64,000 nt of DNA, taken from Syntrophotalea acetylenivorans. Lineage in GTDB: Bacteria; Desulfobacterota; Desulfuromonadia; Desulfuromonadales; Syntrophotaleaceae. The notes beneath the pieces are model-generated. The model was not told the origin of the DNA and did not search any database. It saw nothing but the letters and a program-made list of their open reading frames with translations. The DNA is taken from positions 868,001 to 932,000 of the forward strand of contig NZ_CP015519.1 in assembly GCF_001887775.1 (NCBI RefSeq), in the 5' to 3' direction. Numbering within the stretch: the first letter of the stretch is position 1; each line of letters starts with the position of its first letter. Below, one piece after another: positions 1 to 64,000 of the stretch. The translations under genes were made by a program, and so were the position numbers.

Positions 1-1656
1 TTGAAAATCGTTTGTGCTGCGCTCAATGATCGACCTTATATCAGCCCAATCTTTTTTCAAGCGAATAAGGTGTCCGGAATCGACACGGGAAAGATCCAGA
101 AGGTCACCGACGATTTTTCCCAGAATTTCGGCCTTTTTATGAATAACGGAAAGAAACTCGGCCTGCTGCTCCTCATCAATACCTTGTTTGCTCAACAAAA
201 GCTCGGAAAAACCCATGACTGCCGTTAAAGGAGTACGCAGTTCGTGGGCCGCTGTAGCAATAAACTCCCTCTTCATCCGGTCAAGCTCTCGTTCCCGACT
301 CACATCCCGAAGCAGAGTGATGACACCAACTTCTTTGCCGCCCTTGTCCTTGACAATCGCGGGTTTTGCCTGAATCGTACGAACCTCGTCCTCATTATCA
401 CCGGGCAACTCCAGGTCCACCAGAGTTTCATCTTTGGCCCCGGATTGAACCGACACCAATTGTTTCGCTAACTGCTTGTCTTCAATCGCGGTATCGATAG
501 GCATAAAATAGACGTCTTCAAGCCGTTTACCCAGCATTATTTCGGCAGAAGCACTCATCAAAATAATACGATTCTCCATATCGGTGAAAACCAGCCCATC
601 GGCTACCGATCGGAGAATGACTTCGATCTTTGCACCGACCCGCTGGGAATCAGCCAGAGCCTTTTTAAGGGCCGCTTCGTCTCTTTTACGCTGAATGATC
701 CGCCACACATCATTCAACACCAGATACAACTGTTTTACATCTTCGTCGGTGTAATCCTGCTCCTTGTTTCCCACTCCAGCCAAAAGCACTATTTTGCCAT
801 TATCTTCAACGGGCAGATTCATATGCCGCTTCAGTGGCAAATGCCAACCTGGGAGCCCCTGTTTTAAAGAACTGGCCTTACAATCATTTGTAATTATCGG
901 TTTGCGTTGCCGTATTGCCTCGCCCCACAACCCCGTCTCAGACACCTTATAAGCTTGGGGGTAATCCGTGACCGAGCATTGCTCGATTGCCGACTTTGAC
1001 CAGGCGTGAAAAGTGATTTCCGACTCGTCATTATTAACAAAACAGAGGTAGCCAATTTGGCTGTCGGTAAGTCGCACGCATGCTTCAAGAGCATAGTCCA
1101 AAATATACTTCTCAGACTCATTAATCATTTGGCTAAGATTATACAAGGCCTGAAACCTGATTTCATCGAGCTCAAGGGTTCGCTGAGCCCTTTTTTGCTC
1201 ACTGACATCGATGAAACTCTTTAAAAGCAGTGGCCTGCCAGCATGGTTAACAGGAGTCACGGTCTTATGAACGGGAATCGTCGTGCCGTCACTCTTAAGC
1301 AATTGATTCTCACAAATTTCCATATCCTGAGAGAAGTTGGTGAGCGAACTACTTCCCTGTGCCTCAGCGCAAACATAGTCGTGGCAGATATGACCGATCA
1401 AATCTTCTTTGGGCCGCCCGAGCATATTAGTAGCATAGGCGTTGACATCGACAATCCGATTCGTTTCCGGATCGACAAGCAGGACTCCGGCATGAAGGGA
1501 GTCCAAAACAGTATTGCCCATGGTGTCCTGGGTCCTGCGATTCTGCCCGGCAAGCCGCTGTTTAGCTTCTCTGGCTTCCAGTTCGGCAATACGTTGACGA
1601 GCGGCCGTCAGTTCAGCGATAAGGTCCTGTCTATTTTCGAAGGTTTCCCTGAGCAT
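1..1656 (-). CDS. PAS/GAF sensor histidine kinase (3' end outside window)
   Basis: Reading the minus strand from the ATG at 1656 gives 552 residues open to the window edge. A short coiled-coil (about residues 5-45) precedes a PAS domain (about 50-165), a GAF-like domain (about 180-330), a second PAS domain (about 345-455) and a HisKA dimerisation helix whose H-box AAHELRTPL puts the phospho-accepting histidine at residue 471. The ATP-binding domain must lie beyond position 1. No transmembrane segment is visible, so this is probably a cytoplasmic sensor. The in-frame stop upstream near 1745 and the absence of other start codons fix the ATG, although the ribosome site is weak. The ligand and the response regulator cannot be inferred from what is present. 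Confidence 0.9.
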   Translation of the reverse strand, partial: MLRETFENRQDLIAELTAARQRIAELEAREAKQRLAGQNRRTQDTMGNTVLDSLHAGVLLVDPETNRIVDVNAYATNMLGRPKEDLIGHICHDYVCAEAQGSSSLTNFSQDMEICENQLLKSDGTTIPVHKTVTPVNHAGRPLLLKSFIDVSEQKRAQRTLELDEIRFQALYNLSQMINESEKYILDYALEACVRLTDSQIGYLCFVNNDESEITFHAWSKSAIEQCSVTDYPQAYKVSETGLWGEAIRQRKPIITNDCKASSLKQGLPGWHLPLKRHMNLPVEDNGKIVLLAGVGNKEQDYTDEDVKQLYLVLNDVWRIIQRKRDEAALKKALADSQRVGAKIEVILRSVADGLVFTDMENRIILMSASAEIMLGKRLEDVYFMPIDTAIEDKQLAKQLVSVQSGAKDETLVDLELPGDNEDEVRTIQAKPAIVKDKGGKEVGVITLLRDVSRERELDRMKREFIATAAHELRTPLTAVMGFSELLLSKQGIDEEQQAEFLSVIHKKAEILGKIVGDLLDLSRVDSGHLIRLKKDWADIRSIIERSTNDFQ

Positions 1657-1981
1657 CGGTTTTTCCCGAAAGGTTCTGATCGAAGCAACTGCAAACGAAG
1701 CATCAAAATTGCGCGATCGAAATCCAAACTTAAATATAACGATGTTTTAACTTACGAAGATTACCAAAACATCTCCTGATTGCAAAAAGTTTTTTTTGGC
1801 AAAGAAAATACCATGCCTCAAAGAGTATGGCTGGCGTAACCTTGAAACAACGATGAAACCAGCAATCCGGCCGCAGAGACATATCCTGAAACAATCGCAA
1901 ATATGCTGGTCTTGCGGCAACTTACAGAAGAAACTTTAAGCAGGGGTTAAAGACGGGATCGGTGAAATATAGGCGAGATGC
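1657..1981. other. intergenic, nothing recognised
   Basis: This is a gap of about 325 bases between the kinase start and the DUF3024 gene. It is AT-richer than its surroundings. I see no convincing ORF, RNA fold or terminator. The kinase promoter should lie here, but no clear hexamers were found. Confidence 0.5.
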
Positions 1982-2326
1982 TTACTCCATGAAGACACCG
2001 GACTCGTTCTTTTCTACCGCCTGCAGCAATCTTTCGATATCCCGGTGAAAAGGCAGCGACGAATACGGTTGCCATTGGTTGTCGCGATCAGCCCAGAATA
2101 GTTGCCAGGACCCTGCCTCTTCGTCCTTCCGGAAACAAGCCACCCTGGTCGAGATCCATTCGCCGCTACCCTGCAGATGAGGCCGACTTTCAAAGAGGCT
2201 AACCTCGTCATGGCGAATATGATACTCAAGCCTGAGATAGTCTCGCAAATGACCAGGAACCTTTCTTTCACAATAGGCAGTAAATAATTTGTCGACTCGT
2301 TTAATTTCAAACTCGGATAAGGGCAT
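1982..2326 (-). CDS. DUF3024 family protein
   Basis: This 114-residue soluble protein matches the pattern of the DUF3024 family: an N-terminal helix, a central FESRPHLQG segment, then a basic strand region and a WQLFWADRDNQWQPY segment typical of the family's C-terminal half. No catalytic residues are known for the family, so no function is given. It is monocistronic as far as can be seen, sitting between the gltBD operon and the sensor kinase and transcribed in the same direction. The length agrees with a complete single-domain protein. The assignment rests on remembered family features rather than on a profile search. Confidence 0.8.
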   Translation of the reverse strand: MPLSEFEIKRVDKLFTAYCERKVPGHLRDYLRLEYHIRHDEVSLFESRPHLQGSGEWISTRVACFRKDEEAGSWQLFWADRDNQWQPYSSLPFHRDIERLLQAVEKNESGVFME

Positions 2327-2502
2327 GGTTCTCTCTGGTGTGTTGGGTTGTGAGAATAGATGCCGCCGGTAGTTTAGTGGATGTCCGGGTATCTTCTACA
2401 CCCGTTGACGAAGGCCAGGTTCCGGTAGCAGAATCCCTGTCTCCGCAAAGCCCTATTCTGTACCAGCATTTGCGCAATTCAATAATATTTTGCGAATGCG
2501 TC

Positions 2503-3936
2503 TTACTTGTTTGTTTCTTCCGCCGTACGGTGGGGACGTGGCGGATCAGCGAGCAGCTGGTCCATAATCGCAAGGGCCGCCCGACGACCGTCGGCGGCGG
2601 CGGTTACTGCCAGATGGGCGCCGCGCGAGCAGTCGCCTCCCGCAAAGACCTTTGGGTGGGAGGTCCGGCCGCTTCTCGGATCGATGACCATCCGCCGCCG
2701 GGCGTCAGTCTGTACCCCGGCCTGTTGCAGAAATTCGAACTCCTCCACGTCGAAGCCGAGAGCCAGAATCAACACTTCGGCCGGAATGCAGTGTTCGGTT
2801 CCGGGGACATTTTCCACCCGATGCCGTCCGTCAGCGTCGAGACCGCTGAGCCGGGTTTTGAGCACCTCCACCCCGACCAGACGGCCGTAGCGCTCATCGA
2901 CGATGATCTCGGTCGGGGCGCGGTGGAACAGGAAGGTTACCCCTTCTTCCTGGGCGTTGTGGTACTCCTTATGGCTGCCCGGCATATTGGAGGGGTCGCG
3001 CCGGTAGAGGCAGGTCACGCTTTCGGCCCCTTCCCGCAGGGAGGTCCGCAGGCAGTCCATGGCGGTATCGCCGCCGCCGATGACCACCACCTTCTTATCC
3101 CGTACGTTGAAACGCGGATGCAGGTCCTGCCCCTCCAACTGGTGCTGGACTTCGGTGAGAAATTCCATGGCCCGAAACACGTTGCCATGGTGTTCATGGG
3201 CCAGGTGCGGCAGGCGGCCGCCGGTGGCGCCGACGCCGAGAAACACCGCGTCATGGCTGTCGAGCAGGTCGGCGAAGTCGAGATCGCGGCCCACCTCCTG
3301 CTCCAGGTGCAATTGCAGCCCGGCCCTTTGTAGTATCTCGAAGCGATGCCGGACGATGGCCTTGTCGAGCTTGAAGTTAGGTATTCCCAGGGTCAGCAGG
3401 CCGCCAGGCTCGTCGGCCCGTTCGTACATGTTGACGCCGATCCCGGCCCGCAACAGGAAATGGGCACAGGACAAGCCGGCCGGTCCCGAGCCGATCACCG
3501 CTACTTTTTCCTTACGGGTGACGCCGGGAAACGGCAGTTCCAAACCGTTTGCAAACCCGAGATCAGTGATCGAGGCTTCGATTGGGCCGATGGCGATGGC
3601 GCCGTAACCGTCATTGAGAGTACAGGCGCACTCGCAGAGCACGTTGTGCGGGCAGATACGGCCAAGAATCTCCGGAAAAGGCGAACTCTCGTTGGAGAGC
3701 AAAAAGGCCCGCTCCAAATCACGGGCGGCGATGGCCGCCAGCCACTGGGGAATGTGGTTACCCAGCGGACAACCGATGGTAGCACAGAAGGGGTCGCCGC
3801 ACTGAATGCAGCGTTCGGCCTGTGGCGTCACCTGGGCCAGGTCGTAGTAGTGGTAGATCTCGTCGAAGCTGCGCAGGCGCAGTTTGACGTTCTTCTTTTC
3901 CGGGTCCTTGCGGTGGGTCTCGATAAAGTTCTGCAT
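2503..3936 (-). CDS. gltD: glutamate synthase small (beta) subunit
   Basis: GltD passes electrons from NADPH through FAD and Fe-S clusters to the large subunit, which makes two glutamates from glutamine and 2-oxoglutarate. The 477 residues begin with a cysteine-rich region (CIQCGDPFC, CPLGNHIP, CPHNVLCECAC) for two 4Fe-4S clusters. An FAD-binding VIGSGPAGLS motif follows near residue 145, and a pyridine-nucleotide VIGGGDTAMD motif near 288. The length is normal for the family. It lies downstream of gltB in the same direction, separated by 142 bases that are almost wholly filled by one copy of a dispersed fold-back repeat. An AGGA sequence precedes the ATG. A stand-alone flavin oxidoreductase of the same family is possible, but the gltB neighbour argues for GltD. 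Confidence 0.95.
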   Translation of the reverse strand: MQNFIETHRKDPEKKNVKLRLRSFDEIYHYYDLAQVTPQAERCIQCGDPFCATIGCPLGNHIPQWLAAIAARDLERAFLLSNESSPFPEILGRICPHNVLCECACTLNDGYGAIAIGPIEASITDLGFANGLELPFPGVTRKEKVAVIGSGPAGLSCAHFLLRAGIGVNMYERADEPGGLLTLGIPNFKLDKAIVRHRFEILQRAGLQLHLEQEVGRDLDFADLLDSHDAVFLGVGATGGRLPHLAHEHHGNVFRAMEFLTEVQHQLEGQDLHPRFNVRDKKVVVIGGGDTAMDCLRTSLREGAESVTCLYRRDPSNMPGSHKEYHNAQEEGVTFLFHRAPTEIIVDERYGRLVGVEVLKTRLSGLDADGRHRVENVPGTEHCIPAEVLILALGFDVEEFEFLQQAGVQTDARRRMVIDPRSGRTSHPKVFAGGDCSRGAHLAVTAAADGRRAALAIMDQLLADPPRPHRTAEETNK

Positions 3937-3961
3937 AGCTCAGATCCTGATAATAATAATT

Positions 3962-4080
3962 GAAGCGAAGAATTTTTCGTTGTGGCAAAGAACTCCAAGG
4001 GCTGCGCGGAGGCGTACATCAGTACGCCGAACAAGCAGGCCTGCGGATTTGACGCCGCCACAGAGGAAAAGGGCCGTTTT
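3962..4080 (-). repeat. dispersed fold-back element, copy A
   Basis: This is one of four about 120-bp elements in the window that share a common plan. Outer arms resemble TTTTCCGCCGTGGC and its imperfect complement, and a central hairpin GGCGTAC-loop-GTACGCC is perfect here. The element fills the gltB-gltD spacer and starts directly at the gltB stop codon. It is written on the minus strand because it would be part of the operon transcript. Confidence 0.85.
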
Positions 4081-7000
4081 AATCCCCTTCCTTGGGATTT
4101 AGCGGCGCTTTCATATCCTTGGGGGTCACCATCCAGAAGTACTCCAGCTCTTCCCGGTAGTTGTCGAGGATTCGGGCGGCCTTTGGGCTTGCGGTGCGGT
4201 TATGGTAAGAAAGTAATATCTTGCGCAAGTAAATCTTGCCCTCGCTGTCCTCGTCGACGTTGATGCGTCGAGCTTCCACCAACTCCCGATTGAGCTTGTC
4301 CATAAAAGTTTTGCCCTGGTCGTAGACGAAAGCCGCACCACCGGTCATGCCTGCCCCGAAATTGATTCCCGTCTCGCCGAGAATCACCACCGTACCGCCG
4401 GTCATGTACTCGCAAGCGTGATCTCCGGTCCCCTCCACCACCGCCAGCGCCCCCGAGTTGCGCACAGCGAAGCGCTCCCCGGCCGTGCCGGAGACGAACA
4501 GCTTGCCGCCGGTAGCGCCGTACAGGCAGGTGTTGCCAACCGCCGAGGCGCCTTCCTGGTAGATACAGGGGGTGACGATGATCCGCCCGCCATGCATGCC
4601 CTTGCCGACGTAGTCGTTGGCCACCCCCTTCAGGAAGATATTGAGACCGGTAACCAAAAAGGCCCCCAGCGACTGGCCGGCCACGCCCTGCAAGTGAAAG
4701 GTCAGGGCGTTTCGGGGCAGGCCCGCGTTGCCGTAATAATGGGCTACCTCGCCACTGATCAGGGCGCCGAAGCTGCGATTGATGTTCTGAATGGACCGCT
4801 CCACCAGCACCTCACGGCGCGGATCGCGAATCGCCGGCAGCACTTCGTCCAGCACCTCCTTTTCGAAGGTGTTCTGGTCGAAGGGCGGATTGGGCAGCCG
4901 CCGGCGGTCGGGACCTTCGAGGCGGGTCAGCAGCAAGGAAAAGTCAAAATCGGCCGCCTTGGGCTGGTCGCTCACCGCCAGCAGGTCGCTACGCCCGATA
5001 ACCTCGTCGAGGCTGCGCAGGCCCAGCGAGGCGAGGATTTCCCGCACGTCTTCGGCGACATTGCGCAGATAGGCCACGACCTTGTCCACCGTGCCGACGA
5101 AGTGTTCGCGTAGTTCATCCCGCTGCGTGGCGACCCCCACCGAGCAGGCGTTGAGATGGCAGACCCGCAACATCTTGCAGCCGAGCATTACCAGCAGGGC
5201 GGTGCCAAAGCCGAAGAATTCAGCTCCCAGCATGGCTGCCTTGACCACGTCGGCGCCGATCTTAAACCCGCCGTCGGTCTGCAGTTCCACCAGCTCCCGC
5301 AAGCCACTGGCTTTGAGGCTGTTGTGGGCTTCGCTCAGGCCTAACTCCCAAGGGTTGCCGGCGAACTTGATCGAGGTCTGCGGCGCGGCGCCGGTGCCCC
5401 CATCGCACCCGGAGACGATGACTCGGTCGGCATAGGCCTTGGCCACCCCGCAGGCGATGGTGCCGACCCCGTCGCAAGACACCAGTTTGACAGAGATGCG
5501 GGCGGAGGGATTCACCTGGCGCAGATCGAAGATCAGCTGGGCCAGGTCCTCGATAGAGTAGATGTCGTGATGGGGCGGCGGCGAGATCAAGGTCACACCA
5601 GGCACCGTATAACGCAGGGTGGCGATCAAGGGGCTGACCTTGGTGCCGGGCAGCTGGCCACCCTCTCCCGGCTTGGCCCCCTGGGCAATCTTGATCTGGA
5701 TCTCCTCGGCGCTGCGCAGGTAGGCCGGGGTGACGCCGAAGCGCCCCGAAGCGATCTGCTTGATTTTGCTGTTACGGTTAGTTCTGTAACGGACCGGATC
5801 CTCGCCCCCCTCGCCGCTGTTGGAGCAGCCGCCGAGGATGTGCAGCGCCTCGGCCAGGGCCTGATGGCATTCCGGAGAAATAGATCCCAAGGACATGGCC
5901 GCCGAATCGAAGCGGCGGGTGATCGCTTCCACCGGCTCCACTTCTTCGAGAGGGATCGGCGCATAGGGGCTGCTGAAAGCCAGGAAATCGCGAACGAAGC
6001 TGCTCTCCCTGCCGGCCATACGCTCGCGGAAGGTCAGGTAGTCCTCCCGGTCGAGACTGCGGGCGAAGCGGTGCAGGGCCAGTATCGTCTGGGAGGCGAA
6101 ATCGTGGTACTCGCCGCCCGGCTGGTGGCGGTAGAGGCTGCCCATCTCCAGGGGATAAATAGGGGCCAGGTAGTTATGCCGAAAGACCTGATTGTGCAAG
6201 GCATCGATGCGCTTCTCGATCTGTGCATAGCCGAGCCCCGGCAGATGAAGAGCGCTGCCGGGAAAACACTCGGCACCGATCTCGCGGGACAGGCCGATGA
6301 TGTCGAACAGGGCCGCGTTGCAGTAGCTGGCCACGGTGCTGATGCCCATCTTGGACATGATCTTGAGGATGCCCATGGTCATGGCCCGGTAGAGGTTACG
6401 CATCCCCAGCCGGCTTTCCCGAGGAGTTCGGCCGCTGCGCCTGCAGATCTCCAGGCCGCTGGCGTAAAGCAGCCAGGGATAGACTGCCATAGCGCCGTAG
6501 CCGAGGAGTACGCAGGCAGCATGGGGATCGCAGACCTCGCCGGTCACCGCCACGATGCTCACCCGGTGGCGCAACCTCGCCTGCAGCAAACGCTGGTTGA
6601 GGTAGCCGACGGCCAGGGCGATGGGGATGATCTTGGTTTCGGCATTGACCGTCCGGTCGTCAAGGACAATGGTTCGCACTCCGTCCTTGGCAACAGCCTG
6701 CACCACCTGCTCGCCGAGCTGGTGCAGGCTGGCTTTAAGGTCGTGTTCAAAGCCGGTGGCGAACCTGCCGACCTTGTAGCTCGGATCGTAGCGGGGGTGG
6801 TCCGGATCACCGAAGGAGAGCAGCACGTCGAAGATCTCCCGGCAGAGAATCGGCGAGATGCTCTTCAGACGATGGGCCCGCTCCGGTGTCTCCAGCAGAG
6901 GATTGCCCAATTCGCCGAAGCCGACGGTGGTCGACATCACCGCCTTTTCCCGGTAGGGATCGATGGGCGGGTTGGTCACCTGAGCGAAGCGCTGGCGGAA

Positions 7001-8500
7001 GAAGTCGCTGAAACTTCGGGGCTTAGTGGAAAAAGCGGCCATCGGCGTATCGTCGCCCATGGAGCCGGTCGGTTCCTTGCCCGCCTCCAGCATTGACTGA
7101 ACATAGATCTCCAGGATCTCGTGGGTGACGTTGAAATAGCGCTGGTGGGTGGCCAATTCGGCGCACTCGTAACCCGACAGGTCATCGAACTGGTGCTCGA
7201 TGAATTCCTGCAGGTAGCAGGTGTGATCGGTCAGCCAGGCGCCGTAAGGCTGGGAATCCATCAGGTAGCGGTCGATGTCCCCGGTGGTGAAGAACTGCCC
7301 CTGTTCCAGATCGGCGGCAATCATCTCGCCACTCTGCAACCGGCCTCGCTCGCGGATCTGCTCGGGAGGTATGTCGAGCACCCCGTACTCGCTGGTCACC
7401 AACAGCCGGTCGTCGGTGGTGATCAGGTACTTGGCCGGGCGCAGGCCGTTGCGGTCGAGGATGCAACCGACGTAGCGACCGTCGGTGAGGGTGATAGCCG
7501 CCGGGCCGTCCCAGGGCTCGTAGGCGGTAGAGATGTACTCGTAGAAAGAACGCAGGTGGGCGTCCATGTGGGCCACGTTGTGCCGCGGCGGCGGAATCAA
7601 GGCCCGCACCGCCTTAAAAAAATCCATACCGTTGGCCAGCAGGAATTCCAGCATGTTATCGAGACTGGCGCTGTCGCTGGCGTTCTCCTCCAGCAGCGGA
7701 AAAAGCCGCGCCAGTTCCTGGTCGGAAAAGACCGGACTCTTGGCGTCGTTGAACTTGTGCCGGGCATGAAACCGGTTGGCCTGCAGGGAGTTGATCTCAC
7801 CGTTGTGGGCCAGGGTGCGCATGGGCTGAGCCAGCTTCCACAGCGGCAAGGTGTTGGTGGAAAAGCGCTGATGAAACAGGACAAAGGAGCAGCGGAAATC
7901 GTGCTGGGCCAGGTCCGGATAGAGCGTGCGGATGTGGGTCGGCATCACCAGGCCCTTGTAAGCCACGGTCTTGCGGCAAAAGGAGGGGATGTAAAAGTCC
8001 TTATCGGCTCCCAGCTGGTGCTCCACCTCCTTGCGGGTCAGGTAGAGCAGCGCGTCGAAGCGTCGGGTGGCGACCAGGGCGGCCGGCACCACGAAGGCCT
8101 GGCGGATCTTCGGCAGCAGCTTAAAGGCCCGCTCGCCCAGCACCGAAGTATCCAGCGGCACCTCGCGCACGTGCAGCAGGCGCAGATCGTTCTTTTCGCA
8201 AGTTTCTTCAAAGACGCCGAGCTGCCGCTCCTCGTCATCGAGAAACAGCATCGCCACAGCGTACTGTTCGGGTAAAGAGACGCCACTTTCCGCCGCGACC
8301 CGTCGCATGAAATCGTGGGGCATGCTGCAGAGCAGCCCACTGCCGTCGCCGGTCTTGCCGTCGGCGGCGATGGCGCCGCGGTGCATCAGCCGCGCCAGGG
8401 CCCGAACAGCGTCCTCCACCAAGGTATGGCTCGGCTGGTTCTTGATGTGGGCCAGCAGGCCGAAACCGCAACCGTCGTAATACCGCTCGCCAAAATCCAT
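4079..8500 (-). CDS. gltB: glutamate synthase large (alpha) subunit
   Basis: This 1473-residue protein is the amidotransferase and synthase subunit of NADPH-dependent GOGAT, the second half of the GS/GOGAT ammonium assimilation route. The class II glutamine amidotransferase nucleophile is the cysteine at residue 11 (CGFGLLAH), which would be exposed after removal of a ten-residue propeptide as in known GltB. The central and FMN-binding synthase domains follow. The 3Fe-4S ligands appear as GCKMLRVCHLNAC near residue 1105, and the C-terminal glycine-rich GXGXG beta-helix domain is complete. The length matches bacterial GltB. The start is supported by an AGAAGG sequence just upstream. It is the first gene of a gltB-gltD operon. 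Confidence 0.97.
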   Translation of the reverse strand: MDFGERYYDGCGFGLLAHIKNQPSHTLVEDAVRALARLMHRGAIAADGKTGDGSGLLCSMPHDFMRRVAAESGVSLPEQYAVAMLFLDDEERQLGVFEETCEKNDLRLLHVREVPLDTSVLGERAFKLLPKIRQAFVVPAALVATRRFDALLYLTRKEVEHQLGADKDFYIPSFCRKTVAYKGLVMPTHIRTLYPDLAQHDFRCSFVLFHQRFSTNTLPLWKLAQPMRTLAHNGEINSLQANRFHARHKFNDAKSPVFSDQELARLFPLLEENASDSASLDNMLEFLLANGMDFFKAVRALIPPPRHNVAHMDAHLRSFYEYISTAYEPWDGPAAITLTDGRYVGCILDRNGLRPAKYLITTDDRLLVTSEYGVLDIPPEQIRERGRLQSGEMIAADLEQGQFFTTGDIDRYLMDSQPYGAWLTDHTCYLQEFIEHQFDDLSGYECAELATHQRYFNVTHEILEIYVQSMLEAGKEPTGSMGDDTPMAAFSTKPRSFSDFFRQRFAQVTNPPIDPYREKAVMSTTVGFGELGNPLLETPERAHRLKSISPILCREIFDVLLSFGDPDHPRYDPSYKVGRFATGFEHDLKASLHQLGEQVVQAVAKDGVRTIVLDDRTVNAETKIIPIALAVGYLNQRLLQARLRHRVSIVAVTGEVCDPHAACVLLGYGAMAVYPWLLYASGLEICRRSGRTPRESRLGMRNLYRAMTMGILKIMSKMGISTVASYCNAALFDIIGLSREIGAECFPGSALHLPGLGYAQIEKRIDALHNQVFRHNYLAPIYPLEMGSLYRHQPGGEYHDFASQTILALHRFARSLDREDYLTFRERMAGRESSFVRDFLAFSSPYAPIPLEEVEPVEAITRRFDSAAMSLGSISPECHQALAEALHILGGCSNSGEGGEDPVRYRTNRNSKIKQIASGRFGVTPAYLRSAEEIQIKIAQGAKPGEGGQLPGTKVSPLIATLRYTVPGVTLISPPPHHDIYSIEDLAQLIFDLRQVNPSARISVKLVSCDGVGTIACGVAKAYADRVIVSGCDGGTGAAPQTSIKFAGNPWELGLSEAHNSLKASGLRELVELQTDGGFKIGADVVKAAMLGAEFFGFGTALLVMLGCKMLRVCHLNACSVGVATQRDELREHFVGTVDKVVAYLRNVAEDVREILASLGLRSLDEVIGRSDLLAVSDQPKAADFDFSLLLTRLEGPDRRRLPNPPFDQNTFEKEVLDEVLPAIRDPRREVLVERSIQNINRSFGALISGEVAHYYGNAGLPRNALTFHLQGVAGQSLGAFLVTGLNIFLKGVANDYVGKGMHGGRIIVTPCIYQEGASAVGNTCLYGATGGKLFVSGTAGERFAVRNSGALAVVEGTGDHACEYMTGGTVVILGETGINFGAGMTGGAAFVYDQGKTFMDKLNRELVEARRINVDEDSEGKIYLRKILLSYHNRTASPKAARILDNYREELEYFWMVTPKDMKAPLNPKEGD

Positions 8501-8847
8501 TGAGACCTTCTTTCTTCAATCCGAATTACGAGCAATCCGGGTCTTGGCAGCCATCCGGGAGACTAATGCCGAAATAATATGCAGATTCCCGTGCAAAAAA
8601 ACGGAACAACACTATGAATTTATAGCATATTTTTGATGGATTACAGGTGGGGCGGCGAAGACGGCAGGCTGCCAGAGGGGCAGTTTAAGCAATAACGGCA
8701 GGAAACTTTTAACAGCTGCAACAAAATTGTTTTCAATAGCTCTTAGATTGTGTTTTGGCTATTCCATCACGCCCATTATCTTTCATCGTAAGTTTAGAAA
8801 AATGAATCTGTCCAGAATTTCTTCTCCGCACGAGACAGGCTGAGCGG
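8501..8847. other. intergenic region upstream of gltB
   Basis: This stretch of about 350 bases holds the likely gltB promoter region. A TATAAA-like hexamer is present on the minus strand near 8615, but no matching -35 element is convincing. No sigma-54 GG/GC pattern with correct spacing was found. No ORF is supported. Confidence 0.4.
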
Positions 8848-9156
8848 CTAAGACAACGGTTGTTTACCACCTTCCATATCCCAATCGGTAAGGCAGGCGG
8901 AAAAGCCATGTTCCTGAGCTCTGTAGGAGTGGACCAGGCCAATGGCGCCGTGAGCGTGGTCCTCGCGACCGACCACGGTGCCCAACTCCTTGAGTGAATG
9001 AACCTCCCATTGCTGACTTTCCAAGTAGTTGATCGCTTTTCTGGAAGCCTTTACGGAATCTTTAGCGACCACCCAAAAGTGGGCCAGAGCCTTTTTTACT
9101 TTTCTGCAATCAGGTTGTTTCCAGTGTGGTGTGACATACATGCTTATGTAATACAT
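8848..9156 (-). CDS. small conserved-looking hypothetical protein
   Basis: A 102-residue soluble protein that I do not recognise. It is rich in Trp, His and Lys at the N-terminus (HWKQPDCRKVKKALAHFW) and contains the segment GREDHAHGAIGLVHSYRAQEHG near residue 65, whose clustered histidines could bind metal, though this is speculation. The start is well supported: GGGAGG lies five bases before the ATG at 9156. There is no signal peptide or membrane segment. It is isolated between gltB and a 600-base gap, so context says nothing about function. Confidence 0.65.
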   Translation of the reverse strand: MYYISMYVTPHWKQPDCRKVKKALAHFWVVAKDSVKASRKAINYLESQQWEVHSLKELGTVVGREDHAHGAIGLVHSYRAQEHGFSACLTDWDMEGGKQPLS

Positions 9157-9754
9157 TTTCGCCTCCCAATAACCCCATTGAACATGTTTATAAGGTCTTG
9201 TGAATTGTTTTAGCCGATATCATCAATATTTCAACAGGCTAGAAAGTTAATTATATTTCACGCACTTAGGCTTAGACCAGCCTCATTATGAGGCTTGACT
9301 AGATGTCGTAAACATTAGTAAAGCGATAATTGCAACCAGGAAGATGCCCGTTATGAAATGCCGTGCTGCTAAAGGGTGCCGGCAGAGCAGTTTTGGCCTG
9401 GCGCGTCATCCTTAGAGGTAGGAGGTTGAAGGAGCGGCTAAGTTTCGCAAGAGATGTGTCGGCTTCGCTAAGGGACGACCTAAAGCACCCCTGAAATAGT
9501 TGCCATGCCATTTATGACATTTTGCCCGGATGCCTCACAGCTCCGTGAAAGCAATGCCGTGACCGACAAATTTTTGTCCTCTCGTTGGTTAAAGAAGGAA
9601 GAGAAAGTCTAAAAAGTGGGTTTTCGAGCCCGAAATTACAGAGTCCTGCCTTGGATCGGAGTTTGCAAAGGATAGAAAACATGGAGCACTACGGGTTAAC
9701 TTCCGGCGTTAAACCAGTGGGTTGAACACCCCTCTCAGATCGCAGGAGTCTGTT
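9157..9754. other. long intergenic gap with one small palindrome
   Basis: About 600 bases without a supported gene. A short inverted repeat AGCCTCATTATGAGGCTT lies at about 9280-9297 and could act as a weak terminator. Several short ORFs are present on both strands, but none has a ribosome site or family-like composition. Confidence 0.5.
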
Positions 9755-10918
9755 TTGAAAACCACCGGAAAATTCTCTGCCAATTGGACGACTGTCTATC
9801 GGGTGCTTATCCTGGCCGTATTTCTGCTCGCCCTGGCGAGGTACGGCCATGCGCATCTGCCCGAACCAAGCACTCGCCATGCCTATCCCTGGACGCCTGC
9901 GACCACACCTGCCGTGGCCGGTCCCGGACCATCACAACCGACCGAAACAATTTTCCCTCCGAACACCGACCTGGCTACTGGCACAGTCCGGGCCGCCCTG
10001 CCCGCACCGAATCAAGCTGCAGAGCAGAGGAACAAACCGGCCCTGCCGAACCGGATCAAATACCGGGCGGGCGAAGACCCCGAGTTCGCCCGCCAGAACG
10101 GCTGGCCGGTCAACGGTCCCGAGCCTCTGCCGGGCGCCATCCTACCCCATAAGCGTATCATCGCCTTTTACGGCAATCCCCTTTCCTGGCGGATGGGAAT
10201 CCTGGGCAAGGCTTCCAAAAAAAAGATGCTGAGTCGCCTGCGACGGGAAATGCATCAGTGGAAAGCGGCCGACCCCTCACGCCAGGTACAGCCTGCCCTG
10301 CACCTGATCGCGGTGACCGCCCAACCCACATCGGGCAAAACCGGAAAATACCGCATGATCATGCCGGATAAAGTCGTCAAGCAAGTTTATGCCTGGGCCA
10401 AGGAGGCCAACGCCCTGTTGTTCATCGACATCCAGACCGGCCATGATGACATCCGCGAGCTGTTGCCCCGCTTCGAGTGGATATTGAAAAACCCGGACGT
10501 CCACCTGGGAATCGATCCGGAGTTCCATCTGATCAAATCCGGTGCGGTGCCGGGGACCAAAATAGGGACTCTGGATGCAGCGGAAGTGAACTACGTCACC
10601 AGATATTTGGGGGAACTGGTGCAAAAGCACAACCTTCCCCCCAAGATACTGACCTTGCACCGATTCACCAGCAAGGGCATCACCAATGCCGACAAAATCG
10701 ACCTCAGTCCCGAAATCCAGATCGTCATGCATATGGACGGCTGGGGCAGCCCCTGGCTGAAGCGAGATACCTACAAAAGATACATCGTCGCCGATCCGGT
10801 CCAATATGCCGGGTTCAAACTCTTCCTCCACAACGACACCAAAAAAGGCGATCGATTGATGACGCCGGAGGAGGTTCTCAGACTGAACCCCAAGCCGCTC
10901 TATATTCAGTATCAATAG
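9755..10918 (+). CDS. exported or membrane-anchored hypothetical protein
   Basis: A 387-residue protein of unknown function. I chose the TTG at 9755 because AGGAG lies six bases before it; a TTG 33 bases upstream in frame has no such site. The N-terminus has a hydrophobic stretch (RVLILAVFLLALA) after a basic segment, which could be a signal peptide or anchor, followed by a Pro/Thr-rich linker of about 80 residues. The globular part begins near residue 120 and alternates strands and helices. LLFIDIQTGH, VHLGIDPEFH and IQIVMHMDGWG resemble successive strands of a TIM barrel with acidic residues at their ends, so a hydrolase-like fold is possible but unproven. The gene is followed at a distance by a terminator at 11071. 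Confidence 0.75.
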   Translation: MKTTGKFSANWTTVYRVLILAVFLLALARYGHAHLPEPSTRHAYPWTPATTPAVAGPGPSQPTETIFPPNTDLATGTVRAALPAPNQAAEQRNKPALPNRIKYRAGEDPEFARQNGWPVNGPEPLPGAILPHKRIIAFYGNPLSWRMGILGKASKKKMLSRLRREMHQWKAADPSRQVQPALHLIAVTAQPTSGKTGKYRMIMPDKVVKQVYAWAKEANALLFIDIQTGHDDIRELLPRFEWILKNPDVHLGIDPEFHLIKSGAVPGTKIGTLDAAEVNYVTRYLGELVQKHNLPPKILTLHRFTSKGITNADKIDLSPEIQIVMHMDGWGSPWLKRDTYKRYIVADPVQYAGFKLFLHNDTKKGDRLMTPEEVLRLNPKPLYIQYQ

Positions 10919-11070
10919 GCCGGGCAATTGGATTGACCGGGCTAGCCCATAAGCAAAAAGGTGTGGGAGGTTGCAGGGACGAAGCCAGGCACGTTGACAG
11001 TAGAGCCTGCAGCGTGCCATAGTACAGAGCATACGAGGTGCTACAACGAAGTAGCGCGACATGGCAATGC
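10919..11070 (+). other. structured leader candidate upstream of the ArsC-like gene
   Basis: The 150 bases after the secreted protein contain several short complementary blocks, such as GGCACG with CGTGCC and GTGCTAC with GTAGCG, and end in a strong intrinsic terminator about 60 bases before the next gene. This layout suits an attenuated leader or a small RNA. I cannot match it to a known riboswitch class. Confidence 0.3.
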
Positions 11071-11110
11071 AGCCCGCAGGGAGTTCTCCCCTGCGGGCTT
11101 TATTATTTTT
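11071..11110 (+). terminator. intrinsic terminator
   Basis: A GCCCGCAGGG arm and a CCCTGCGGGC arm enclose a short loop and are followed by TTTATTATTTTT. This is a textbook rho-independent terminator on the plus strand. It lies between the exported hypothetical gene and the ArsC-like gene. Confidence 0.9.
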
Positions 11111-11169
11111 AAACTCCGGGACCGCCACGGTCCCGGGCAGCCCCCGAATTAAGCGGGCAAGGAGGGATC

Positions 11170-11598
11170 ATGGCCAAAATCATTTTCTGGGAAAAACCAG
11201 GTTGCAAAGGGAACACGCGGCAGAAGGAGATTCTGCAGGCATCGGGACACGAACTCGAAGTGCGCGACCTGCTCACTGAAACCTGGAGCAAAGAAGACCT
11301 GGCGCTCTTTTTTGGCAACCGCCCGGTGGCCGAGTGGTTTAACATGACCAATCCCCGGGTGAAAGCTGGCACCATCGTGCCGTCTGAGATAAGCCCCGAG
11401 CAGGCTCTCAACATGATGGTGGTGGCCCCCCTGCTCATCGTCCGCCCCCTGATGCAGGTTGGCGAGAAACGGTTGGCCGGGTTCAATACCGACGAAGTGC
11501 ACAACTGGGTAGGCCTCAAGCTCGAAGAGGTCGGCGAGCGGGACCCGCAAAACTGCCCCTGCGTCACCGTACCGAATTGTGACGCGCAACAGCCATGA
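11170..11598 (+). CDS. nitrogenase-associated ArsC/Spx-like protein
   Basis: This 142-residue thioredoxin-fold protein begins with a short strand and the motif KPGCKGNTRQK, which places one redox-type cysteine at the ArsC/Spx active-site position. The sequence fits the 'nitrogenase-associated protein' branch of the ArsC family. The C-terminal tail adds three cysteines (NCPCVTVPNC). ArsC-type arsenate reduction is less likely because the usual Arg pattern is not obvious. No nif genes are visible nearby, so the role is unclear; a thiol-based regulator or chaperone is an alternative. Its TGA overlaps the ATG of a small downstream ORF. Confidence 0.8.
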   Translation: MAKIIFWEKPGCKGNTRQKEILQASGHELEVRDLLTETWSKEDLALFFGNRPVAEWFNMTNPRVKAGTIVPSEISPEQALNMMVVAPLLIVRPLMQVGEKRLAGFNTDEVHNWVGLKLEEVGERDPQNCPCVTVPNCDAQQP

Positions 11599-11804
11599 TG
11601 CCGAGCAGAATACAACGAACCCTGCACCAGGCCGGTCATGCGGTCGTGCAAACCCTCGTCAGCCGCGGCCGCTATCGGGTCAGTCACGTCGAACGGGACG
11701 GGCCCCACTCTCACCTCGACCAGGATTTTCAGTCCTTGCCCGGCTCCTCCAACCCCACAACCACCATCTGCTCCATCGCCCGCCGCGACTCAAGAGCCTC
11801 CTGA
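11595..11804 (+). CDS. possible small ORF overlapping the ArsC-like gene end
   Basis: This 69-residue ORF begins at an ATGA overlap with the preceding stop, which suggests translational coupling. Its N-terminal half contains HQAGHAVVQ, which resembles the HExxH-like start of FtsH-type peptidases, but the catalytic glutamate is replaced by glutamine and no second domain follows. The last 75 bases run antisense to the end of the siroheme reductase-like gene. It may be a real small gene, a remnant, or chance. Confidence is low. Confidence 0.25.
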   Translation: MMPSRIQRTLHQAGHAVVQTLVSRGRYRVSHVERDGPHSHLDQDFQSLPGSSNPTTTICSIARRDSRAS

Positions 11805-12544
11805 GCCAGATCGTCAAAGGGCACTTCAAGAGCCTGTTTCACCGCCGCCTTAAACACCTCGAATCCGACCCGCGGAATGGTCAAGGCGAGACGTTCGTTG
11901 GGCTCGGCCAGTTCGCGGTAGCAGCGCAATACCGCCGCCAGGTACTTGGGCACCTGCTCGGCCTCCACGGGACCGGCCAGCTCCTGGGAAACGAGCGGGG
12001 CGAAACCCATCTTGCCGCCGACAAAAATCTTCCAGCCCTTCATGGTCGCATGCAAACCAAACTCGGCCAGGCGGGTATTGGCGCAGCAGTTGGTACAGCC
12101 CGATAGAGCGATCTTGAATTTCTGCGGCATGGGCAGAGCGCGGAAGGTCTCTTCCAGCTCAGTAACCAGGTTGAATGTGCGCTGCAGGCCGAAGGGCGAG
12201 AAATCTGCGCCGGGGCAGCACTTGACGTGAAACACGTCGCGACCGACGCTGCGGAGTTGAAAACCTGCGTCGAGCACCGCCTGCCGGGCCTGATAGTAGT
12301 CCTGCTGCTTGATGCCGAGCAGGACAAAGCTCTGCCCGGTGGAGAGATGACCGAGCTCGGCGTAGCGTTCGACGATGTCGGCCAGGATGCGCAACTGATC
12401 GGCGCTAAAACAGGCGGTGGAAACACTGACCGAAAGAGCAAAACGGCCGTCGCGCTGTTTACCGAGGCAGCGGGAACCGGCCTCCTTTTTGCGCTCCACG
12501 GTGGCCTTGCGCAAATCGATGTCGAGTTTGGCGGAGGTGTCCAT
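11729..12544 (-). CDS. nitrite/sulfite reductase-like siroheme/4Fe-4S domain protein
   Basis: A 271-residue protein of the short nitrite/sulfite reductase type: a ferredoxin-like half (residues about 30-100) followed by the siroheme/4Fe-4S half. The usual ligand pattern is C-x5-C ... C-x3-C. Here the second motif is intact (SGCTNCC, Cys150 and Cys154). In the first motif, CPGADFS, the second cysteine is replaced by Ser116, with an extra Cys at 109 next to Cys110. The protein could use a shifted or serine ligand, or the cluster may be altered. Substrate is unknown; dissimilatory or assimilatory reduction cannot be told apart from one small subunit. There is no redox partner next to it. Confidence 0.8.
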   Translation of the reverse strand: MDTSAKLDIDLRKATVERKKEAGSRCLGKQRDGRFALSVSVSTACFSADQLRILADIVERYAELGHLSTGQSFVLLGIKQQDYYQARQAVLDAGFQLRSVGRDVFHVKCCPGADFSPFGLQRTFNLVTELEETFRALPMPQKFKIALSGCTNCCANTRLAEFGLHATMKGWKIFVGGKMGFAPLVSQELAGPVEAEQVPKYLAAVLRCYRELAEPNERLALTIPRVGFEVFKAAVKQALEVPFDDLAQEALESRRAMEQMVVVGLEEPGKD

Positions 12545-12630
12545 TCTTTATGTGATCCTTTCAGGGGAAAAGCGGCAAATCTGAACCAGGCAGATATAGC
12601 AGATTTTGGTTTTAGAAGCCACAGCTCGAA

Positions 12631-12776
12631 CCTAAACCAAAACCTTTTTCTCACGCGAAGCCGCAAAGAAACCACGAAGGTCAAAACCAGTCTCTTGGGG
12701 GTTACCTTTGCGCCTTTGCGTCTTAAGTAAGCGACAGCGAACGAGCGTGAGGCCGGTTTACAGAAGTTAAGGCCCT
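12631..12776. repeat. long direct repeat, copy 1 (left of the GxxExxY gene)
   Basis: About 146 bases with the landmarks CTCACGCGAAGCCGCAAAG, CAGTCTCT, CTTTGCG, CTTAAGT, GAACGAGCGTGAGG and GAAGTTAAGGCCCT. The same landmarks in the same order and orientation occur at 13231-13367. Each unit is also partly self-complementary, with CGCAAAG against CTTTGCG. Confidence 0.85.
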
Positions 12777-12793
12777 TTAGGGTAAGGCCTCCT

Positions 12794-13174
12794 TTAAACC
12801 CCATTTGCTACCCGAAAGATTCCATCTTTGATCAAACTGGCGCCAAAGTTGACCAGCAATCCAAGGCGCTTATCGGCCAATCTCAGATAGGTTAACAATT
12901 GCTTCTTATGCACCGGTGCAACCGTTTCAACCGATTTCAACTCTACAATCAACGCGTCTTCTACGACCAGGTCGGCCCTGAACCCTTCATCGAATCGTAG
13001 TCCTTCATAAACGATGGGAATGGCCTGTTGCCTTGATACTTCCAGTCCTCTTCTCTGTAACTCATGAAGAAGAATCGCCTCGTAGACAGACTCCAGCAGT
13101 CCGGGTCCAAGCCGACAGTGAACTTGATAAGCTGTATCGACCACCTGCTTGGCCAGCGTGTTAATCCGTTCCAT
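12794..13174 (-). CDS. GxxExxY family protein (PD-(D/E)XK-like)
   Basis: A 126-residue protein of the GxxExxY family, named for the motif seen here as GLLESVY near residue 26. Later segments FRADLVVED and LIVELKSV give the Asp, Glu and Lys of a PD-(D/E)XK-like active site, so nuclease activity is a family-level expectation, not shown. The start was placed at the ATG at 13174, which has AAGGAAGG directly upstream, instead of an upstream TTG. The gene sits alone, bracketed by two 140-bp direct repeats, an arrangement that suggests it moved or was duplicated with them. Confidence 0.85.
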   Translation of the reverse strand: MERINTLAKQVVDTAYQVHCRLGPGLLESVYEAILLHELQRRGLEVSRQQAIPIVYEGLRFDEGFRADLVVEDALIVELKSVETVAPVHKKQLLTYLRLADKRLGLLVNFGASLIKDGIFRVANGV

Positions 13175-13230
13175 ATGCCTTCCTTTTTTAGACAAAGATA
13201 CATTCGACAGAAATGCTTAGCTAATCCTAA

Positions 13231-13367
13231 CCTAAAACCTATGTCTCACGCAAAGCCGCAAAGGCGCCAAGAAGTTCAGAACCAGTCTCTAGATTTTTCT
13301 TTGCGACTTTGCGGCTTAAGTGAGCAAAGTGAACGAGCGTGAGGCGGTTTAAAGAAGTTAAGGCCCT
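13231..13367. repeat. long direct repeat, copy 2 (right of the GxxExxY gene)
   Basis: Second copy of the unit at 12631-12776. The internal fold-back is better here: CTCACGCAAAGCCGCAAAG is largely complementary to CTTTGCGGCTTAAGTGAG. The orientation is the same as copy 1. Confidence 0.85.
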
Positions 13368-13838
13368 GACTTTAATGTTTCCTTGGCTCTTTGAGTGCAT
13401 ATAGGAACGAGCTTAAGGCTGATTTTAAAAGCAAAGCCGAACCCGTTCTTCGGATTCGGCTCATTTCATCAGCCTCCGATGATGCCGGCCCGGCTAGCCA
13501 GTGGAGGTTCGTTCTGTTACATCCACCTTAGCCCTCTCAAGATCCCTTCAGGCGACCCGCTCAACGATGCGGGCAAGCTCACCGGAACCTTTGTCGGGCA
13601 CCTTCTGTCCGCGTTGACGAACGCCATGTGCCGGTAGCGACATCCCAGAGGCTGAACCGTTCTTTGCCTCACCTATATTGTAACATTTTCGATAGTTTGG
13701 GGGTACACCCCGCCAGGCCAAACGGCCCCTGCTCTATATTTCAGTACCTCAAAATCTCATTTCTTCCATATTTGTTCCCCATTTGATTGCTAATCCTTTT
13801 CCTGTATATCTACCCACTCATAAGCAAGGAGATAACCG
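13368..13838. other. intergenic, hairpin-rich, not identified
   Basis: About 470 bases without a credible gene. An inner hairpin AGCCGAA/TTCGGCT is nested inside an outer GGCTGA/TCAGCC pair at 13411-13469. A second hairpin, CCCGC/GCGGG, lies near 13557-13574. No known riboswitch consensus was recognised on either strand. Confidence 0.45.
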
Positions 13839-14162
13839 ACGCACAAAACCAAACTATGGCTATTCGTAGGCCTTTTCCTGCTGAGCGTTACGATCGGAGT
13901 CACGACAGTAGCCACCACCACCCTGGCCGCATCCTGGGACGATGAGCTGTCCTCCATGATGGACGATCAGGATCGACCGATGAGACCGCCGAAGGGAGGC
14001 GGATTTGAAAAGGACGATGCCGATGGCGACGGACAGGTGACAAAGGAGGAGTTCAGCGGACCGAGCGAACATTTCGAGCAGCTCGACCGCAACGGTGACG
14101 GCGTCCTCAGCCGCGATGAAGCCAAACCGCCTCAAGGCAAGGGACAGCGTCCGTCTCGCTGA
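13839..14162 (+). CDS. exported EF-hand protein, apparent ACG start
   Basis: The frame of two clear EF-hand loops (DADGDGQVTKEE and DRNGDGVLSRDE) stays open upstream through a typical signal peptide (KLWLFVGLFLLSVTIG, then small residues to LAAS) and stops at a TAA at 13833. No ATG, GTG or TTG lies in that stretch before the mature part. AAGGAG at 13826-13831 sits exactly seven bases before an ACG codon at 13839, so translation probably starts there, or an ATG has mutated or been misread as ACG. The product would be about 107 residues, exported and calcium-binding. The first in-frame ATG, at 13956, would remove the signal peptide and has no ribosome site. Confidence 0.7.
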   Translation, partial: THKTKLWLFVGLFLLSVTIGVTTVATTTLAASWDDELSSMMDDQDRPMRPPKGGGFEKDDADGDGQVTKEEFSGPSEHFEQLDRNGDGVLSRDEAKPPQGKGQRPSR

Positions 14163-14320
14163 CCTTATCGTCTGTTACATGACGTTACAAACAGCTACCG
14201 AACCCCTATAAATATGGTTGGTAAATGAGGCGATAGGAGAAAAGACACCTTTGACGCCGGTCTTTCCTTTAAAGAGAAGGACGGCCCCCCTTTCCGCCCA
14301 ACAGAACCAGGAGGTTTCTC

Positions 14321-14893
14321 ATGTCCATCAGCGGAATTGGCTCAAGTAGTCTCTACCAGAGCCAGATCTCTGCCATGCGCAGAGGTCCAAGCCCGGAAGA
14401 AATGTTCAACCAGCTTGACGAGGACAGTAGCAGCGGCCTCAGCCAGACGGAATTTTCCACCCTGGCGGACAAGATCGCCGAAGCCACCGGCCAGGAGATC
14501 GACGTCGAAGAGCTTTTCGCTACCTACGATGCCGACGGCGACGGCGAACTCAGCCAGTCTGAGACGGACGAGGTCATGGAAGCCAACCGGGCTAAGGGTC
14601 CGCCACCGGAAATGATGGCCGCCATGCAACCCCCGCCTCCCGAATTTTCTTTGTTGTTCAGCGACAGCGACGCCGATGAGAGCGGCAGCCTCGACAGCAG
14701 CGAATTGGAAGGTCTGGCGGAGATGATCAGCGGCACTACCGGCAGTACCATCGACGTGGATGAGTTGCTGGCCTCCTTCGATGAGGACGAGGACGGCCTG
14801 CTCAGCGAAGAGGAGACGGTTGCTGCCCTGGAGGCCCGCCTCCGCCGCCTAACGAAACGGCGTCCAGCTCCTTCGGTATCGAGAACTACCTGA
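14321..14893 (+). CDS. EF-hand protein with probable C-terminal frameshift
   Basis: A protein with four EF-hand-like loops (DEDSSSGLSQTE, DADGDGELSQSE, DADESGSLDSSE, DEDEDGLLSEEE) and no signal peptide. It starts at an ATG preceded by AGGAGG. The frame as written ends at 14893 in a basic, unlikely tail. Shifting by one base near 14838 continues into GPPPPPNETASSS and then GIENYLKMAAL with a stop at 14989-14991, a far more plausible ending. One missing G in the GGAGGCCC stretch would explain this. It is either a real mutation or a sequence error. A strong terminator follows at 15014. Function is likely calcium binding or sensing. Confidence 0.8.
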   Translation: MSISGIGSSSLYQSQISAMRRGPSPEEMFNQLDEDSSSGLSQTEFSTLADKIAEATGQEIDVEELFATYDADGDGELSQSETDEVMEANRAKGPPPEMMAAMQPPPPEFSLLFSDSDADESGSLDSSELEGLAEMISGTTGSTIDVDELLASFDEDEDGLLSEEETVAALEARLRRLTKRRPAPSVSRTT

Positions 14894-15013
14894 AGATGGC
14901 CGCCCTGGAGAACAATGAGTCCAGCCTGTCGGCGTTGTTGAGCGGTACAAGCGGGTATGAAGAGCTGTTCTCCGTCGATACCAGCGCCTGAGCGAGGGGT
15001 TGAGCTCACTGAC

Positions 15014-15055
15014 AGAAGAGCCGAACCATAATGCCGGTTCGGCTCTTCTGTTTTC
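15014..15055 (+). terminator. strong intrinsic terminator
   Basis: A perfect 15-bp inverted repeat (CAGAAGAGCCGAACC with its complement) and an 8-base loop are followed by TTTT. It closes the EF-hand gene, and its position just after the alternative stop at 14991 supports the longer, frameshift-corrected gene. Confidence 0.9.
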
Positions 15056-15119
15056 CCGGGCAACGGTTTCGCGGTTTACCGAAAGGATCGCGTTTCCGCT
15101 GGGAAGCTGTCCCTTCCCC

Positions 15120-17609
15120 TCACAAGAACCAACGGCGACCCAGGCGAACCATCTCTTCGATCTCCTGCGCCGAGACGGCCGGGCTGAAGTAATAGCCCTG
15201 CCCATAGCGGCATCCAACCTCCCTCAGAAATTGCCATTGCTCCACAGTTTCGATGCCTTCGGCCTGAGCATCGATGCCGAGGTTTTGAGACAATTGGACG
15301 ATGGCTTTAACCAAGCTCTCGTTGTCATAAGCACCAGGGGCCCCGTCGACAAAAGACTTGTCAACTTTCAGCTTGCCGATAGGCAGATGCTTCAGCCGTA
15401 GCAGCGAGGAATAACCAGTGCCGAAATCGTCGAGCGCGAAGTTGAAGCCCTTCTCGTGGAGGGTCTTCAGCATCGACTCCATTCGCAGAGGTTCCTTCAT
15501 CACGGAACTCTCGGTAATTTCCAGCTCTAGACTTCCCGATTGGATATTTTGCTCCTTAGTAACTTTCTGAATAAGGGTAACGATATCGCCATGCCAAAGC
15601 TGTCTTGCTGAAATATTGATGGATATGGTGGGCAGCGAGACACCCGCTTCGCCCCATTTGCTAATCTGTCTGCAGGCCTCTTTCACGATCCAATTCCCGA
15701 TAGGCAGGATCAATCCGATTTCCTCGGCAAGAGGGATAAACTCGCCGGGGGAAACAAGCTCCTGGCCGGTCTGCCAACGAATCAGAGCCTCAGCCCCGAC
15801 AATACGCCCGGTCAACAGGTCCACGACCGGTTGATAGAAGAGTACGAATTCGTCTTTTTCAACAGCTTTGTTGAGACGTGTTGCCAGTTCCATGCGCTTT
15901 TTTTGGTCGCGGGCGAACTCAGACGAATAGAACTGGATGTGACCACCTCCCAGATCCTTGGCACGGTGCAAGGCACTATCGGCATGCTGAACAAGCGAAT
16001 CGGCATTCTCCTCATCATCCGGGTAAAGGCTGATGCCGATGCTGGAGCTTACGTAAGTTTCATATTCGGCGATCTTGAAAGGCTCTCCGAGTTTCTTGCT
16101 GATGCGCTGCGCAAGCCACGATGCCCTTGATACAAATTCGTCGCCTGAGCTGCCAGCATCGCCTTCGCCGTAATGTGCCATAAAAATGACAAACTCGTCG
16201 CCGCCAGGGCGAGCAACGAAATCGTTTTTGCGCACCGTTTCTAACAGCCGATCAGCGACCGCGCACAGGAGCTGATCGCCAACCCCCTGCCCCAAAGTGT
16301 CGTTCACCAGCTTGAAACTATCAAGACCGATGAACAGGACAGCCAGCTTTCCATCGTCTCTTTGAGCCTGGGCGAGGGCGCTTTCCAGAGTCTGCATAAG
16401 CATCGCCCGGTTGGGTAGATCGGTCAAGGTGTCGTGAAAGGCCAGGTGACTGATCTTTTCCTGGGACCAGACCATCTGACTGTGCGTTTCGTGCAATCGT
16501 CGCAACATTCGGTTGTAGGAATTGGCCAACAGACCGACTTCGTCTCTGGAGGGCCAATGGATCTGCTGGCTCAGGTCCTCACTGACGGAGACCCGGGAGA
16601 TATTTTGGTTTAACAGCAGCACTGGCTTCACCACATTTTTCGAAACATACCACAGCAACAAAACGCTGCCACCGCACACCCCCAGCAGAACCATCAAAAA
16701 GCCCCAAGCCAGTTTCCTCAAGTCGGCGTAATAAATTTCATTCGGTTGCATCGCCAGAACCGTCCAGCCCAGACTCTCTATTGGCCACCGGGCAATGAAA
16801 CAATCCTTGCCGAATAACCGGTGTTGAGCAAGAGATCCATTATTCACCTCCACCAACGTTGCTAGTTCCTCGCTCAACCCGGGCGAACTTGAGATATGGT
16901 TGGAAAACAAAAGGTTCCCCAAATTATCGAGCACCACAAGGGTCGAATCCCCAGTGTCGACCGAGGCCAGAATCACATTCGCCAAACGCTTCGGGGAAAC
17001 GCCTACAACTACCGCACCAAGGGTTTCATCAAAAAAATCGATATGCCGATAGGCGAGTTCTATCTCCGGCTGATTGTCGAAAGTGTCGCTGGTGGACACG
17101 GCGACCTGCAGTTGATTCGATTCGAGGCCGTTCGCTGGAAACAGGATGCCACTGCGTCTACCAGGCTGGATATCTATGAAATGGCCATCGGATAGATGTA
17201 ATATTCCAGCACCTTGCCCATCGTAAAAGGAAACCCACTGGAACTTCTCCACATATTGATGCAAATGTCGCTTAAGGGCTTGCAAATTATAGGAACTCTT
17301 GTATTTCAGGACCGCATCGTTTTCGACCATATTCTTCACCAGGAGCCCCAATCCTTCGACCTCCTTTTCGATAACGCCCGTCACAGTCTGTGCCAGAGAC
17401 TGGAGAGCGACCGGCTTCTCCTCCCTAAGATGCCTCCAAACCACCCAATATACACCGCAGCCAAGGAGAGCTATCAACAGCAGGACATGGATCAGGTAAG
17501 CCGCCAGCACTTTCCTGCCCAAGGTCCAGAAAGACATGGTTATCTCGAAACCTTCGGCCTGAGTTCTGCTTCCAGGCGGATTGGCGGTCTGCTCGCTCCG
17601 GTTCACCAT
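15120..17609 (-). CDS. membrane GGDEF/EAL c-di-GMP protein, cyclase half probably impaired
   Basis: An 829-residue protein: an N-terminal membrane segment, an extracytoplasmic sensor region of about 270 residues (Cache-like), a second membrane helix near 310-330, a HAMP-like linker, then GGDEF and EAL domains. The EAL domain keeps its key motifs (GAEALIRW, LEITESS, DDFGTGYSS, KVDKSFV), so phosphodiesterase activity is expected. The GGDEF motif itself is intact, but the first metal-binding Asp of the usual F-x-D-x-D motif is Gly (LFIGLDSFK, about residue 427), so cyclase activity is doubtful. The ATG overlaps the stop of the PstS-like gene (ATGGTGA), implying coupled translation and perhaps a phosphate or anion signal. 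Confidence 0.92.
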   Translation of the reverse strand: MVNRSEQTANPPGSRTQAEGFEITMSFWTLGRKVLAAYLIHVLLLIALLGCGVYWVVWRHLREEKPVALQSLAQTVTGVIEKEVEGLGLLVKNMVENDAVLKYKSSYNLQALKRHLHQYVEKFQWVSFYDGQGAGILHLSDGHFIDIQPGRRSGILFPANGLESNQLQVAVSTSDTFDNQPEIELAYRHIDFFDETLGAVVVGVSPKRLANVILASVDTGDSTLVVLDNLGNLLFSNHISSSPGLSEELATLVEVNNGSLAQHRLFGKDCFIARWPIESLGWTVLAMQPNEIYYADLRKLAWGFLMVLLGVCGGSVLLLWYVSKNVVKPVLLLNQNISRVSVSEDLSQQIHWPSRDEVGLLANSYNRMLRRLHETHSQMVWSQEKISHLAFHDTLTDLPNRAMLMQTLESALAQAQRDDGKLAVLFIGLDSFKLVNDTLGQGVGDQLLCAVADRLLETVRKNDFVARPGGDEFVIFMAHYGEGDAGSSGDEFVSRASWLAQRISKKLGEPFKIAEYETYVSSSIGISLYPDDEENADSLVQHADSALHRAKDLGGGHIQFYSSEFARDQKKRMELATRLNKAVEKDEFVLFYQPVVDLLTGRIVGAEALIRWQTGQELVSPGEFIPLAEEIGLILPIGNWIVKEACRQISKWGEAGVSLPTISINISARQLWHGDIVTLIQKVTKEQNIQSGSLELEITESSVMKEPLRMESMLKTLHEKGFNFALDDFGTGYSSLLRLKHLPIGKLKVDKSFVDGAPGAYDNESLVKAIVQLSQNLGIDAQAEGIETVEQWQFLREVGCRYGQGYYFSPAVSAQEIEEMVRLGRRWFL

Positions 17610-18414
17610 GAAGCGGGCCTCACCCCTTCGGCCTGCAGCCGACGCTTTATTTTATCGCCAGACAAAAAATCCAGAAAGCAACGAACCGCCCCTGCGGGAT
17701 TTTCCCTGTACACCAGGTAAAAAGGGACGGTAAAAGGATATTCCGTGTCCTGGGCAACATATTCATGGGGTGACTGACCGTCGATGCGAAGCACCTTGAG
17801 CCCGGATTTCAAAGCGACATTCAAAGGCAAATAGCCGATGGTATAGGGGTGACTTTGAATGGCCCGGGCAGCTTCCGGAGTAGTGTAAAAAACCTTCCCC
17901 TGAGACTGGACCTTGCCGAATCCTGGGAGTTTGTCCTCAAGCACCAAACGGGAGGAGTCTCCGGTTTCGCGATCTACGGGATAAATTTTTGCGTCCGGCC
18001 CCCCAATTCGCTCCAGCGCCGATATCTCCCCGCGTAAATATCAGCAAACTGCGCACTTGTTAGATTATCAATCTCCTTCACCGACGGATTCGTCACAACC
18101 GCCACGGGAGAATTGGCGAATTGAAATTCAACACCCCCCATTCCCCGTTCTTTATCGTTGAGGGGCCGCGCAGTCCGGGCCAGAGAAATATCCCCCGCCA
18201 GCAATGATCGGATTCCTCCAGTCGATCCGATACTGTTCGGTATAATCACGCGAAAACCGGCACCGGTCCCATTGAATACGTCGGCCAATGTATGCAGAAG
18301 AAACTGGCTGTCGCCCGTGCCTGGGATTAAAAGGGGTTCGTCATCATCCCCAAATACCAAACCAGACAAGGAGAAAAAAATTATAACAACGACAAATATC
18401 GAGACTGCTTTCAT
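17603..18414 (-). pseudogene. PstS-like periplasmic substrate-binding protein, frameshifted
   Basis: Two overlapping reading frames together encode one phosphate-type binding protein. Residues 1-146 hold a signal peptide, a PGTGDSQ segment, and SIGSTGGIRSLLAGDISLARTARPL, typical of PstS-family anion binding. The second frame continues with YPVDRETGDSS to a normal C-terminus. The break lies in a run of six G's near 17984-17993; a seventh G restores WSELGGPDAKIYPVD. This is a single-base homopolymer change, so it may be real decay, phase variation or a sequencing error. With the overlapping GGDEF/EAL gene it looks like a sensor pair in which the binding protein feeds the membrane receptor. Confidence 0.85.
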
Positions 18415-18665
18415 ACTCCCTCCAAATCACAACATGTTCATTCAATTGTTTTTCGTTGATCGGGCACCTGTGAACTCACTCAACCTAAATGAGTATCCCC
18501 TGGCACTGCCTGGGGCATTCTGCCGGCCCCAGAATACTAGAGAACTCAAATTAAACTCAGCAATGGAAAGTATCAGTTTTAATGGTATTAAATCAATATA
18601 AGAAATTTTTGAATTGATTTTAACGAGATGCTGTCGTTTCGATTCTTGTGAAACATGCGCAAACT

Positions 18666-18701
18666 AAAAAGAGGGTTACCCTTATGGGCAACCCTCTTTT
18701 T
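18666..18701. terminator. bidirectional terminator-like hairpin
   Basis: The arm AAAAAGAGGGTT and its complement AACCCTCTTTTT enclose short inner CCC/GGG pairs. There are A's on one side and T's on the other, so it could stop transcription from either direction. Confidence 0.75.
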
Positions 18702-18886
18702 AAATAGTAGATGTGACGTTCATCGAACTGACAATACAGCCACTCTGCTTAATAACGTCTTTTAAAATTCTACAGACAATAATCACCCATTTAAAGAGCA
18801 TGAGACATCAGACATAAACATCATGTCAGGTTTGCAAGATTTAATACTAGCGCCTGAGCCAAATCAATCCACTCAGGTTGTAGAGG

Positions 18887-18923
18887 TAAATAAAGAGGGC
18901 TGCCCACCAGGGTGGCCCTCTCA
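18887..18923 (-). terminator. terminator for the HelD-like gene
   Basis: On the minus strand, AGAGGGC and GCCCTCT arms with inner CCC/GGG pairs are followed by TTATTTA. It lies about 95 bases after the helicase stop codon. Confidence 0.7.
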
Positions 18924-19017
18924 ATTTCGGACAATCACTACCGACAGGGACTTGTCCGTGCAACGTCCCCCAAAGTCGTCTAGTTCCCGCGATCCCGGTG
19001 TACCAGCGCTCTGCCAA

Positions 19018-20937
19018 CTATCCTTTCGGGGCTGTTTCCAGTAAGTCCGTTAACGGATCATGGTGATAAATGGCCAGCCGGTTACTTGCCCGCGTGATGG
19101 CTACATACAGCAGATTTTTTCCCAGTTCCGTTACCGGGTACGCCCCCTTAGTAGGGTTCCATAAAATCACGCCCCCGAATTCCAGCCCCTTGACCTGATG
19201 AACATTGGTGACCAGGATACCCGGCTCAAAGGTCAGGGCGGCTGTCTGCAGACGCACGCCGGAAAGTCCTTTCAGGGCGCCGTACACCTGCTGAGCTTCG
19301 CTTTTGTAGCGACAGATCACAGCCGTTAGACTCTTGGGTTCCCTGGCCAGTAACACCCTCAAAGATCGCGCCAGATGGGCCAGGGATTCAGCCTCGGTTT
19401 CCCATCGATGGAAACGGGGATCCGGACCTTCGTTGACCACCTGGGCTACCGGCCGGCCCGACACCCTGGAGGCCAGAGCCATAATCTGGGCCGTCGATCG
19501 ATAGCTGACACTGAGTTCGCCGGAAGACAGCCCCTGGCCTTTCAGGTCCATCCGGAAAGCGGAAAAACCTTCGCCGTCCACAAAGTCGAGGATCTTCTGC
19601 TTTTCATCGGCGCAAACGGTCATGCTACGTCGTTTGTTGGTGGCAAAGGTCAGGGCTTTTAGTTCCGCCAGCGATAGGTCCTGGGCTTCATCGATGAGGA
19701 TGTGATCGTACCACCCCAGGGCTTCCCGGAAGGCGTCTTCTTTACCGCAGCGCAGCTGGATCAGGTGCAGCAAAATGCCGCTGTCGTCAAAGGAGAGTTC
19801 GCCCCTTTGGCCGCTAAGTATCTGTTCACCGGCCGTGGCCAGTTGCTCAAGTTGCCGGCGCCCGGAAAGATGTTTGCTCAGATTATCGGTTTGGCTGTAA
19901 AAGGTCCCCAGGTCAGCAATGGGGTTGTCCGGCGCCTTGGTCGTTGCCGCATATTCGACCAACGCATGGTACATCCCGGCCTGCTTTTTCAGTGGGCCCA
20001 ACCCCTGACCTTGGTGCGCTGAAAACTTGACCGCCACACCCGAGGAGCGCAAGGCCTTTGCCGCCCAGGAATGAAAGGTTTCCACGGCCAATTGCTCCGT
20101 CAGCAGATCCTTTGAGGTCTGGCGCACATAGTCGCAAAGGGAGCGGTTGAACATGACCACCAGGCATCGCTGCGGCCGGAAAAGCTCAGGCTGGTTGAAC
20201 AGCAAATAGGAAAGCCGGTGCAGGGCCACGGTGGTTTTACCGCAACCGGCGCCCCCGGTCAGATACAGACAGCCGTCGTGCTGTTGGGTGATGAGGCCGA
20301 ATTGATCTTTGGAGATCAGGGACACGATGTCCACCATCCGGTGGTCGCCTGTGGCTTCCTTGCGGATCGCACTGGCATTCTGCGGCCCCTGCTCGGTCCA
20401 GAGGCCGTCCCTCTTTACCAGGGTGCCCGCACCGGTCTGGATCGTCAGCAGTTCCCGTTGCTGGATGCCATAGGCGATCTTTTTTTCGATAACACCAGTG
20501 CGTTCCCGGTCGCCGATATCCTCTTCGTAGTCCTCGCCTTCCTCCCAGTCGTAGAACAGGCGGGAGATTTCAGCCTTTCGCCAATCCACCACCACAACGC
20601 GGGAACCGTCCATCAACCCCTGCTTGCCGAATAGCAGATGTTTCCGGCCGATCCTGGGGTCATCGTCGTTGATAAGCAGTCCGGCCAGGTAAGGGGTCCG
20701 GAGCTGCTCAAAAGGGACAAGATACTTGGCAGGATCGTACTGGGACAACCGATGGATCTCCTTCGTCAGCCGGTCCTTTTCCCGCGGGTCGACCGATTCC
20801 AGGCGTTCAACCTCATACCCTTTGATCTTGCGGTCATGTTCGGCAAGCTTTCCTCTCCGTTCACCATTGTAGCGGTCAACGGATCCGCAGACATCCGACA
20901 GACGCTGTTCTTCCTGGTTAATAAAAGCTTCCGGCAT
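19018..20937 (-). CDS. HelD-like superfamily 1 helicase
   Basis: A 639-residue UvrD/Rep-superfamily ATPase. The Walker A motif GGAGCGKTT is near residue 232, the Walker B DEAQD near 415, and the C-terminal motifs NVHQVKGLEF and YVAITRA are present. The N-terminal 150 residues are charged and helical and then contain VVDWRKAEISRLFY, which resembles the 'WRAP..LFY' strand of HelD-type proteins. HelD proteins release stalled RNA polymerase; a DNA helicase role is the alternative. The protein is shorter than many HelD proteins. GGAGG lies eight bases before the ATG. It is monocistronic with its own terminator. Confidence 0.8.
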   Translation of the reverse strand: MPEAFINQEEQRLSDVCGSVDRYNGERRGKLAEHDRKIKGYEVERLESVDPREKDRLTKEIHRLSQYDPAKYLVPFEQLRTPYLAGLLINDDDPRIGRKHLLFGKQGLMDGSRVVVVDWRKAEISRLFYDWEEGEDYEEDIGDRERTGVIEKKIAYGIQQRELLTIQTGAGTLVKRDGLWTEQGPQNASAIRKEATGDHRMVDIVSLISKDQFGLITQQHDGCLYLTGGAGCGKTTVALHRLSYLLFNQPELFRPQRCLVVMFNRSLCDYVRQTSKDLLTEQLAVETFHSWAAKALRSSGVAVKFSAHQGQGLGPLKKQAGMYHALVEYAATTKAPDNPIADLGTFYSQTDNLSKHLSGRRQLEQLATAGEQILSGQRGELSFDDSGILLHLIQLRCGKEDAFREALGWYDHILIDEAQDLSLAELKALTFATNKRRSMTVCADEKQKILDFVDGEGFSAFRMDLKGQGLSSGELSVSYRSTAQIMALASRVSGRPVAQVVNEGPDPRFHRWETEAESLAHLARSLRVLLAREPKSLTAVICRYKSEAQQVYGALKGLSGVRLQTAALTFEPGILVTNVHQVKGLEFGGVILWNPTKGAYPVTELGKNLLYVAITRASNRLAIYHHDPLTDLLETAPKG

Positions 20938-21060
20938 TGACTTGCCCTCCCCCTATTCCTTTCCGACTCGCTTGGCCGTCCCGGTTTTCCCGTCGCAGCA
21001 AGGCAACTGTCGGATCGAAACCAGCAAGAGACGTACTCTACACATAATTATTTTCAGGGC

Positions 21061-21103
21061 AAGAAAAAATAAAAAGGGCCCACCGCTGATGCGATGGGCC
21101 CTT
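21061..21103 (-). terminator. terminator after the zinc-ribbon gene
   Basis: On the minus strand, the arms AAGGGCCCA and TGGGCCCTT enclose a 12-base loop and are followed by TTTTTATTTTTTC. It closes the riboswitch-controlled zinc-ribbon gene. Confidence 0.9.
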
Positions 21104-21177
21104 GCTCAGGCACACAAAGTAGCAAGGATGGCTTGCAGCCGCCCTACCCCTTCCAAAATATCGACAATTTCAACAAA

Positions 21178-21387
21178 CTAAAGAGTAATGCTTGTTTCCT
21201 TGCCTTCGAGAGTGGACTGACTCTGATCGGTGTAGCCTCGACGAAGACGCTTGCCCAGCGCATCTTTAAGGCTAGGACCGGGGTGGCCGCAGTGACCGCA
21301 GAAATAGCTGCGCCCAAACAAAAGCGCAAAACGGTTTCCTCGGATCGGCAGCAGCGAGTCACAGTGGTTACAGTCTCCCAGAAGCAT
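21178..21387 (-). CDS. small zinc-ribbon protein under c-di-GMP riboswitch
   Basis: A 69-residue protein with two CxxC pairs (Cys6/Cys9 and Cys30/Cys33) spaced as in a zinc ribbon, then a basic tail (GKRLRRGYTDQ) that could touch nucleic acid. I do not recognise a named family. The start is well supported, with AAGGAG six bases before the ATG. A hairpin formed by GGTCT-CCCC and GGGG-AGACC lies directly before the ribosome site. Upstream are a terminator and a c-di-GMP-I aptamer in the same direction, and a terminator follows, so this is a self-contained single-gene unit. Confidence 0.75.
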   Translation of the reverse strand: MLLGDCNHCDSLLPIRGNRFALLFGRSYFCGHCGHPGPSLKDALGKRLRRGYTDQSQSTLEGKETSITL

Positions 21388-21440
21388 ATTGCTCTCCTTG
21401 GTCTACTCCCCTTTACTTGGGGAGACCTGCCGGCCGCCAA
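21388..21440 (-). promoter_or_regulatory. hairpin next to the zinc-ribbon ribosome site
   Basis: GGTCT and AGACC plus CCCC and GGGG on the minus strand form a stem ending two bases before AAGGAG. It could modulate access to the ribosome site or protect the message after readthrough. Confidence 0.5.
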
Positions 21441-21472
21441 CAAAAAAATCCATCTTCGGACCGAAGATGGAT
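21441..21472 (-). terminator. riboswitch expression-platform terminator
   Basis: A perfect 12-bp inverted repeat (ATCCATCTTCGG with its complement) is followed on the minus strand by TTTTTTTG. It sits between the c-di-GMP aptamer and the zinc-ribbon gene, where a ligand-controlled terminator would be expected. Confidence 0.85.
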
Positions 21473-21483
21473 GCGGATTGCAC

Positions 21484-21578
21484 CCGGATAGTTTCTTCGG
21501 CAGCCTGGCGATCCTTATCAGGACCCATGGCTTTGCGTCCCCATATTGCTACGGGTTTGCTATTGTCGGAAAATCCGG
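21484..21578 (-). ncRNA. c-di-GMP-I (GEMM) riboswitch aptamer
   Basis: On the minus strand the aptamer shows the two conserved GEMM-I blocks: GCAAACC and, after a hairpin with GCAA tetraloop, GGGACGCAAAGCC. A second hairpin (GGTCC/AGGATC, with G-U pairs) and GGCTGCCGAAG follow. The closing stem pairs CCGGAT at 21573-21578 with ATCCGG at 21484-21489. A TTGACA -35 candidate lies at 21620-21625 with a weak -10 seventeen bases on. A terminator follows immediately, so ligand binding probably controls readthrough into the zinc-ribbon gene. The direction of control cannot be told from sequence alone. Confidence 0.85.
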
Positions 21579-22010
21579 CGTTTCTAAATAATAGTTTAGT
21601 TAGCTTAGTTAGAATATCTTGTCAAGAATATTTTTAGATAAGGCCACACAACCGAACCGATTCTTCGATTTCCGCATTCATAAAATCGAACGAATAACGC
21701 CCGACCAAAAAAAGTCAGACGGTCGCAGAAACCACACTAAGTACGCAACAGCTTGTCATCAATAAAATCGTTGATTTCATCCTGAATCGATTGACCGGGG
21801 GGGGGTGCGGAGTGGTTTGGCCGTCAGGGGTGACTTCTTATTCTTTTTCATAGCGAAATCTGCCTCTTATTCGGGCTATTTCACTTGTAATAATGGGACT
21901 TTAAGTTGTTTTTCAGCCCAAGCCTTTAAAGAAATTTCTGGTATTTCAAAGCCTTAACCTGGCCCGTCCCCAGGAGAACCAGGCTTTCCCCCACGGCTTG
22001 TTCGAGCATT
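21579..22010. other. intergenic region upstream of the riboswitch
   Basis: About 430 AT-rich bases containing the riboswitch promoter candidate and a run of nine G's near 21798-21806. No gene or further RNA was recognised. Confidence 0.4.
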
Positions 22011-22478
22011 TCAATTATCTTCTAACACGTCGATATCGTTTATATACTTGGACATTAAATCGAATCCATAGGCTGAGTTTCCAGTTTCCAGCTCATACAC
22101 ATAGACAGGACATTTCGGTTTGTCGAGGTAAATAAAAAATAGCTCCTCACCGCCATCACTGCCAATAACAAACTTCTTCGGTTCTACCCACTCCTTGTGG
22201 TGCTTTTTACGTTGCGCAACGATTCTCTTTTTTGACCCATGCAACAGGACTCGCTTAAGGCGACCGAAAAGACTCCCATCATCTATATCGGAAAGATCAT
22301 CCGGCTTTATTTTGTAGGCGTTGTTAAGTTCGATGAGGCATTGTGGATCGGTGATCAAATAATAAAGTGAAGAATCCTCATTTTTTGAGAAATGAGGATT
22401 ATCCAAAATATTTTTATACAGGTCAGGCAATATGATGCCCAATTCACTTTCAATTACCGTGGAGGTGGAAGCATTCAT
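22011..22478 (-). CDS. SUKH (SMI1/KNR4) family protein
   Basis: A 155-residue acidic protein. The N-terminal ESELGIILPDLYKNIL helix-turn pattern and the later FVIGSDGGEELFFIY and VYVYELETG strands are the marks of the SUKH superfamily. Members are often immunity proteins for polymorphic or contact-dependent toxins. No toxin gene with an obvious export signal is visible next to it, so it may be an orphan immunity gene acquired with the defence island. It is the last minus-strand gene of the island and is separated from the riboswitch unit by about 430 bases. Confidence 0.8.
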   Translation of the reverse strand: MNASTSTVIESELGIILPDLYKNILDNPHFSKNEDSSLYYLITDPQCLIELNNAYKIKPDDLSDIDDGSLFGRLKRVLLHGSKKRIVAQRKKHHKEWVEPKKFVIGSDGGEELFFIYLDKPKCPVYVYELETGNSAYGFDLMSKYINDIDVLEDN

Positions 22479-22765
22479 CGGATTGATACTCTCCTGACAT
22501 CAACATCATGCTAATTTTAATTGCTGGCCCTGGTCAAACCCGAGAACCATAGCATAAAGGACAGATATTGACGAACGGCTGGTTTCGCTACTCGATTTTA
22601 TAGAGTGTTTCGGCGGCGTCCACACAACAGAAGGCATATCAATCTGATAAAGTATGAATCTAAAAAACCGCTTTGCAGTAGACAACCCTTTGACAACACC
22701 AGATCTTGGGCTGTTTAAAAATGCCCATTTGTCAAGCCTTGTAGATTTCCTTATACATTTGACCT

Positions 22766-23440
22766 TTATAAGCGATGAAAAACTTGAGCCTGGCCAAAAC
22801 AATAATCGACAATCAGTTTCCGCATCTCTGGAATATGTTTATAGACTCGCCCATCGGAAAAATGAAAAACCTTGTGAATTGCCGTATCACCGAGCTTGCA
22901 TAACAGGCCGTGTGCATCCGAGTCAGGTACCCAGGAGAAGAGTCCCCAGCGTTTTTTTATCTTCCTCATGCGCCGGATGACATTATCGGACAAAAAGATA
23001 ATGCGCCTTGAACCACACTGCAAAAGGGTGTCGAGGCGCTTCGCATGCTCAGGGCTGAAAAGATTCCAAAATTCTTTTTCCCCAGAGGAATTACCAATAG
23101 TCGGAACATCCAGCAGTTCTACAAATGAAATAAAGGGGGCGTATTTACTTGAAAGATTTAGAGCGGCAAAACTTCGGTGATACGGCACACCGCCAGTATT
23201 TTTTTTAAAGGGGTATTCATCGAGCAAAAAAGGATGATGACGATCGTACCTTTGCCAGAAGGCGACACCGTCCCGGTGATACTCGATGATCCGATGGAAG
23301 AAGGGATGGTCGGAAAGGGCTGCGGAGTAGTTGGCGTCACTACCAAAGAAAAGGATCTTTGCAAGTTCCGGCTTTTGTCCCTGGTGCGGAGAGCCTTTGA
23401 ACAACGTGCGTAGCTCTTCTGACGGGTGAATTCCATACAT
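22766..23440 (-). CDS. hypothetical protein, possible uracil-DNA-glycosylase-like fold
   Basis: A 224-residue protein. The segment ILFFGSDANYSAALSDHPFFH near residue 30 resembles the first motif of uracil-DNA-glycosylase-fold proteins (G-x-D-x-x-Y), and PYHRSFAALN, FVELLDVPTIG and RRIIFLSDNVI follow in the order of alternating strands. This is a weak structural guess; catalytic residues of true glycosylases are not clearly conserved. AGGTGG lies before the ATG. It follows the PD-(D/E)XK-like gene by about 60 bases in the same direction, so the two may form a small operon. The setting suggests a defence or DNA-modification role. Confidence 0.6.
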   Translation of the reverse strand: MYGIHPSEELRTLFKGSPHQGQKPELAKILFFGSDANYSAALSDHPFFHRIIEYHRDGVAFWQRYDRHHPFLLDEYPFKKNTGGVPYHRSFAALNLSSKYAPFISFVELLDVPTIGNSSGEKEFWNLFSPEHAKRLDTLLQCGSRRIIFLSDNVIRRMRKIKKRWGLFSWVPDSDAHGLLCKLGDTAIHKVFHFSDGRVYKHIPEMRKLIVDYCFGQAQVFHRL

Positions 23441-23500
23441 GAATTATCCACCTTTCTTGTAAACGGTTCTTGGGAATCCACCCGATTTCCTCGCCTGTAG

Positions 23501-23992
23501 TCACTCGGAAAATATGTCCCATTTGTTTAGACAGTCTGCAAGGTGTGTTTCATTGATGGAAGCGTGGGTTGATTTGTGATTTTTTGGACGGACATTATCA
23601 AACCTATAAAGAAAATTAATGTAGTTTTTCTTTATGCGGCCAGCAAGATCTTTGGCTCTAATAATATAAAACCTGTCATCAGATTCTGTTGCGATTTTCA
23701 CAAAAACATAAATTAAATGGTCGCTGACAGTGTTGGAAATTCCTGTCACACGCTGCTTTTTTCCGACAAAAGAAATATCTATAAATCGACTTGCCTTAAG
23801 TTGCCATGACGAGGAACTAATAGTCTTTACCTGGACAGGTATTGCTTTCAGGCCTTCCCCAATAGCAATGACATCGAACCCTGGAACATTCCCGGCGAAG
23901 GGGGTGGCGAGAAATCCCCTTTTTGCCAACTCAGCAGCGACAAGATGCTCCCCTGCCTGCTTAACCAATTGCTTTGACCGGCCATCACTCAT
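23501..23992 (-). CDS. PD-(D/E)XK nuclease-like protein
   Basis: A 163-residue protein with an N-terminal helix carrying Glu15 and Glu21 (GEHLVAAELAKRGF), then Asp40 in GFDVIAI and Gln54-Lys56 in IPVQVKT. This E...D...QxK layout is typical of small restriction-like or Holliday-resolvase-like nucleases (DUF4365-like). The substrate is unknown. GGAGG precedes the ATG. It heads a possible two-gene unit with the glycosylase-like protein. Both are AT-richer than the housekeeping genes around, which fits acquired DNA. Confidence 0.7.
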   Translation of the reverse strand: MSDGRSKQLVKQAGEHLVAAELAKRGFLATPFAGNVPGFDVIAIGEGLKAIPVQVKTISSSSWQLKASRFIDISFVGKKQRVTGISNTVSDHLIYVFVKIATESDDRFYIIRAKDLAGRIKKNYINFLYRFDNVRPKNHKSTHASINETHLADCLNKWDIFSE

Positions 23993-24151
23993 CGTAGACC
24001 TCCGATTGAAATCATGTCACTATCTCAAACCTATGTCTTGCCGCAAAGTCCCTCAAACGCCACAAACTATTCATGCCTACTCAAGCTCATATGAGCTAAT
24101 ATTTGGTTTTAGGAAAAGTATTATTTAAAAATTGTATATCAGTGCAATAAC

Positions 24152-24547
24152 CTAACTATCGAATTTCCAATCAACCGTTATGATAAGACGCTCTGCGCTA
24201 CCGAAGGTTATTGGTATCGGTATATAAGGTTCGCCAAGTTCCCACTTTGAAGCATCCCCTTCAGGCCGGTATCTTATTGTTTTAGAACATTCATTGAGTT
24301 TATTCAAACAAACAACTATAGGTTCCTCACGAGTTCTGGGTGATTTGCGGACCACCTCAGGGGGCAAATTAGATAGTTGCTGAGAAGCGACAGGCGTTAT
24401 CCCTACAAGGATTACCCGAGGCCAAGGCTCTGGTACTCTCCACTTTGGGATATATAGTTCAAAATTTATATTATCAATATAGGCGTCCCACCGAACCTTA
24501 TTATCAGTTTCCTTAAACTCTTCAAGCAATGCCATTTCAAATGCCAT
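24152..24547 (-). CDS. hypothetical protein
   Basis: A 131-residue protein with no family I recognise. It is rich in Pro, Trp and charged residues, with strand-like segments (RVILVGITPVA, EPIVVCLNKL, ERLIITVDWKF) that suggest a beta-sandwich. There is no signal peptide or membrane helix. AAGGAGG lies eight bases before the ATG, which supports a real gene. It sits in the defence island, about 225 bases after the membrane-protein gene. Confidence 0.55.
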   Translation of the reverse strand: MAFEMALLEEFKETDNKVRWDAYIDNINFELYIPKWRVPEPWPRVILVGITPVASQQLSNLPPEVVRKSPRTREEPIVVCLNKLNECSKTIRYRPEGDASKWELGEPYIPIPITFGSAERLIITVDWKFDS

Positions 24548-24772
24548 CCGAATCCCCTCCTTAGTTAGAGATGATCATCCGGCCCTAGATTTTCGCAGGC
24601 CAAATTTTTATTCAGCAGCAGGACGTAAGGCGATGACGACTTAAAAAATAATAACAAAGTTGTGATGAGGATTCAGAAAATTAAAAAAAGGATCAGATCT
24701 ATTAGGCAATTGCAGATCAAGTATATCCTTGATTCATTTCCTGCTAGCGGGAAAGGACTTTAAAGAAAGCTG

Positions 24773-25513
24773 TTAATGTTGGGACCGATGATCCTCTAGA
24801 TCTTCATCAACCATTTCCATGGAAGTAATCCTGGCCAGCGGGAGCACCTTCACACCCTTATCGGTAAAAAGGGCGTAAAAGGAAGAGGATGTAGCCAGGC
24901 GGTAACCGGAAAGGTTTTTGCCCTGCCCAGTCTCATCTAAAAAGGTCAAGGAGACTTTTTCGAATTGGTTTTTGGAAATTGGTTGACCGGCAAGCAATTT
25001 TTGATGCTGCACCTCAGCCATGGATATGCCTTTTTGTGGGGCAACGACGGATATCAAAACAATACCCACAACGACCAAAGCAGCACCGAGAAAACGCCCC
25101 AATAAATTTATAAGCTCAATCGCAAGCGCCTTCCGAAAAACATAAATTTTCTTTTTACCCATCGCTCGTTGGATGAGACCGAACGGTTTTTTAGCGCAAA
25201 GAAGAATACCTGCCGTATATATGCAGAGAACCTCCACCACCATCAAGGAAAAATATCCCCAATTCTCAAGGCTAGCGGAAAGATAAAACCAGCCGGCATG
25301 ATAAAAAGCGTTTTCTGTTGTGACTGGAAAAAGTTCAGAACCAAGACCCCAGTAGGAAAGATAGCCCTCATAAAGGCTGCGACCATGGAAGTAAAGTGCT
25401 GCGGAAATGACGGCAAGGATAATTGCCGAGTTGGAAAGGATTTTGGGCAGGCTGCTGGTATCTTCTTTGGGCTGTGGCTCAAGGTGCCTGCGGCGATGGT
25501 ATGGCCTTCTCAT
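24773..25513 (-). CDS. membrane protein of unknown function
   Basis: A 246-residue protein with an arginine-rich cytoplasmic N-terminus and about three or four membrane helices (around 28-45, 85-105 and 140-160), then a soluble C-terminal domain of about 80 residues with an ALFTDKGVKVLPLARI segment. No family was recognised. It lies directly downstream of the type I RM operon in the same direction, 94 bases after the nuclease gene, so it may be co-transcribed. A role as a membrane-acting effector is conceivable, but nothing in the sequence shows it. Confidence 0.6.
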   Translation of the reverse strand: MRRPYHRRRHLEPQPKEDTSSLPKILSNSAIILAVISAALYFHGRSLYEGYLSYWGLGSELFPVTTENAFYHAGWFYLSASLENWGYFSLMVVEVLCIYTAGILLCAKKPFGLIQRAMGKKKIYVFRKALAIELINLLGRFLGAALVVVGIVLISVVAPQKGISMAEVQHQKLLAGQPISKNQFEKVSLTFLDETGQGKNLSGYRLATSSSFYALFTDKGVKVLPLARITSMEMVDEDLEDHRSQH

Positions 25514-25607
25514 TCTAAAAAAGCCTCACATAAGAAATTGTTTGTCTTTAGCTGCGTTCATAGATTTACAGTAGGTAACCCTTTGACGACACCAGGCCTT
25601 CGGCAAC

Positions 25608-26771
25608 TTAAACAAGAAACTCCGTCACGTCCAATGCCGTTTCGCCACCTTTGAAATGCAGACACATCTTCCCATCTGGAGAATCAAAAAAATGAACATG
25701 CCAATACATTCGATCCTCTTTATTTGTCACATTCAGCTTAGGTAAAAGCTCAACAAACTTATCCATCTTTAAAAGCAGAACTTTTTCTGGTGAGCCACAA
25801 CCAAAGGCAAGATATGATTCCTTATATTTTTCTAAGACCTCATTGAAATGGGGATGATATGCGTACCAATAGTAGGTTTTATCGCCGGTGATATGTGATT
25901 TTGATACAAGGCAGCGTACAGAAATCGATTTGTCCACTGTAGCGTAAAGAGTCCTTGTCGTACGCTTTAAATCTTTCTGCATATACTCTGCTACGTGTTC
26001 AGCAACTTCTTTATTAAAGCCTACAGGGACAAACTTCTTCTCTTTTGTCGACGTGGTCTCTTCTTCACCATTCGAAACTTCTACGTCATGTAGGTCCTCA
26101 GCCGTCGTTGCCAACAAATCTACAACGAAATCTAGCTTAGTAAGCTCAAGGGGGGTCAAAACTGAACGGATTTTTGTGATTGTTGCCTGATCATCAGCCG
26201 CCTCTTTGATATCGACCAGCTTAATCAGTGCCTCTGCACTTATAAGTCGCATATCCCAGGCATGCCGAGAACCACGAACCTGGGCTTCCAGACTATTTGT
26301 GTCTTTCCTACCAACAACGATGAGAATTGAGGAGTTTTCAGTTATCTCCCCGACTGCAATGAGGGCTTTTCTATAATCAGCTATCTTGTCAAGATTGATT
26401 GTGTAAGCATCTGTCGTCTTCACTTCAACAACAATGCTGTAACCATTAGGGAAGGTCCAAATACCGTCGAAACCGATCGCGTTAACCTTGCCCTGATACA
26501 GTCCATACTTCACATCACAATCGAGACGTTGCCCCAGTTCATTCACAATGTCCTGAAGCACCAATCCACTGTTTAAAAAGGATTTTTCAAGGCACTCACG
26601 CAGATAGATCCCTAGCTGCTCAGTAGGAATAGCAGAAAACAGCTCACGGAGTTCTAGAGATGTCTTGTTGCCATCCTTTAGGGTGCCATCACCCGCAATA
26701 GCAGTTAATTGCTGCACCTTTTTATCTTGAAAATCGACACCGTTTGTTTTCCATAGTTGCAACAGAGACAT
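25608..26771 (-). CDS. PD-(D/E)XK nuclease encoded with the type I RM system
   Basis: A 387-residue protein whose residues 100-125 contain a clear restriction-like core: Asp102 in GFDGIW, and Glu116 and Lys118 in IVVEVKTTDAY. The C-terminal half (about 250-387) is a separate domain with many aromatic residues (TYYWYAYHPHF) and no family I can name. The gene begins 14 bases after the hsdM stop, with GAGGGG six bases before its ATG, so it belongs to the hsd operon. HsdR has its own nuclease domain, so this is an extra nuclease, perhaps a helper, a target sensor or a second effector. Confidence 0.75.
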   Translation of the reverse strand: MSLLQLWKTNGVDFQDKKVQQLTAIAGDGTLKDGNKTSLELRELFSAIPTEQLGIYLRECLEKSFLNSGLVLQDIVNELGQRLDCDVKYGLYQGKVNAIGFDGIWTFPNGYSIVVEVKTTDAYTINLDKIADYRKALIAVGEITENSSILIVVGRKDTNSLEAQVRGSRHAWDMRLISAEALIKLVDIKEAADDQATITKIRSVLTPLELTKLDFVVDLLATTAEDLHDVEVSNGEEETTSTKEKKFVPVGFNKEVAEHVAEYMQKDLKRTTRTLYATVDKSISVRCLVSKSHITGDKTYYWYAYHPHFNEVLEKYKESYLAFGCGSPEKVLLLKMDKFVELLPKLNVTNKEDRMYWHVHFFDSPDGKMCLHFKGGETALDVTEFLV

Positions 26772-26785
26772 TTCATTCCCCTCGT

Positions 26786-28282
26786 TTAGGACAGTTCTTC
26801 CTCTTCTCCCAAATCCTCAGCAATCAATCGAAACTGCTCCAGCGCCGCTTCAAGATCCTGCACGATTTCAGCAGCGATAACACCCGGCTCAGGCAGATTG
26901 TCCGAATCCTCCAGCGAATCGTCTTTGAGCCAAAAGATATCGAGGCTTGCCTTATCGCGGGCGATCAGATCTTCATAATCATAGCAGCGCCAGCGGCCGT
27001 CCGCATTCTCCTCATTCCAGGTGGCGGTACGTTGTTTGCGATTGGCTGGATTGTAAAGCTCGACGAACTCATCCAGATCGCTGCGCTTTAGCGGGTTGGT
27101 TTTGAGGGTGAAGTGCATGTTGGTGCGCAGATCGTAGATCCACAGTTTCTTGGTCCACGGCGTTTCACTGGCTGGTTTACGGTCGAAGAAGATGACGTTC
27201 GCCTTCACACCTTGCGCGTAAAACAGGCCGGTCGGCAGCCGAAGAACGGTGTGGACGTCGCATTCGTGCAGCAGCTTGCGGCGGATGGTCTCCCCTGCCC
27301 CGCCTTCGAACAATACGTTGTCTGGCACAACCACGGCGGCGCGGCCATGTTGCTTGAGCAGGGTCTTCACGTGCTGCATAAAGTTAAGCTGTTTGTTCGA
27401 GGTGGTGGCCCAAAAGTCGTCACGCTCGACGGTTTCCTTCTCCTTGGCCACCTTGCCATCTTCACCAACGATGGTGGTGCTGCTCTTTTTGCCAAAGGGA
27501 GGATTGGTAAGGATGATGTCGAAGCGGTCGCCCGGGTCGGCGGCGAGGGAATCGCTGACAGCCAAAGGCAAAGCAGTATCGTCACTGCCGATGCCGTGCA
27601 GCATCAGGTTCATGGCGCAGAGGCGTGCTGTCGACTGCACCAGTTCCCAGCCCTTGAAGGTGCCTTGTTTGAGCTTTTTACGTTCGTCCTTGGTCATATG
27701 GGGATAGTTGTCAACAAGGCTGTCGTGGGCGGCGAGCAGAAATCCACCGGTACCACATGCCGGGTCGCAGATCGTTTCACCCGGTTTGGGGGCGATGACG
27801 TCGACGATGGCCTGGATCAGCGGCCGTGGCGTGAAATACTGGCCGGCACCGCTCTTAGTGTCCTGCGCGTTTTTCTCCAGCAACCCTTCATAGGCATCGC
27901 CTTTGACATCGGCACTCATCACCGACCAGTTTTCGCTGCCGATCAGATCGACGATTAGGCGACGCAGCTTCGCCGGATCCTGGAATTTGTTCTGCGACTT
28001 GTTAAAGATCAGCCCGAGCAGACCCTTCTCATTGCCGAGATTTTCAAGAGTGTGGCGATAATGGTCAAACAGTTCATCACCGTCCTTTTTCACCAGTGTC
28101 GGCCATGAGTAATCGGCTGGGACGTTGCTTTTCTGGTTGTAGGGCGGTTTGGTCCGTTCGTCGGCCATCTTGAGGAAAAGCAGATAAGTGAGCTGCTCGA
28201 CGTAGTCGCCATAGCTCATGCCGTCGTCGCGGAGGACGTTACAATAATTCCAGAGTTTGCTGACAATTGCTGCTGGGGTCAT
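26786..28282 (-). CDS. hsdM: type I restriction-modification methyltransferase subunit
   Basis: A 498-residue N6-adenine methyltransferase. The SAM-binding motif DPACGTGGF is near residue 172 and the catalytic NPPF near 258; the N-terminal helical HsdM domain is present (CNVLRDDGMSYGDYVEQLTYLLFLKM). Two HsdM with one HsdS would form the modifying enzyme; adding HsdR gives the restriction complex. The gene is intact. It is separated from hsdS by two inserted genes, unlike the usual adjacent hsdM-hsdS order, and followed after 14 bases by an extra nuclease gene. Confidence 0.95.
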   Translation of the reverse strand: MTPAAIVSKLWNYCNVLRDDGMSYGDYVEQLTYLLFLKMADERTKPPYNQKSNVPADYSWPTLVKKDGDELFDHYRHTLENLGNEKGLLGLIFNKSQNKFQDPAKLRRLIVDLIGSENWSVMSADVKGDAYEGLLEKNAQDTKSGAGQYFTPRPLIQAIVDVIAPKPGETICDPACGTGGFLLAAHDSLVDNYPHMTKDERKKLKQGTFKGWELVQSTARLCAMNLMLHGIGSDDTALPLAVSDSLAADPGDRFDIILTNPPFGKKSSTTIVGEDGKVAKEKETVERDDFWATTSNKQLNFMQHVKTLLKQHGRAAVVVPDNVLFEGGAGETIRRKLLHECDVHTVLRLPTGLFYAQGVKANVIFFDRKPASETPWTKKLWIYDLRTNMHFTLKTNPLKRSDLDEFVELYNPANRKQRTATWNEENADGRWRCYDYEDLIARDKASLDIFWLKDDSLEDSDNLPEPGVIAAEIVQDLEAALEQFRLIAEDLGEEEELS

Positions 28283-28343
28283 ATTTTATCTCATACTTAA
28301 ATAACTAAAATTCAGACTTTTATCAAAAAGAATCAAATAATAA

Positions 28344-29966
28344 TCAACCAGACAGGTACTCCAATACTGCTGATGTAGCCACATTCATTATTTTTCGGGA
28401 TCTTTTTGGTCCAATATAATGTGCTTTTTGAAAAACTGACTCATTAGATGCAAGTGTTTTACCGATATTATCGATACCAATTGAAATTAACGCGTCTTTC
28501 TGATGGCGCGTCAGATCCAGCACCTCAACAGAACGTTGAAGTAGCTGATTAATTATCTGTGAGGTATCAGCCTCTACTGTGGACCCTACTTCTGCAACTA
28601 ACTCTCCAAAAACACTATAGTTTGCACCATATTCGGTAAACCGCTTAATAGACAGTCCTTTACGCAAGTCAGAAATGAAAGTTATCGGGTTAGAAGAAGG
28701 CGATGCGAGACAGCCAATATTTATGGAATACCTTGTCCCTATTTCACGGCGTGTAGCAACAACACCTGAATCAAGTTTACTTACAACACCAGTGTACGTT
28801 AACAAACGAAGGGCCTCTTTCACCGCTTCGGGAGCGTCACGATGTACCCAAAAAAAACAAGTTCTTTCACTCTTGCCGTCAGCTTTCCAAGACTCATTCT
28901 TCCGAATTGCATCGTTGACAATTGTTTCCTCAACAAATTTACGGCCCCAATCTATTAAAGCTCTATGGCCAGCATATCTTTCAGCCAAACCGCTATGTTC
29001 GGACCAAATATTACTTCGGTAGAACTCTTTGATTGCTGACTGAACTTCACCGGACCTCAACTTTGGAGCTAAAGCCACTGTTTTCAACAATAGTCTAGGG
29101 TTACCACTTACGGCAAAGGCCAGCGCATCAAAGTTTTCACCGTTACGTTCGATATCTTTTTGTAAATCCGAATCTGCCTGTCTATAAATTATTTCCCGCA
29201 TCTGATCCCGATAACCTGGGTCCGTTACCTCTCGATGAAGCGATTCAATCCTTGCATCATGGGCAGCCTCAAAAGTAGCCCCATAGGCGGTAACACCAGG
29301 ATATACTGCAGCATTACATGTCATATAAGGAGACCGAAGGTCCCTAAAAAGCGTAAAAAACTGCCGTTGTTGTTCTGGCCGAAAAATATGAGCAGCTTCA
29401 TCAAAGAGAATATTTATTCGCCTTAAACCCAACTCAGCACATAAGTCTTGGATAGAGTCACGGAAATCTTCAACATCAGGGATGGCAGACGTATCAATTT
29501 GTGTACCTGGGTTTTTAAAGGAATTTTCAAAATCCTGCACAACCTTTTCGAGACGCGTTGGCTCGCCGGCAGATCCGTCACCATCACCAGCGAGAACACG
29601 AGCGGCGCCCAGTCCCCTTCCTAAGAGCCCTATACTATATAATGTTCTTAAGATTCTTGAACTTAGTCGGGCAAGCATCCAGTGCTGGAACTGCAATGGG
29701 TCATTAGTATGTAACAAAGAGCTCTTTACGAATGATACATAGACAGGAAGCACACCCTCTTCCGACAATGAAGACAACTGTTCTTGCTCGCAGACACGCA
29801 AAAGAAGTGATTTTCCAGTCCCACGACTGCCTTCTATTACCAGAGGCGTTGGCCCCTTAAGCATAGCGACTAGTTGGTCATCTCTCTCTGTGCGAACATA
29901 AAAACTTAGAACCTCTTCTGGGCGAATATCTTCAGTCCGAATTATAAATTCTCTTGTCTGACTCAT
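28344..29966 (-). CDS. P-loop (ORC/STAND-like) ATPase inside the hsd operon
   Basis: A 540-residue ATPase. Walker A is GSRGTGKS at residues 46-53; Walker B is INILFDEAAH near 190; arginine-rich sensor-like segments follow, and helices near 300-420 resemble the winged-helix part of ORC/Cdc6-like ATPases. The last 60 residues form a helical repeat (SIGIDNIGKTLAS and YIGPKRSRKIMNVA) that looks like a helix-hairpin-helix or SAM-type module. The start overlaps the stop of the preceding HEPN-like gene by four bases (ATGA), so the two are translationally coupled. It is not a standard part of a type I RM system and probably works with its partner as a sensor ATPase. Confidence 0.75.
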   Translation of the reverse strand: MSQTREFIIRTEDIRPEEVLSFYVRTERDDQLVAMLKGPTPLVIEGSRGTGKSLLLRVCEQEQLSSLSEEGVLPVYVSFVKSSLLHTNDPLQFQHWMLARLSSRILRTLYSIGLLGRGLGAARVLAGDGDGSAGEPTRLEKVVQDFENSFKNPGTQIDTSAIPDVEDFRDSIQDLCAELGLRRINILFDEAAHIFRPEQQRQFFTLFRDLRSPYMTCNAAVYPGVTAYGATFEAAHDARIESLHREVTDPGYRDQMREIIYRQADSDLQKDIERNGENFDALAFAVSGNPRLLLKTVALAPKLRSGEVQSAIKEFYRSNIWSEHSGLAERYAGHRALIDWGRKFVEETIVNDAIRKNESWKADGKSERTCFFWVHRDAPEAVKEALRLLTYTGVVSKLDSGVVATRREIGTRYSINIGCLASPSSNPITFISDLRKGLSIKRFTEYGANYSVFGELVAEVGSTVEADTSQIINQLLQRSVEVLDLTRHQKDALISIGIDNIGKTLASNESVFQKAHYIGPKRSRKIMNVATSAVLEYLSG

Positions 29967-30679
29967 GATGAGCTTGGGCCTCCGACAACAATTCTTATCT
30001 GTTCAATATGATCTAACTGACCAACGACAATTGTCTCAATGACAGAAAGATCCTCGGGTGGCAATTCTTTTAAATAGCGTGAACAAAAACAAAAAGCGAC
30101 TACAAGTCGTACAGTTTCTGCTTTTTCATGCCAAAGGCTAAACACCTCGTCGTCAAACTCAAATGAGTCTGGAAGTGGGATATTGCTTGGCACATTCCCA
30201 TGGATAGTCTCTGAAAGCTCTCGATAAATCGTACTTGCCATACTTTGAAAATTTTTTGCGTGGGTAGAGATTTCCGGGAAAAAGGCCTTACAAAAGCGGG
30301 TTCCCAGGGGACTAGTATCTGGCGCGACAAGTTTACCCCAAATGGTGTCAGATATATTGTTCAACCACTCTCTTAGTTCGACTATGTTTGCCGATAAATA
30401 AACGCCCTGGATGCATAATTCCAAAACTAACCTTAAACATTTGAAGGCATTTCGATATTGTCCTTGAGCGAGGTTTAGCATAGCCGTCAAATACTCTTCA
30501 CCAGCTTTTCTATACAGAAAAAGCTCTGGCTTAGAGGCTAGGACGCTACACCACTTTGTTAAATCATCGCCTAGTGCGCAGCTTTTATTCATTTTAGCTA
30601 TATTACCCTCATCCAAAGATACACTGAGCGTCCCAGTGCAAACTTGGTGAAGTTCTTCAAGCATTTTTTTTGTAGGCAT
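29963..30679 (-). CDS. helical protein, HEPN-like, partner of the ATPase
   Basis: A 238-residue, almost wholly helical protein. Residues 75-95 (YRNAFKCLRLVLELCIQG) and 150-161 (TIYRELSETIHG) resemble the two core helices of HEPN-type domains, with Arg153 and His160 in an R-x6-H spacing close to the HEPN ribonuclease motif. This is an inference from pattern only. The protein starts 11 bases after the hsdS stop and its end overlaps the ATPase start. If the fold is right, an RNase effector with a coupled ATPase would recall PrrC, where both functions are in one protein embedded in an hsd locus. A purely structural role is the alternative. Confidence 0.55.
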   Translation of the reverse strand: MPTKKMLEELHQVCTGTLSVSLDEGNIAKMNKSCALGDDLTKWCSVLASKPELFLYRKAGEEYLTAMLNLAQGQYRNAFKCLRLVLELCIQGVYLSANIVELREWLNNISDTIWGKLVAPDTSPLGTRFCKAFFPEISTHAKNFQSMASTIYRELSETIHGNVPSNIPLPDSFEFDDEVFSLWHEKAETVRLVVAFCFCSRYLKELPPEDLSVIETIVVGQLDHIEQIRIVVGGPSSS

Positions 30680-30690
30680 TATCGTCCTAT

Positions 30691-32088
30691 TTAGTTAGTC
30701 AATCGTCCTGAGAAAGCTTGTTTTAGGATCGACTGGCGCATACGGCCGGCGCGGCACAGATTGGCGTCGATCTGGGCTTCTGTTTCGGCGACAATGGAGA
30801 GGAGGCGTTCGACTTCAGCGGTGACTTGTAGTTGTTCGGCGAGCGGCGGGAGAGCAACTAGCAAACTCCGTATTTGCTCCAAACTCAACCCAGGCTTTCC
30901 AGCACCATAAGCCCAATCCTCTAGCTGTCTACGGCCGTTTGCAGGGGAAACGATCCAAAAATAAAGAAACTCTGAAATTGAAATGAGACAAGGCTTCAGC
31001 AATGCCACATGCTGACTTACAAATGCCCTTTCTTCCAGACCAAGTACAAGCGCTGACTTAGTGACATTTGCTCCCGTGATTGTCACTAGAATGTCATGGT
31101 TCGTTACTGCGCTTCGAATTCCCTCTGCTTTGCTCGGGACATTCACTCTTGCGACATTTTTCAGTACCAAACTATCTGTTTTAATATCCTGGGCTCGAAT
31201 AAATAGAGGGCCTGAGTCTGCGTAACTGCCACCCCAGCCACGCGAACCACTAGTAACCAAATGAGTTAGTTGCTCAATACTCGCCCAACACCACCCCTCA
31301 GGCAACTCCGGCAGGTCAGTGGTATCCGGCGCAACAGGTTCTTTGTACTTCCCTCTCCCCTGCCATTTCTCCCGCCGCTCGACAAGAATCTGCTCCAACA
31401 GTTTATCGGCAGGTTCAACATCGGGATGCTGCCTGCGCCACTCTTCGGTGAGTTTTCCTTCGACGGCGGCTTTGAGGACGGCGGCTTTGTAGCGTTTGAG
31501 ATTGACCTTGACGCGCTTGAGATTGGCGACGGCTTCGTTGAGGCGGGAGAATTGCTTTTCGATTTCCGCGACGATGCGTTTTTGTTGCGCCTCTGGAGCA
31601 ATAGGAATTTTTTGTTCTTTTAGGTAAGTTGTAGAGACACGTTTTTGTCCAACAGCCCCTGTCATGTAACGCGCAGCGATCCCTCGAAAGTTTTGACTCG
31701 AAACGAAATAGTAGAGATATCGTGCGTCAATCTCAGGCTTTGGCCGTAAAACATGAAATTCTGTGGAACCGAAACCATAGCCATTTGCTACCTTGGGAAC
31801 TATAGCCATTTTTCCGTTTTCCATGCAGGGTGTTATTTTCGCAAAAAGAACATCTCCTTGTTTGAATCCCGTAAAACCCTTTTTAACTTCAGAGGCAGGT
31901 CTTTCAAGCGAAACATCAATTGAACCATCGCCTGCACCTACAGCTGGCATTGGCACAAATGACACCAAAAGGTCGTCGGGGATTTCGGCCTTATTTAGTC
32001 GCGGATTTACTTCACAGATTTCACCAATTTTGGCTACAGACCAGTTCGCCGGAAGCATTTGAGCTCTCATTTCTTTCACAATACACAA
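30691..32088 (-). CDS. hsdS: type I RM specificity subunit
   Basis: A 465-residue HsdS with two target-recognition domains (about 10-150 and 245-400), each followed by a conserved helical region (QQKRIVAEIEKQFSRLNEAV and LQVTAEVERLLSIVAETEAQ) that sets the spacing between half-sites. The recognised DNA site cannot be read from sequence. The start is uncertain: ATG codons at 32088, 32070 and 32058 are all possible. It lies between the small membrane-protein gene and the HEPN-like gene in one operon. Confidence 0.93.
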   Translation of the reverse strand: MCIVKEMRAQMLPANWSVAKIGEICEVNPRLNKAEIPDDLLVSFVPMPAVGAGDGSIDVSLERPASEVKKGFTGFKQGDVLFAKITPCMENGKMAIVPKVANGYGFGSTEFHVLRPKPEIDARYLYYFVSSQNFRGIAARYMTGAVGQKRVSTTYLKEQKIPIAPEAQQKRIVAEIEKQFSRLNEAVANLKRVKVNLKRYKAAVLKAAVEGKLTEEWRRQHPDVEPADKLLEQILVERREKWQGRGKYKEPVAPDTTDLPELPEGWCWASIEQLTHLVTSGSRGWGGSYADSGPLFIRAQDIKTDSLVLKNVARVNVPSKAEGIRSAVTNHDILVTITGANVTKSALVLGLEERAFVSQHVALLKPCLISISEFLYFWIVSPANGRRQLEDWAYGAGKPGLSLEQIRSLLVALPPLAEQLQVTAEVERLLSIVAETEAQIDANLCRAGRMRQSILKQAFSGRLTN

Positions 32089-32110
32089 CCAATATTTGCA
32101 CTGGGGGGCC

Positions 32111-32458
32111 TCAGCGACCCTTACCTACACCGCGACCGAAACCGAATCCACCTAGGAACCCAAGTAGCGCTATAACAATTTTCTCCGTGAGCTGAACCTC
32201 TCCCTTGAAGAGAGCAACCGCCGCAAGCAGTACAACAAGGACAGCCACCGCAAATATGTAACCAAGGAAACGGCTTGTTACTTTCCCCAATATCTCTGCC
32301 CTCTTCGTTTCCTCCTTTTGAGCGATCTCCTGACTTTTCGCGAGCGGCTCAGTGACTCCCTTTAGCAACTCAGTTAATGCAACCGCCTCCCGCTCAGAAT
32401 TAGATTGTGTGACAACCTGTGGTTCTTGAACGCTTTCAACTACCTGTTTATCAGCCAT
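32111..32458 (-). CDS. small membrane protein in the hsd operon
   Basis: A 115-residue protein. The first 60 residues are charged and helical, probably coiled-coil (VALTELLKGVTEPLAKSQEI), and are followed by two membrane helices (YIFAVAVLVVLLAAVALF and KIVIALLGFLGGFGFG) with a short basic end. It lies 22 bases from both hsdR and hsdS, so it is co-transcribed. I know of no standard role for a membrane protein in a type I system. It might tether the complex near the membrane or be a separate effector; neither is shown. Confidence 0.7.
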   Translation of the reverse strand: MADKQVVESVQEPQVVTQSNSEREAVALTELLKGVTEPLAKSQEIAQKEETKRAEILGKVTSRFLGYIFAVAVLVVLLAAVALFKGEVQLTEKIVIALLGFLGGFGFGRGVGKGR

Positions 32459-32480
32459 GCGAAACCCTCTTTAATTGACT

Positions 32481-35324
32481 TTAGGCCGCCAACGCCTCAT
32501 TCAAATCATCAAGAATCTTACTCAAATCATCCCCAAACAACTGCCACACTTTCCCTATCCCACCGGCCTGTGCAAAAGGCGCATAATCAAAATCATCCGT
32601 CTCAATCTGCAGATTGGCGGCAATATGATCCCGAATCATCTCCAGCCACTTACGCTGCTCTGCGGTGAAACTCTTGCCACTGGCCTGCTGCTGCTCAACC
32701 CAAGCCCGAAAGTTAACCTGGACCTTCTCAGGAAACGGCACCAGCTCGTTCTCCTGATGCATGGCAAAGCGCACCAGCGACACTAGATCGGTCAAAATAT
32801 GATTTGCCGCGGCACCACGCACCTTGCCTGCCTGCAATTTCTGGTAGGCCGCCCACAATTCATCGGGAACCCGCTTCTCCCATCCCTGTGGATGGGTCTG
32901 ATAGATGCGCAACTGTTCGACCTGAGCTACCAGCTTCTCGGCTAGTTCACGCACATCCTCAAACCGCAGGCGTTGTTTGTACGGCTTACTGTAAAGCACC
33001 TGCAGAGCGGTAATTTCATCCTTGTTGTCGGCAATGAACTGCTCGAAGGACTCGACCACACCCTTGGCTTTCTCTTCGGTAAAACCGGCGAAGATAAGCG
33101 TATCGGGACTGACCGTGTCGATAATCTGTTCGTTCTTCTTTTTGATCTCTAGCAACAGCTCACGCAGCTTCGGATTGCAGAGCGGCTTGACCGCTTCGCC
33201 TACCAGCTTGACGGCAGATTGCTGCACTTGTTTTGTAGCCGGTTCGTTGGTGGCAAAGTCCTTACGTGCCTTGGCAAGGTGATTGTCCGGATTCAGGGTG
33301 TCGACCAGATCGCCGGTGAGTTGCTTGAGACTCTTGCCATCGAGCAAGGTTTCCACCTGCCGATGTTCCTCGGCGGTCAGCTTCTTTTCCATCCGCGCCA
33401 AACGAGCGGCGACGGATGATATCACATCTGGCTCGGCATTGCCGAAAGCAACTGCCTGTAAAAGTTTTTCAAAACCGACATTTTTTTTGCGCTCCATGGG
33501 CCGGGAATCGGTCTGATCCTGCTCGCAGACGCCGACGGCATCGACAATAACGAAATGATCCTTGGTAACGGCGTCGGGTGTGACCGACTGCAGATCGTTG
33601 TCGTTGATGATCCGCACCCCGCGCCCCTTCATCTGTTCGAAATAGGCCCGTGACTTAACGCTGCGCATGAAGAACACCACCTCGACCGCCTTGATATCGG
33701 TTCCGGTGGCGATCATATCAACGGTGACGGCGATACGCGGGTTGTGGCTGTTACGGAACGCTGCGATCAGGTCTTCGGGTTTGGCCCCGGTGGTGCGGTA
33801 GGTGATCTTCTGAGCGAAGTCGTTGCCCTTGCCGAACTCCTCGCGCACGATCTTAACGATATCCTCGGCGTGGGAATCATCCTTGGCAAAGATCAGGGTT
33901 TTGGGCACCTCGCTGCGGCCAGGGAAGATATCAGAAAACAGCTTATCGCGATAGGTCTGGATCACCTTGCGGATTTGGTCGACGACAACCACATCCCGAT
34001 CCAGCTGTTTGGCGTCATAGTTGAAATCATCATCCAACTGCTCCCAACGCACCTCGCGGGTTTCCCTATCGCGCTTGTCGACGTAGTAACCGGCCTCCAC
34101 CTCGCCGCCCTGCTCGGTAATGGCGGTCTTGATCCGATAGACATCGTAATTGACGTTAACCCCATCGGCGACGGCGTGTTCGTGGCCGTACTCCATCACC
34201 AGATTCTGATTGAAGAAGCCGAAGGTCTGTTTGCTGGGGGTCGCGGTGAGACCGATGAGGTAGGCATCGAAATACTCCAGCACCTGCCGCCAGAGGTTGT
34301 AGATGGAGCGGTGACACTCGTCGGTGACGATGACATCAAAAGATTCAATAGGGAAATCGACGTTGTACTCAATCGGCTCCGGTTCTTTGAACAGATTGCC
34401 GAAACTGTCGACTGATTCTTCGTCCAGCTCTTCGGGCAGATCACGCCCTTTGAGCATGGAATAGAGCCTTTGAATGGTGCAGATGGACACCCGCGCGGTG
34501 GTATCGAGCACATTGCTGGTGAGATTCTGAACGATGTATTCTTCGCTGAACTTGAAGTTGTTGTAGGGCGAAACGTACTGCTGAAATTCCTTGAGGGTCT
34601 GCCGCCCTAGATTGCCCCGGTCGACCAGAAACAGCACCCGCCGTGCTCCGGCAAATTTGATCAGTCGATAAATGAAATTGATGGCCGTAAATGTCTTGCC
34701 GCTGCCGGTAGCCATCTGGATCAGGGAACGGGGATGATTGTCGCGCAGGGATGCTTCGAGATTGGTGATCGCCTTGATCTGCGCCGGCCAAAGGCCTTCG
34801 GTGATCAGTTCGGGCATCTGCTGCAGCCGAGACAGGAAGGTCGAAGGCTGGCCAAAGCTGTCCTGAGATTCGGCCGCTATCCCTGAGACTACACCGGCAT
34901 CGGTCTCAAGCCATTCAGCAAACAGATCAGGACGATGAAAAGCGAAAACGTTGCGCGAACGGGGCGCGGGATCGAGGCCGTTGGTAAAACGGGTCTCGAC
35001 GCCCGTCGACTGAAAGGAAAATGGCAACGGATTGTGCCAGCGGGGCAGGCCTTCGGGTAAGCCCTTGGTGTATTTATCCGATTGAACCTCAACACCGGTC
35101 AGTGTGGAACCGACCTTCTTGGCTTCGATAACCCCCGCAGCCTTGCCGTCGACATAGAGCAGGTAGTCCGCGAAACCGTGACCGGATTTCAGAGGAAATT
35201 CCCGAATCGCCACACCACGCGCCGCATAGATGTTGGCCAGGTCGGCATCCTGAACCTGCCAACCAGCAGCTTCAAGCAGGTCATCAATTTTTAAACGCGC
35301 ATCAGCTTCTGGAGCTGGCGTCAT
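32481..35324 (-). CDS. hsdR: type I RM restriction/translocase subunit
   Basis: A 947-residue HsdR. The N-terminal PD-(D/E)XK nuclease has Asp53 (GFADY) and Glu67-Lys69 (VIEAKK); helicase motifs ATGSGKT (about residue 205) and DECHRS (about 325) mark the DNA translocase, and a C-terminal helical domain binds the methyltransferase. I chose the ATG at 35324, preceded by GGGGG, since the encoded MTPAPEADARLKIDDLL is the usual N-terminus; an ATG 51 bases upstream is possible. This is the first gene of the operon hsdR-TM-hsdS-HEPN-ATPase-hsdM-nuclease. Confidence 0.95.
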   Translation of the reverse strand: MTPAPEADARLKIDDLLEAAGWQVQDADLANIYAARGVAIREFPLKSGHGFADYLLYVDGKAAGVIEAKKVGSTLTGVEVQSDKYTKGLPEGLPRWHNPLPFSFQSTGVETRFTNGLDPAPRSRNVFAFHRPDLFAEWLETDAGVVSGIAAESQDSFGQPSTFLSRLQQMPELITEGLWPAQIKAITNLEASLRDNHPRSLIQMATGSGKTFTAINFIYRLIKFAGARRVLFLVDRGNLGRQTLKEFQQYVSPYNNFKFSEEYIVQNLTSNVLDTTARVSICTIQRLYSMLKGRDLPEELDEESVDSFGNLFKEPEPIEYNVDFPIESFDVIVTDECHRSIYNLWRQVLEYFDAYLIGLTATPSKQTFGFFNQNLVMEYGHEHAVADGVNVNYDVYRIKTAITEQGGEVEAGYYVDKRDRETREVRWEQLDDDFNYDAKQLDRDVVVVDQIRKVIQTYRDKLFSDIFPGRSEVPKTLIFAKDDSHAEDIVKIVREEFGKGNDFAQKITYRTTGAKPEDLIAAFRNSHNPRIAVTVDMIATGTDIKAVEVVFFMRSVKSRAYFEQMKGRGVRIINDNDLQSVTPDAVTKDHFVIVDAVGVCEQDQTDSRPMERKKNVGFEKLLQAVAFGNAEPDVISSVAARLARMEKKLTAEEHRQVETLLDGKSLKQLTGDLVDTLNPDNHLAKARKDFATNEPATKQVQQSAVKLVGEAVKPLCNPKLRELLLEIKKKNEQIIDTVSPDTLIFAGFTEEKAKGVVESFEQFIADNKDEITALQVLYSKPYKQRLRFEDVRELAEKLVAQVEQLRIYQTHPQGWEKRVPDELWAAYQKLQAGKVRGAAANHILTDLVSLVRFAMHQENELVPFPEKVQVNFRAWVEQQQASGKSFTAEQRKWLEMIRDHIAANLQIETDDFDYAPFAQAGGIGKVWQLFGDDLSKILDDLNEALAA

Positions 35325-35556
35325 AAAATCCCCCACGTAGGCATAATAAAACCGCCCGCGCCTCATAGGCACCAAGCGGCCTCATCGATCAGTGCGATTG
35401 CTTCCGCACAATCTTATCCCATCCTCCGGCCATTAAAAACAAACACCTTAAAATACCCTTAAGAAAAACAGAAGTCAACGTTGGGAGAATAGTTGACACC
35501 CATCTTCGCATACATAAAAAGATGGCGGAGTTGGCACCGCCGACTACGTCGGAAAT

Positions 35557-36573
35557 CTAAGAAAGGAGCAATCGGTGGCCTTTGCCAGTCAGCCGATAAC
35601 GCTGAGTCGGGCTGCGGGGAGAGTCGGGCTGAGTGCGTTCAATCCAGTTATCTTTCAAGGCCGGGTTGAGATAGTTTTTCCGGAATGTGGGCCGGTGGGA
35701 CAGGCCGAGAGCCTTCATTAACTCTTTGCTGCCCAGTTCATCGGTCCCAATCGCCTCGATCAACGTCAATACTTGGTCGGTTACTTGATCGCCTACTTGG
35801 TCGGTGGCCACGGCTTCGCGAATAGCCGCGCACAAGGTGCTAAGCATGAACTCAATAAAGGGAGCGGAATCGGTCTGCCGGGTGCTCTCCTGCAATGCTT
35901 GATAATATTCGGCCTGGTTCTCGAAGACCAGGCTTTCCACAGGGAGGTCGGCGAACAAAGGATTCCAGCGGGCTAGAATCAGGCTCTGCCACAGCCGCCC
36001 CATGCGACCGTTGCCGTCGGCAAAAGGGTGAATGAACTCGAACTCGTAGTGAAAGACAGAACTGGTAATCAGGGGATGTTCTTGGGAGACGGCCAGCCAG
36101 TGAAAAAGATCGCACATCAGAGCAGGGACACGATCAGCAGGCGGAGCCATATGGACCACTTGACTGCCCGCCATCACCCCGACACCACCGAAGCGATAAG
36201 CCCCGGCTTTGTCGATCAGCGCGGCCATCAGGATGCCATGCGCCTCCAGCAAGTCATCCTCAACTTCCGGCTGCCATGTATCGAAGCGATCATAAGCGGC
36301 GATGGCGTTACGCACCTCCTGAATTTCACGAGGAGGTGCAATGACCCGTTTGCCATCTAGGATCGCAGTGATCTGGGTTTCGCTTAGGGTGTTGCCTTCA
36401 ATGGCTAATGAACCGCGAATGGTGCGGATGCGATTGACACGGCGTAGCTGAAGGGCTTGGGAAAGATCCGTCAGGGCAGAAAAGCGCCCGACCAGTTCAC
36501 TGATATCGGCAACCAGGCGCAATATGACAGAATTGAGGGTATAGGGTGGTTGGTATGAGTTCTGATTGCTCAT
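35557..36573 (-). CDS. Fic family protein with intramolecular inhibitory motif
   Basis: A 338-residue Fic protein, expected to transfer AMP to a target hydroxyl. The core motif HPFADGNGR is complete (His182). Residues 55-60 (SLAIEG) match the S-x-x-x-E-G/N inhibitory helix found N-terminal in class II Fic proteins, so activity is probably self-restrained. A winged-helix DNA-binding domain occupies the C-terminal 80 residues. The ATG at 36573 is preferred to an upstream TTG, with AAGGG upstream. It lies 230 bases before hsdR in the same direction. Fic proteins are often found with RM loci, but a functional link is not shown. Confidence 0.9.
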   Translation of the reverse strand: MSNQNSYQPPYTLNSVILRLVADISELVGRFSALTDLSQALQLRRVNRIRTIRGSLAIEGNTLSETQITAILDGKRVIAPPREIQEVRNAIAAYDRFDTWQPEVEDDLLEAHGILMAALIDKAGAYRFGGVGVMAGSQVVHMAPPADRVPALMCDLFHWLAVSQEHPLITSSVFHYEFEFIHPFADGNGRMGRLWQSLILARWNPLFADLPVESLVFENQAEYYQALQESTRQTDSAPFIEFMLSTLCAAIREAVATDQVGDQVTDQVLTLIEAIGTDELGSKELMKALGLSHRPTFRKNYLNPALKDNWIERTQPDSPRSPTQRYRLTGKGHRLLLS

Positions 36574-36715
36574 GAAGATCAACCCTTGGCCCGGTCGCCC
36601 TAAAAATACGGCAATCAACAGGTCGCGACCCTTTAGTGCTATTTGATGGGAATTCCTGTCAACCTGATATAAAAGTTTCTAAAGCAGCGCATCAAGGTTT
36701 TTAAAATTCTTGTTT

Positions 36716-36755
36716 TAAAAACGCCCGACCTTAAATAAAGGCCGAGCGTTTTCAA
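36716..36755 (-). terminator. tmRNA terminator
   Basis: On the minus strand, AACGCTCGGCCTT pairs with AAGGTCGGGCGTT and is followed by TTTAAAA. It starts just after the tmRNA 3' CCA. Confidence 0.85.
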
Positions 36756-36756
36756 A

Positions 36757-37114
36757 TGGTGGAGGTGGCGGGAATCGAACCCGCGTCCGAAAATCTTTCA
36801 CATAAGGCCTCTACATGCTTAGTCGGTGTATTTAAGTTTAACCGGCAACCGCTCCCATCGACAGGATCTGTTACAGGCGATTTCGCTTAAGTTTCGCTCC
36901 GGCACCACGAACTCTTGCCGAAACTAGCCTATTAAAATGACGTCTTTAAGCCCACACAGGCATTGGAACTCAAGACGTAGCAGCAATTAAGCTGCTAGTG
37001 CGTACGAAACGTCAGTATCGGCGTTTGTATAAGTGCCAGTTTTTTAACGAGGCCAACTGGCGTCCCCGGCATGCCACCTTTGCTTCCAATCCCCGTCGAA
37101 ACCAGGTCACCCCC
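36757..37114 (-). ncRNA. ssrA: tmRNA
   Basis: Transfer-messenger RNA of about 358 nucleotides. The 5' GGGGGUG pairs with CACCUCC before the 3' ACCA. The 3' T-arm region (GGTTCGATTCCCGCC on the RNA) and the 5' GACCTGGTTTCGACGGGGAT block are unmistakable. The resume reading frame at 37022-36987 encodes ADTDVSYALAA and ends at TAA, a tag with the usual ALAA proteolysis signal. smpB lies upstream in the same direction. The promoter was not identified. Confidence 0.97.
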
Positions 37115-37278
37115 ATAAATTCGTGATGCGTGATGAGTAATAAGTGATGGGTTTTACCCCAACACCACAATTCCTTTGTTCCACCAAAGGCATTATCTCA
37201 TATTTGTCGTTAAAATGCCAGCTTAGTGCTTATCCGAAAAGAACCGTTTCCGGCTGGACAAAGCTCAGTTTTGATATA
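37115..37278. other. spacer with repeat fragments between ssrA and fold-back copy B
   Basis: This contains GTGATGAGTAAT next to GTGATGGG, a short motif that recurs near 42930, and at 37218-37238 a partial copy of the fold-back element's end (GAAAAGAACCGTTTCCGG). No gene is present. Confidence 0.5.
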
Positions 37279-37398
37279 GGAAACGAGGGATTTTTTGTCG
37301 TGGCAAGAAAATCAAGGGCTTGCGCGGAGGCGTACACCGGTACGCCGCACAAGCAAGCTCGAAGATTGACGCAGCCATGGCGGAAAAGAACCGTTTCC
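37279..37398 (-). repeat. dispersed fold-back element, copy B
   Basis: Bounded by GGAAACG at one end and CGTTTCC at the other. The centre holds GGCGTAC-loop-GTACGCC flanked by GCTTG/CAAGC arms. It ends about 10 bases from the smpB stop, between smpB and ssrA. Confidence 0.88.
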
Positions 37399-37407
37399 GG
37401 ATGAAAA

Positions 37408-37860
37408 CTAGTGCCGATCGCGTATCGCACGCGCCATTTCCCGGTCGGCTTCTTTTTGCTTGAGGGTATGGCGTTTGTCGTGGAGTTTTTTACCCCGCCC
37501 TACCCCGATTTCCAGCTTGACCCGGCCGTTCTTCAAATAGATCTTGGTCGGCACCAAAGAGAAGCCCCGTTCTTCGACCTTGCGAAACAGCTTACCGATC
37601 TCTTCTTTATGCAGCAACAGCTTGCGCACCCGGGTCGGGTCGTGGTTTTCGCGGCTGCCCTGCTCGTAGGGGCTGATGTTCATATTGTTGATGAACACCT
37701 CACCGTTGACCAGGCGGCAGAACGATTCCTTGATATTGACCTGGCCGAGTCGTATCGATTTGACTTCGGTGCCGGTCAGAACCAAGCCGGCCTCATAGAC
37801 TTCGTCGATGAAGTACTCATGGTAGGCCTTTTTATTGGTGGCGATGATTTTAATGCCCAT
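37408..37860 (-). CDS. smpB: SsrA-binding protein
   Basis: SmpB binds tmRNA and brings it to stalled ribosomes for trans-translation. The 150 residues start with [14 protein letters not shown] and contain [19 protein letters not shown], the beta-barrel core of the family. The basic C-terminal tail ([23 protein letters not shown]) is the part that mimics mRNA in the decoding centre. Its length is normal. It lies just upstream of ssrA in the same direction, with one fold-back repeat between them. Confidence 0.97.
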
Positions 37861-37913
37861 GTACGGGTTCCTCTATTTTCATTACCTGCATTGTTACTGA
37901 TCGTAAACTTTAA

Positions 37914-38579
37914 TTATTGGTCCAGCGCCTCGAGCTCAACCGTATCTAAACGGCAGCTTTCAGGCGGTGCCACCATGCCGCCGGAGATGATCAGCTTGAA
38001 GGCGTCATCGACAGTCATATTCAATTCCACGGCATCCTCTTCCGGAACCAGGATGTAGTAACCGGATGTCGGATTGGGGGTCGTCGGCATGAAGACATTG
38101 ATCGTGCGCTTGTCGATCAAGCGCTGCACCTCGCCCTGGGAGACACCGGTGACGAAACCGACGGACCAGATTCCCCGTCGAGGGTATTCGATGAGCACCA
38201 CTTTGCGAAAGCCTTCGCGATCGGCACTAAGAACCGTAACGGCAACCTGTTTAAAGAGGCCGAAGATTCCTTTTACCAGCGGGATACGGCTCATCAGCCG
38301 TTCGGACAGGTGCAGCAGCGAGCGGCCGAAGTAGTTGGTTACCAGCACCCCGGCGAACAAGATCAGCAAAAAGGTCGCCAGCAGGCCGATCCCCGGCACG
38401 GCAAAACCGAACAGCGCCTCGGGCCAATAACGCTCGGGGACAAAGCGGAGCAACAACTGATCCATCAGGGCGATGGTCCAGCGGACCACCAGAACAGTTA
38501 AGCTGATAGGAACAACAGCCACCAGGCCGGCCAGAAAATAACGTTGCAGCCTGGTTTTGATCAACAGTCGCAGAGCCAT
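37914..38579 (-). CDS. DUF502 family membrane protein
   Basis: A 221-residue inner-membrane protein with two long hydrophobic segments near the N-terminus (LAGLVAVVPISLTVLVVRW and GIGLLATFLLILFAGVLV) and a cytoplasmic domain containing IPLVKGIFGLFKQV and VVLIEYPRRGIWSVGFVTG, typical of DUF502. The family is widespread with unknown role. Its position before smpB in the same direction suggests co-transcription, with a 53-base gap. Confidence 0.88.
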   Translation of the reverse strand: MALRLLIKTRLQRYFLAGLVAVVPISLTVLVVRWTIALMDQLLLRFVPERYWPEALFGFAVPGIGLLATFLLILFAGVLVTNYFGRSLLHLSERLMSRIPLVKGIFGLFKQVAVTVLSADREGFRKVVLIEYPRRGIWSVGFVTGVSQGEVQRLIDKRTINVFMPTTPNPTSGYYILVPEEDAVELNMTVDDAFKLIISGGMVAPPESCRLDTVELEALDQ

Positions 38580-38691
38580 GGAATGCCTCCTACCGGTAAC
38601 TTACGACCCCAAAACGGGAAACAAGCATAGTATAGCAAGTTACGAAAAAAGACCATCGCTAGCTGTTTCAGCGGCAGCGAAAAACCAAATA

Positions 38692-38812
38692 CACTTTTGG
38701 ACGCGGATAAAACCGGATGCTTCGCATACGCAGACCTTTCAAACACCAAAATCTTTTCTATGGTTTCAAGATCTTGTCAGCGTTTATCTGCGTTCATCTG
38801 CGTCCCATTACG
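38692..38812. repeat. short dispersed intergenic repeat (GCGT...CATCTGCGT type)
   Basis: The segment carries GACGCGGAT near one end and TTTATCTGCGTTCATCTGCGTCC near the other (shown here in parts: ATCTGCGTTCATCTGCG). These imperfect complements form a loose fold-back. Sequences of this style occur between genes in many bacteria. The right edge overlaps the amidohydrolase 3' end. Confidence 0.55.
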
Positions 38813-40089
38813 CCTGGTTCTTGCCCGACAATGGCTTGCAGGCGCTCGATGCCATCCAGATAAACGGCACTGGGCTGCGTATCGCACCCACTGCTGCAGA
38901 GAGCCTCTTCGAGTTCGGCCAAGGACGGCGGATTACGAAGTGAAAGCACCTGAAAGTGGGCGCCGAAACCGGCCTGCAGTGTTCCCATCTCGCCCTTCAA
39001 GCCAAGAGCCTCGGCTCCATTGCGGGTGGCCATGGCCAGCAACTCCCCGGGGCAGAGATGAGCACCATAATGGCGCTTTGCCGCAGCCAGTTCATCCCAC
39101 ATCGAGAGAGAGTCATTGCTGGCCAGACTGTCGGTGCCTAGAGCCAGTTTCACCCCGGCGGCACGATAGGCGGCGACCGGTGCCGTGCCGACCCCGAGGC
39201 GTTCGTTGGAGCGAGGGCAAAGGGCCACGGTAACCGAACGCTCGGCCAACAGTTGCGCATCCGCAATGCTGACCTGTACCCCATGCACCAGCAGATTACC
39301 AGAATGCAGACCACCCAACCGGTCAAGACAGACCGTCGGGCTGCAGCCTCTGGCCGCTGGGCGCTGGTCCTGCCAGCCCACCGCCGGATAGAGACGCTCC
39401 AACAACTCTCCTGATGCGTCTTGCACCAACCGGCTTTCCTCATGGGACTCGGCAAAATGGGTGGTCAACGGCCAGCCCTGACGGCAGGCAGCGGCAAAAA
39501 TGCGGGACATCGCCTGCTGCGACAGGCTGTAGAGGGCATGAGGCGCCAGGCCGGGTTGCAGGTTGCCGAAATGATCGCCGCTGAGTAAGGCTGCGGCGCG
39601 ATCCAGGGAAACACCCCAGACCTCCGGATCGAGACCGAGCAGCTCAAAGAACACCCGGCCATAGAGGGGACTTTCGGCATAAGCGGGGGGGAAGATCAGC
39701 CTGCTGAGGATATCGCCAATGGCACCGGTGCCCGACTGCAGGCACCAGAGCAGACCGTCGTTGATGGCGGCAGTCTGCTCGGCAGGCGTCACATCGCGTT
39801 TGACATGAATCAGATGCAGCAGCCAGTCGACAAAGGTCGCCGGCTTGCCTGTCTCACCGGCACGTTTTGCCCAGCGCGGAAAGTGAGTCAATTCCAGGTG
39901 GGTGTGGGCATTGACCAGGGTCGGCAACAGCACGGCATCGCCGAAATTCACCACATCACCGCTAAAACCGACCAGCAGATCCCTACGCCGACCGATAGCG
40001 GCTATGCGCCCATTATCGACCAGCAGTGCCCCATCCTCAATGGGCGGAGCACTGATTGGCAGCAGATAACGAGCCAGGTAGAGGTTCAT
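38794..40089 (-). CDS. amidohydrolase, possible aminofutalosine-type deaminase
   Basis: A 431-residue metal-dependent amidohydrolase. His62 and His64 in NAHTHLE, the later THFAES histidine near 209, CPRSNERLG and the catalytic Asp in LGTDSLASND (about 317) follow the pattern of the ATZ/TRZ-like deaminases that act on guanine, S-adenosylhomocysteine or aminofutalosine. The last would be a menaquinone step in relatives that use the futalosine route. No other mqn gene lies here, so the substrate is only a suggestion. The start ATG at 40089 gives a normal N-terminus. Confidence 0.8.
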   Translation of the reverse strand: MNLYLARYLLPISAPPIEDGALLVDNGRIAAIGRRRDLLVGFSGDVVNFGDAVLLPTLVNAHTHLELTHFPRWAKRAGETGKPATFVDWLLHLIHVKRDVTPAEQTAAINDGLLWCLQSGTGAIGDILSRLIFPPAYAESPLYGRVFFELLGLDPEVWGVSLDRAAALLSGDHFGNLQPGLAPHALYSLSQQAMSRIFAAACRQGWPLTTHFAESHEESRLVQDASGELLERLYPAVGWQDQRPAARGCSPTVCLDRLGGLHSGNLLVHGVQVSIADAQLLAERSVTVALCPRSNERLGVGTAPVAAYRAAGVKLALGTDSLASNDSLSMWDELAAAKRHYGAHLCPGELLAMATRNGAEALGLKGEMGTLQAGFGAHFQVLSLRNPPSLAELEEALCSSGCDTQPSAVYLDGIERLQAIVGQEPGVMGRR

Positions 40090-40177
40090 TGGTTATTTTA
40101 GTCCGCTCAAAAGCAGATACGCCAGTTAGCTGGTTTTGAACCCAAACAGCGGATATAAACAAGCAGATTCCCGAATT

Positions 40178-40376
40178 GGAAACGCGGAGTTTTCCGTTCT
40201 GACAAGGAAGCCGAGGACTTGCGCGGAGGCGTACATCGGCATGCCGCAAAACTTTTCAGGATTGAAAAGTTTGACAGCCTTAAAGCTGTCCGCTAGGACG
40301 TGGGACCAGGGATGGTCCCGCGTCACAAACAAGTCCGAAGATTGACGCAGTCAGGGCGGAAAAGAACCGTTTTCGG
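40178..40376 (-). repeat. dispersed fold-back element, copy C, interrupted
   Basis: Same element as copies A, B and D, but about 80 bp longer because a separate hairpin cassette (40248-40327) lies in its middle arm. The central hairpin is degenerate (GGCATGC against GTACGCC). It lies between the amidohydrolase start and panD, about 170 bases beyond the panD stop. Confidence 0.8.
40248..40327. repeat. three-hairpin cassette inserted in copy C
   Basis: Three consecutive perfect hairpins: ACTTTTCA/TGAAAAGT, GACAGC/GCTGTC, and GGGACCA/TGGTCCC inside GACG/CGTC. The cassette is absent from the other copies. Confidence 0.75.
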
Positions 40377-40394
40377 ACACAGCGTCCAGTAGGG

Positions 40395-40544
40395 TTGGTG
40401 ATGTCTATGAATTCTGTGTCATTTGGGGGGCTGCCAAGGCGTCGCCAACGCAGGCCTAGCCACGCGCTAAGTCAAGTTGGCGTAACGCAAGCAGCGCCGA
40501 AAAGGGCCAGAATCAGAAGACAGAACCAGCCTTACAGGGCGCTT
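40395..40544. other. structured spacer downstream of panD
   Basis: GCGTCGCCAAC near 40440 is largely complementary to GTTGGCGTAACGC near 40475, giving a hairpin, and short blocks on either side also pair. There is no T-run typical of a terminator. Confidence 0.4.
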
Positions 40545-40940
40545 TTAAATGGCTTTGCGCAGCTCGCCCTGCCCAGGCGTTTCCTTATCCTGGTCCGTCG
40601 CCACGTTGTGATCGTCGACGAAGACGAGCTTCGGCTCATAACTGGCAGCCTCTTCATTGGCAATCTCGACCCAGCTGGCGATAATCACCTTATCGCCCCG
40701 GGACACTAGGCGAGCGGCTGCACCGTTAATACAGATAGTACCACTGCCGGGCTGGCCTTCGATGACATAGGTCTGAAACCGGGTGCCGTAGGTGACGTTC
40801 CAGATATCCACCGCCTCGTAGGGCAGAATATCCGCTGCCTTGAGAAGCAGAGGATCGATCGTTACACTACCCTCGTATTCGAGATCGGCGCCGGTCACAG
40901 TGGCGCGGTGAATTTTTGATTTAAGCATTTTGCGGTTCAT
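40545..40940 (-). CDS. panD: aspartate 1-decarboxylase
   Basis: PanD makes beta-alanine from aspartate for pantothenate. It is a pyruvoyl enzyme that cleaves itself between Gly and Ser; here the site is EGSVTID, with the serine becoming the pyruvoyl group. The 131 residues match the family's length. The ATG overlaps the panC stop (ATGA), with AGGAGG about ten bases upstream. It is the last gene of panB-panC-panD. Confidence 0.96.
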
Positions 40941-41797
40941 AATGAGCAGTCCTCCTCAACGAGATAACTGTTGTCGATTAAACGGGTTTGGCCGATACGC
41001 ACCGCCAACAGCAGCACGGCATGGCGGTCGATGACCGTCGCCTCCTGCAGGGTTTCGGCGTGGCGTATCTGCACGTAATCAATGGCGGCATCGGCTTCCT
41101 GCTCGATGCGACACTGCACCAGCTGCAACAAGGCAGCGGCACTCTTCTCACCGGCAGCGACAGCGGCTCGGGCCTGACGCAGGGCATCACTCAAGGCCAG
41201 GGCCTGACAGCGCTCATCGGCCGACAAATAACTGTTGCGGGAGCTCATGGCCAGCCCGTCCGCCTCGCGGACGATGGGCATACCTACGATCTCTACCGGC
41301 AAATTCAAATCGGCGGTCATGCGCCGAATCACGGCCAGCTGCTGAAAATCCTTGCGCCCAAAGAGCGCAACCTGCGGCTGGACGATGGTAAACAGCTTGC
41401 AAACCACCGTGGTCACGCCGCGAAAGTGGCCCGGCCGACTCTCGCCGCAGAGCACGCTCGTAAGCCCTTCCACGTTCACATAGCTGGCATAGCCGCTGGG
41501 ATACATGTCGCTGGCGGTCGGGGCAAAGAGCAAGTCGACGCCGACACTGCGAGCCAACTCGGCGTCCCCTTCCAGGTCGCGGGGATAACTGTCGAGATCT
41601 TCTCCGGCACCGAACTGGGTGGGATTGACGAACAGCGACAGCACCAGCAGGTCGCCCCGCTCCTTGCCTTCCCGCAGCAGAGACAGGTGGCCTTCATGCA
41701 GGAAACCCATGGTAGGCACCAGGGCAATACGCCGACCGGCGGCCCGAGCCTCCAGACAGCGCTGTTGCATATCTGTTACTGAATGAATAATTTCCAT
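40937..41797 (-). CDS. panC: pantoate-beta-alanine ligase
   Basis: PanC joins pantoate and beta-alanine using ATP to give pantothenate. In the 286 residues [14 protein letters not shown] carries the HIGH-like nucleotide-binding signature, and FGRKDFQQL and MSSRNSYLS are further family motifs. It starts seven bases after panB and ends overlapping panD, so the three enzymes are made from one message. Confidence 0.97.
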
Positions 41798-41803
41798 GAC
41801 GAA

Positions 41804-42607
41804 CTACTTGAAGCTATGCTCCGGTCCGGGAAACTCCCCGTTCCGAACTTCGCGAATATAGTCTTCGACACCGCCGCGGATGGTTCCCGCCAGATCGGCA
41901 TAACGTTTAACAAATTTAGGTGAATACTTATCGCACAAACCGAGAATATCGTGAATCACCAGCACCTGGCCGTCGCATTCCACCCCCGCACCGATACCGA
42001 TGGTGGGAATACCGACGACAGCGGTAATCTCGGCGGCCAGTGCCGCGGGAATACCCTCCATAACCATGGCAAAAGCACCGGCTTCCTCGACTGCCCTGGC
42101 ATCGGCCAGCAACTGCTGAGCCTGCTGGTCCTGCTTGCCTTGAACCCGGTAGCCGCCCATACGATGGATCGACTGGGGGGTCAGACCGATATGCCCCACC
42201 ACCGGGATATCCATATCGACAATGGCTCGAATGGTGTCGGCCACATTGCAGCCCCCTTCGAGCTTCACCGCCTGGGCGCCGCCCTCCTGCATCAATCGAC
42301 CGGCATTGCGTCGCGCTTCCACCACATCGATTTGATAGGAGAGAAAAGGCAAGTCCGCAACAATGAAGGCTTGCTCTACCCCGCGGGCCACGGCCCGGGT
42401 ATGGTAGACCATCTCGTCCATGGTCACCGGCAAGGTGTTGTCGTAGCCGGCCACCACGCAACCCACCGAATCACCCACCAGGATCATGTCGATACCGGCC
42501 TGGTCCATGAGACGGGCAAAGGGATAGTCGTAAGCGGTGAGCACGGTGATCTTTTCACCCTCGGCCTTCATTCTCTGTAGGTCGAGTATGGTTTTGCGTT
42601 TCTGCAC
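41804..42607 (-). CDS. panB: 3-methyl-2-oxobutanoate hydroxymethyltransferase
   Basis: PanB adds a hydroxymethyl group from methylene-tetrahydrofolate to ketoisovalerate, the first committed step to pantoate. The 267 residues include VLTAYDYPFARL, DSVGCVVAGYDNTLPVT and IGIGAG, typical of the TIM-barrel family. The start is a GTG with GAGGAG five bases upstream. An intrinsic terminator and a folded leader lie directly upstream, suggesting attenuation control of the operon. Confidence 0.97.
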   Translation of the reverse strand: MQKRKTILDLQRMKAEGEKITVLTAYDYPFARLMDQAGIDMILVGDSVGCVVAGYDNTLPVTMDEMVYHTRAVARGVEQAFIVADLPFLSYQIDVVEARRNAGRLMQEGGAQAVKLEGGCNVADTIRAIVDMDIPVVGHIGLTPQSIHRMGGYRVQGKQDQQAQQLLADARAVEEAGAFAMVMEGIPAALAAEITAVVGIPTIGIGAGVECDGQVLVIHDILGLCDKYSPKFVKRYADLAGTIRGGVEDYIREVRNGEFPGPEHSFK

Positions 42608-42639
42608 GTTGGCTCCTCGCCGCCAGGCACAATAGGCAT

Positions 42640-42677
42640 AAAATAAAAAATGCCCTCCGGATCGAGTCCGAAAGACA
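42640..42677 (-). terminator. intrinsic terminator in the panB leader
   Basis: On the minus strand, 11 bases (TGTCTTTCGGA) pair fully, with some G-U pairs, to TCCGGAGGGCA across a five-base loop, then TTTTTTATTTT follows. It stops transcription about 35 bases before the panB start unless overridden. Confidence 0.8.
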
Positions 42678-42860
42678 CATGCCTGCCTGACTGGTGAGCG
42701 CAGCCCACCGGCCTCTATTAGCCGTCGTCTTCCGTCCCGGTCCGATGGATCCAGGCGGTCATTTCTGTTGGTCCCAGCCCCCTTTCACTGCTATTGCTCC
42801 GGCACAAGTTCCGGGCTGAGCGAAAAGACGCTTTCTAAACCGACTGGAACCTTTACCATA
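42678..42860 (-). ncRNA. structured RNA upstream of panB (leader or small RNA)
   Basis: About 180 nucleotides on the minus strand with several hairpins: CCGG/CCGG inside CAGCCC/GGGCTG, CCTGG/CCGGG, and GGTGGG/CTCACC. They end in the terminator at 42640-42677. A riboswitch or attenuator for the pan operon is likely; a 'pan motif' RNA is known upstream of panB in some bacteria, including deltaproteobacteria, but I cannot confirm a match. An independent small RNA, for example 6S RNA, is the alternative. Confidence 0.5.
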
Positions 42861-43075
42861 TTAGTCGGGTTCTGTCCAGCTTTAATCAGTTAACGGAAAT
42901 TACGTAAGGCGTAAGGCGTGACAAGTGATGAGTAATCGGTGACAGTCCCCTGTGACGCCTGCAAATAGTGCAAAACCATAATTCTAAAGTCGGCCGGTTC
43001 CGCCCGGCCAAGCGTCTTACTTTTCTTGACGACCAAGAAAAGTAAGCAAAAGAAGGTCGCCGGTACGGTTCATAA
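42861..43075. other. intergenic repeats left of the IS element
   Basis: Contains a GTGATGAGTAAT motif shared with 37120-37150, a GGCCGG/CCGGCC hairpin near 42992-43009, and a perfect 13-bp inverted repeat CTTACTTTTCTTG at 43017-43047. No gene is present. Confidence 0.5.
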
Positions 43076-44360
43076 ACATAGGTAACACTTTAGTTCAGGT
43101 ACATGGGTAACACTTTTTGTATCCTATAGGCACTTTCTACAAGGAGGTGCCCATGCCCTGGAAAGAGGTGAAACCTATGGACCAGAAGCTGCTGTTTATT
43201 GCCGACCACCTTCGAGCGATGGACACCTTCAAAGGCCTTTGTCACCGTTACGGTATTAGCCGAAAGACCGGCTACAAGTGGGTGGCTCGCTACAGGGAAC
43301 TAGGTTTCGAGGGGTTGCAAGACCAACCTCGGAAGCCCCATCAACACCCCCTGAAGACACCCTTTACCGTACGCAAAGCGATCATTGGCCTCCGTTCAAG
43401 CCAGCGGGATCCGCCGGGGCCGAAAAAGATTCAAGTGCTACTGAGGCAGAACCACCCAGAATGGGACATCCCTTCCAAGACGACCATCTACAAGGTCCTG
43501 GCGGAGGAAGGATTGATTCGTCCTCAAAGACGGCGCAAACCGGTTCCTGTCGGTCAGCAGCCCTTTTCTCCAGTGCATCACCCGAACGATGTCTGGTCGG
43601 CGGACTTCAAAGGGCAATTCAAGACTAGAGATGGCACTTGGTGTTATCCACTCACCGTAATGGATCATCAATGCCGTTACCTTTTAGAATGCATAAATTT
43701 TCCAGGGCCGCGGCTAGAACCAACCAGTGACGCTTTTGAATCCCTTTTCCGGGAGTATGGGTTGCCATGGCGCATTCGTACCGATAATGGCGTACCCTTT
43801 GCCTCTAACTCGCCCGGTGGACTGTCCCAGCTATCCAAATGGTGGATTCGCCTGGGCATCGTGCCGGAACGAATTGAACCGGGAAAGCCTCAACAAAATG
43901 GGCGGCATGAACGGATGCACAGAACACTTAAGAACGCTACGGCCATTCCTCCGGCGCCAACAGCCCAGCTTCAACAGCAGGCGTTTGATGCATTTCGCCA
44001 GCAGTACAATAACGAACGCCCTCATGAAAGCCTTGGACAAACAACACCGGCATCGAAGTACAGTCCCTCAACACGCAGCATGCCTGAAAAGCTACCGGAG
44101 ATAGAGTATCCTGGCTACTTTCGAATTGCCTTAGTTCATCACAGCGGCATCATTCATCATCAAGGGCATCGTGTTTACGTCGCCGGCCTTCTCAAGAGCG
44201 AAAAGGTCGGTGTCGAAGAAACCGCTGATGGCATCTGGGACGTTCATTTTGGACCATTGAGATTAGGCAGCTTCGATATGCGGGATATCAAGAAAGCCCA
44301 CAACGACTACTTGAAGCTTAATGTGTAACCTATGTATGCGAACTTTTGTGTTACCTATGT
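43076..44360 (+). mobile_element. IS481-type insertion sequence, complete
   Basis: A 1285-bp element with 38-bp terminal inverted repeats, 30 of 38 positions identical (43076-43113 and 44323-44360). Each end contains two copies of a motif like ACATAGGTAACAC, 25 bp apart, probably transposase binding sites. One full transposase gene lies inside, and its stop codon falls in the right repeat. No target-site duplication is evident at the junctions. Confidence 0.9.
43153..44328 (+). CDS. IS481 family transposase
   Basis: A 391-residue DDE transposase. A helix-turn-helix (GLCHRYGISRKTGYKWVARY) near residue 25-45 binds DNA. The catalytic residues lie in VWSADFKG (Asp), RTDNG (Asp) and QNGRHERMHRTLK (Glu), and the region after the last motif has the usual YNNERPHESLGQ. 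The start has AAGGAGG five bases before the ATG at 43153; an ATG 36 bases upstream lacks a site. The gene is intact, so the element may still be active. Confidence 0.93.
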   Translation: MPWKEVKPMDQKLLFIADHLRAMDTFKGLCHRYGISRKTGYKWVARYRELGFEGLQDQPRKPHQHPLKTPFTVRKAIIGLRSSQRDPPGPKKIQVLLRQNHPEWDIPSKTTIYKVLAEEGLIRPQRRRKPVPVGQQPFSPVHHPNDVWSADFKGQFKTRDGTWCYPLTVMDHQCRYLLECINFPGPRLEPTSDAFESLFREYGLPWRIRTDNGVPFASNSPGGLSQLSKWWIRLGIVPERIEPGKPQQNGRHERMHRTLKNATAIPPAPTAQLQQQAFDAFRQQYNNERPHESLGQTTPASKYSPSTRSMPEKLPEIEYPGYFRIALVHHSGIIHHQGHRVYVAGLLKSEKVGVEETADGIWDVHFGPLRLGSFDMRDIKKAHNDYLKLNV

Positions 44361-44846
44361 CCTTGACTCGTACACCCCACCGTTTGCCCGCCTGCGTCGG
44401 GGTCCCTCTCTCCAGGATTATAATCCGGGAAAGACGAGATTCGCTTCGCTCAGACGTCTTTCTTTTCCGGATGAAAATCCCTGCGTTCGGCGGCACTCAC
44501 AGGGGGGGTGAAAACCATGAAGCGACAAGCTTCAAGCATTAAGACTTTTGACCCACCCTCCCCTGTGACGCAGCCGGAGCGAAGTGGACGTTTTGCGAAA
44601 CAGGCGGGGAAACTGTTTGAGCGAAGCGAGTTTTTCCCCGCCCGCAAAATGTCTGCGTAGCGTAGGGTACCCGAAGGGCAAGGAGGTGGGGCGTGCTTTT
44701 CTGCTTACTGTTTTGTCACGCTACAAAAGAGTAAGGCGTCGCGCGGGCGCAACCCCGCGGTCTTGTTTGTTTATACAGTGCTGCCGAAAGATACCGAGAA
44801 AGGAAAGAATCGGGTGAGGACAAAACCCCTCCGTTTTGAGAGATTT
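44361..44846. repeat. nested palindromic region right of the IS element
   Basis: About 485 bases without a gene. TCACAGGGG/CCCCTGTGA bracket 44503-44573, and GACGTTTTGCG/CGCAAAATGTC bracket 44591-44652 with an inner GGCGGGGAAA/TTTCCCCGCC pair. A small TGAAGC/GCTTCA hairpin lies inside the first. This could be one large interrupted element into which the IS inserted. Confidence 0.7.
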
Positions 44847-45653
44847 TCAACAACTCTCCTCAGCTAACCGGCAACGCAACATCTCCGCCAACGCCCCAAA
44901 CTCCTCCAAGGTCAGAGTCTCGGCACGCCGCCCGCCATCGATGCCGATCCCTTCCATGGCCTCGTTCAATCCCTCGAAAGCCAAGCCGGCTCCCTTCAGG
45001 CTGTTGCGCAAGGTTTTGCGTCGCTGACCAAAGGCTCCCTTGACCACCCGCCGGAAAAAAACCTCGTCGGCCACGGCGACCCGGGGCTGGTCCAGGGCGT
45101 CGAAACAGAGCACTACCGAATGAACCTTGGGCGGCGGGAAGAAAGCTCCGGGCGGCACCCGTACCACCCGACGAATATCGAAGTAGTTCTGGCACAAGAC
45201 CGACAGAATACCGTACTGCTTACTGTTGGGTTCGGCACAGAGGCGATCGCCGACCTCCTGTTGAAACATCAACACCAGGCGGGAAAAGAGCTGACGGTTA
45301 TCGAGAATTTTAAACAGAATCTGGCTGGAGATGTTGTAGGGCAGATTGGCCACCAGCTTGTACGGTGGTTCGACCAACAACTGGCCCCAATCAAGACGCA
45401 GCGCGTCCCCCATGTGCACCTGCAGATTGGCTTCCGGACGGGCCTGCAAGGCAGCAGCCAGGCCACGATCAAGTTCCATGACATGCAACTGGCCAACGCA
45501 GGGCAGCAGACGGTCTGTCAAGGCGCCGAGGCCGGGGCCGATTTCCAGCAGATTGTCGGTGGATTCAAGATCGGCGGCTTCGATAATCTGTTCCACGACC
45601 TGCTGATCACGAAGAAAATTTTGGCCAAAACGTTTTTTGGGGCGGTGCTGCAT
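44847..45653 (-). CDS. rsmA: 16S rRNA dimethyladenosine transferase
   Basis: RsmA (KsgA) dimethylates two adjacent adenosines in the 3' end of 16S rRNA during 30S assembly. The 268 residues start KKRFGQNFLRD and contain the SAM site LEIGPGLGALT and the catalytic NLPYNIS. The ATG at 45653, with AGGAAAG upstream, gives the standard N-terminus; an in-frame start 45 bases upstream is less likely. Followed by the repeat-rich region next to the IS element. Confidence 0.95.
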   Translation of the reverse strand: MQHRPKKRFGQNFLRDQQVVEQIIEAADLESTDNLLEIGPGLGALTDRLLPCVGQLHVMELDRGLAAALQARPEANLQVHMGDALRLDWGQLLVEPPYKLVANLPYNISSQILFKILDNRQLFSRLVLMFQQEVGDRLCAEPNSKQYGILSVLCQNYFDIRRVVRVPPGAFFPPPKVHSVVLCFDALDQPRVAVADEVFFRRVVKGAFGQRRKTLRNSLKGAGLAFEGLNEAMEGIGIDGGRRAETLTLEEFGALAEMLRCRLAEESC

Positions 45654-45721
45654 GCTCTTTCCTTTAACAGGTTGCCGAAAAGCACCATTGTCGCGCATCC
45701 GGCAGAGTTTTATTCAAACAA

Positions 45722-45836
45722 ACTCAGCTTTTACCACGAAGAGCACGAAGGGCTCAAAGTTAAGCCAATCCATGTTACTGGCAAGCTGTAGATGGTTGTT
45801 CTTCGTGGTCGTCGTGTCCTCTGTGGTGAGAGAACT
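45722..45836. repeat. dispersed fold-back repeat (CACGAAG type)
   Basis: Left arm TTTACCACGAAGAGCACGAAG and right arm CTTCGTGGTCGTCGTG plus CCTCTGTGGTGA are imperfect complements across about 60 bases. This repeat type is common between genes in many bacteria. It lies between rsmA and the DUF2062 gene. Confidence 0.65.
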
Positions 45837-45931
45837 TGATTTTTACTGAATTCTACAGCATTCGCCCAGGAACAAGGCCGCCTGGCTACTCTCGTGACAA
45901 AGCCCGACACCTCGGTGTGTTCCGCGGCCGG

Positions 45932-46414
45932 TTATCGCTTTCGCGGCCGCCGCGGCCAGCGGGGAATGCGCAAGGTTTTGAAGACGGGCACCGCCTGCAA
46001 CATGACCATATAGGAAATGATCGAGGCAATCATGCCATAGAGCAGACTACCGGAGGCCATGGGCAACATAACTTCCCAACCGAGGCTTTTAAGAGCGGAA
46101 AAGGTGAGCTCGCTAGGTAGCTGAGCGTGGTCCAGACCAAGGAGCAACCGGCCGGACTCGTACTCAAGAGCATAGATAAAGGGAGCGGTCAGAGGGTTGG
46201 TTATCCAGACACCGACAGCAGCGGCAATCTTATTTTCTTCGAGCAACATGGCCAAAAAGACGGCGATAACCATCTGAATTCCAAAGGTCGGGGTCATGCC
46301 GATAAAGATGCCGAGGGCGAAACCCTTGGCGATGTCGTTGGGCTCGGCACGTAAACGTATCAAGCGCAACACATTCAGCTTCAACTGTCGCATTAAGGAC
46401 CAACGCCGATACAT
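45932..46414 (-). CDS. DUF2062 domain membrane protein
   Basis: A 160-residue protein with two or three membrane segments; AKGFALGIFIGMTPTFGIQM and GVWITNPLTAPFIYALEY are the DUF2062 hallmarks. The function is unknown; relatives are sometimes fused to glycosyltransferases. The ATG at 46414 follows the tsaD stop by 16 bases with GGAG four bases upstream; an earlier in-frame ATG would overlap tsaD by 50 bases. Confidence 0.85.
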   Translation of the reverse strand: MYRRWSLMRQLKLNVLRLIRLRAEPNDIAKGFALGIFIGMTPTFGIQMVIAVFLAMLLEENKIAAAVGVWITNPLTAPFIYALEYESGRLLLGLDHAQLPSELTFSALKSLGWEVMLPMASGSLLYGMIASIISYMVMLQAVPVFKTLRIPRWPRRPRKR

Positions 46415-46430
46415 GCCGCTCCACACTCCG

Positions 46431-47453
46431 CTAGTCCAGGGTTGCACCAACTTGATCAAGGGGCCAATTAACGCGGGCATTCAGGTCGAGATCGGCGCAA
46501 AGGCCCTGCTCCAGATAGGCGTTCCCGGCAACTCCGAGCATGGCGGCATTGTCTTGGCACAAGGCCGGAGACGGGAAAAACACCTCCCGGCCCTGCTCAG
46601 CAGCCATTTCAGCCATCATACGGCGCAAGCCCTTGTTGCAAGCGACACCGCCGGCAACCACTATACGCTGTAGATCAAACTGGCGAGCGGCCCGCAAAGT
46701 CTTTTTGCAGAGCACTTCCACCACCGCCTGTTGAAAACTGGCGGCCACATCCTTTAACTGCTGTCCCTGGATAGGGCCGCTCTGGGCTTTAACATGGTAG
46801 AGCATGGCGGTTTTTATGCCGCTGAAGCTGAAATCGAAATTATCCTTATGCAACAAGGGCCGGGGAAAGTCGATAGCCGCAGGATCACCTTCCGCAGCCA
46901 GGCGATCGACAACAGCCCCCCCGGGATACCCGAGGCCGAGCAACTTGGCCACTTTATCAAAAGCTTCGCCGGCGGCGTCGTCCAAGGTACGACCGAGGAT
47001 CTGGTAACGACCAATTCCATCGACCCGGTAAAGATGGCTGTGCCCCCCGGAAACAGCCAGAGCCAGGTAGGGAAAGGCGACCTCCTGCTCCAGCAGAGGA
47101 GCCAGAATGTGACCTTCCATATGATGCACTCCGACAAGCGGAATGTTGCGGGCAAAAGCCAGGGCCTTGGCGGTGGCCAGGCCGACCAGCAGGGCGCCAA
47201 CCAAACCGGGGCCACGAGTTACGGCGATACCCTCGATATCATCCAGGGTTACTCCGGCCTTTTCAAGGGCCTCGTCAATAACCACCGAGATGGCCTGCAT
47301 ATGCTTACGGGAGGCGAGCTCGGGAACTACCCCGCCATAGCGCGCATGGACATCGACCTGGGAGGCCACGATATTGGCGAGAACCTGTTGACCGTCGCGG
47401 ACTACCGCAGCGGAGGTTTCATCGCAGGAAGATTCAATAGTAAGAACCAGCAT
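46431..47453 (-). CDS. tsaD: tRNA threonylcarbamoyladenosine biosynthesis protein TsaD
   Basis: TsaD transfers the threonylcarbamoyl group to A37 of ANN-decoding tRNAs, with TsaB and TsaE. The 340 residues begin VLTIESSCDETSAAVV and contain the metal-binding HHMEGH. The ASKHA-type glycine loops (VSGGHSHLY and VAGGVACNKGL) are present. Full length. Interestingly MtaB, which modifies the same t6A base, is encoded 6 kb away. Confidence 0.97.
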   Translation of the reverse strand: MLVLTIESSCDETSAAVVRDGQQVLANIVASQVDVHARYGGVVPELASRKHMQAISVVIDEALEKAGVTLDDIEGIAVTRGPGLVGALLVGLATAKALAFARNIPLVGVHHMEGHILAPLLEQEVAFPYLALAVSGGHSHLYRVDGIGRYQILGRTLDDAAGEAFDKVAKLLGLGYPGGAVVDRLAAEGDPAAIDFPRPLLHKDNFDFSFSGIKTAMLYHVKAQSGPIQGQQLKDVAASFQQAVVEVLCKKTLRAARQFDLQRIVVAGGVACNKGLRRMMAEMAAEQGREVFFPSPALCQDNAAMLGVAGNAYLEQGLCADLDLNARVNWPLDQVGATLD

Positions 47454-47521
47454 GATCTATTCGTTCAGGATAAAGGAGGAAACAATTAAAGCACAAAAAG
47501 AGCGTTACGGTAACGCAGCCA

Positions 47522-48850
47522 TCACAACAGGTTGGCCGCCAACTCTGCCAGTGGCGACCTTTCACCCTTGCTGAGGGTAACATGCCCGGCGATATCCTGT
47601 CCTTTAATTTTTTCTACCGTATAGGTCAGCCCGTTGCTCGATGAATCAACGTAGGGATTGTCGATTTGATAAGGGTCGCCAGTCAAAACTATCTTGGTCC
47701 CCTCCCCGGCCCGGGTAATGATAGTTTTAATTTCGTGGGGAGTGAGGTTCTGCGCCTCATCGACAATCATATATTGTTTGGGAATAGAGCGACCGCGAAT
47801 GTAGGTCAACGGTTCAATCTCCAACAACCCCATATCAACCAACTCCCGGTAACCCCGTTTGCGCTTGCCCTGCTCATCAACCATGCCGAGCATCAGATCG
47901 ACGTTATCGAAGATGGGCTGCATCCAGGGCGACAGCTTTTCCTCGACATCGCCCGGCAAAAAGCCGAGATCCCGCCCCAGGGGAAAAACCGGGCGGGAGA
48001 CCAGCAGGCGGCTATAAGCCCCCTCGTCGGAGACTTTATACAGCCCTGCTGCGATCGCCAGCAGAGTCTTGCCGGTACCGGCCTTTCCGACCAGGGTCAC
48101 CAGCTGAATATCGTCGTTAAGCAGCATATCGATGGCAAACTGCTGTTCACGGTTACGGGGATGAATGCCCCATAAGCCGTCCTTGGGTACCCGAATCAAA
48201 GGCACCACCCGGTCCAGCGTTGCCTGATAGCGACCGATGGCCGTATGGGAAGGATTGCCGGCCTCGACCAGAGTAACACATTGGTTGGGCAGCAGATCGA
48301 CAACAAAGTCGGCGGCAAGGTCGAGATAACCCTGGCCGTAAAAACGGTCGACCTCGCTCTTATCGATCTCGATTTCGGCGGTGCCGGAATAGAGTTCTTC
48401 GATAGAAACCTTGTCCGACTCATAATCCTGGGCGTCGAGTCCAACGGCATCGGCCTTGATGCGCAGATTGGTATCCTTGGTTACGAAAACCACCGGGCAC
48501 TCGCACTCCGCTTTCATCTGCAGAGCCACGGCCAGAATGCGGTTGTCGGCCTTATCGGTCTGCAGTTCGGGGGGCAGCCTATCATAGGCCTCGGTGGTAA
48601 AAAGCACCACTTTGAGGGTACCGCCGCTCTCCAGAGAAACGCCTTCGGTTAAATGAGACTGCTGGCGAAACGAGTCCAGCAACCGGGAAATCTGGCGCGC
48701 ATTGCGCCCGATCTCACTTTGATCCTTTTTGAAGGTATCGATTTCTTCGATAACAGTGATAGGCACCACGACATCGTTATCTTCAAAACGAAGCATCGCC
48801 AGCGGATCGTGGAGAAAGACATTGGTATCAAGGATATAGGTTTTTTTCAT
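47522..48850 (-). CDS. PIN-PhoH family ATPase
   Basis: A 442-residue fusion of an N-terminal PIN nuclease domain (YILDTNVFLHDP, later VFVTKDTNLR) and a C-terminal PhoH ATPase (Walker A GKAGTGKT near residue 250, MIVDEAQNLTP Walker B). In PhoH2 proteins this pair acts as an RNA-unwinding ribonuclease. The ATG at 48850 has AAGGA five bases upstream; a TTG 15 bases earlier is possible. Monocistronic, divergent from nrdJ. Confidence 0.92.
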   Translation of the reverse strand: MKKTYILDTNVFLHDPLAMLRFEDNDVVVPITVIEEIDTFKKDQSEIGRNARQISRLLDSFRQQSHLTEGVSLESGGTLKVVLFTTEAYDRLPPELQTDKADNRILAVALQMKAECECPVVFVTKDTNLRIKADAVGLDAQDYESDKVSIEELYSGTAEIEIDKSEVDRFYGQGYLDLAADFVVDLLPNQCVTLVEAGNPSHTAIGRYQATLDRVVPLIRVPKDGLWGIHPRNREQQFAIDMLLNDDIQLVTLVGKAGTGKTLLAIAAGLYKVSDEGAYSRLLVSRPVFPLGRDLGFLPGDVEEKLSPWMQPIFDNVDLMLGMVDEQGKRKRGYRELVDMGLLEIEPLTYIRGRSIPKQYMIVDEAQNLTPHEIKTIITRAGEGTKIVLTGDPYQIDNPYVDSSSNGLTYTVEKIKGQDIAGHVTLSKGERSPLAELAANLL

Positions 48851-49192
48851 GATGTCCTTTCGCAACCTTGTCGTTGGCTCATTTCATTGTCAATTTAAGC
48901 AAAGCAAACTAACACTGCCATCGGTCCTTTGGCAACCGCAATATGCAGCGAAGCCACCGGTTTCAAAACTTCTTATAATGTACACTAAATAATAGCCCAG
49001 ATAGTCTTTTGCGGTAAACTCAAGAAGACTGCCGGGCCAAAACAAAATAAATACTATCCCCAAAAGTGCCCTCAGGACATCTTGACAGAGCCCAACATAT
49101 TGTGGTTTAAATCACCTTTCACCACACTATATTGAAACTTAACCATTTTATGACGGCGACGTCGTCAGTCATTTTCAGCAGGAGACATAGTC
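48851..49192. other. divergent promoter region, phoH-like / nrdJ
   Basis: About 340 bases. The nrdJ-proximal part holds the promoter and NrdR-like boxes listed separately. The phoH-like promoter is not obvious. No ORF is present. Confidence 0.6.
49082..49134 (+). promoter_or_regulatory. nrdJ promoter with two NrdR-like boxes
   Basis: TTGACA at 49082 and TTTAAA at 49106 are an 18-bp-spaced sigma-70-type pair. AACATATTGTGG at 49094-49105 lies in the spacer, and CCACACTATATTG at 49122-49134 lies just downstream, about three helical turns away. Both resemble halves of the NrdR consensus (ACAC-ATAT-GTGT). NrdR represses ribonucleotide reductase genes, and overlap with the spacer suits repression. 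Confidence 0.55.
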
Positions 49193-51427
49193 ATGGCCAA
49201 CAGCACCCCCAACGAACCGCAACTTACGAACAATGCCCTGACTGTCTTGGAGCGCCGCTACCTGAAACGTAACGAGCAAGGGCAAGTGCTTGAGAAACCA
49301 GCCGACATGTTCCGTCGCGTAGCCCAGGCCGTAGCCGCCGCAGAGGACCTGTTCGACCGGGGTGAGAATACGGCTGCCCTGGAAGAAGAATTCTATCGCA
49401 TGCTGACCTCCCTGGAGTTTCTCGCCAACTCCCCTACCCTGATGAACGCAGGCCGGGAACTCGGTCAACTGTCGGCTTGCTTCGTATTGCCAGTGGAAGA
49501 CTCGATGGAGAGCATCTTTGAAGCCATCAAAAATACCGCTTTGATCCACAAGAGCGGCGGCGGCACAGGCTTCTCCTTTTCAAAGGTAAGACCCGCCAAC
49601 GATGTGGTGCTATCCACCAAGGGGGTCTCTTCCGGCCCCATCTCCTTTATGAAAGTATTCGACGCCGCTACCGAAACCATCAAACAGGGCGGCACACGCC
49701 GGGGGGCCAACATGGGCATCCTGCGCGTCGATCATCCCGACATTATGGATTTCATCATGGCTAAGGCCGATCAAACGGTTTTGACCAATTTCAACATCTC
49801 CGTTGGCTTGACCGAAGCCTTCATGGAGGCTGTTGAGTCCGGTGGCAGTTACGACATTATCAATCCGCGAGACGGCCAGGTCGTTAAGCAAAAGGACGCC
49901 CGCAAGGTCTTTGAACGCATCGTCGAAATGGCCTGGACCAACGGCGAACCGGGCATGGTGTTTCTGGACCGCCTGAATCGCGACAATCCCACCCCCCATG
50001 TGGGAGAAATCGAAGCGACCAACCCCTGTGGCGAGCAACCGCTGCTACCTTACGAATCGTGCAACCTCGGCTCGATAAACCTGGCCCGGATGGTTACCGA
50101 CGACGGTCAGGTGGATTGGGAGAAGCTGCGCCATACCGTAAAGCTGGCGACCCGCTTTCTCGACAATGTTATTGAGATCAACAAGTACCCCCTGGAGCAA
50201 ATTGGCGAAATGACCCGGGCCAACCGCAAGATCGGCCTCGGCATCATGGGCTGGGCTGACATGCTGGTACTGCTGAAGCTTTCCTACAGTGACAGCGAGG
50301 CGGTGGAACTGGCTGAGCAGCTGATGGATTTCATCACCCGGGAATCCCGCGAGGCGTCCCGACAGCTGGCCAAAGAACGGGGCTCCTTTCCTAACTTTAC
50401 CGGCAGCAGCTACGATCTGGCCGGAGAGAAAGTATTACGTAACGCTACCTGCACCACCATCGCGCCGACCGGTACCATCTCCATCATCGCCAACTCTTCA
50501 AGCGGCATAGAGCCGATCTTTGCCGTCTCCTATGTGCGGCAGGTGCTCGATAACGATGTGCTGGTGGAGGTTCACCCTCTCTTCGAAAAAATAGCCAAAG
50601 AGCGGGGCTTCTATTCTGCTGAACTCATGAAAGACATCGCCGAGCACGGCACTATTCAGGATTTCGACCAGATTCCGGCGGATGTGCGGCGAATCTTTGT
50701 TACCGCCCACGATATCACCCCTGAGGACCATATCCGCATGCAGGCGGCCTTTCAGAAGCACACCGACAATGCCGTTTCCAAAACGGTCAACTTTCCCCAT
50801 GACGCCACCCGGGATCAGGTGGCCGAGGTCTATCTGATGGCTTACCAGCAGGGATGCAAAGGAGTGACCATCTACCGCGACGGCTCCCGGGACATGCAGG
50901 TCTTGTCGGTGGCCAAAGGCAGCGAACCGCAAGCCGCACCGGATGTGCCGACCGAATCGAGAAAAAGCGGCCGCAAGCGGGAACGCCCACGGGCTTTGAC
51001 CGGCTCCACCTATCAGATGGAAACGGGCTGCGGTCCCCTCTATGTCACCATCAACCGGGACGACAGCGGACTGTTCGAGCTCTTTACCACCATGGGCAAA
51101 GCCGGCGGCTGTGCTGCCAGTCAGTGCGAAGCCATCGGCCGCCTCGTATCCCTGGCGTGGCGCAGCGGCGGCCAGGCCCGCCAGACCATCAAACAGCTGA
51201 TCGGCATCACCTGCCATAAACCGGCGGGCTTCGGAGCCAACCGTGTAACCTCCTGCGCCGATGCGGTTGCCAAAGCCATTCAGATGCACATGCTTAGCGA
51301 AACCGACGACGAGTCAGCAGTCTTGTACAACGCCAATAGCGGTGCTTGCCCTGATTGTGGCGGACCCGTCGAACATGAGGGAGGCTGTTGCGTCTGCCAC
51401 GCCTGCGGCTACTCGGAGTGCGCCTAA
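49193..51427 (+). CDS. nrdJ: class II (B12-dependent) ribonucleotide reductase
   Basis: NrdJ makes deoxyribonucleotides using adenosylcobalamin to form the thiyl radical, so no oxygen is needed. The 744 residues include SACFVLPVEDSMES (N-terminal active-site Cys), KSGGGTGF, NPCGEQPLLPYESCNLGS (radical Cys and Glu) and a C-terminal zinc-ribbon-like CPDCGG...CCVCHACG tail that probably shuttles reducing power. ATG has GGAGA before it (caggagacatagtc). It is convergent with nothing and followed by the CxxC protein gene. Confidence 0.96.
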   Translation: MANSTPNEPQLTNNALTVLERRYLKRNEQGQVLEKPADMFRRVAQAVAAAEDLFDRGENTAALEEEFYRMLTSLEFLANSPTLMNAGRELGQLSACFVLPVEDSMESIFEAIKNTALIHKSGGGTGFSFSKVRPANDVVLSTKGVSSGPISFMKVFDAATETIKQGGTRRGANMGILRVDHPDIMDFIMAKADQTVLTNFNISVGLTEAFMEAVESGGSYDIINPRDGQVVKQKDARKVFERIVEMAWTNGEPGMVFLDRLNRDNPTPHVGEIEATNPCGEQPLLPYESCNLGSINLARMVTDDGQVDWEKLRHTVKLATRFLDNVIEINKYPLEQIGEMTRANRKIGLGIMGWADMLVLLKLSYSDSEAVELAEQLMDFITRESREASRQLAKERGSFPNFTGSSYDLAGEKVLRNATCTTIAPTGTISIIANSSSGIEPIFAVSYVRQVLDNDVLVEVHPLFEKIAKERGFYSAELMKDIAEHGTIQDFDQIPADVRRIFVTAHDITPEDHIRMQAAFQKHTDNAVSKTVNFPHDATRDQVAEVYLMAYQQGCKGVTIYRDGSRDMQVLSVAKGSEPQAAPDVPTESRKSGRKRERPRALTGSTYQMETGCGPLYVTINRDDSGLFELFTTMGKAGGCAASQCEAIGRLVSLAWRSGGQARQTIKQLIGITCHKPAGFGANRVTSCADAVAKAIQMHMLSETDDESAVLYNANSGACPDCGGPVEHEGGCCVCHACGYSECA

Positions 51428-51504
51428 CAGGCTGTCTTCAGGGAACCCGTGGAGCCCGGGGATGGGCGAACAAATCAAGGTCTGATTGATAAGCTCTTGT
51501 TCTT

Positions 51505-51846
51505 GTGAACAAACAGAAATTAGATATCCGTCTTGCGGTACTACAAAAGGCCAAGGATGGGCTATTGAAACCACCTGGAATACAGATGCCCGAATGGGAA
51601 GACCTTTGCAATCGCTGCGGCCTGTGTTGCTTCGAAAAATGGCTCGATCATAACGGCAGGGTGCATGCCACACCGATCCCCTGTCGTTACCTGGACATCG
51701 TGGACCGCACCTGCAAGGTCTATCATAAACGTTTTACCGTCGGCGAAGGCTGCGTCAAGCTGACCCCCGAGGTGGTGCGCTCGGTCAACTGGCTGCCGGA
51801 AGAATGTGCTTACGTCATTCATATGCGCAAAACCAACCCCGAGTGA
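51505..51846 (+). CDS. YcgN/YkgJ-type CxxCxxCC metal-chelating protein
   Basis: A 113-residue protein with CNRCGLCC near residue 35 and further cysteines (PCRYLD, CKVYHKRF, GCVKL) in the pattern of the UPF0260/YcgN and Fe-S-chelating CxxCxxCC families. It may bind zinc or an Fe-S cluster; the biological role is not known. The GTG start at 51505 lacks a good ribosome site, so the exact N-terminus is uncertain. Its stop lies four bases before the ATG of the MFS gene, so they probably form an operon. Confidence 0.75.
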   Translation: MNKQKLDIRLAVLQKAKDGLLKPPGIQMPEWEDLCNRCGLCCFEKWLDHNGRVHATPIPCRYLDIVDRTCKVYHKRFTVGEGCVKLTPEVVRSVNWLPEECAYVIHMRKTNPE

Positions 51847-51850
51847 GCCG

Positions 51851-53182
51851 ATGAAACGAACCGGGAAGCCTGTAACGGATCAAGGAATACCGACCCTGCG
51901 TCAGGCACGCTTTGCCTGGTGCATGTACGATTGGGCCAATTCCGCCTTTGCCACCGTGGTCCTGGCGGCGGTGCTGCCGGTCTATTTTGCCGCCCTGGTA
52001 CCTGCAGAGGGCGCCATCCTGTGCCTGTTCGGCCGTTGCCTTTCCCTACCGGCCACAGCCCTGTGGAGTTATGCCGTCACCTGCTCGATGCTTCTGGTGG
52101 CGCTAACCGCCCCCTGGCTCGGTGCCCATGCCGATCGTTGCTGCACACGGCGCCGCTGGCTTATCACCTTCTGCCTGGCCGGCTCTGTCGCCACCGGTCT
52201 TCTGGCAATGGCCGGTCCGGGCAATTATCTGTTGGCCGCCGGGCTCTTTGTGGCTGCCAACGCCTGTTTTGCCGCCGGCAACATTTTCTACAACGCTTTC
52301 TTGCCCATGCTGTCCCAAGGGACAGAGATGGTCCGTCTGTCAGCCCGGGGCTTCGCCTTCGGCTATCTGGGCGGCGGGCTGGCCCTGCTATTGGTCTTCA
52401 TTCTCATCAGCCGTCCGGCACTCTTCGGCCTGGAGGATGGTGCAATCGCCAGCCGCGTCGGATTTCTGCTTACCGGACTCTGGTGGGCGTTGTTTGCCCT
52501 GCCCGCCTTTCGTCATCTGCGGGATGAACAACGACCCACAACCGGAACCTTTCCTGTCGGTGGCTGGCGCGGCTATCTGCGCATGTTGAGAAAAGTCTCC
52601 ACCTATCCCGACTTACTGCGCTTTCTGCTGGCCTTTCTCTGCTATAACGACGGCATTCAAACCATCATCGTGGTGGCTGCCATCTTCGCCCGCGAAGAAT
52701 TGGCCATCAGTCAAAGCAGCATCCTCGGTTGCTTTTTGATGATTCAGTTCGTTGCTATGCCCGGGGCACTGATTTTCGGCCGCCTGGCAGGCCGTTACGG
52801 CAGTAAAATAGCTCTATTAATCAGTCTGTTGCTGTTTATGGTGGTCACCGTTTATGCCTACCGCATGGAACATGCCTGGCAGTTCTGGTTGCTCGGCCTG
52901 CTGGTAGCACTGATTCTCGGCGGCAGCCAGGCGATCAGCCGCTCCTTCTATGGCGCCCTCATTCCCCCCGGCAAAAACGCAGAATTCTATGCCTTTTACG
53001 CCATCAGCGGTAAATGCGCTTCGGTCCTGGGGCCCCTTTCCTTTGCTCTGCTCATCCAGCTGACAGGCTCCAACCGCAGCGCCATTCTGGGACTGGCCGG
53101 CTTTTTTGTCCTCGGCATCGGATTATTGCTTACGGTCAACGAGAAGCGAGGAAAGCAAGCGGCACTGATTGAGTCGTCTTGA
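51851..53182 (+). CDS. MFS transporter, UMF1/Atg22-like
   Basis: A 443-residue permease with about 12 membrane helices. The start FAWCMYDWANSAFATVVLAAVLPVYF is the mark of UMF1 (Atg22-like) major facilitators. In yeast, Atg22 exports amino acids from the vacuole; bacterial substrates are unknown. The ATG at 51851, four bases after the preceding stop, is chosen over an overlapping upstream ATG. No ribosome site is strong, fitting coupled translation. Confidence 0.87.
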   Translation: MKRTGKPVTDQGIPTLRQARFAWCMYDWANSAFATVVLAAVLPVYFAALVPAEGAILCLFGRCLSLPATALWSYAVTCSMLLVALTAPWLGAHADRCCTRRRWLITFCLAGSVATGLLAMAGPGNYLLAAGLFVAANACFAAGNIFYNAFLPMLSQGTEMVRLSARGFAFGYLGGGLALLLVFILISRPALFGLEDGAIASRVGFLLTGLWWALFALPAFRHLRDEQRPTTGTFPVGGWRGYLRMLRKVSTYPDLLRFLLAFLCYNDGIQTIIVVAAIFAREELAISQSSILGCFLMIQFVAMPGALIFGRLAGRYGSKIALLISLLLFMVVTVYAYRMEHAWQFWLLGLLVALILGGSQAISRSFYGALIPPGKNAEFYAFYAISGKCASVLGPLSFALLIQLTGSNRSAILGLAGFFVLGIGLLLTVNEKRGKQAALIESS

Positions 53183-53326
53183 AACACCTTTATCTTTTTT
53201 TGGGGTATACATCAAAAAAAGATATTTTAACCTGGACATTGCTTACCAAAGGGGTTATATTTATGCCCAATGATGCACGGTAAAAGAAACTTCCCGATGA
53301 ACTCTAACAATAGCAAGGAGAAAACG

Positions 53327-53446
53327 ATGTCTAAAGGTCTTAAATGGCAATGTACTGTCTGTGGCTTGACTGAGCAAGGCGCTACCCCTCCTAAAACTTG
53401 CTCCAAATGCGGCGTGAAATCTGATCGATTCATCAAGATCAAGTAA
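53327..53446 (+). CDS. rubredoxin-like mini zinc/iron protein
   Basis: A 39-residue protein, with AAGGAG six bases before the ATG. It has two CxxC pairs (WQCTVCGL and TCSKCGV) and ends KIK. The spacing is like rubredoxin or the rubrerythrin C-terminal ribbon, so it may bind Fe or Zn and pass electrons or act as a structural ribbon. A strong terminator 30 bases after the stop makes it a single-gene unit. Confidence 0.75.
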   Translation: MSKGLKWQCTVCGLTEQGATPPKTCSKCGVKSDRFIKIK

Positions 53447-53477
53447 AGCGACCGATACATAGAACCGGTTTCACACT

Positions 53478-53513
53478 AACAAAAGGGCCCTGCAGCAGCA
53501 GGGCCCTTTTGTT
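53478..53513. terminator. strong bidirectional terminator
   Basis: A perfect 15-bp inverted repeat AACAAAAGGGCCCTG/CAGGGCCCTTTTGTT with a six-base loop. It lies between the convergent rubredoxin-like gene and mtaB, and could serve both. Confidence 0.9.
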
Positions 53514-53582
53514 ATTCAGCAAATTTATCAACGGAACAGCCAGTCCGCTTCTTCTCCATTACACCAGCATACGGTTAAACCA

Positions 53583-54869
53583 TTAACTCTGCCGCCCAAG
53601 TAAAGTTTGACCGGACAAGTTGTCGACCGTCACCGACAGCAACTGCCCTTCAAGCCCTTCCGGGCCGGGAAAAGCGATCTGCAGATAGTTGCCACTCAAA
53701 CCCTTGCAAATTCCATCCTGCCGTCCGCCTTCCACCACCACTTTCAGTTGACGACCAAGGAAGCGCCGGGCAAAATCCTGTTGTTTTTGTTCGCCCAGGA
53801 GACGTAGTGTTGCCGCTCGTTCTTTGGCTAGAGGCCCCGGAATCTGGTCGGGAAAGTCTGCCGCCGGAGTTCCCGGTCGCCGGCTGTAAGGAAAAACGTG
53901 CAGGTGGCTGATCGGCAGTTCTTCGATCAAACGACGGGTGTTTTCAAATTCCTGTGCCGTCTCCCCGGGAAAACCGGTGATCACATCGAGCCCGATGGCA
54001 GCTTCCGGCAGCCGCCGAATTATCTTTCGCACCAGTTCAGCAAAGTATCCGCCGCTGTAATGACGATTCATGCGTTGCAGGACAGCATCGTCCCCCGATT
54101 GCAGAGGAATATGAAAATGCGGACAGAGAATGCTCGAAGTCGCTACAGCCTCGATGAGGGCATCATCGATCTCCTGTGGCTCGATGGAACCGAGTCGCAG
54201 TCGGGCAAGATCGGTCTCCTGCTCAATACGTTGAACCAGTTGTAACAGGCTGCCGGGCGTCTCAAAGTCCTTGCCATAGCCACCGATATGGATTCCGGTC
54301 AGCACCACCTCTTGATATCCGCTGGTCACCAATTCCCGCACCTGGTCGAGAACCTGTTCCGGGGGCACCGAACGACTCGCTCCGCGAGCATAAGGAATGA
54401 TGCAGTAAGAACAATAGGTGTCGCAGCCGTTCTGAATCTGGGCAAAAGCCCGACTGCGCCCGGAGAAGCTTGACAGGGATAGGGCCGGACCGGCCTGTTG
54501 ACGGATATCGCCGACCTGCACCCGTGGCCCCTCGGCGGTCAGTCGTTGCAGCAAGTCGCGCTTTTCCTCGTTGCCGATGACCAGAGAAACTCCCGGCAGA
54601 TCGGCCAGAGCGGCAGGATCGACCTGGGCGTAGCAGCCGGTTACAACGATGCGACACCCGGCATTGTGCCGCCGGGCGCGGCGAATCAGATTACGGGACT
54701 GGCTGTCGGTGGCGGAGGTTACCGTGCAGGTATTGATGATCACCAGGTCGGCACCTTCGGCAAACGGTACCGGCTGATATCCGGCCGCAGTTAAAGTCTC
54801 CTCCATAGCCGCCGACTCGAATTGATTGGTTTTACAACCGAGGGTGGCGATGGCAAAACGGCAACTCAT
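53583..54869 (-). CDS. mtaB: tRNA t6A37 methylthiotransferase
   Basis: MtaB adds a methylthio group to t6A37 in certain tRNAs, using radical SAM chemistry. The 428 residues have the N-terminal UPF0004 cysteines (TLGCKTNQFES, NTCTVT, GCYAQ), the radical SAM CDTYCSYCIIPYARG, and a C-terminal TRAM-like domain. The ATG at 54869 overlaps the mnmA stop (ATGA). It is last in the cysE-iscR-iscS-iscU-mnmA-mtaB operon. Confidence 0.93.
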   Translation of the reverse strand: MSCRFAIATLGCKTNQFESAAMEETLTAAGYQPVPFAEGADLVIINTCTVTSATDSQSRNLIRRARRHNAGCRIVVTGCYAQVDPAALADLPGVSLVIGNEEKRDLLQRLTAEGPRVQVGDIRQQAGPALSLSSFSGRSRAFAQIQNGCDTYCSYCIIPYARGASRSVPPEQVLDQVRELVTSGYQEVVLTGIHIGGYGKDFETPGSLLQLVQRIEQETDLARLRLGSIEPQEIDDALIEAVATSSILCPHFHIPLQSGDDAVLQRMNRHYSGGYFAELVRKIIRRLPEAAIGLDVITGFPGETAQEFENTRRLIEELPISHLHVFPYSRRPGTPAADFPDQIPGPLAKERAATLRLLGEQKQQDFARRFLGRQLKVVVEGGRQDGICKGLSGNYLQIAFPGPEGLEGQLLSVTVDNLSGQTLLGRQS

Positions 54870-55897
54870 GCGATCCACCCACCTCCCAGAACCAGATCCT
54901 CTTCATAGAAAACCGCAGCCTGGCCCGGGGTGATACCTTTTTCCGGTTCATCAAAGACCACCCGGCAGCGACCTTCTCCGAGGACCGTAACGGTAGCCGA
55001 CGCTTCCCGGTGGCGGTAACGAATTCTTACCCGGCAGCGTAATGGTTCGGAGGGTTCAGCCATAATCCAGTTGCAGTCCGTGGCTATCAACTCACTGACA
55101 TCGAGGTGATGGCGCTCGCCGACCACCACCTGTCTCTGGGCGGCATCGATACGCACCACAAACAACGGCTCGGTCCAGGCAAGACCGAGGCCCCGCCGCT
55201 GACCAATGGTATAGCGATAGATTCCCTCGTGACGGCCGAGCACCTGACCGTCGACATGCACTATCTGACCGCTGCGATCGGCGCTGCCGCACTGTCCTTC
55301 CAAAAAGCCGACATAGTCCGCATCGGGAATAAAACAAATGTCCTGGCTGTCGCTTTTGCCCGCGACGGAGAGCCCTAACTCAACGGCCTTAGCCCGTACC
55401 TGATCCTTGTTCATCTCGCCAAGAGGGAACCGGACGCGACTGAGCTGCTCTTGGGTCAGGGTAAAGAGGAAATAGCTCTGGTCTTTATGAACGCTGTGTC
55501 CTTTGGCCAGCAGATAGCGTCCGTCCCGCTCAAGCACCCGCACGTAGTGTCCTGTAGCCAGTTGATCGGCCCCGAGGGTCTGCGCCTGTTCCAGCAGCAG
55601 GCGAAACTTGAAAGCCTGATTGCAAAGAACACAGGGATTGGGAGTGCGCCCTTGCATATACTCGCTGCAGAAAGGTTTCACTACCCGCTGCTGAAATTCC
55701 TCGCGCAGATCGACCAGATGAAAGGGAATACCGAGTTGGTCGGCGACCCGACGGGCATCGGTAGCCACATCCACCGGGCCATCCCAGACCCGCATGGTCA
55801 TACCCTGCACCTCGTGGCCCTGCTGTTGCAGCAAAGCAGCGGTCACGCTGGAATCCACACCGCCGCTCATGGCGACCATGATCCGTTTCTTTTCCAT
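54866..55897 (-). CDS. mnmA: tRNA-specific 2-thiouridylase
   Basis: MnmA makes 2-thiouridine at U34 of tRNA Lys, Glu and Gln with sulfur from IscS. The 343 residues have the PP-loop SGGVDSS, CVLCNQAFKF (catalytic Cys) and a second Cys in DSQDICFIPD. The ATG at 55897 has AAGGAT five bases upstream; an upstream in-frame ATG is not supported. It follows iscU after 114 bases holding a terminator-like hairpin. Confidence 0.95.
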   Translation of the reverse strand: MEKKRIMVAMSGGVDSSVTAALLQQQGHEVQGMTMRVWDGPVDVATDARRVADQLGIPFHLVDLREEFQQRVVKPFCSEYMQGRTPNPCVLCNQAFKFRLLLEQAQTLGADQLATGHYVRVLERDGRYLLAKGHSVHKDQSYFLFTLTQEQLSRVRFPLGEMNKDQVRAKAVELGLSVAGKSDSQDICFIPDADYVGFLEGQCGSADRSGQIVHVDGQVLGRHEGIYRYTIGQRRGLGLAWTEPLFVVRIDAAQRQVVVGERHHLDVSELIATDCNWIMAEPSEPLRCRVRIRYRHREASATVTVLGEGRCRVVFDEPEKGITPGQAAVFYEEDLVLGGGWIA

Positions 55898-55943
55898 TAC
55901 TATCCTTTTGCTACATTCGCAAAAACTCATAGGATGGCGACGC

Positions 55944-55979
55944 CATAAAGAAGGCCACCCGCACAAACGGATGGCCTTC
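55944..55979 (-). terminator. hairpin between iscU and mnmA
   Basis: GAAGGCCATCCG pairs with CGGGTGGCCTTC on the minus strand and is followed by TTTATGG. It may terminate part of the isc transcripts, lowering mnmA-mtaB expression. Confidence 0.65.
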
Positions 55980-56011
55980 GGGTAAACTATCGACGTCTAG
56001 TCAGAAAACCC

Positions 56012-56380
56012 TCAGGCGCCCTCTTCCTTGTAGTTCTTTATCGCATCGTGCAGAGCGTCAGCCGCCAGGTTGGAGCAGTGCAGTTTGGGGTCCGGCAAGC
56101 CATCGAGGGCCTCGGCAACAGCATCGTTGGTCAGGGCCAGGGCCTCGTCAAGGGTCTTGCCGATGACCAGTTCGGACATCATGGAGGAAGATGCGATGGC
56201 AGCGCCGCAACCGTAGGTCTGGAATTTAAGATCTTCAATAACGCCGTCGACAACCTTGAGAAAGACCTTCATGCGATCGCCGCAAGACGCGCTGACTTTT
56301 TCGCCGACGCCATCTGCGTCAATGATGACCCCGACATTGCGGGGGTTGGTGAAATGATCGATTACCTTATCGGAATACAT
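56012..56380 (-). CDS. iscU: Fe-S cluster scaffold (IscU/NifU N-terminal type)
   Basis: A 122-residue scaffold on which IscS and electron donors assemble Fe-S clusters. Cluster ligands Cys33 (SCGDRM, with Asp35), Cys58 (YGCGAA) and Cys102 (LHCSNLA) are all present, in the spacing of IscU. It is slightly shorter than NifU, which has extra domains. The gap to iscS contains a fold-back repeat. Confidence 0.93.
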   Translation of the reverse strand: MYSDKVIDHFTNPRNVGVIIDADGVGEKVSASCGDRMKVFLKVVDGVIEDLKFQTYGCGAAIASSSMMSELVIGKTLDEALALTNDAVAEALDGLPDPKLHCSNLAADALHDAIKNYKEEGA

Positions 56381-56503
56381 TGCAGACTCCTTTTTCTACT
56401 GATTTGATATGGCTTTTTGCCCCACAACAGAGCCGCAGAGCACTATATTTCAGTTTAGTTTTTAAATCACACCACGGAATAATCCGGAACAGGTTTCCGA
56501 ATT

Positions 56504-56624
56504 GGAAACGAGGGATTTTTCGTCGTGGCAAGAAAATCGAGAGTTTTCGCGGAGGCGTACAATCGGTACGCCGTACAAGCAAGCTCTAAGATTGACGCCG
56601 CCACGGCGGAAAAGAACCGTTTCC
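56504..56624 (-). repeat. dispersed fold-back element, copy D
   Basis: The best copy: GGAAACG ends pair with CGTTTCC, TTTTCCGCCGTGGC pairs with GCCACGACGAAAA allowing G-U, and GGCGTAC/GTACGCC forms the inner hairpin. It lies about ten bases after the iscS stop, within the iscS-iscU intergenic spacer. Confidence 0.9.
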
Positions 56625-56633
56625 AGGCGGAAA

Positions 56634-57806
56634 CTAACTCGCAGCCCGCTCACTGTAGAACGGACTCATATCCCGCAGTTTCTGTATGATTTCAGGCAAG
56701 ATTTCCAAGATAAAGTCAACATCTTCCTCGGTGTTATCCAGGCCCAGTCCGAAGCGAATATTGCTGTTGGCCATCATGGGATCGACCCCCATGGCACCGA
56801 TCACGTGGGATTGGCCGAAGGAATCGGACATGCAGGCCGAACCGCTCGACGCCGCCACCCCTTTCATATCGAGAAACAGTAGAATCGCCTCGCCCTCGAT
56901 GTAGGCAAAGCTGATATTCAGCGTATTGGGCAGACGCTGCAGACGATGGCCATTGACCTGCACCTCGGGAATGCGGGACAGAATACCCTGTTCCAGGCGG
57001 TCGCGCAAGGCACGAATACGGCCATCCTGCTCGGCCAGATCCGTTATCGCCAGTTCGCAAGCCACACCCAGCCCGACGATGCCCGGCACATTGTGGGTAC
57101 CTGCGCGCCGATTACGCTCCTGGTGACCGCCATGAAACAGCGGTGTCAAACCCATCCCCTTGCGCACATAGAGGGCACCGACCCCCTTCGGAGCTCCGAA
57201 TTTATGGCCTGAAATGGTCAACATATCGACCCCGGCGGCCTGCACATCGACGGGCACTCGGCCCACGGCCTGCACTGCATCGGTATGAAAACGGACCTTA
57301 TGCTTGCGGGCAATGGCGCCAATTTCTGCAACGGGAAACAGAGTCCCGGTTTCGTTGTTGCCCCACATGGCCGAAATGAGAATGGTCTGTTCACAAATAG
57401 CCGCTTCCAATTCAGCCAGATCGATCATGCCTTCACTGTCGACGGCCAGCACAGTTACCTCAAAACCTTGTTTCTCAAGATACTTGCAACTATTCAGAAC
57501 CGCCGGATGCTCGACAGCCGTAGTGATGATGTGGTTGCCCTTCGAACGCAAAAACTCCGCACTGCCCTTGATGGCCAGAGCATTGCCTTCGCTGCCGCAG
57601 GAGGTAAAGATGATCTCCTCCGGCTGGCAGTTGATCAACTGCGCTACCTGGCCTCGTGCACTATCGACGGCACCGCTCACCGCCTGACCGGCCCAGTGGA
57701 TACTGGACGGATTACCGAACTGCTCCTTATAAAAGGGCAACATCGCCTCCAGCACCTCAGAACGCACCGCGGTGGTGGCATTGTTATCCATGTAGATCCG
57801 TTTCAC
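56634..57806 (-). CDS. iscS: cysteine desulfurase
   Basis: IscS removes sulfur from cysteine as a persulfide for Fe-S clusters and tRNA thiolation. The 390 residues include the PLP lysine in SGHKFGAPKG and the active-site cysteine loop SSGSACMSD. The GTG at 57806 is the start: GGAGG seven bases upstream and GTGA overlap with the iscR stop. It follows iscR and precedes iscU. Confidence 0.95.
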   Translation of the reverse strand: MKRIYMDNNATTAVRSEVLEAMLPFYKEQFGNPSSIHWAGQAVSGAVDSARGQVAQLINCQPEEIIFTSCGSEGNALAIKGSAEFLRSKGNHIITTAVEHPAVLNSCKYLEKQGFEVTVLAVDSEGMIDLAELEAAICEQTILISAMWGNNETGTLFPVAEIGAIARKHKVRFHTDAVQAVGRVPVDVQAAGVDMLTISGHKFGAPKGVGALYVRKGMGLTPLFHGGHQERNRRAGTHNVPGIVGLGVACELAITDLAEQDGRIRALRDRLEQGILSRIPEVQVNGHRLQRLPNTLNISFAYIEGEAILLFLDMKGVAASSGSACMSDSFGQSHVIGAMGVDPMMANSNIRFGLGLDNTEEDVDFILEILPEIIQKLRDMSPFYSERAAS

Positions 57807-58270
57807 TTCTTTTCCTCCAAATGACATATGCTCCGCAGGCCACCGGCGGCCGGGGATAGCTGTTCCATGGCATCTTCAGTCAAATCCGCCAGGGTAATCG
57901 ATGACAGGAAGTGGCGAATGCGCCGGCCAAGCCCTTCCCAAACCGTATGGGTGATGCACTGCTCGTCACAGTTGCAACGCCCTTCTTCGTCCATGCAGGC
58001 CACCGGCACCAGGGTCTGCTCGACACTTTCGATAATTTCATGAATGCGAATCTCGTCCGCTTGCCGCCCCAGCACATACCCACCACCAGGACCGCGAATA
58101 CTGCTTACCAGACCGGCACGACGCAACTTGACGAAGATCTGCTCCAGAAAAGACAGAGAGATATCCTCCTTGGCAGCGATTGTCTTACTCGAAACCGGTC
58201 CCGTTGCAACACAAAGATTAAGGCGAACCATGGCACGCACAGCGTACTGTGCCTTATTCGAGATACGCAT
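57803..58270 (-). CDS. iscR: Rrf2-family Fe-S regulator
   Basis: A 155-residue IscR-like repressor. The N-terminal winged helix (KAQYAVRAMVRL, GPGGGYVLGR) binds DNA; Cys92, Cys99 and Cys105 with His107 match the IscR 2Fe-2S ligand spacing, with an extra Cys101. It probably senses cluster status and controls its own operon. It starts four bases after cysE. Confidence 0.93.
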   Translation of the reverse strand: MRISNKAQYAVRAMVRLNLCVATGPVSSKTIAAKEDISLSFLEQIFVKLRRAGLVSSIRGPGGGYVLGRQADEIRIHEIIESVEQTLVPVACMDEEGRCNCDEQCITHTVWEGLGRRIRHFLSSITLADLTEDAMEQLSPAAGGLRSICHLEEKK

Positions 58271-58274
58271 AGCT

Positions 58275-59024
58275 TCAGCCCCGCTCCTGTTGAGAAGTTT
58301 CAGCGGCTGGTTCGCCTGCCAAACCTTCGTCGGATAATTCCTGCACCCGTGTTTCCAGGGAATTCAATCGATCAAACAGGCATTGCAGGGCCTGAGCGCC
58401 GGGATCTGGCAATTGACCGTGCTCGAGATCCTGTTTTTCGACGTTGCGTACACCATTGGCATAGACCACTCGGCCCGGCACTCCGACTACCGTCGAATTA
58501 ACCGGTACTTCCTTGACCACTACGGAGTTAGAGCCGATTTTGCTGTTGTCACCAACCTTAAAAGGACCGAGCACTTTGGCCCCGGCGCCAACCACTACAT
58601 TATTACCCAGGGTCGGATGGCGCTTCTCCTTCGCCCAGGAGGTCCCCCCCAGAGTGACACCGTGGTAAAGGGTACAACCGTCACCGATCTCCGTAGTCTC
58701 ACCGATCACCACACCCATGCCATGATCAATGAAAAAACGGCGTCCTATGCGGGCACCGGGATGGATTTCGATTCCGGTGAAAAAACGGCCTATGTGGGAG
58801 GTAAGTCGACCCAGAAAATACCACTTGCGCGACCACAAAGCGTGGGCGAGACGATAAAACAGCAGGGCGTGAAAACCGGGATAGCAGAAAAGGATCTCCA
58901 TAGCGCTTCGCGCCGCAGGATCCCGTTCGAATACCGTCTGCAAATCTTCTTTGAGCAACTCAAGCAATGGTCCGACCTCACAGAGATAGTGGCGGCCCGT
59001 CACCCAGGCCGAGATTAACGCCAT
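58275..59024 (-). CDS. cysE: serine O-acetyltransferase
   Basis: CysE makes O-acetylserine, precursor of cysteine. The 249 residues have the helical N-terminal half ([17 protein letters not shown]), then the hexapeptide left-handed beta-helix with [15 protein letters not shown] and [15 protein letters not shown]. It is first in the sulfur operon, with iscR four bases downstream. The start is uncertain: ATG at 59033 or 59024, or TTG at 58967 with GAGG upstream and a more typical N-terminus. Confidence 0.93.
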
Positions 59025-59035
59025 GATTAACATAC

Positions 59036-59085
59036 CTGAGTGAATGCGTCAACTATTAATCTGAGTGATTGCGTCAACTATTATG
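59036..59085. repeat. 25-bp tandem repeat
   Basis: Two adjacent copies of a unit like CTGAGTGAATGCGTCAACTA, differing at only a few positions, directly upstream of cysE. They could be operator sites or a slippage duplication. Confidence 0.7.
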
Positions 59086-59273
59086 ATTTTAGTCCGCATC
59101 AGTCATGAGGCATGGTGGCAAAACCGGCAGGCGGGCGTTAAATCGAGCCAAACGCAAGGGATTGTACGGCGGGCGTACTTACATACGTTGAAGCGCAAGT
59201 GCAAGTACGGCTTGAGATTGTTTGGAATAACCGCTTGCAACAGATGTCTGCATGTCTAGAGAAGACGGAAAGG

Positions 59274-59453
59274 TTAAAATTGAGCACCGGCCTCCGCCGG
59301 ACCTTCAAGGCGCGGCGTAACCCAGCCGATATCGAAAGCTCGGCCGCAGGATGGACAGATCAAGCCTATACGATGTTGTGCGCCATCCGGTTTGAAATAG
59401 ACATGGAATCCCCTTGTATAGCCACATTCACGACAAGTGCGAAATTCTTCCAT
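59274..59453 (-). CDS. small zinc-ribbon protein
   Basis: A 59-residue protein with CREC and CPSC pairs separated by 22 residues, typical of a zinc ribbon. AAGGAGG lies a few bases before the ATG at 59453, which supports a real gene. It has no known family. It is between cysE and the thioesterase, in the same direction as both. Confidence 0.7.
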   Translation of the reverse strand: MEEFRTCRECGYTRGFHVYFKPDGAQHRIGLICPSCGRAFDIGWVTPRLEGPAEAGAQF

Positions 59454-59621
59454 GGCATACCTCCTTGGTCTGTAATCACCAACCGGCCTTCCTACCCATG
59501 AAACACCCAGATAATTCTATGATCTATAAATAAAATACCTCGGCCCTGAAAAATTCCAAACCAGAATTCTCTATTGGAACAATGGGCGTATCCATGTTTC
59601 AACCGGTTATTCGCAAAAGAT

Positions 59622-60041
59622 TTATTCCTGTGGCAGTTTTTCAAAAGCCGCTACAGCTTCACGGAAGGCACCAGGCAGACGCCGAACCTTGCGTTCCTGA
59701 TAGTCAAAAGCAACCAGGGCGGTGGTCCCTTCGGCGGTAACTTCGCCTTGCCGCTCGATCCGGTAGCCCATAATAAAGGACGAGCGCCGCAATTCTTCGA
59801 TGCGAACCCCGATCTGTAGTTCCTCGCCGAGAAACATCTCGGCTTTGTACTGCACGTTGGCTTCGGGCAGGATGATGCCGCAACCACCGAGGTCCATCTC
59901 GCTGAAGGGGCCGAGTTGCTGCAGATAACCGATGCGGCCATCCTGAAAGAAACTCAGAACCGCGGCATTGGAGACATGACCGCCGTAATTAATATCACTG
60001 ATCCGCACCCGATAGGGCATGACAAAACGAAAACCTTCCAC
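59622..60041 (-). CDS. YbgC/FadM-like acyl-CoA thioesterase
   Basis: A 139-residue hotdog-fold thioesterase. The motif RVRISDINYGGHVSNA holds the catalytic Asp in the position of the YbgC family, and YQERKVRRLP ends the fold. The GTG at 60041 is the best start, with AGGAG six bases before it, giving the usual length of about 135; a far upstream ATG would overlap mutM. Substrate unknown; probably short-chain acyl-CoA. Confidence 0.85.
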   Translation of the reverse strand: MEGFRFVMPYRVRISDINYGGHVSNAAVLSFFQDGRIGYLQQLGPFSEMDLGGCGIILPEANVQYKAEMFLGEELQIGVRIEELRRSSFIMGYRIERQGEVTAEGTTALVAFDYQERKVRRLPGAFREAVAAFEKLPQE

Positions 60042-60097
60042 AACATACTCCTGGATGAAAAGCCGATTATCGGCACTAAATCGGCGAGCAGGCGCCG

Positions 60098-60913
60098 TCA
60101 GCGCTGACACTGCCGACAAAAGTAGGTCGAACGCTGACCGAGTTGAATTTTGACAATGGCCTGACCACAAACGGAACAGGGCTCGCCGCCCCGGCCGTAG
60201 ACTTGTAACTGTTGAGCAAAATAACCGGGCCGACCATCTTGATCGCTAAAATCCCGCAGGGTGGTACCTCCGGCGGTTATGGCCTCCCGCAGAACCTGTC
60301 GAATAGCCTCGGCCAGGCGACGATAGCGCACTAAGGATATGCGCCCAGCGGCCCGTGCGGGATCGATACCGGCGCGAAACAGCGCCTCGCTGGCGTAAAT
60401 GTTGCCGACTCCCACCACCACCTTTGAATCCATGATGAAGGGTTTGACCGCCAGGCGACGGCCCCTGCTCCGCTGGTACAGGTAGTCGCCCGTCAGCTCT
60501 TCCGACAGAGGCTCGGGACCGAGGCCGGCCAGCAAAGGATGCTGTGCCGGATCTCCATCGAGCCACAGCAAAGCCCCGAAGCGGCGCACATCGTTGAGGC
60601 GTAGACAGATCCCCCCGCTGAATTCTATATCCGCATGATCATGCTTGCCCGGAGCCTGTGGCTGCTCCAATACCCTAAGATAACCGCTCATGCCCAGGTG
60701 AATGAGCAGAGTACCGGCTTCGGTGCGTAGCAGCAGATACTTGGCCCGCCTCTCAACATCCTGCACGGTACGCCCGCACATTTGGCTGGCCAGATCGACA
60801 GGGATCGGCCAGCGCAACCGTGGCGTGCGAACAACTACCCGGCTAACCTGGCGCCCTTTGATAAAAGGCTCGATGCCACAACGGATGGTTTCGACTTCAG
60901 GCAATTCGGGCAT
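60098..60913 (-). CDS. mutM: formamidopyrimidine-DNA glycosylase
   Basis: MutM removes 8-oxoguanine and formamidopyrimidine from DNA. The 271 residues start with PELPEVET, where Pro1 and Glu2 are catalytic after Met loss, and end with a zinc finger (PCSVCGQ and FCRQC). It is full length. The stop of the frameshifted sodium transporter overlaps its ATG closely, so they share a transcript. Confidence 0.96.
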
Positions 60914-62272
60914 CAGTGAAATACTCCTGCCTGGTTGAGCAGCACGATAATCACTGCCGCAGGAGCCACATAACGCAGCAGCAGTAACCAGCCTCGAACC
61001 ACTATCTGCTGGCGATGACCAGCTACGATATCGGCTAAGGGATGGCGGCGAGGCCAGATCCAGCCGACATAAACAGCCACCAGCAAACCACCGAGAGGCA
61101 ACAGATAGGAAGAAACCAACAGATCGCAGGCATCAAAGAACGTGCGACCAAAAATAAACTTATACTCCTGCCAGCGGTTGAAAGACAGGGCACTGGGTAA
61201 ACCGACCAGAAAAGCCGCAACCCCCACCAGCCCGGTAGCGCCAGCGGGGCCAGGTCTTTTCATCGACCAGGTAAGCGACCGTTACTTCCAGCATGGAAAT
61301 AGACGAGGACAAGGCGGCAAAAGCCAGCAATAAAAAGAACAGCAGAGTCAACACAGAACCGAAGGGCAATTCAAGAAGCAGGATCGGCAGAGTCTGAAAT
61401 ACCAATCCCGGACCGGAACCCGGCTCGATCCCCGCGGCAAAGGCCACGGAAAAAATTGTCAATGCGGCAAGTAGAGCCATGAAGGTATCCAGCAAAGCGA
61501 TACGAAGGGCCAGGCCACCCAGATCTGCCTCTGGGTCGAGATAGGAAGCGTAGGTGATCATGGTACCGGCCCCGAGGGACAGGGTAAAAAAGGCATGGCC
61601 CAAGGCATCAAGAAGGGCTTGAGGGCTCAAGGCGGAAAAATCGGCCTGAAACATGAAGCGCAAGGCCGGTACACCACCGGCCGAAAGCAGCCCACGACCG
61701 AACAGCAACAGCAGCAGAACAAACAGAGCCGGCATCAGAATACGGCTGCATCGTTCGATGCCACCCCGCACACCGCCAAGAACAATCGCGACCGTAGTAA
61801 CGATAAACAAGCCTTGCCAGAAGATCACCCGAACGGGCGAGGACACCAAAGCGCCGAACAGAGCTTCGATTTCCACAGGGCTGCGATCTTGTAAAACACC
61901 ACGGGCAGCCATGACCACGTAATCGAAACTCCAGCCGGCCACCACTGCATAGAAGGACAAGAGGATAAAGGAGGCCGTCACACCGACCCACCCCACCAGC
62001 ATCCAGGGGCTGCGAGGCCTCTCAAGCACAACGAAAGAACCGACCGCGTCTCGCCGTCCCTGGCGACCGATCAACAGTTCGGCCATCAGAATCGGCACAC
62101 CGACCAGGGCAATACAAGCCAGATAAACCAACACAAAGGCGCCACCGCCGTGCTGACCGGTAATATAGGGAAATTTCCAGATATTGCCGAGGCCGATGGC
62201 GCTGCCGGCGGCAGCCAGCACGAAGCCGAAACGGCTCGCCCACAGGGCACGGGGTCGATTACTTCCATTCAT
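60913..62272 (-). pseudogene. Na+-dependent (SNF family) transporter, frameshifted
   Basis: Two frames together give a neurotransmitter:sodium symporter. Residues 1-345 show FGFVLAAAGSAIGLGNIWKFPY, the family's first helix, through SISMLEVTVAYLVDE. A second frame continues with ATGLVGVAAFLVGLPSALSFN to the end. The break is near 61243-61257; one extra base in the GGCGCTACC stretch would restore WPRWRATGLVG. It is a one-base error or a recent mutation. About 11 helices are predicted; the substrate, likely an amino acid, is unknown. Confidence 0.88.
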
Positions 62273-62336
62273 GAATCAAGTCCTTGCACGGCGGGAGCAG
62301 TCCTACCTTCCCCACGGTCCATCGACGGTACAACAA

Positions 62337-62843
62337 TTAGAAACAGATACCTTCGGCGCGTTCTTCAACCTGGGCCATGGTGATTTCCTCTAGAGGACCT
62401 GGAAATAGCTCGCGGTTGACCTTCTGACCGGAATGATAACGCCAACCATCGGCCGTCTGTACAAACCGCGCAAGCTCCACGGATTGATGCTGTTCTCCGC
62501 CATACTCCAGGTCGAGAAAAAACAGAACCCGTGCCTCGCCTTCAGCAGGCGCATCGTCGCATAATATCTGACAGGAATTGATACGATAACGTCCCTGCAA
62601 ATCGCTGCGGGCATAACTCAGATATTCGTCCCGTACCGGAAAATGGCGTCGAAATGGTGCTTCGCAGTGGTAGCTGTCGTAAATAAAGGCAAAATCGCCT
62701 GCTGCAAAAGCTTTGGCCCGGGCCGCCACCAGCTGCACCGGCGACAAATCAATCACAGCCGACGGAGCCGAAACGAGCAGGCAACACTTCTTGTATTTAA
62801 GGCCACTGCCGCAGGGACAGGGCTCGTTACGTCCGGTTTTCAT
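62337..62843 (-). CDS. YchJ-like SEC-C motif protein
   Basis: A 168-residue protein beginning with a SEC-C metal-binding motif ([16 protein letters not shown]) and followed by a YchJ/UPF0225-like domain ([19 protein letters not shown]...). SEC-C binds zinc; the fold resembles NTF2. Role unknown. It lies upstream of the transporter in the same direction with a 64-base gap. Confidence 0.88.
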
Positions 62844-62888
62844 ATCACTACTGCTATTCCAAAAAAGTCACTAGCTTTTAAAAGACAA

Positions 62889-62971
62889 TGTAACCGCCGA
62901 GGACGCCGAGAGCGCAGAGAAAGTCTTTTTTTGTTTTTAAAGGAATTTCTCTGCGTCCTCTGCGGTAAAAA
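62889..62971. repeat. dispersed fold-back repeat (CTCTGCG type)
   Basis: GCCGAGGACGCCGAGAGC near 62897 and TTTCTCTGCGTCCTCTGCGG near 62946 are imperfect complements. Repeats of this style are widespread in bacterial intergenic DNA. It lies between the permease and the YchJ-like gene. Confidence 0.7.
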
Positions 62972-62972
62972 A

Positions 62973-63830
62973 TTATTCTTTTAAACGCGGATCGAGAGCA
63001 TCGCGAATGCCCTCACCAAGGAGATTATATCCCAGCACCGTCACCAGAATAGCCAGGCCGGGGAAGGCCGACAACCACCAGGCGCTGCCAAGGGTCTGTT
63101 TTCCGGAAATAAGCATATTCCCCCAGGAAGGAGTCGGTGGCTGCACCCCTATACCGAGAAAAGATAGTGCACTTTCGGTAAGAATGGCGCCGGCCACGCC
63201 AAGAGTGGCCGAAACCAAGAGCGGCGACAAGGCGTTGGGCAGAATATGACGAAAGATGATGCGACTATCCCGAGCGCCGGCAGCACGCACCGCCAGCACA
63301 AAGTCTCGCTCCCGCAAAGACAGGAACTCGGCCCGTACCAACCGGGCCACCCCCATCCAGCCCGTCAGACCGATGATAATCATAATGTTCCAGATGGAAG
63401 GCTCTAAAAAAGCCACCACCGCCAGGATAAGGAAGAAACTCGGGAAACAGAGCATAATATCGACGAACCGCATGATCAGGGTGTCGACCCAGCGGCCGTA
63501 ATAGCCGGCCAGAGCACCGAGGAGCACGCCGATGGCCGTGGCAATACCAACCGCTACAAATCCGACCAGCAGAGAAATACGGGCGCCGTAGAGGATACGG
63601 GCCAACACGTCACGTCCGAGATCGTCCGTCCCGAGGGGATAGAGGAGACTCGGTGCCTGCAAGCGTAGAGCGATATCGATATGCCCTGGGTCCCGTGCCA
63701 GCAACGGCGCCAACAGAGCCAGCACGGCCATGGCCAACACAATGGCCGCCCCGGCCATGGCCATACGGTTTCTGCGCAACCGGGGCCAGAAGACCTTACG
63801 CCAAAAGGATTGTTTCTCTTGTCTATTCAT
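62973..63830 (-). CDS. OppC/DppC-type ABC transporter permease
   Basis: A 285-residue inner-membrane permease with about six helices. The N-terminal DUF-like segment and YPLGTDDLGRDVLARILYGARISL are typical of OppC/DppC; the EAA loop (RAAGARDSRIIFRHILPN) contacts the ATPase. It would carry peptides or nickel with partners OppB, D, F and A that are not in the window. It follows the truncated gene at the window end by eight bases. Confidence 0.93.
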   Translation of the reverse strand: MNRQEKQSFWRKVFWPRLRRNRMAMAGAAIVLAMAVLALLAPLLARDPGHIDIALRLQAPSLLYPLGTDDLGRDVLARILYGARISLLVGFVAVGIATAIGVLLGALAGYYGRWVDTLIMRFVDIMLCFPSFFLILAVVAFLEPSIWNIMIIIGLTGWMGVARLVRAEFLSLRERDFVLAVRAAGARDSRIIFRHILPNALSPLLVSATLGVAGAILTESALSFLGIGVQPPTPSWGNMLISGKQTLGSAWWLSAFPGLAILVTVLGYNLLGEGIRDALDPRLKE

Positions 63831-63838
63831 AGCTACAG

Positions 63839-64000
63839 TTATTTAAGGAGATCGTATTCGCTGCGGGAAATAAGTCCCTTGGCCAGCATCAATAAGAGCA
63901 GTTTGTGAAATTTATCCTGTTCGTCGATCGATGAACCTGCAGGCACTGGGGGAGTCGAAGGAGCCGGAGGTTCCAGCCTGCCGCCATAACACCGGTCAAT
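63839..64000 (-). CDS. C-terminal end of an unidentified protein
   Basis: Open to the right edge, 53 residues are visible: a Pro-rich linker, then EQDKFHKLLLLMLAKGLISRSEYDLL before the stop, resembling a short helical C-terminal tail. The gene probably belongs to the oligopeptide transport operon, but the family cannot be told. Confidence 0.6.
   Translation of the reverse strand: MDRCYGGRLEPPAPSTPPVPAGSSIDEQDKFHKLLLLMLAKGLISRSEYDLLK

Follow-up and report, generated by a model that had tools for sequence, protein, structure and literature searches.

The cGAMP riboswitches known from the literature, which we cite here from partial texts of the reports, switch on genes for extracellular electron transfer in Geobacter. 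In these texts, the aptamer base that contacts the ligand is G for c-di-GMP and A for c-AMP-GMP (PMC9481103), and an A-to-G change at nucleotide 20 converts a cGAMP riboswitch to c-di-GMP selectivity (PMC6456294). The Geobacter GEMM-Ib elements of pgcA and pilM, with cytochromes and pili as targets, turn genes on, and in the ON switch pilM the 3′ strand of the aptamer forms part of the terminator (PMC9262584). In the OFF switch Cd1 of Clostridioides difficile, the aptamer is compatible with the terminator, and the two compete with an antiterminator; ligand gives aptamer plus terminator, while its absence gives the antiterminator, in which the 3′ strand of the aptamer pairs with the 5′ arm of the terminator (PMC9262584).

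Here, we present an analysis of a GEMM-I element on the minus strand of a 64,000-nucleotide stretch (the window) of the genome of Syntrophotalea acetylenivorans; the genome was scanned as a single contig of 3,218,469 bases, and the features of the element and its gene are given in window coordinates, 5′ to 3′ on the minus strand. On balance, we favor the reading that this element is a cGAMP-selective GEMM-I (GEMM-Ib) transcriptional riboswitch with an OFF platform that serves a single small gene and belongs to a cassette copied from a paralogue. The element resembles Geobacter GEMM-Ib in its aptamer family, the A at the specificity position, the use of a transcription terminator and the presence of a GacA-like enzyme in the genome; it differs in that P1 and the terminator can coexist, so that it is predicted to be OFF, and in that its target is a tiny orphan gene. 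It resembles Cd1 in layout; however, the ligand of Cd1 is c-di-GMP, the organism is another one, and, judged from the published transcript positions, the stretch between the aptamer and the antiterminator partner is longer.

The aptamer is well supported. In the Rfam covariance-model scan, RF03167 (c-di-GMP-I-GGC) matches 21570-21495 with 64.3 bits (cut-off 59; E 6.9e-13), and in the search of the whole genome RF01051 (c-di-GMP-I) scores the same site at 66.7 bits (cut-off 35), both above the gathering cut-off. The conserved blocks GCAAACC (21560-21554) and GGGACGCAAAGCC (21541-21529) are in place, P1, P2, P3 and the conserved core are present in the cmscan alignment and the minimum free energy (MFE) structure, and the P2 loop reads GCAA, i.e., is of the GNRA type. 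None of 200 shuffles of the stretch 21590-21442 folds as well (z −3.55). Thus, the core of the first-pass annotation, a GEMM-I element with an intrinsic terminator ahead of a gene whose 69-residue product carries two CxxC pairs, is confirmed, and the riboswitch upstream of this tiny orphan gene is genuine. In the MFE structure of the transcript up to the terminator, the 5′ strand of P1 is CCGGATTTTCCG (21578-21567), which includes an outer extension, CCGGAT. Folding puts the switching strand GCCGAAGA (21501-21494) on the 3′ side of P1 when the terminator is formed, and pairs it with UCUUCGGU in the predicted antiterminator.

The intrinsic terminator (21472-21441) was identified by the terminator scan, by folding and by compensatory changes in its outer stem among nine aligned elements. 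What had been described as a perfect 12-bp terminator is an inverted repeat of 12 plus 12 bases with one central base, while the hairpin itself (21472-21448; z −4.25) has 11 pairs and a loop of 3 nt and is directly followed by a T7 tract. Terminator-like sites number 4 per 701 bases here versus 0.8 expected, with one of the four inside the ORF. The segment TCTTCGGT (21467-21460), which comprises terminator 5′ arm plus a loop base, can pair with the switching strand as judged from folding and complementarity, and would thereby form the antiterminator. In the MFE structure of the intermediate ending after the terminator 5′ arm, a small hairpin (GGGTGC/GCATCC, 21485-21469) lies inside the predicted antiterminator and overlaps the base of the terminator. 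Upstream, a putative sigma-70 promoter was read by eye (21625-21597), with a −35 element TTGACA (21625-21620), a 17-nt spacer and a −10 element TAACTA (21602-21597); we regard it as weak because the consensus promoter scan lists no minus-strand promoter before the aptamer.

The further hairpin that had been noted at the ribosome site is real. It occupies 21427-21400, directly before the Shine-Dalgarno sequence AAGGAGAG (21399-21392), and folded as 21430-21402, i.e., minus its last two 3′ bases, it has a free energy of −10.6 kcal/mol (z −2.57). Masking of the Shine-Dalgarno site by this hairpin is ruled out because the last base of the stem is 21400, and the first of the site is 21399. The hairpin, which abuts this site, may be an insulator or a second control layer. 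Downstream of the ORF, a strong intrinsic terminator with 13 pairs (21103-21074; terminator scan) suggests a one-gene unit and, by its position, rules out riboswitch control of the UvrD-like gene at 20937-19018.

Which cyclic dinucleotide the element binds was judged from the specificity base and from the synthases that the genome encodes. The base before GCAAACC in the window element (21561) is A, which we take to be number 20 from the Vc2 structure. In this alignment, the element has the A in place of G that marks GEMM-Ib, i.e., the cGAMP type (PMC6456294 and PMC9481103, partial texts). The genome has seven GEMM-I elements, of which five have A at this position (L001, L002, L003, which is the window element, L005, and L006) and two have G (L004 and L007); in the set of 37 loci in which the base was read from the core pattern, the pattern is missing in seven and lies 1.3 kb off the expected place in L027. 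Among the 39 GGDEF matches in the genome, the substrate site was located by motif search in 34 loci, and a second motif search found none in the other five. Within these 34, Ser replaces Asp at the substrate site of L086, which has GGDEF, and of L091, which has GGDDY; a third locus (L067) has Asn. The product of L086 is the sole one of the 34 readable loci to combine this Ser with an intact GGDEF motif (NDSRGHLAGS...GGDEF), and its gene is thus an encoded candidate for a Hypr GGDEF enzyme, as defined by Ser at the substrate site and GGDE[FY]. It is a 456-residue REC-GAF-GGDEF protein (L165:851-2218; the GAF domain scores slightly below the Pfam cut-off), and its best PDB match is 6d9m, the GacA fusion (E 5e-51, versus 2e-34 for PleD). 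Its gene adjoins a frame that by eye resembles histidyl-tRNA synthetase. Judged by these features, the genome encodes a GacA-like enzyme that could make cGAMP.

Because the specificity base is A and a GacA-like GGDEF protein with the synthase serine is encoded, we infer that 3′,3′-cGAMP is the likelier ligand of the window element and that c-di-GMP, the ligand originally assigned, is probably wrong. The competing reading keeps the OFF platform but assigns c-di-GMP as the ligand, either alone or along with cGAMP in a promiscuous riboswitch. Both Rfam families that match the aptamer are named as c-di-GMP families, the 39 GGDEF matches make it very likely that c-di-GMP is present, a Geobacter riboswitch responds to both ligands (PMC6456294, partial text), and the A-type aptamer of D. 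acetoxidans shows perhaps only a slight drop in c-di-GMP affinity (PMC9481103, partial text). With A at the specificity position and a GacA-like enzyme encoded, however, we consider this reading unlikely.

The polarity of the element was deduced from its geometry and folding. The window element has the layout of Cd1 rather than that of pilM: the terminator begins 23 nt past the aptamer, and the MFE structure of the transcript ending at the T-tract contains P1, P2, P3 and the terminator all together. In growing ligand-free transcripts, the 3′ strand of P1 starts out on the P side (5.0 of 10 nt paired); once the terminator 5′ arm is complete, 7.8 of 10 nt are paired with this arm; and once the terminator is complete, the strand returns to the P side (3.9 of 10 nt). 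The price of retaining the P1 core is 6.9 kcal/mol at the stage of the complete 5′ arm and about 0.5-0.6 kcal/mol at that of the complete terminator, a difference that ligand binding could cover. Because P1 and the terminator can coexist, while the 3′ strand of P1 has the terminator 5′ arm as an alternative partner, folding places the element with OFF switches of the Cd1 kind, in which the terminator tolerates the ligand-binding fold of the aptamer and the antiterminator joins the aptamer's 3′ strand to the 5′ arm of the terminator; the computation thus suggests an OFF layout, which the first-pass annotation had missed. The fold with the finished terminator is more stable than the others, so that the switch has to work kinetically, and the P1 extension (CCGGAT/ATCCGG) may delay formation of the antiterminator. 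For a 231-nt transcript that includes the ribosome site, the MFE structure is another one, with the 3′ side of the aptamer paired with sequence beyond the terminator, which is transcribed only once termination has been decided. Stepwise folding of six elements of the genome gave a clear strand exchange in L001, L002, L003 and L006, a partial one in L005 (1.6 and then 4.0 of 10 nt) and none in the G20 element L004; in L002, the ligand-free RNA scarcely forms P1 in longer transcripts.

In the mechanism that we propose, RNA polymerase would start near 21590 and transcribe the aptamer, which would fold with P1 closed. Without ligand, the terminator 5′ arm (UCUUCGG), once made, would pair with the P1 3′ strand (CCGAAGA), P1 would open, the terminator would come too late to form, and the 69-residue protein would be made. 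With 3′,3′-cGAMP bound, P1 would be held and the 5′ arm left free, such that the terminator would form and transcription would stop.

This polarity would set the element apart from the described cGAMP riboswitches, and an ON switch like pgcA of G. sulfurreducens or pilM of G. metallireducens, in which ligand blocks termination, is the alternative. The published cGAMP riboswitches are ON (PMC6456294 and PMC9262584) or predicted to be ON (PMC9481103); the partial literature on cyclic dinucleotide riboswitches at hand, which does not cover the founding reports and thus may miss an earlier mention of an OFF member, otherwise leaves the polarity of cGAMP members unstated. Moreover, elements whose terminator overlaps the aptamer, and which are compatible with an ON polarity, occur in relatives. 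Nevertheless, the position of the terminator 23 nt past the aptamer, its coexistence with P1 in the MFE structure of the transcript that ends there, and a P1 cost of 0.5-0.6 kcal/mol versus 10.7-24.2 kcal/mol in overlap-type elements make an ON switch very improbable here. The ON polarity that is typical of GEMM-Ib, while not strictly defining it, is not predicted for this element by its geometry and folding energies.

To place the predicted OFF element in a wider context, we compared the 73 GEMM elements in 14 genomes of the family. Automatic sorting gave 55 elements with a separate terminator (20 A20, 34 G20, and one with an undefined base), 17 with an overlapping terminator (nine A20, three G20, and five with an undefined base) and one without a terminator; the automatic assignment to the overlap class is doubtful for the three G20 elements (L119, L151 and L154), and at least three of the five undefined overlap elements (L117, L122 and L160) by eye have an A before a changed P2 pair. 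In L117 and L122, CC...GG replaces GC...GC at the first P2 pairs, a change that seems to be compensated. All five A20 elements of the host genome belong to the separate-terminator class, and relatives carry both layouts. At the finished terminator, P1 costs 0.2-5.9 kcal/mol in all 20 A20 separate-terminator elements and 10.7-24.2 kcal/mol in the 11 computable ones of 14 overlap elements with A or an undefined base (nine and five, respectively, of which two and one dropped out of the calculation, as did the element without terminator). The two ranges do not meet; because the overlap class is defined by overlap with the aptamer, the high cost in this class is partly built in. Among G20 separate-terminator elements, the cost spans 0.0-14.1 kcal/mol with no separation in the 21 of 34 computed, with the other 13 and all three G20 overlap elements left out of the calculation.

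Scored for complementarity of the P1 3′ strand to the 5′ arm or loop of the terminator, 15 of the 20 A20 separate-terminator elements (the exceptions being L116, L121, L125, L128 and L161) and 13 of the 34 G20 ones reach a value of 6. The motif CTTYGG occurs in the 5′ arm or loop of only one of the 36 terminator-like hairpins of the window, which is that of the riboswitch itself. Outside the family, a strict pattern search of 134 genomes yielded 20 A20 elements, all of which were examined: seven reach the score of 6 (L170, L174, L176, L178, L180, L184 and L185), eight stay below it, three have an overlapping hairpin, and two lack a clear aptamer end.

Covariation supports the terminator. In an alignment of nine rows, made from 11 sequences with L006 and L146 omitted because their terminators were misaligned, compensatory changes affect four of the 11 pairs of the terminator outer stem, and the covariation of the whole structure was reached by none of 500 shuffles. 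The CUUC part of the terminator is invariant in all nine rows, as expected if CUUC serves two helices. In the antiterminator helix, one of eight pairs has changes on both sides, and covariation is not above that of shuffles (95 of 500). Similarly, for the loop pair, 19 of 26 distinct strand pairs are paired versus 18.0 expected (Fisher p 0.36, not significant); because these 26 were picked for CTTYGG, the set is circular with respect to CTTYGG conservation. Covariation as proof of the antiterminator was therefore dropped.

The ORF behind the riboswitch (21387-21178) was borne out as noted at first, with an ATG start, 69 residues and two CxxC motifs (C6xxC9 and C30xxC33GHPGP). A search of 136 genomes of the order, a number that counts the host genome, used a model that already contained the sequence in question and gave one clear homologue, which is in Pelobacter sp. 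UBA6093 (G008), a member of another genus, and is 47% identical over 53 residues and 41% overall; five further genomes have weaker matches (E 0.003-0.01). The start and the cysteines are conserved between the genera, which suggests that the ORF is translated. C6, C9, C30 and C33 are kept in both sequences, as in a two-CxxC zinc ribbon. As a statement of family membership, however, zinc ribbon goes too far: the 69-residue protein has no match above the cut-off in Pfam or NCBIfam and none among PHROGs (its homologue matches a PHROG of unknown function at E 0.012), the best match among PDB chains has an E of 0.68 and does not count as a match, and the AlphaFold2 model has a mean pLDDT of 54, too poor for a fold search, and thus gives no confident fold. 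The description of the target as regulator-like found no support either. Our best guess is that the protein is a small metal-binding adaptor. In genome contigs, a search with the single sequence found no relatives and one with the two-row alignment only Pelobacter sp. UBA6093; a search of viral contigs gave no relatives of the ORF, and the DNA of the locus has no match among plasmids.

The comparison proposed in the first-pass annotation, i.e., whether homologues in relatives also follow a GEMM element, came out negative: upstream of the one clear homologue in the 135 other genomes, there is no GEMM element within ~1.5 kb, and the Rfam scan there gave nothing credible. This finding fits a decayed or non-switching duplicate, in which a cassette copied by chance has a terminator that merely attenuates a gene outside the regulon, and the stable P1 extension may likewise favor constant termination. 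On the other hand, the aptamer core, A20, the terminator and the switching strand are intact and like those of the paralogues, and the gene has both a strong Shine-Dalgarno sequence and its own terminator; we therefore hold a decayed duplicate to be quite improbable and prefer the reading of a working OFF switch.

The origin of the cassette was traced by comparing the DNA at 20900-22100 with four other genomes of the genus. Homology is confined to positions 526-662 of the query, i.e., to the aptamer plus terminator, with the best match to the element before a PAS-GGDEF gene in G004 (83%) and 79% identity to the paralogue L001; a match at E 0.0009 within the window reflects the palindrome of the terminator. 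Six riboswitches of the same genus that belong to PAS-GGDEF genes or FIST operons (L001, L114, L002, L104, L118 and L142) are 75-84% identical to the window element at the DNA level, and this identity runs through the terminator in five of the six, being limited to the aptamer in L002. A20 and the switching strand CCGAAGA are common to them, while the downstream genes are others and the P1 extension CCGGAT/ATCCGG belongs to the window copy. Because homology is confined to aptamer plus terminator, the riboswitch probably moved as one piece, and the gene behind it is specific to the lineage. Judged from these alignments, the probable source of the whole cassette is a paralogous signalling locus, the closest being that of PAS-GGDEF, and the copy would in its new place have captured a lineage-specific gene; the duplicated nature of the cassette had also escaped the earlier reading.

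The genes behind related elements were identified by a rule that found no first downstream gene for 16 of the 73 elements, for some of which frames were then taken by eye, and Pfam scans covered two sets of ten. The other A20 elements of the genome precede a FIST operon, a GGDEF-EAL gene, an outer-membrane efflux protein and a PAS-GGDEF gene; in the last, the locus ends within the first part of an EAL domain. In relatives, A20 separate-terminator elements lie before CheW (L126) and dCache-HAMP proteins (L116 and L121), the latter two being without the antiterminator complementarity. Behind overlap-type elements, five of the nine genes scanned have a Pfam match (subtilase, DJ-1/PfpI, alpha/beta hydrolase, AHSA1 and isochorismatase) and four have none.

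Altogether, we tentatively propose, with slightly less than even confidence, that the cGAMP riboswitches of the Desulfuromonadales have drawn both polarities from one aptamer; that an OFF set, including all five A20 elements here, represses mostly signalling genes (FIST, PAS-GGDEF and GGDEF-EAL, and in relatives cheW) when cGAMP rises; and that the self-contained cassette is copied before lineage-specific genes such as that for the 69-residue CxxC protein. Pelobacter sp. SFB93 has been described as an acetylene fermenter with a circular chromosome (PMC5331500). If the proposal is true, the OFF set would extend the role of cGAMP, in an acetylene-fermenting relative of Geobacter, to switching genes off; evolution would then have altered polarity, and not ligand alone, through changes in the expression platform. 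The locus also places a riboswitch cassette before a new gene, whose tiny product would be a candidate member of the cGAMP regulon.

Several minor observations concern the related loci. The specificity base differs, A or G, before similar CheW-like genes (L126, L136 and L131 versus L130) and before similar Cache-like genes (L116, L121 and L128 versus L007 and L149), as if the choice between cGAMP and c-di-GMP flipped at comparable loci; the Pfam scan covered only L126, L116, L121 and L007 of these. The outer-membrane efflux gene behind an A20 element (L005:1727-3078) is in two frames, possibly due to a frameshift or an assembly error. A conserved 63-residue ORF follows the riboswitch in L002 (1795-1983), L103, L120 and L142; it has no Pfam match in L002, the copy scanned, and a FIST or FIST-like frame comes after it in L002, L103 and L120.

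As for the neighborhood in the window, no second copy of the 3′ end of the tmRNA gene (36757-37114) was found in the window at up to three mismatches. A possible defence island (22011-36618) adjoins this gene. It begins with a frame that matches SMI1/KNR4 slightly below the Pfam cut-off (22011-22478), contains frames that by eye resemble type I restriction-modification genes (hsdM at 26786-28282, hsdS at 30691-32088 and hsdR at 32481-35375) and ends with a frame that by eye is Fic-like (35557-36618).
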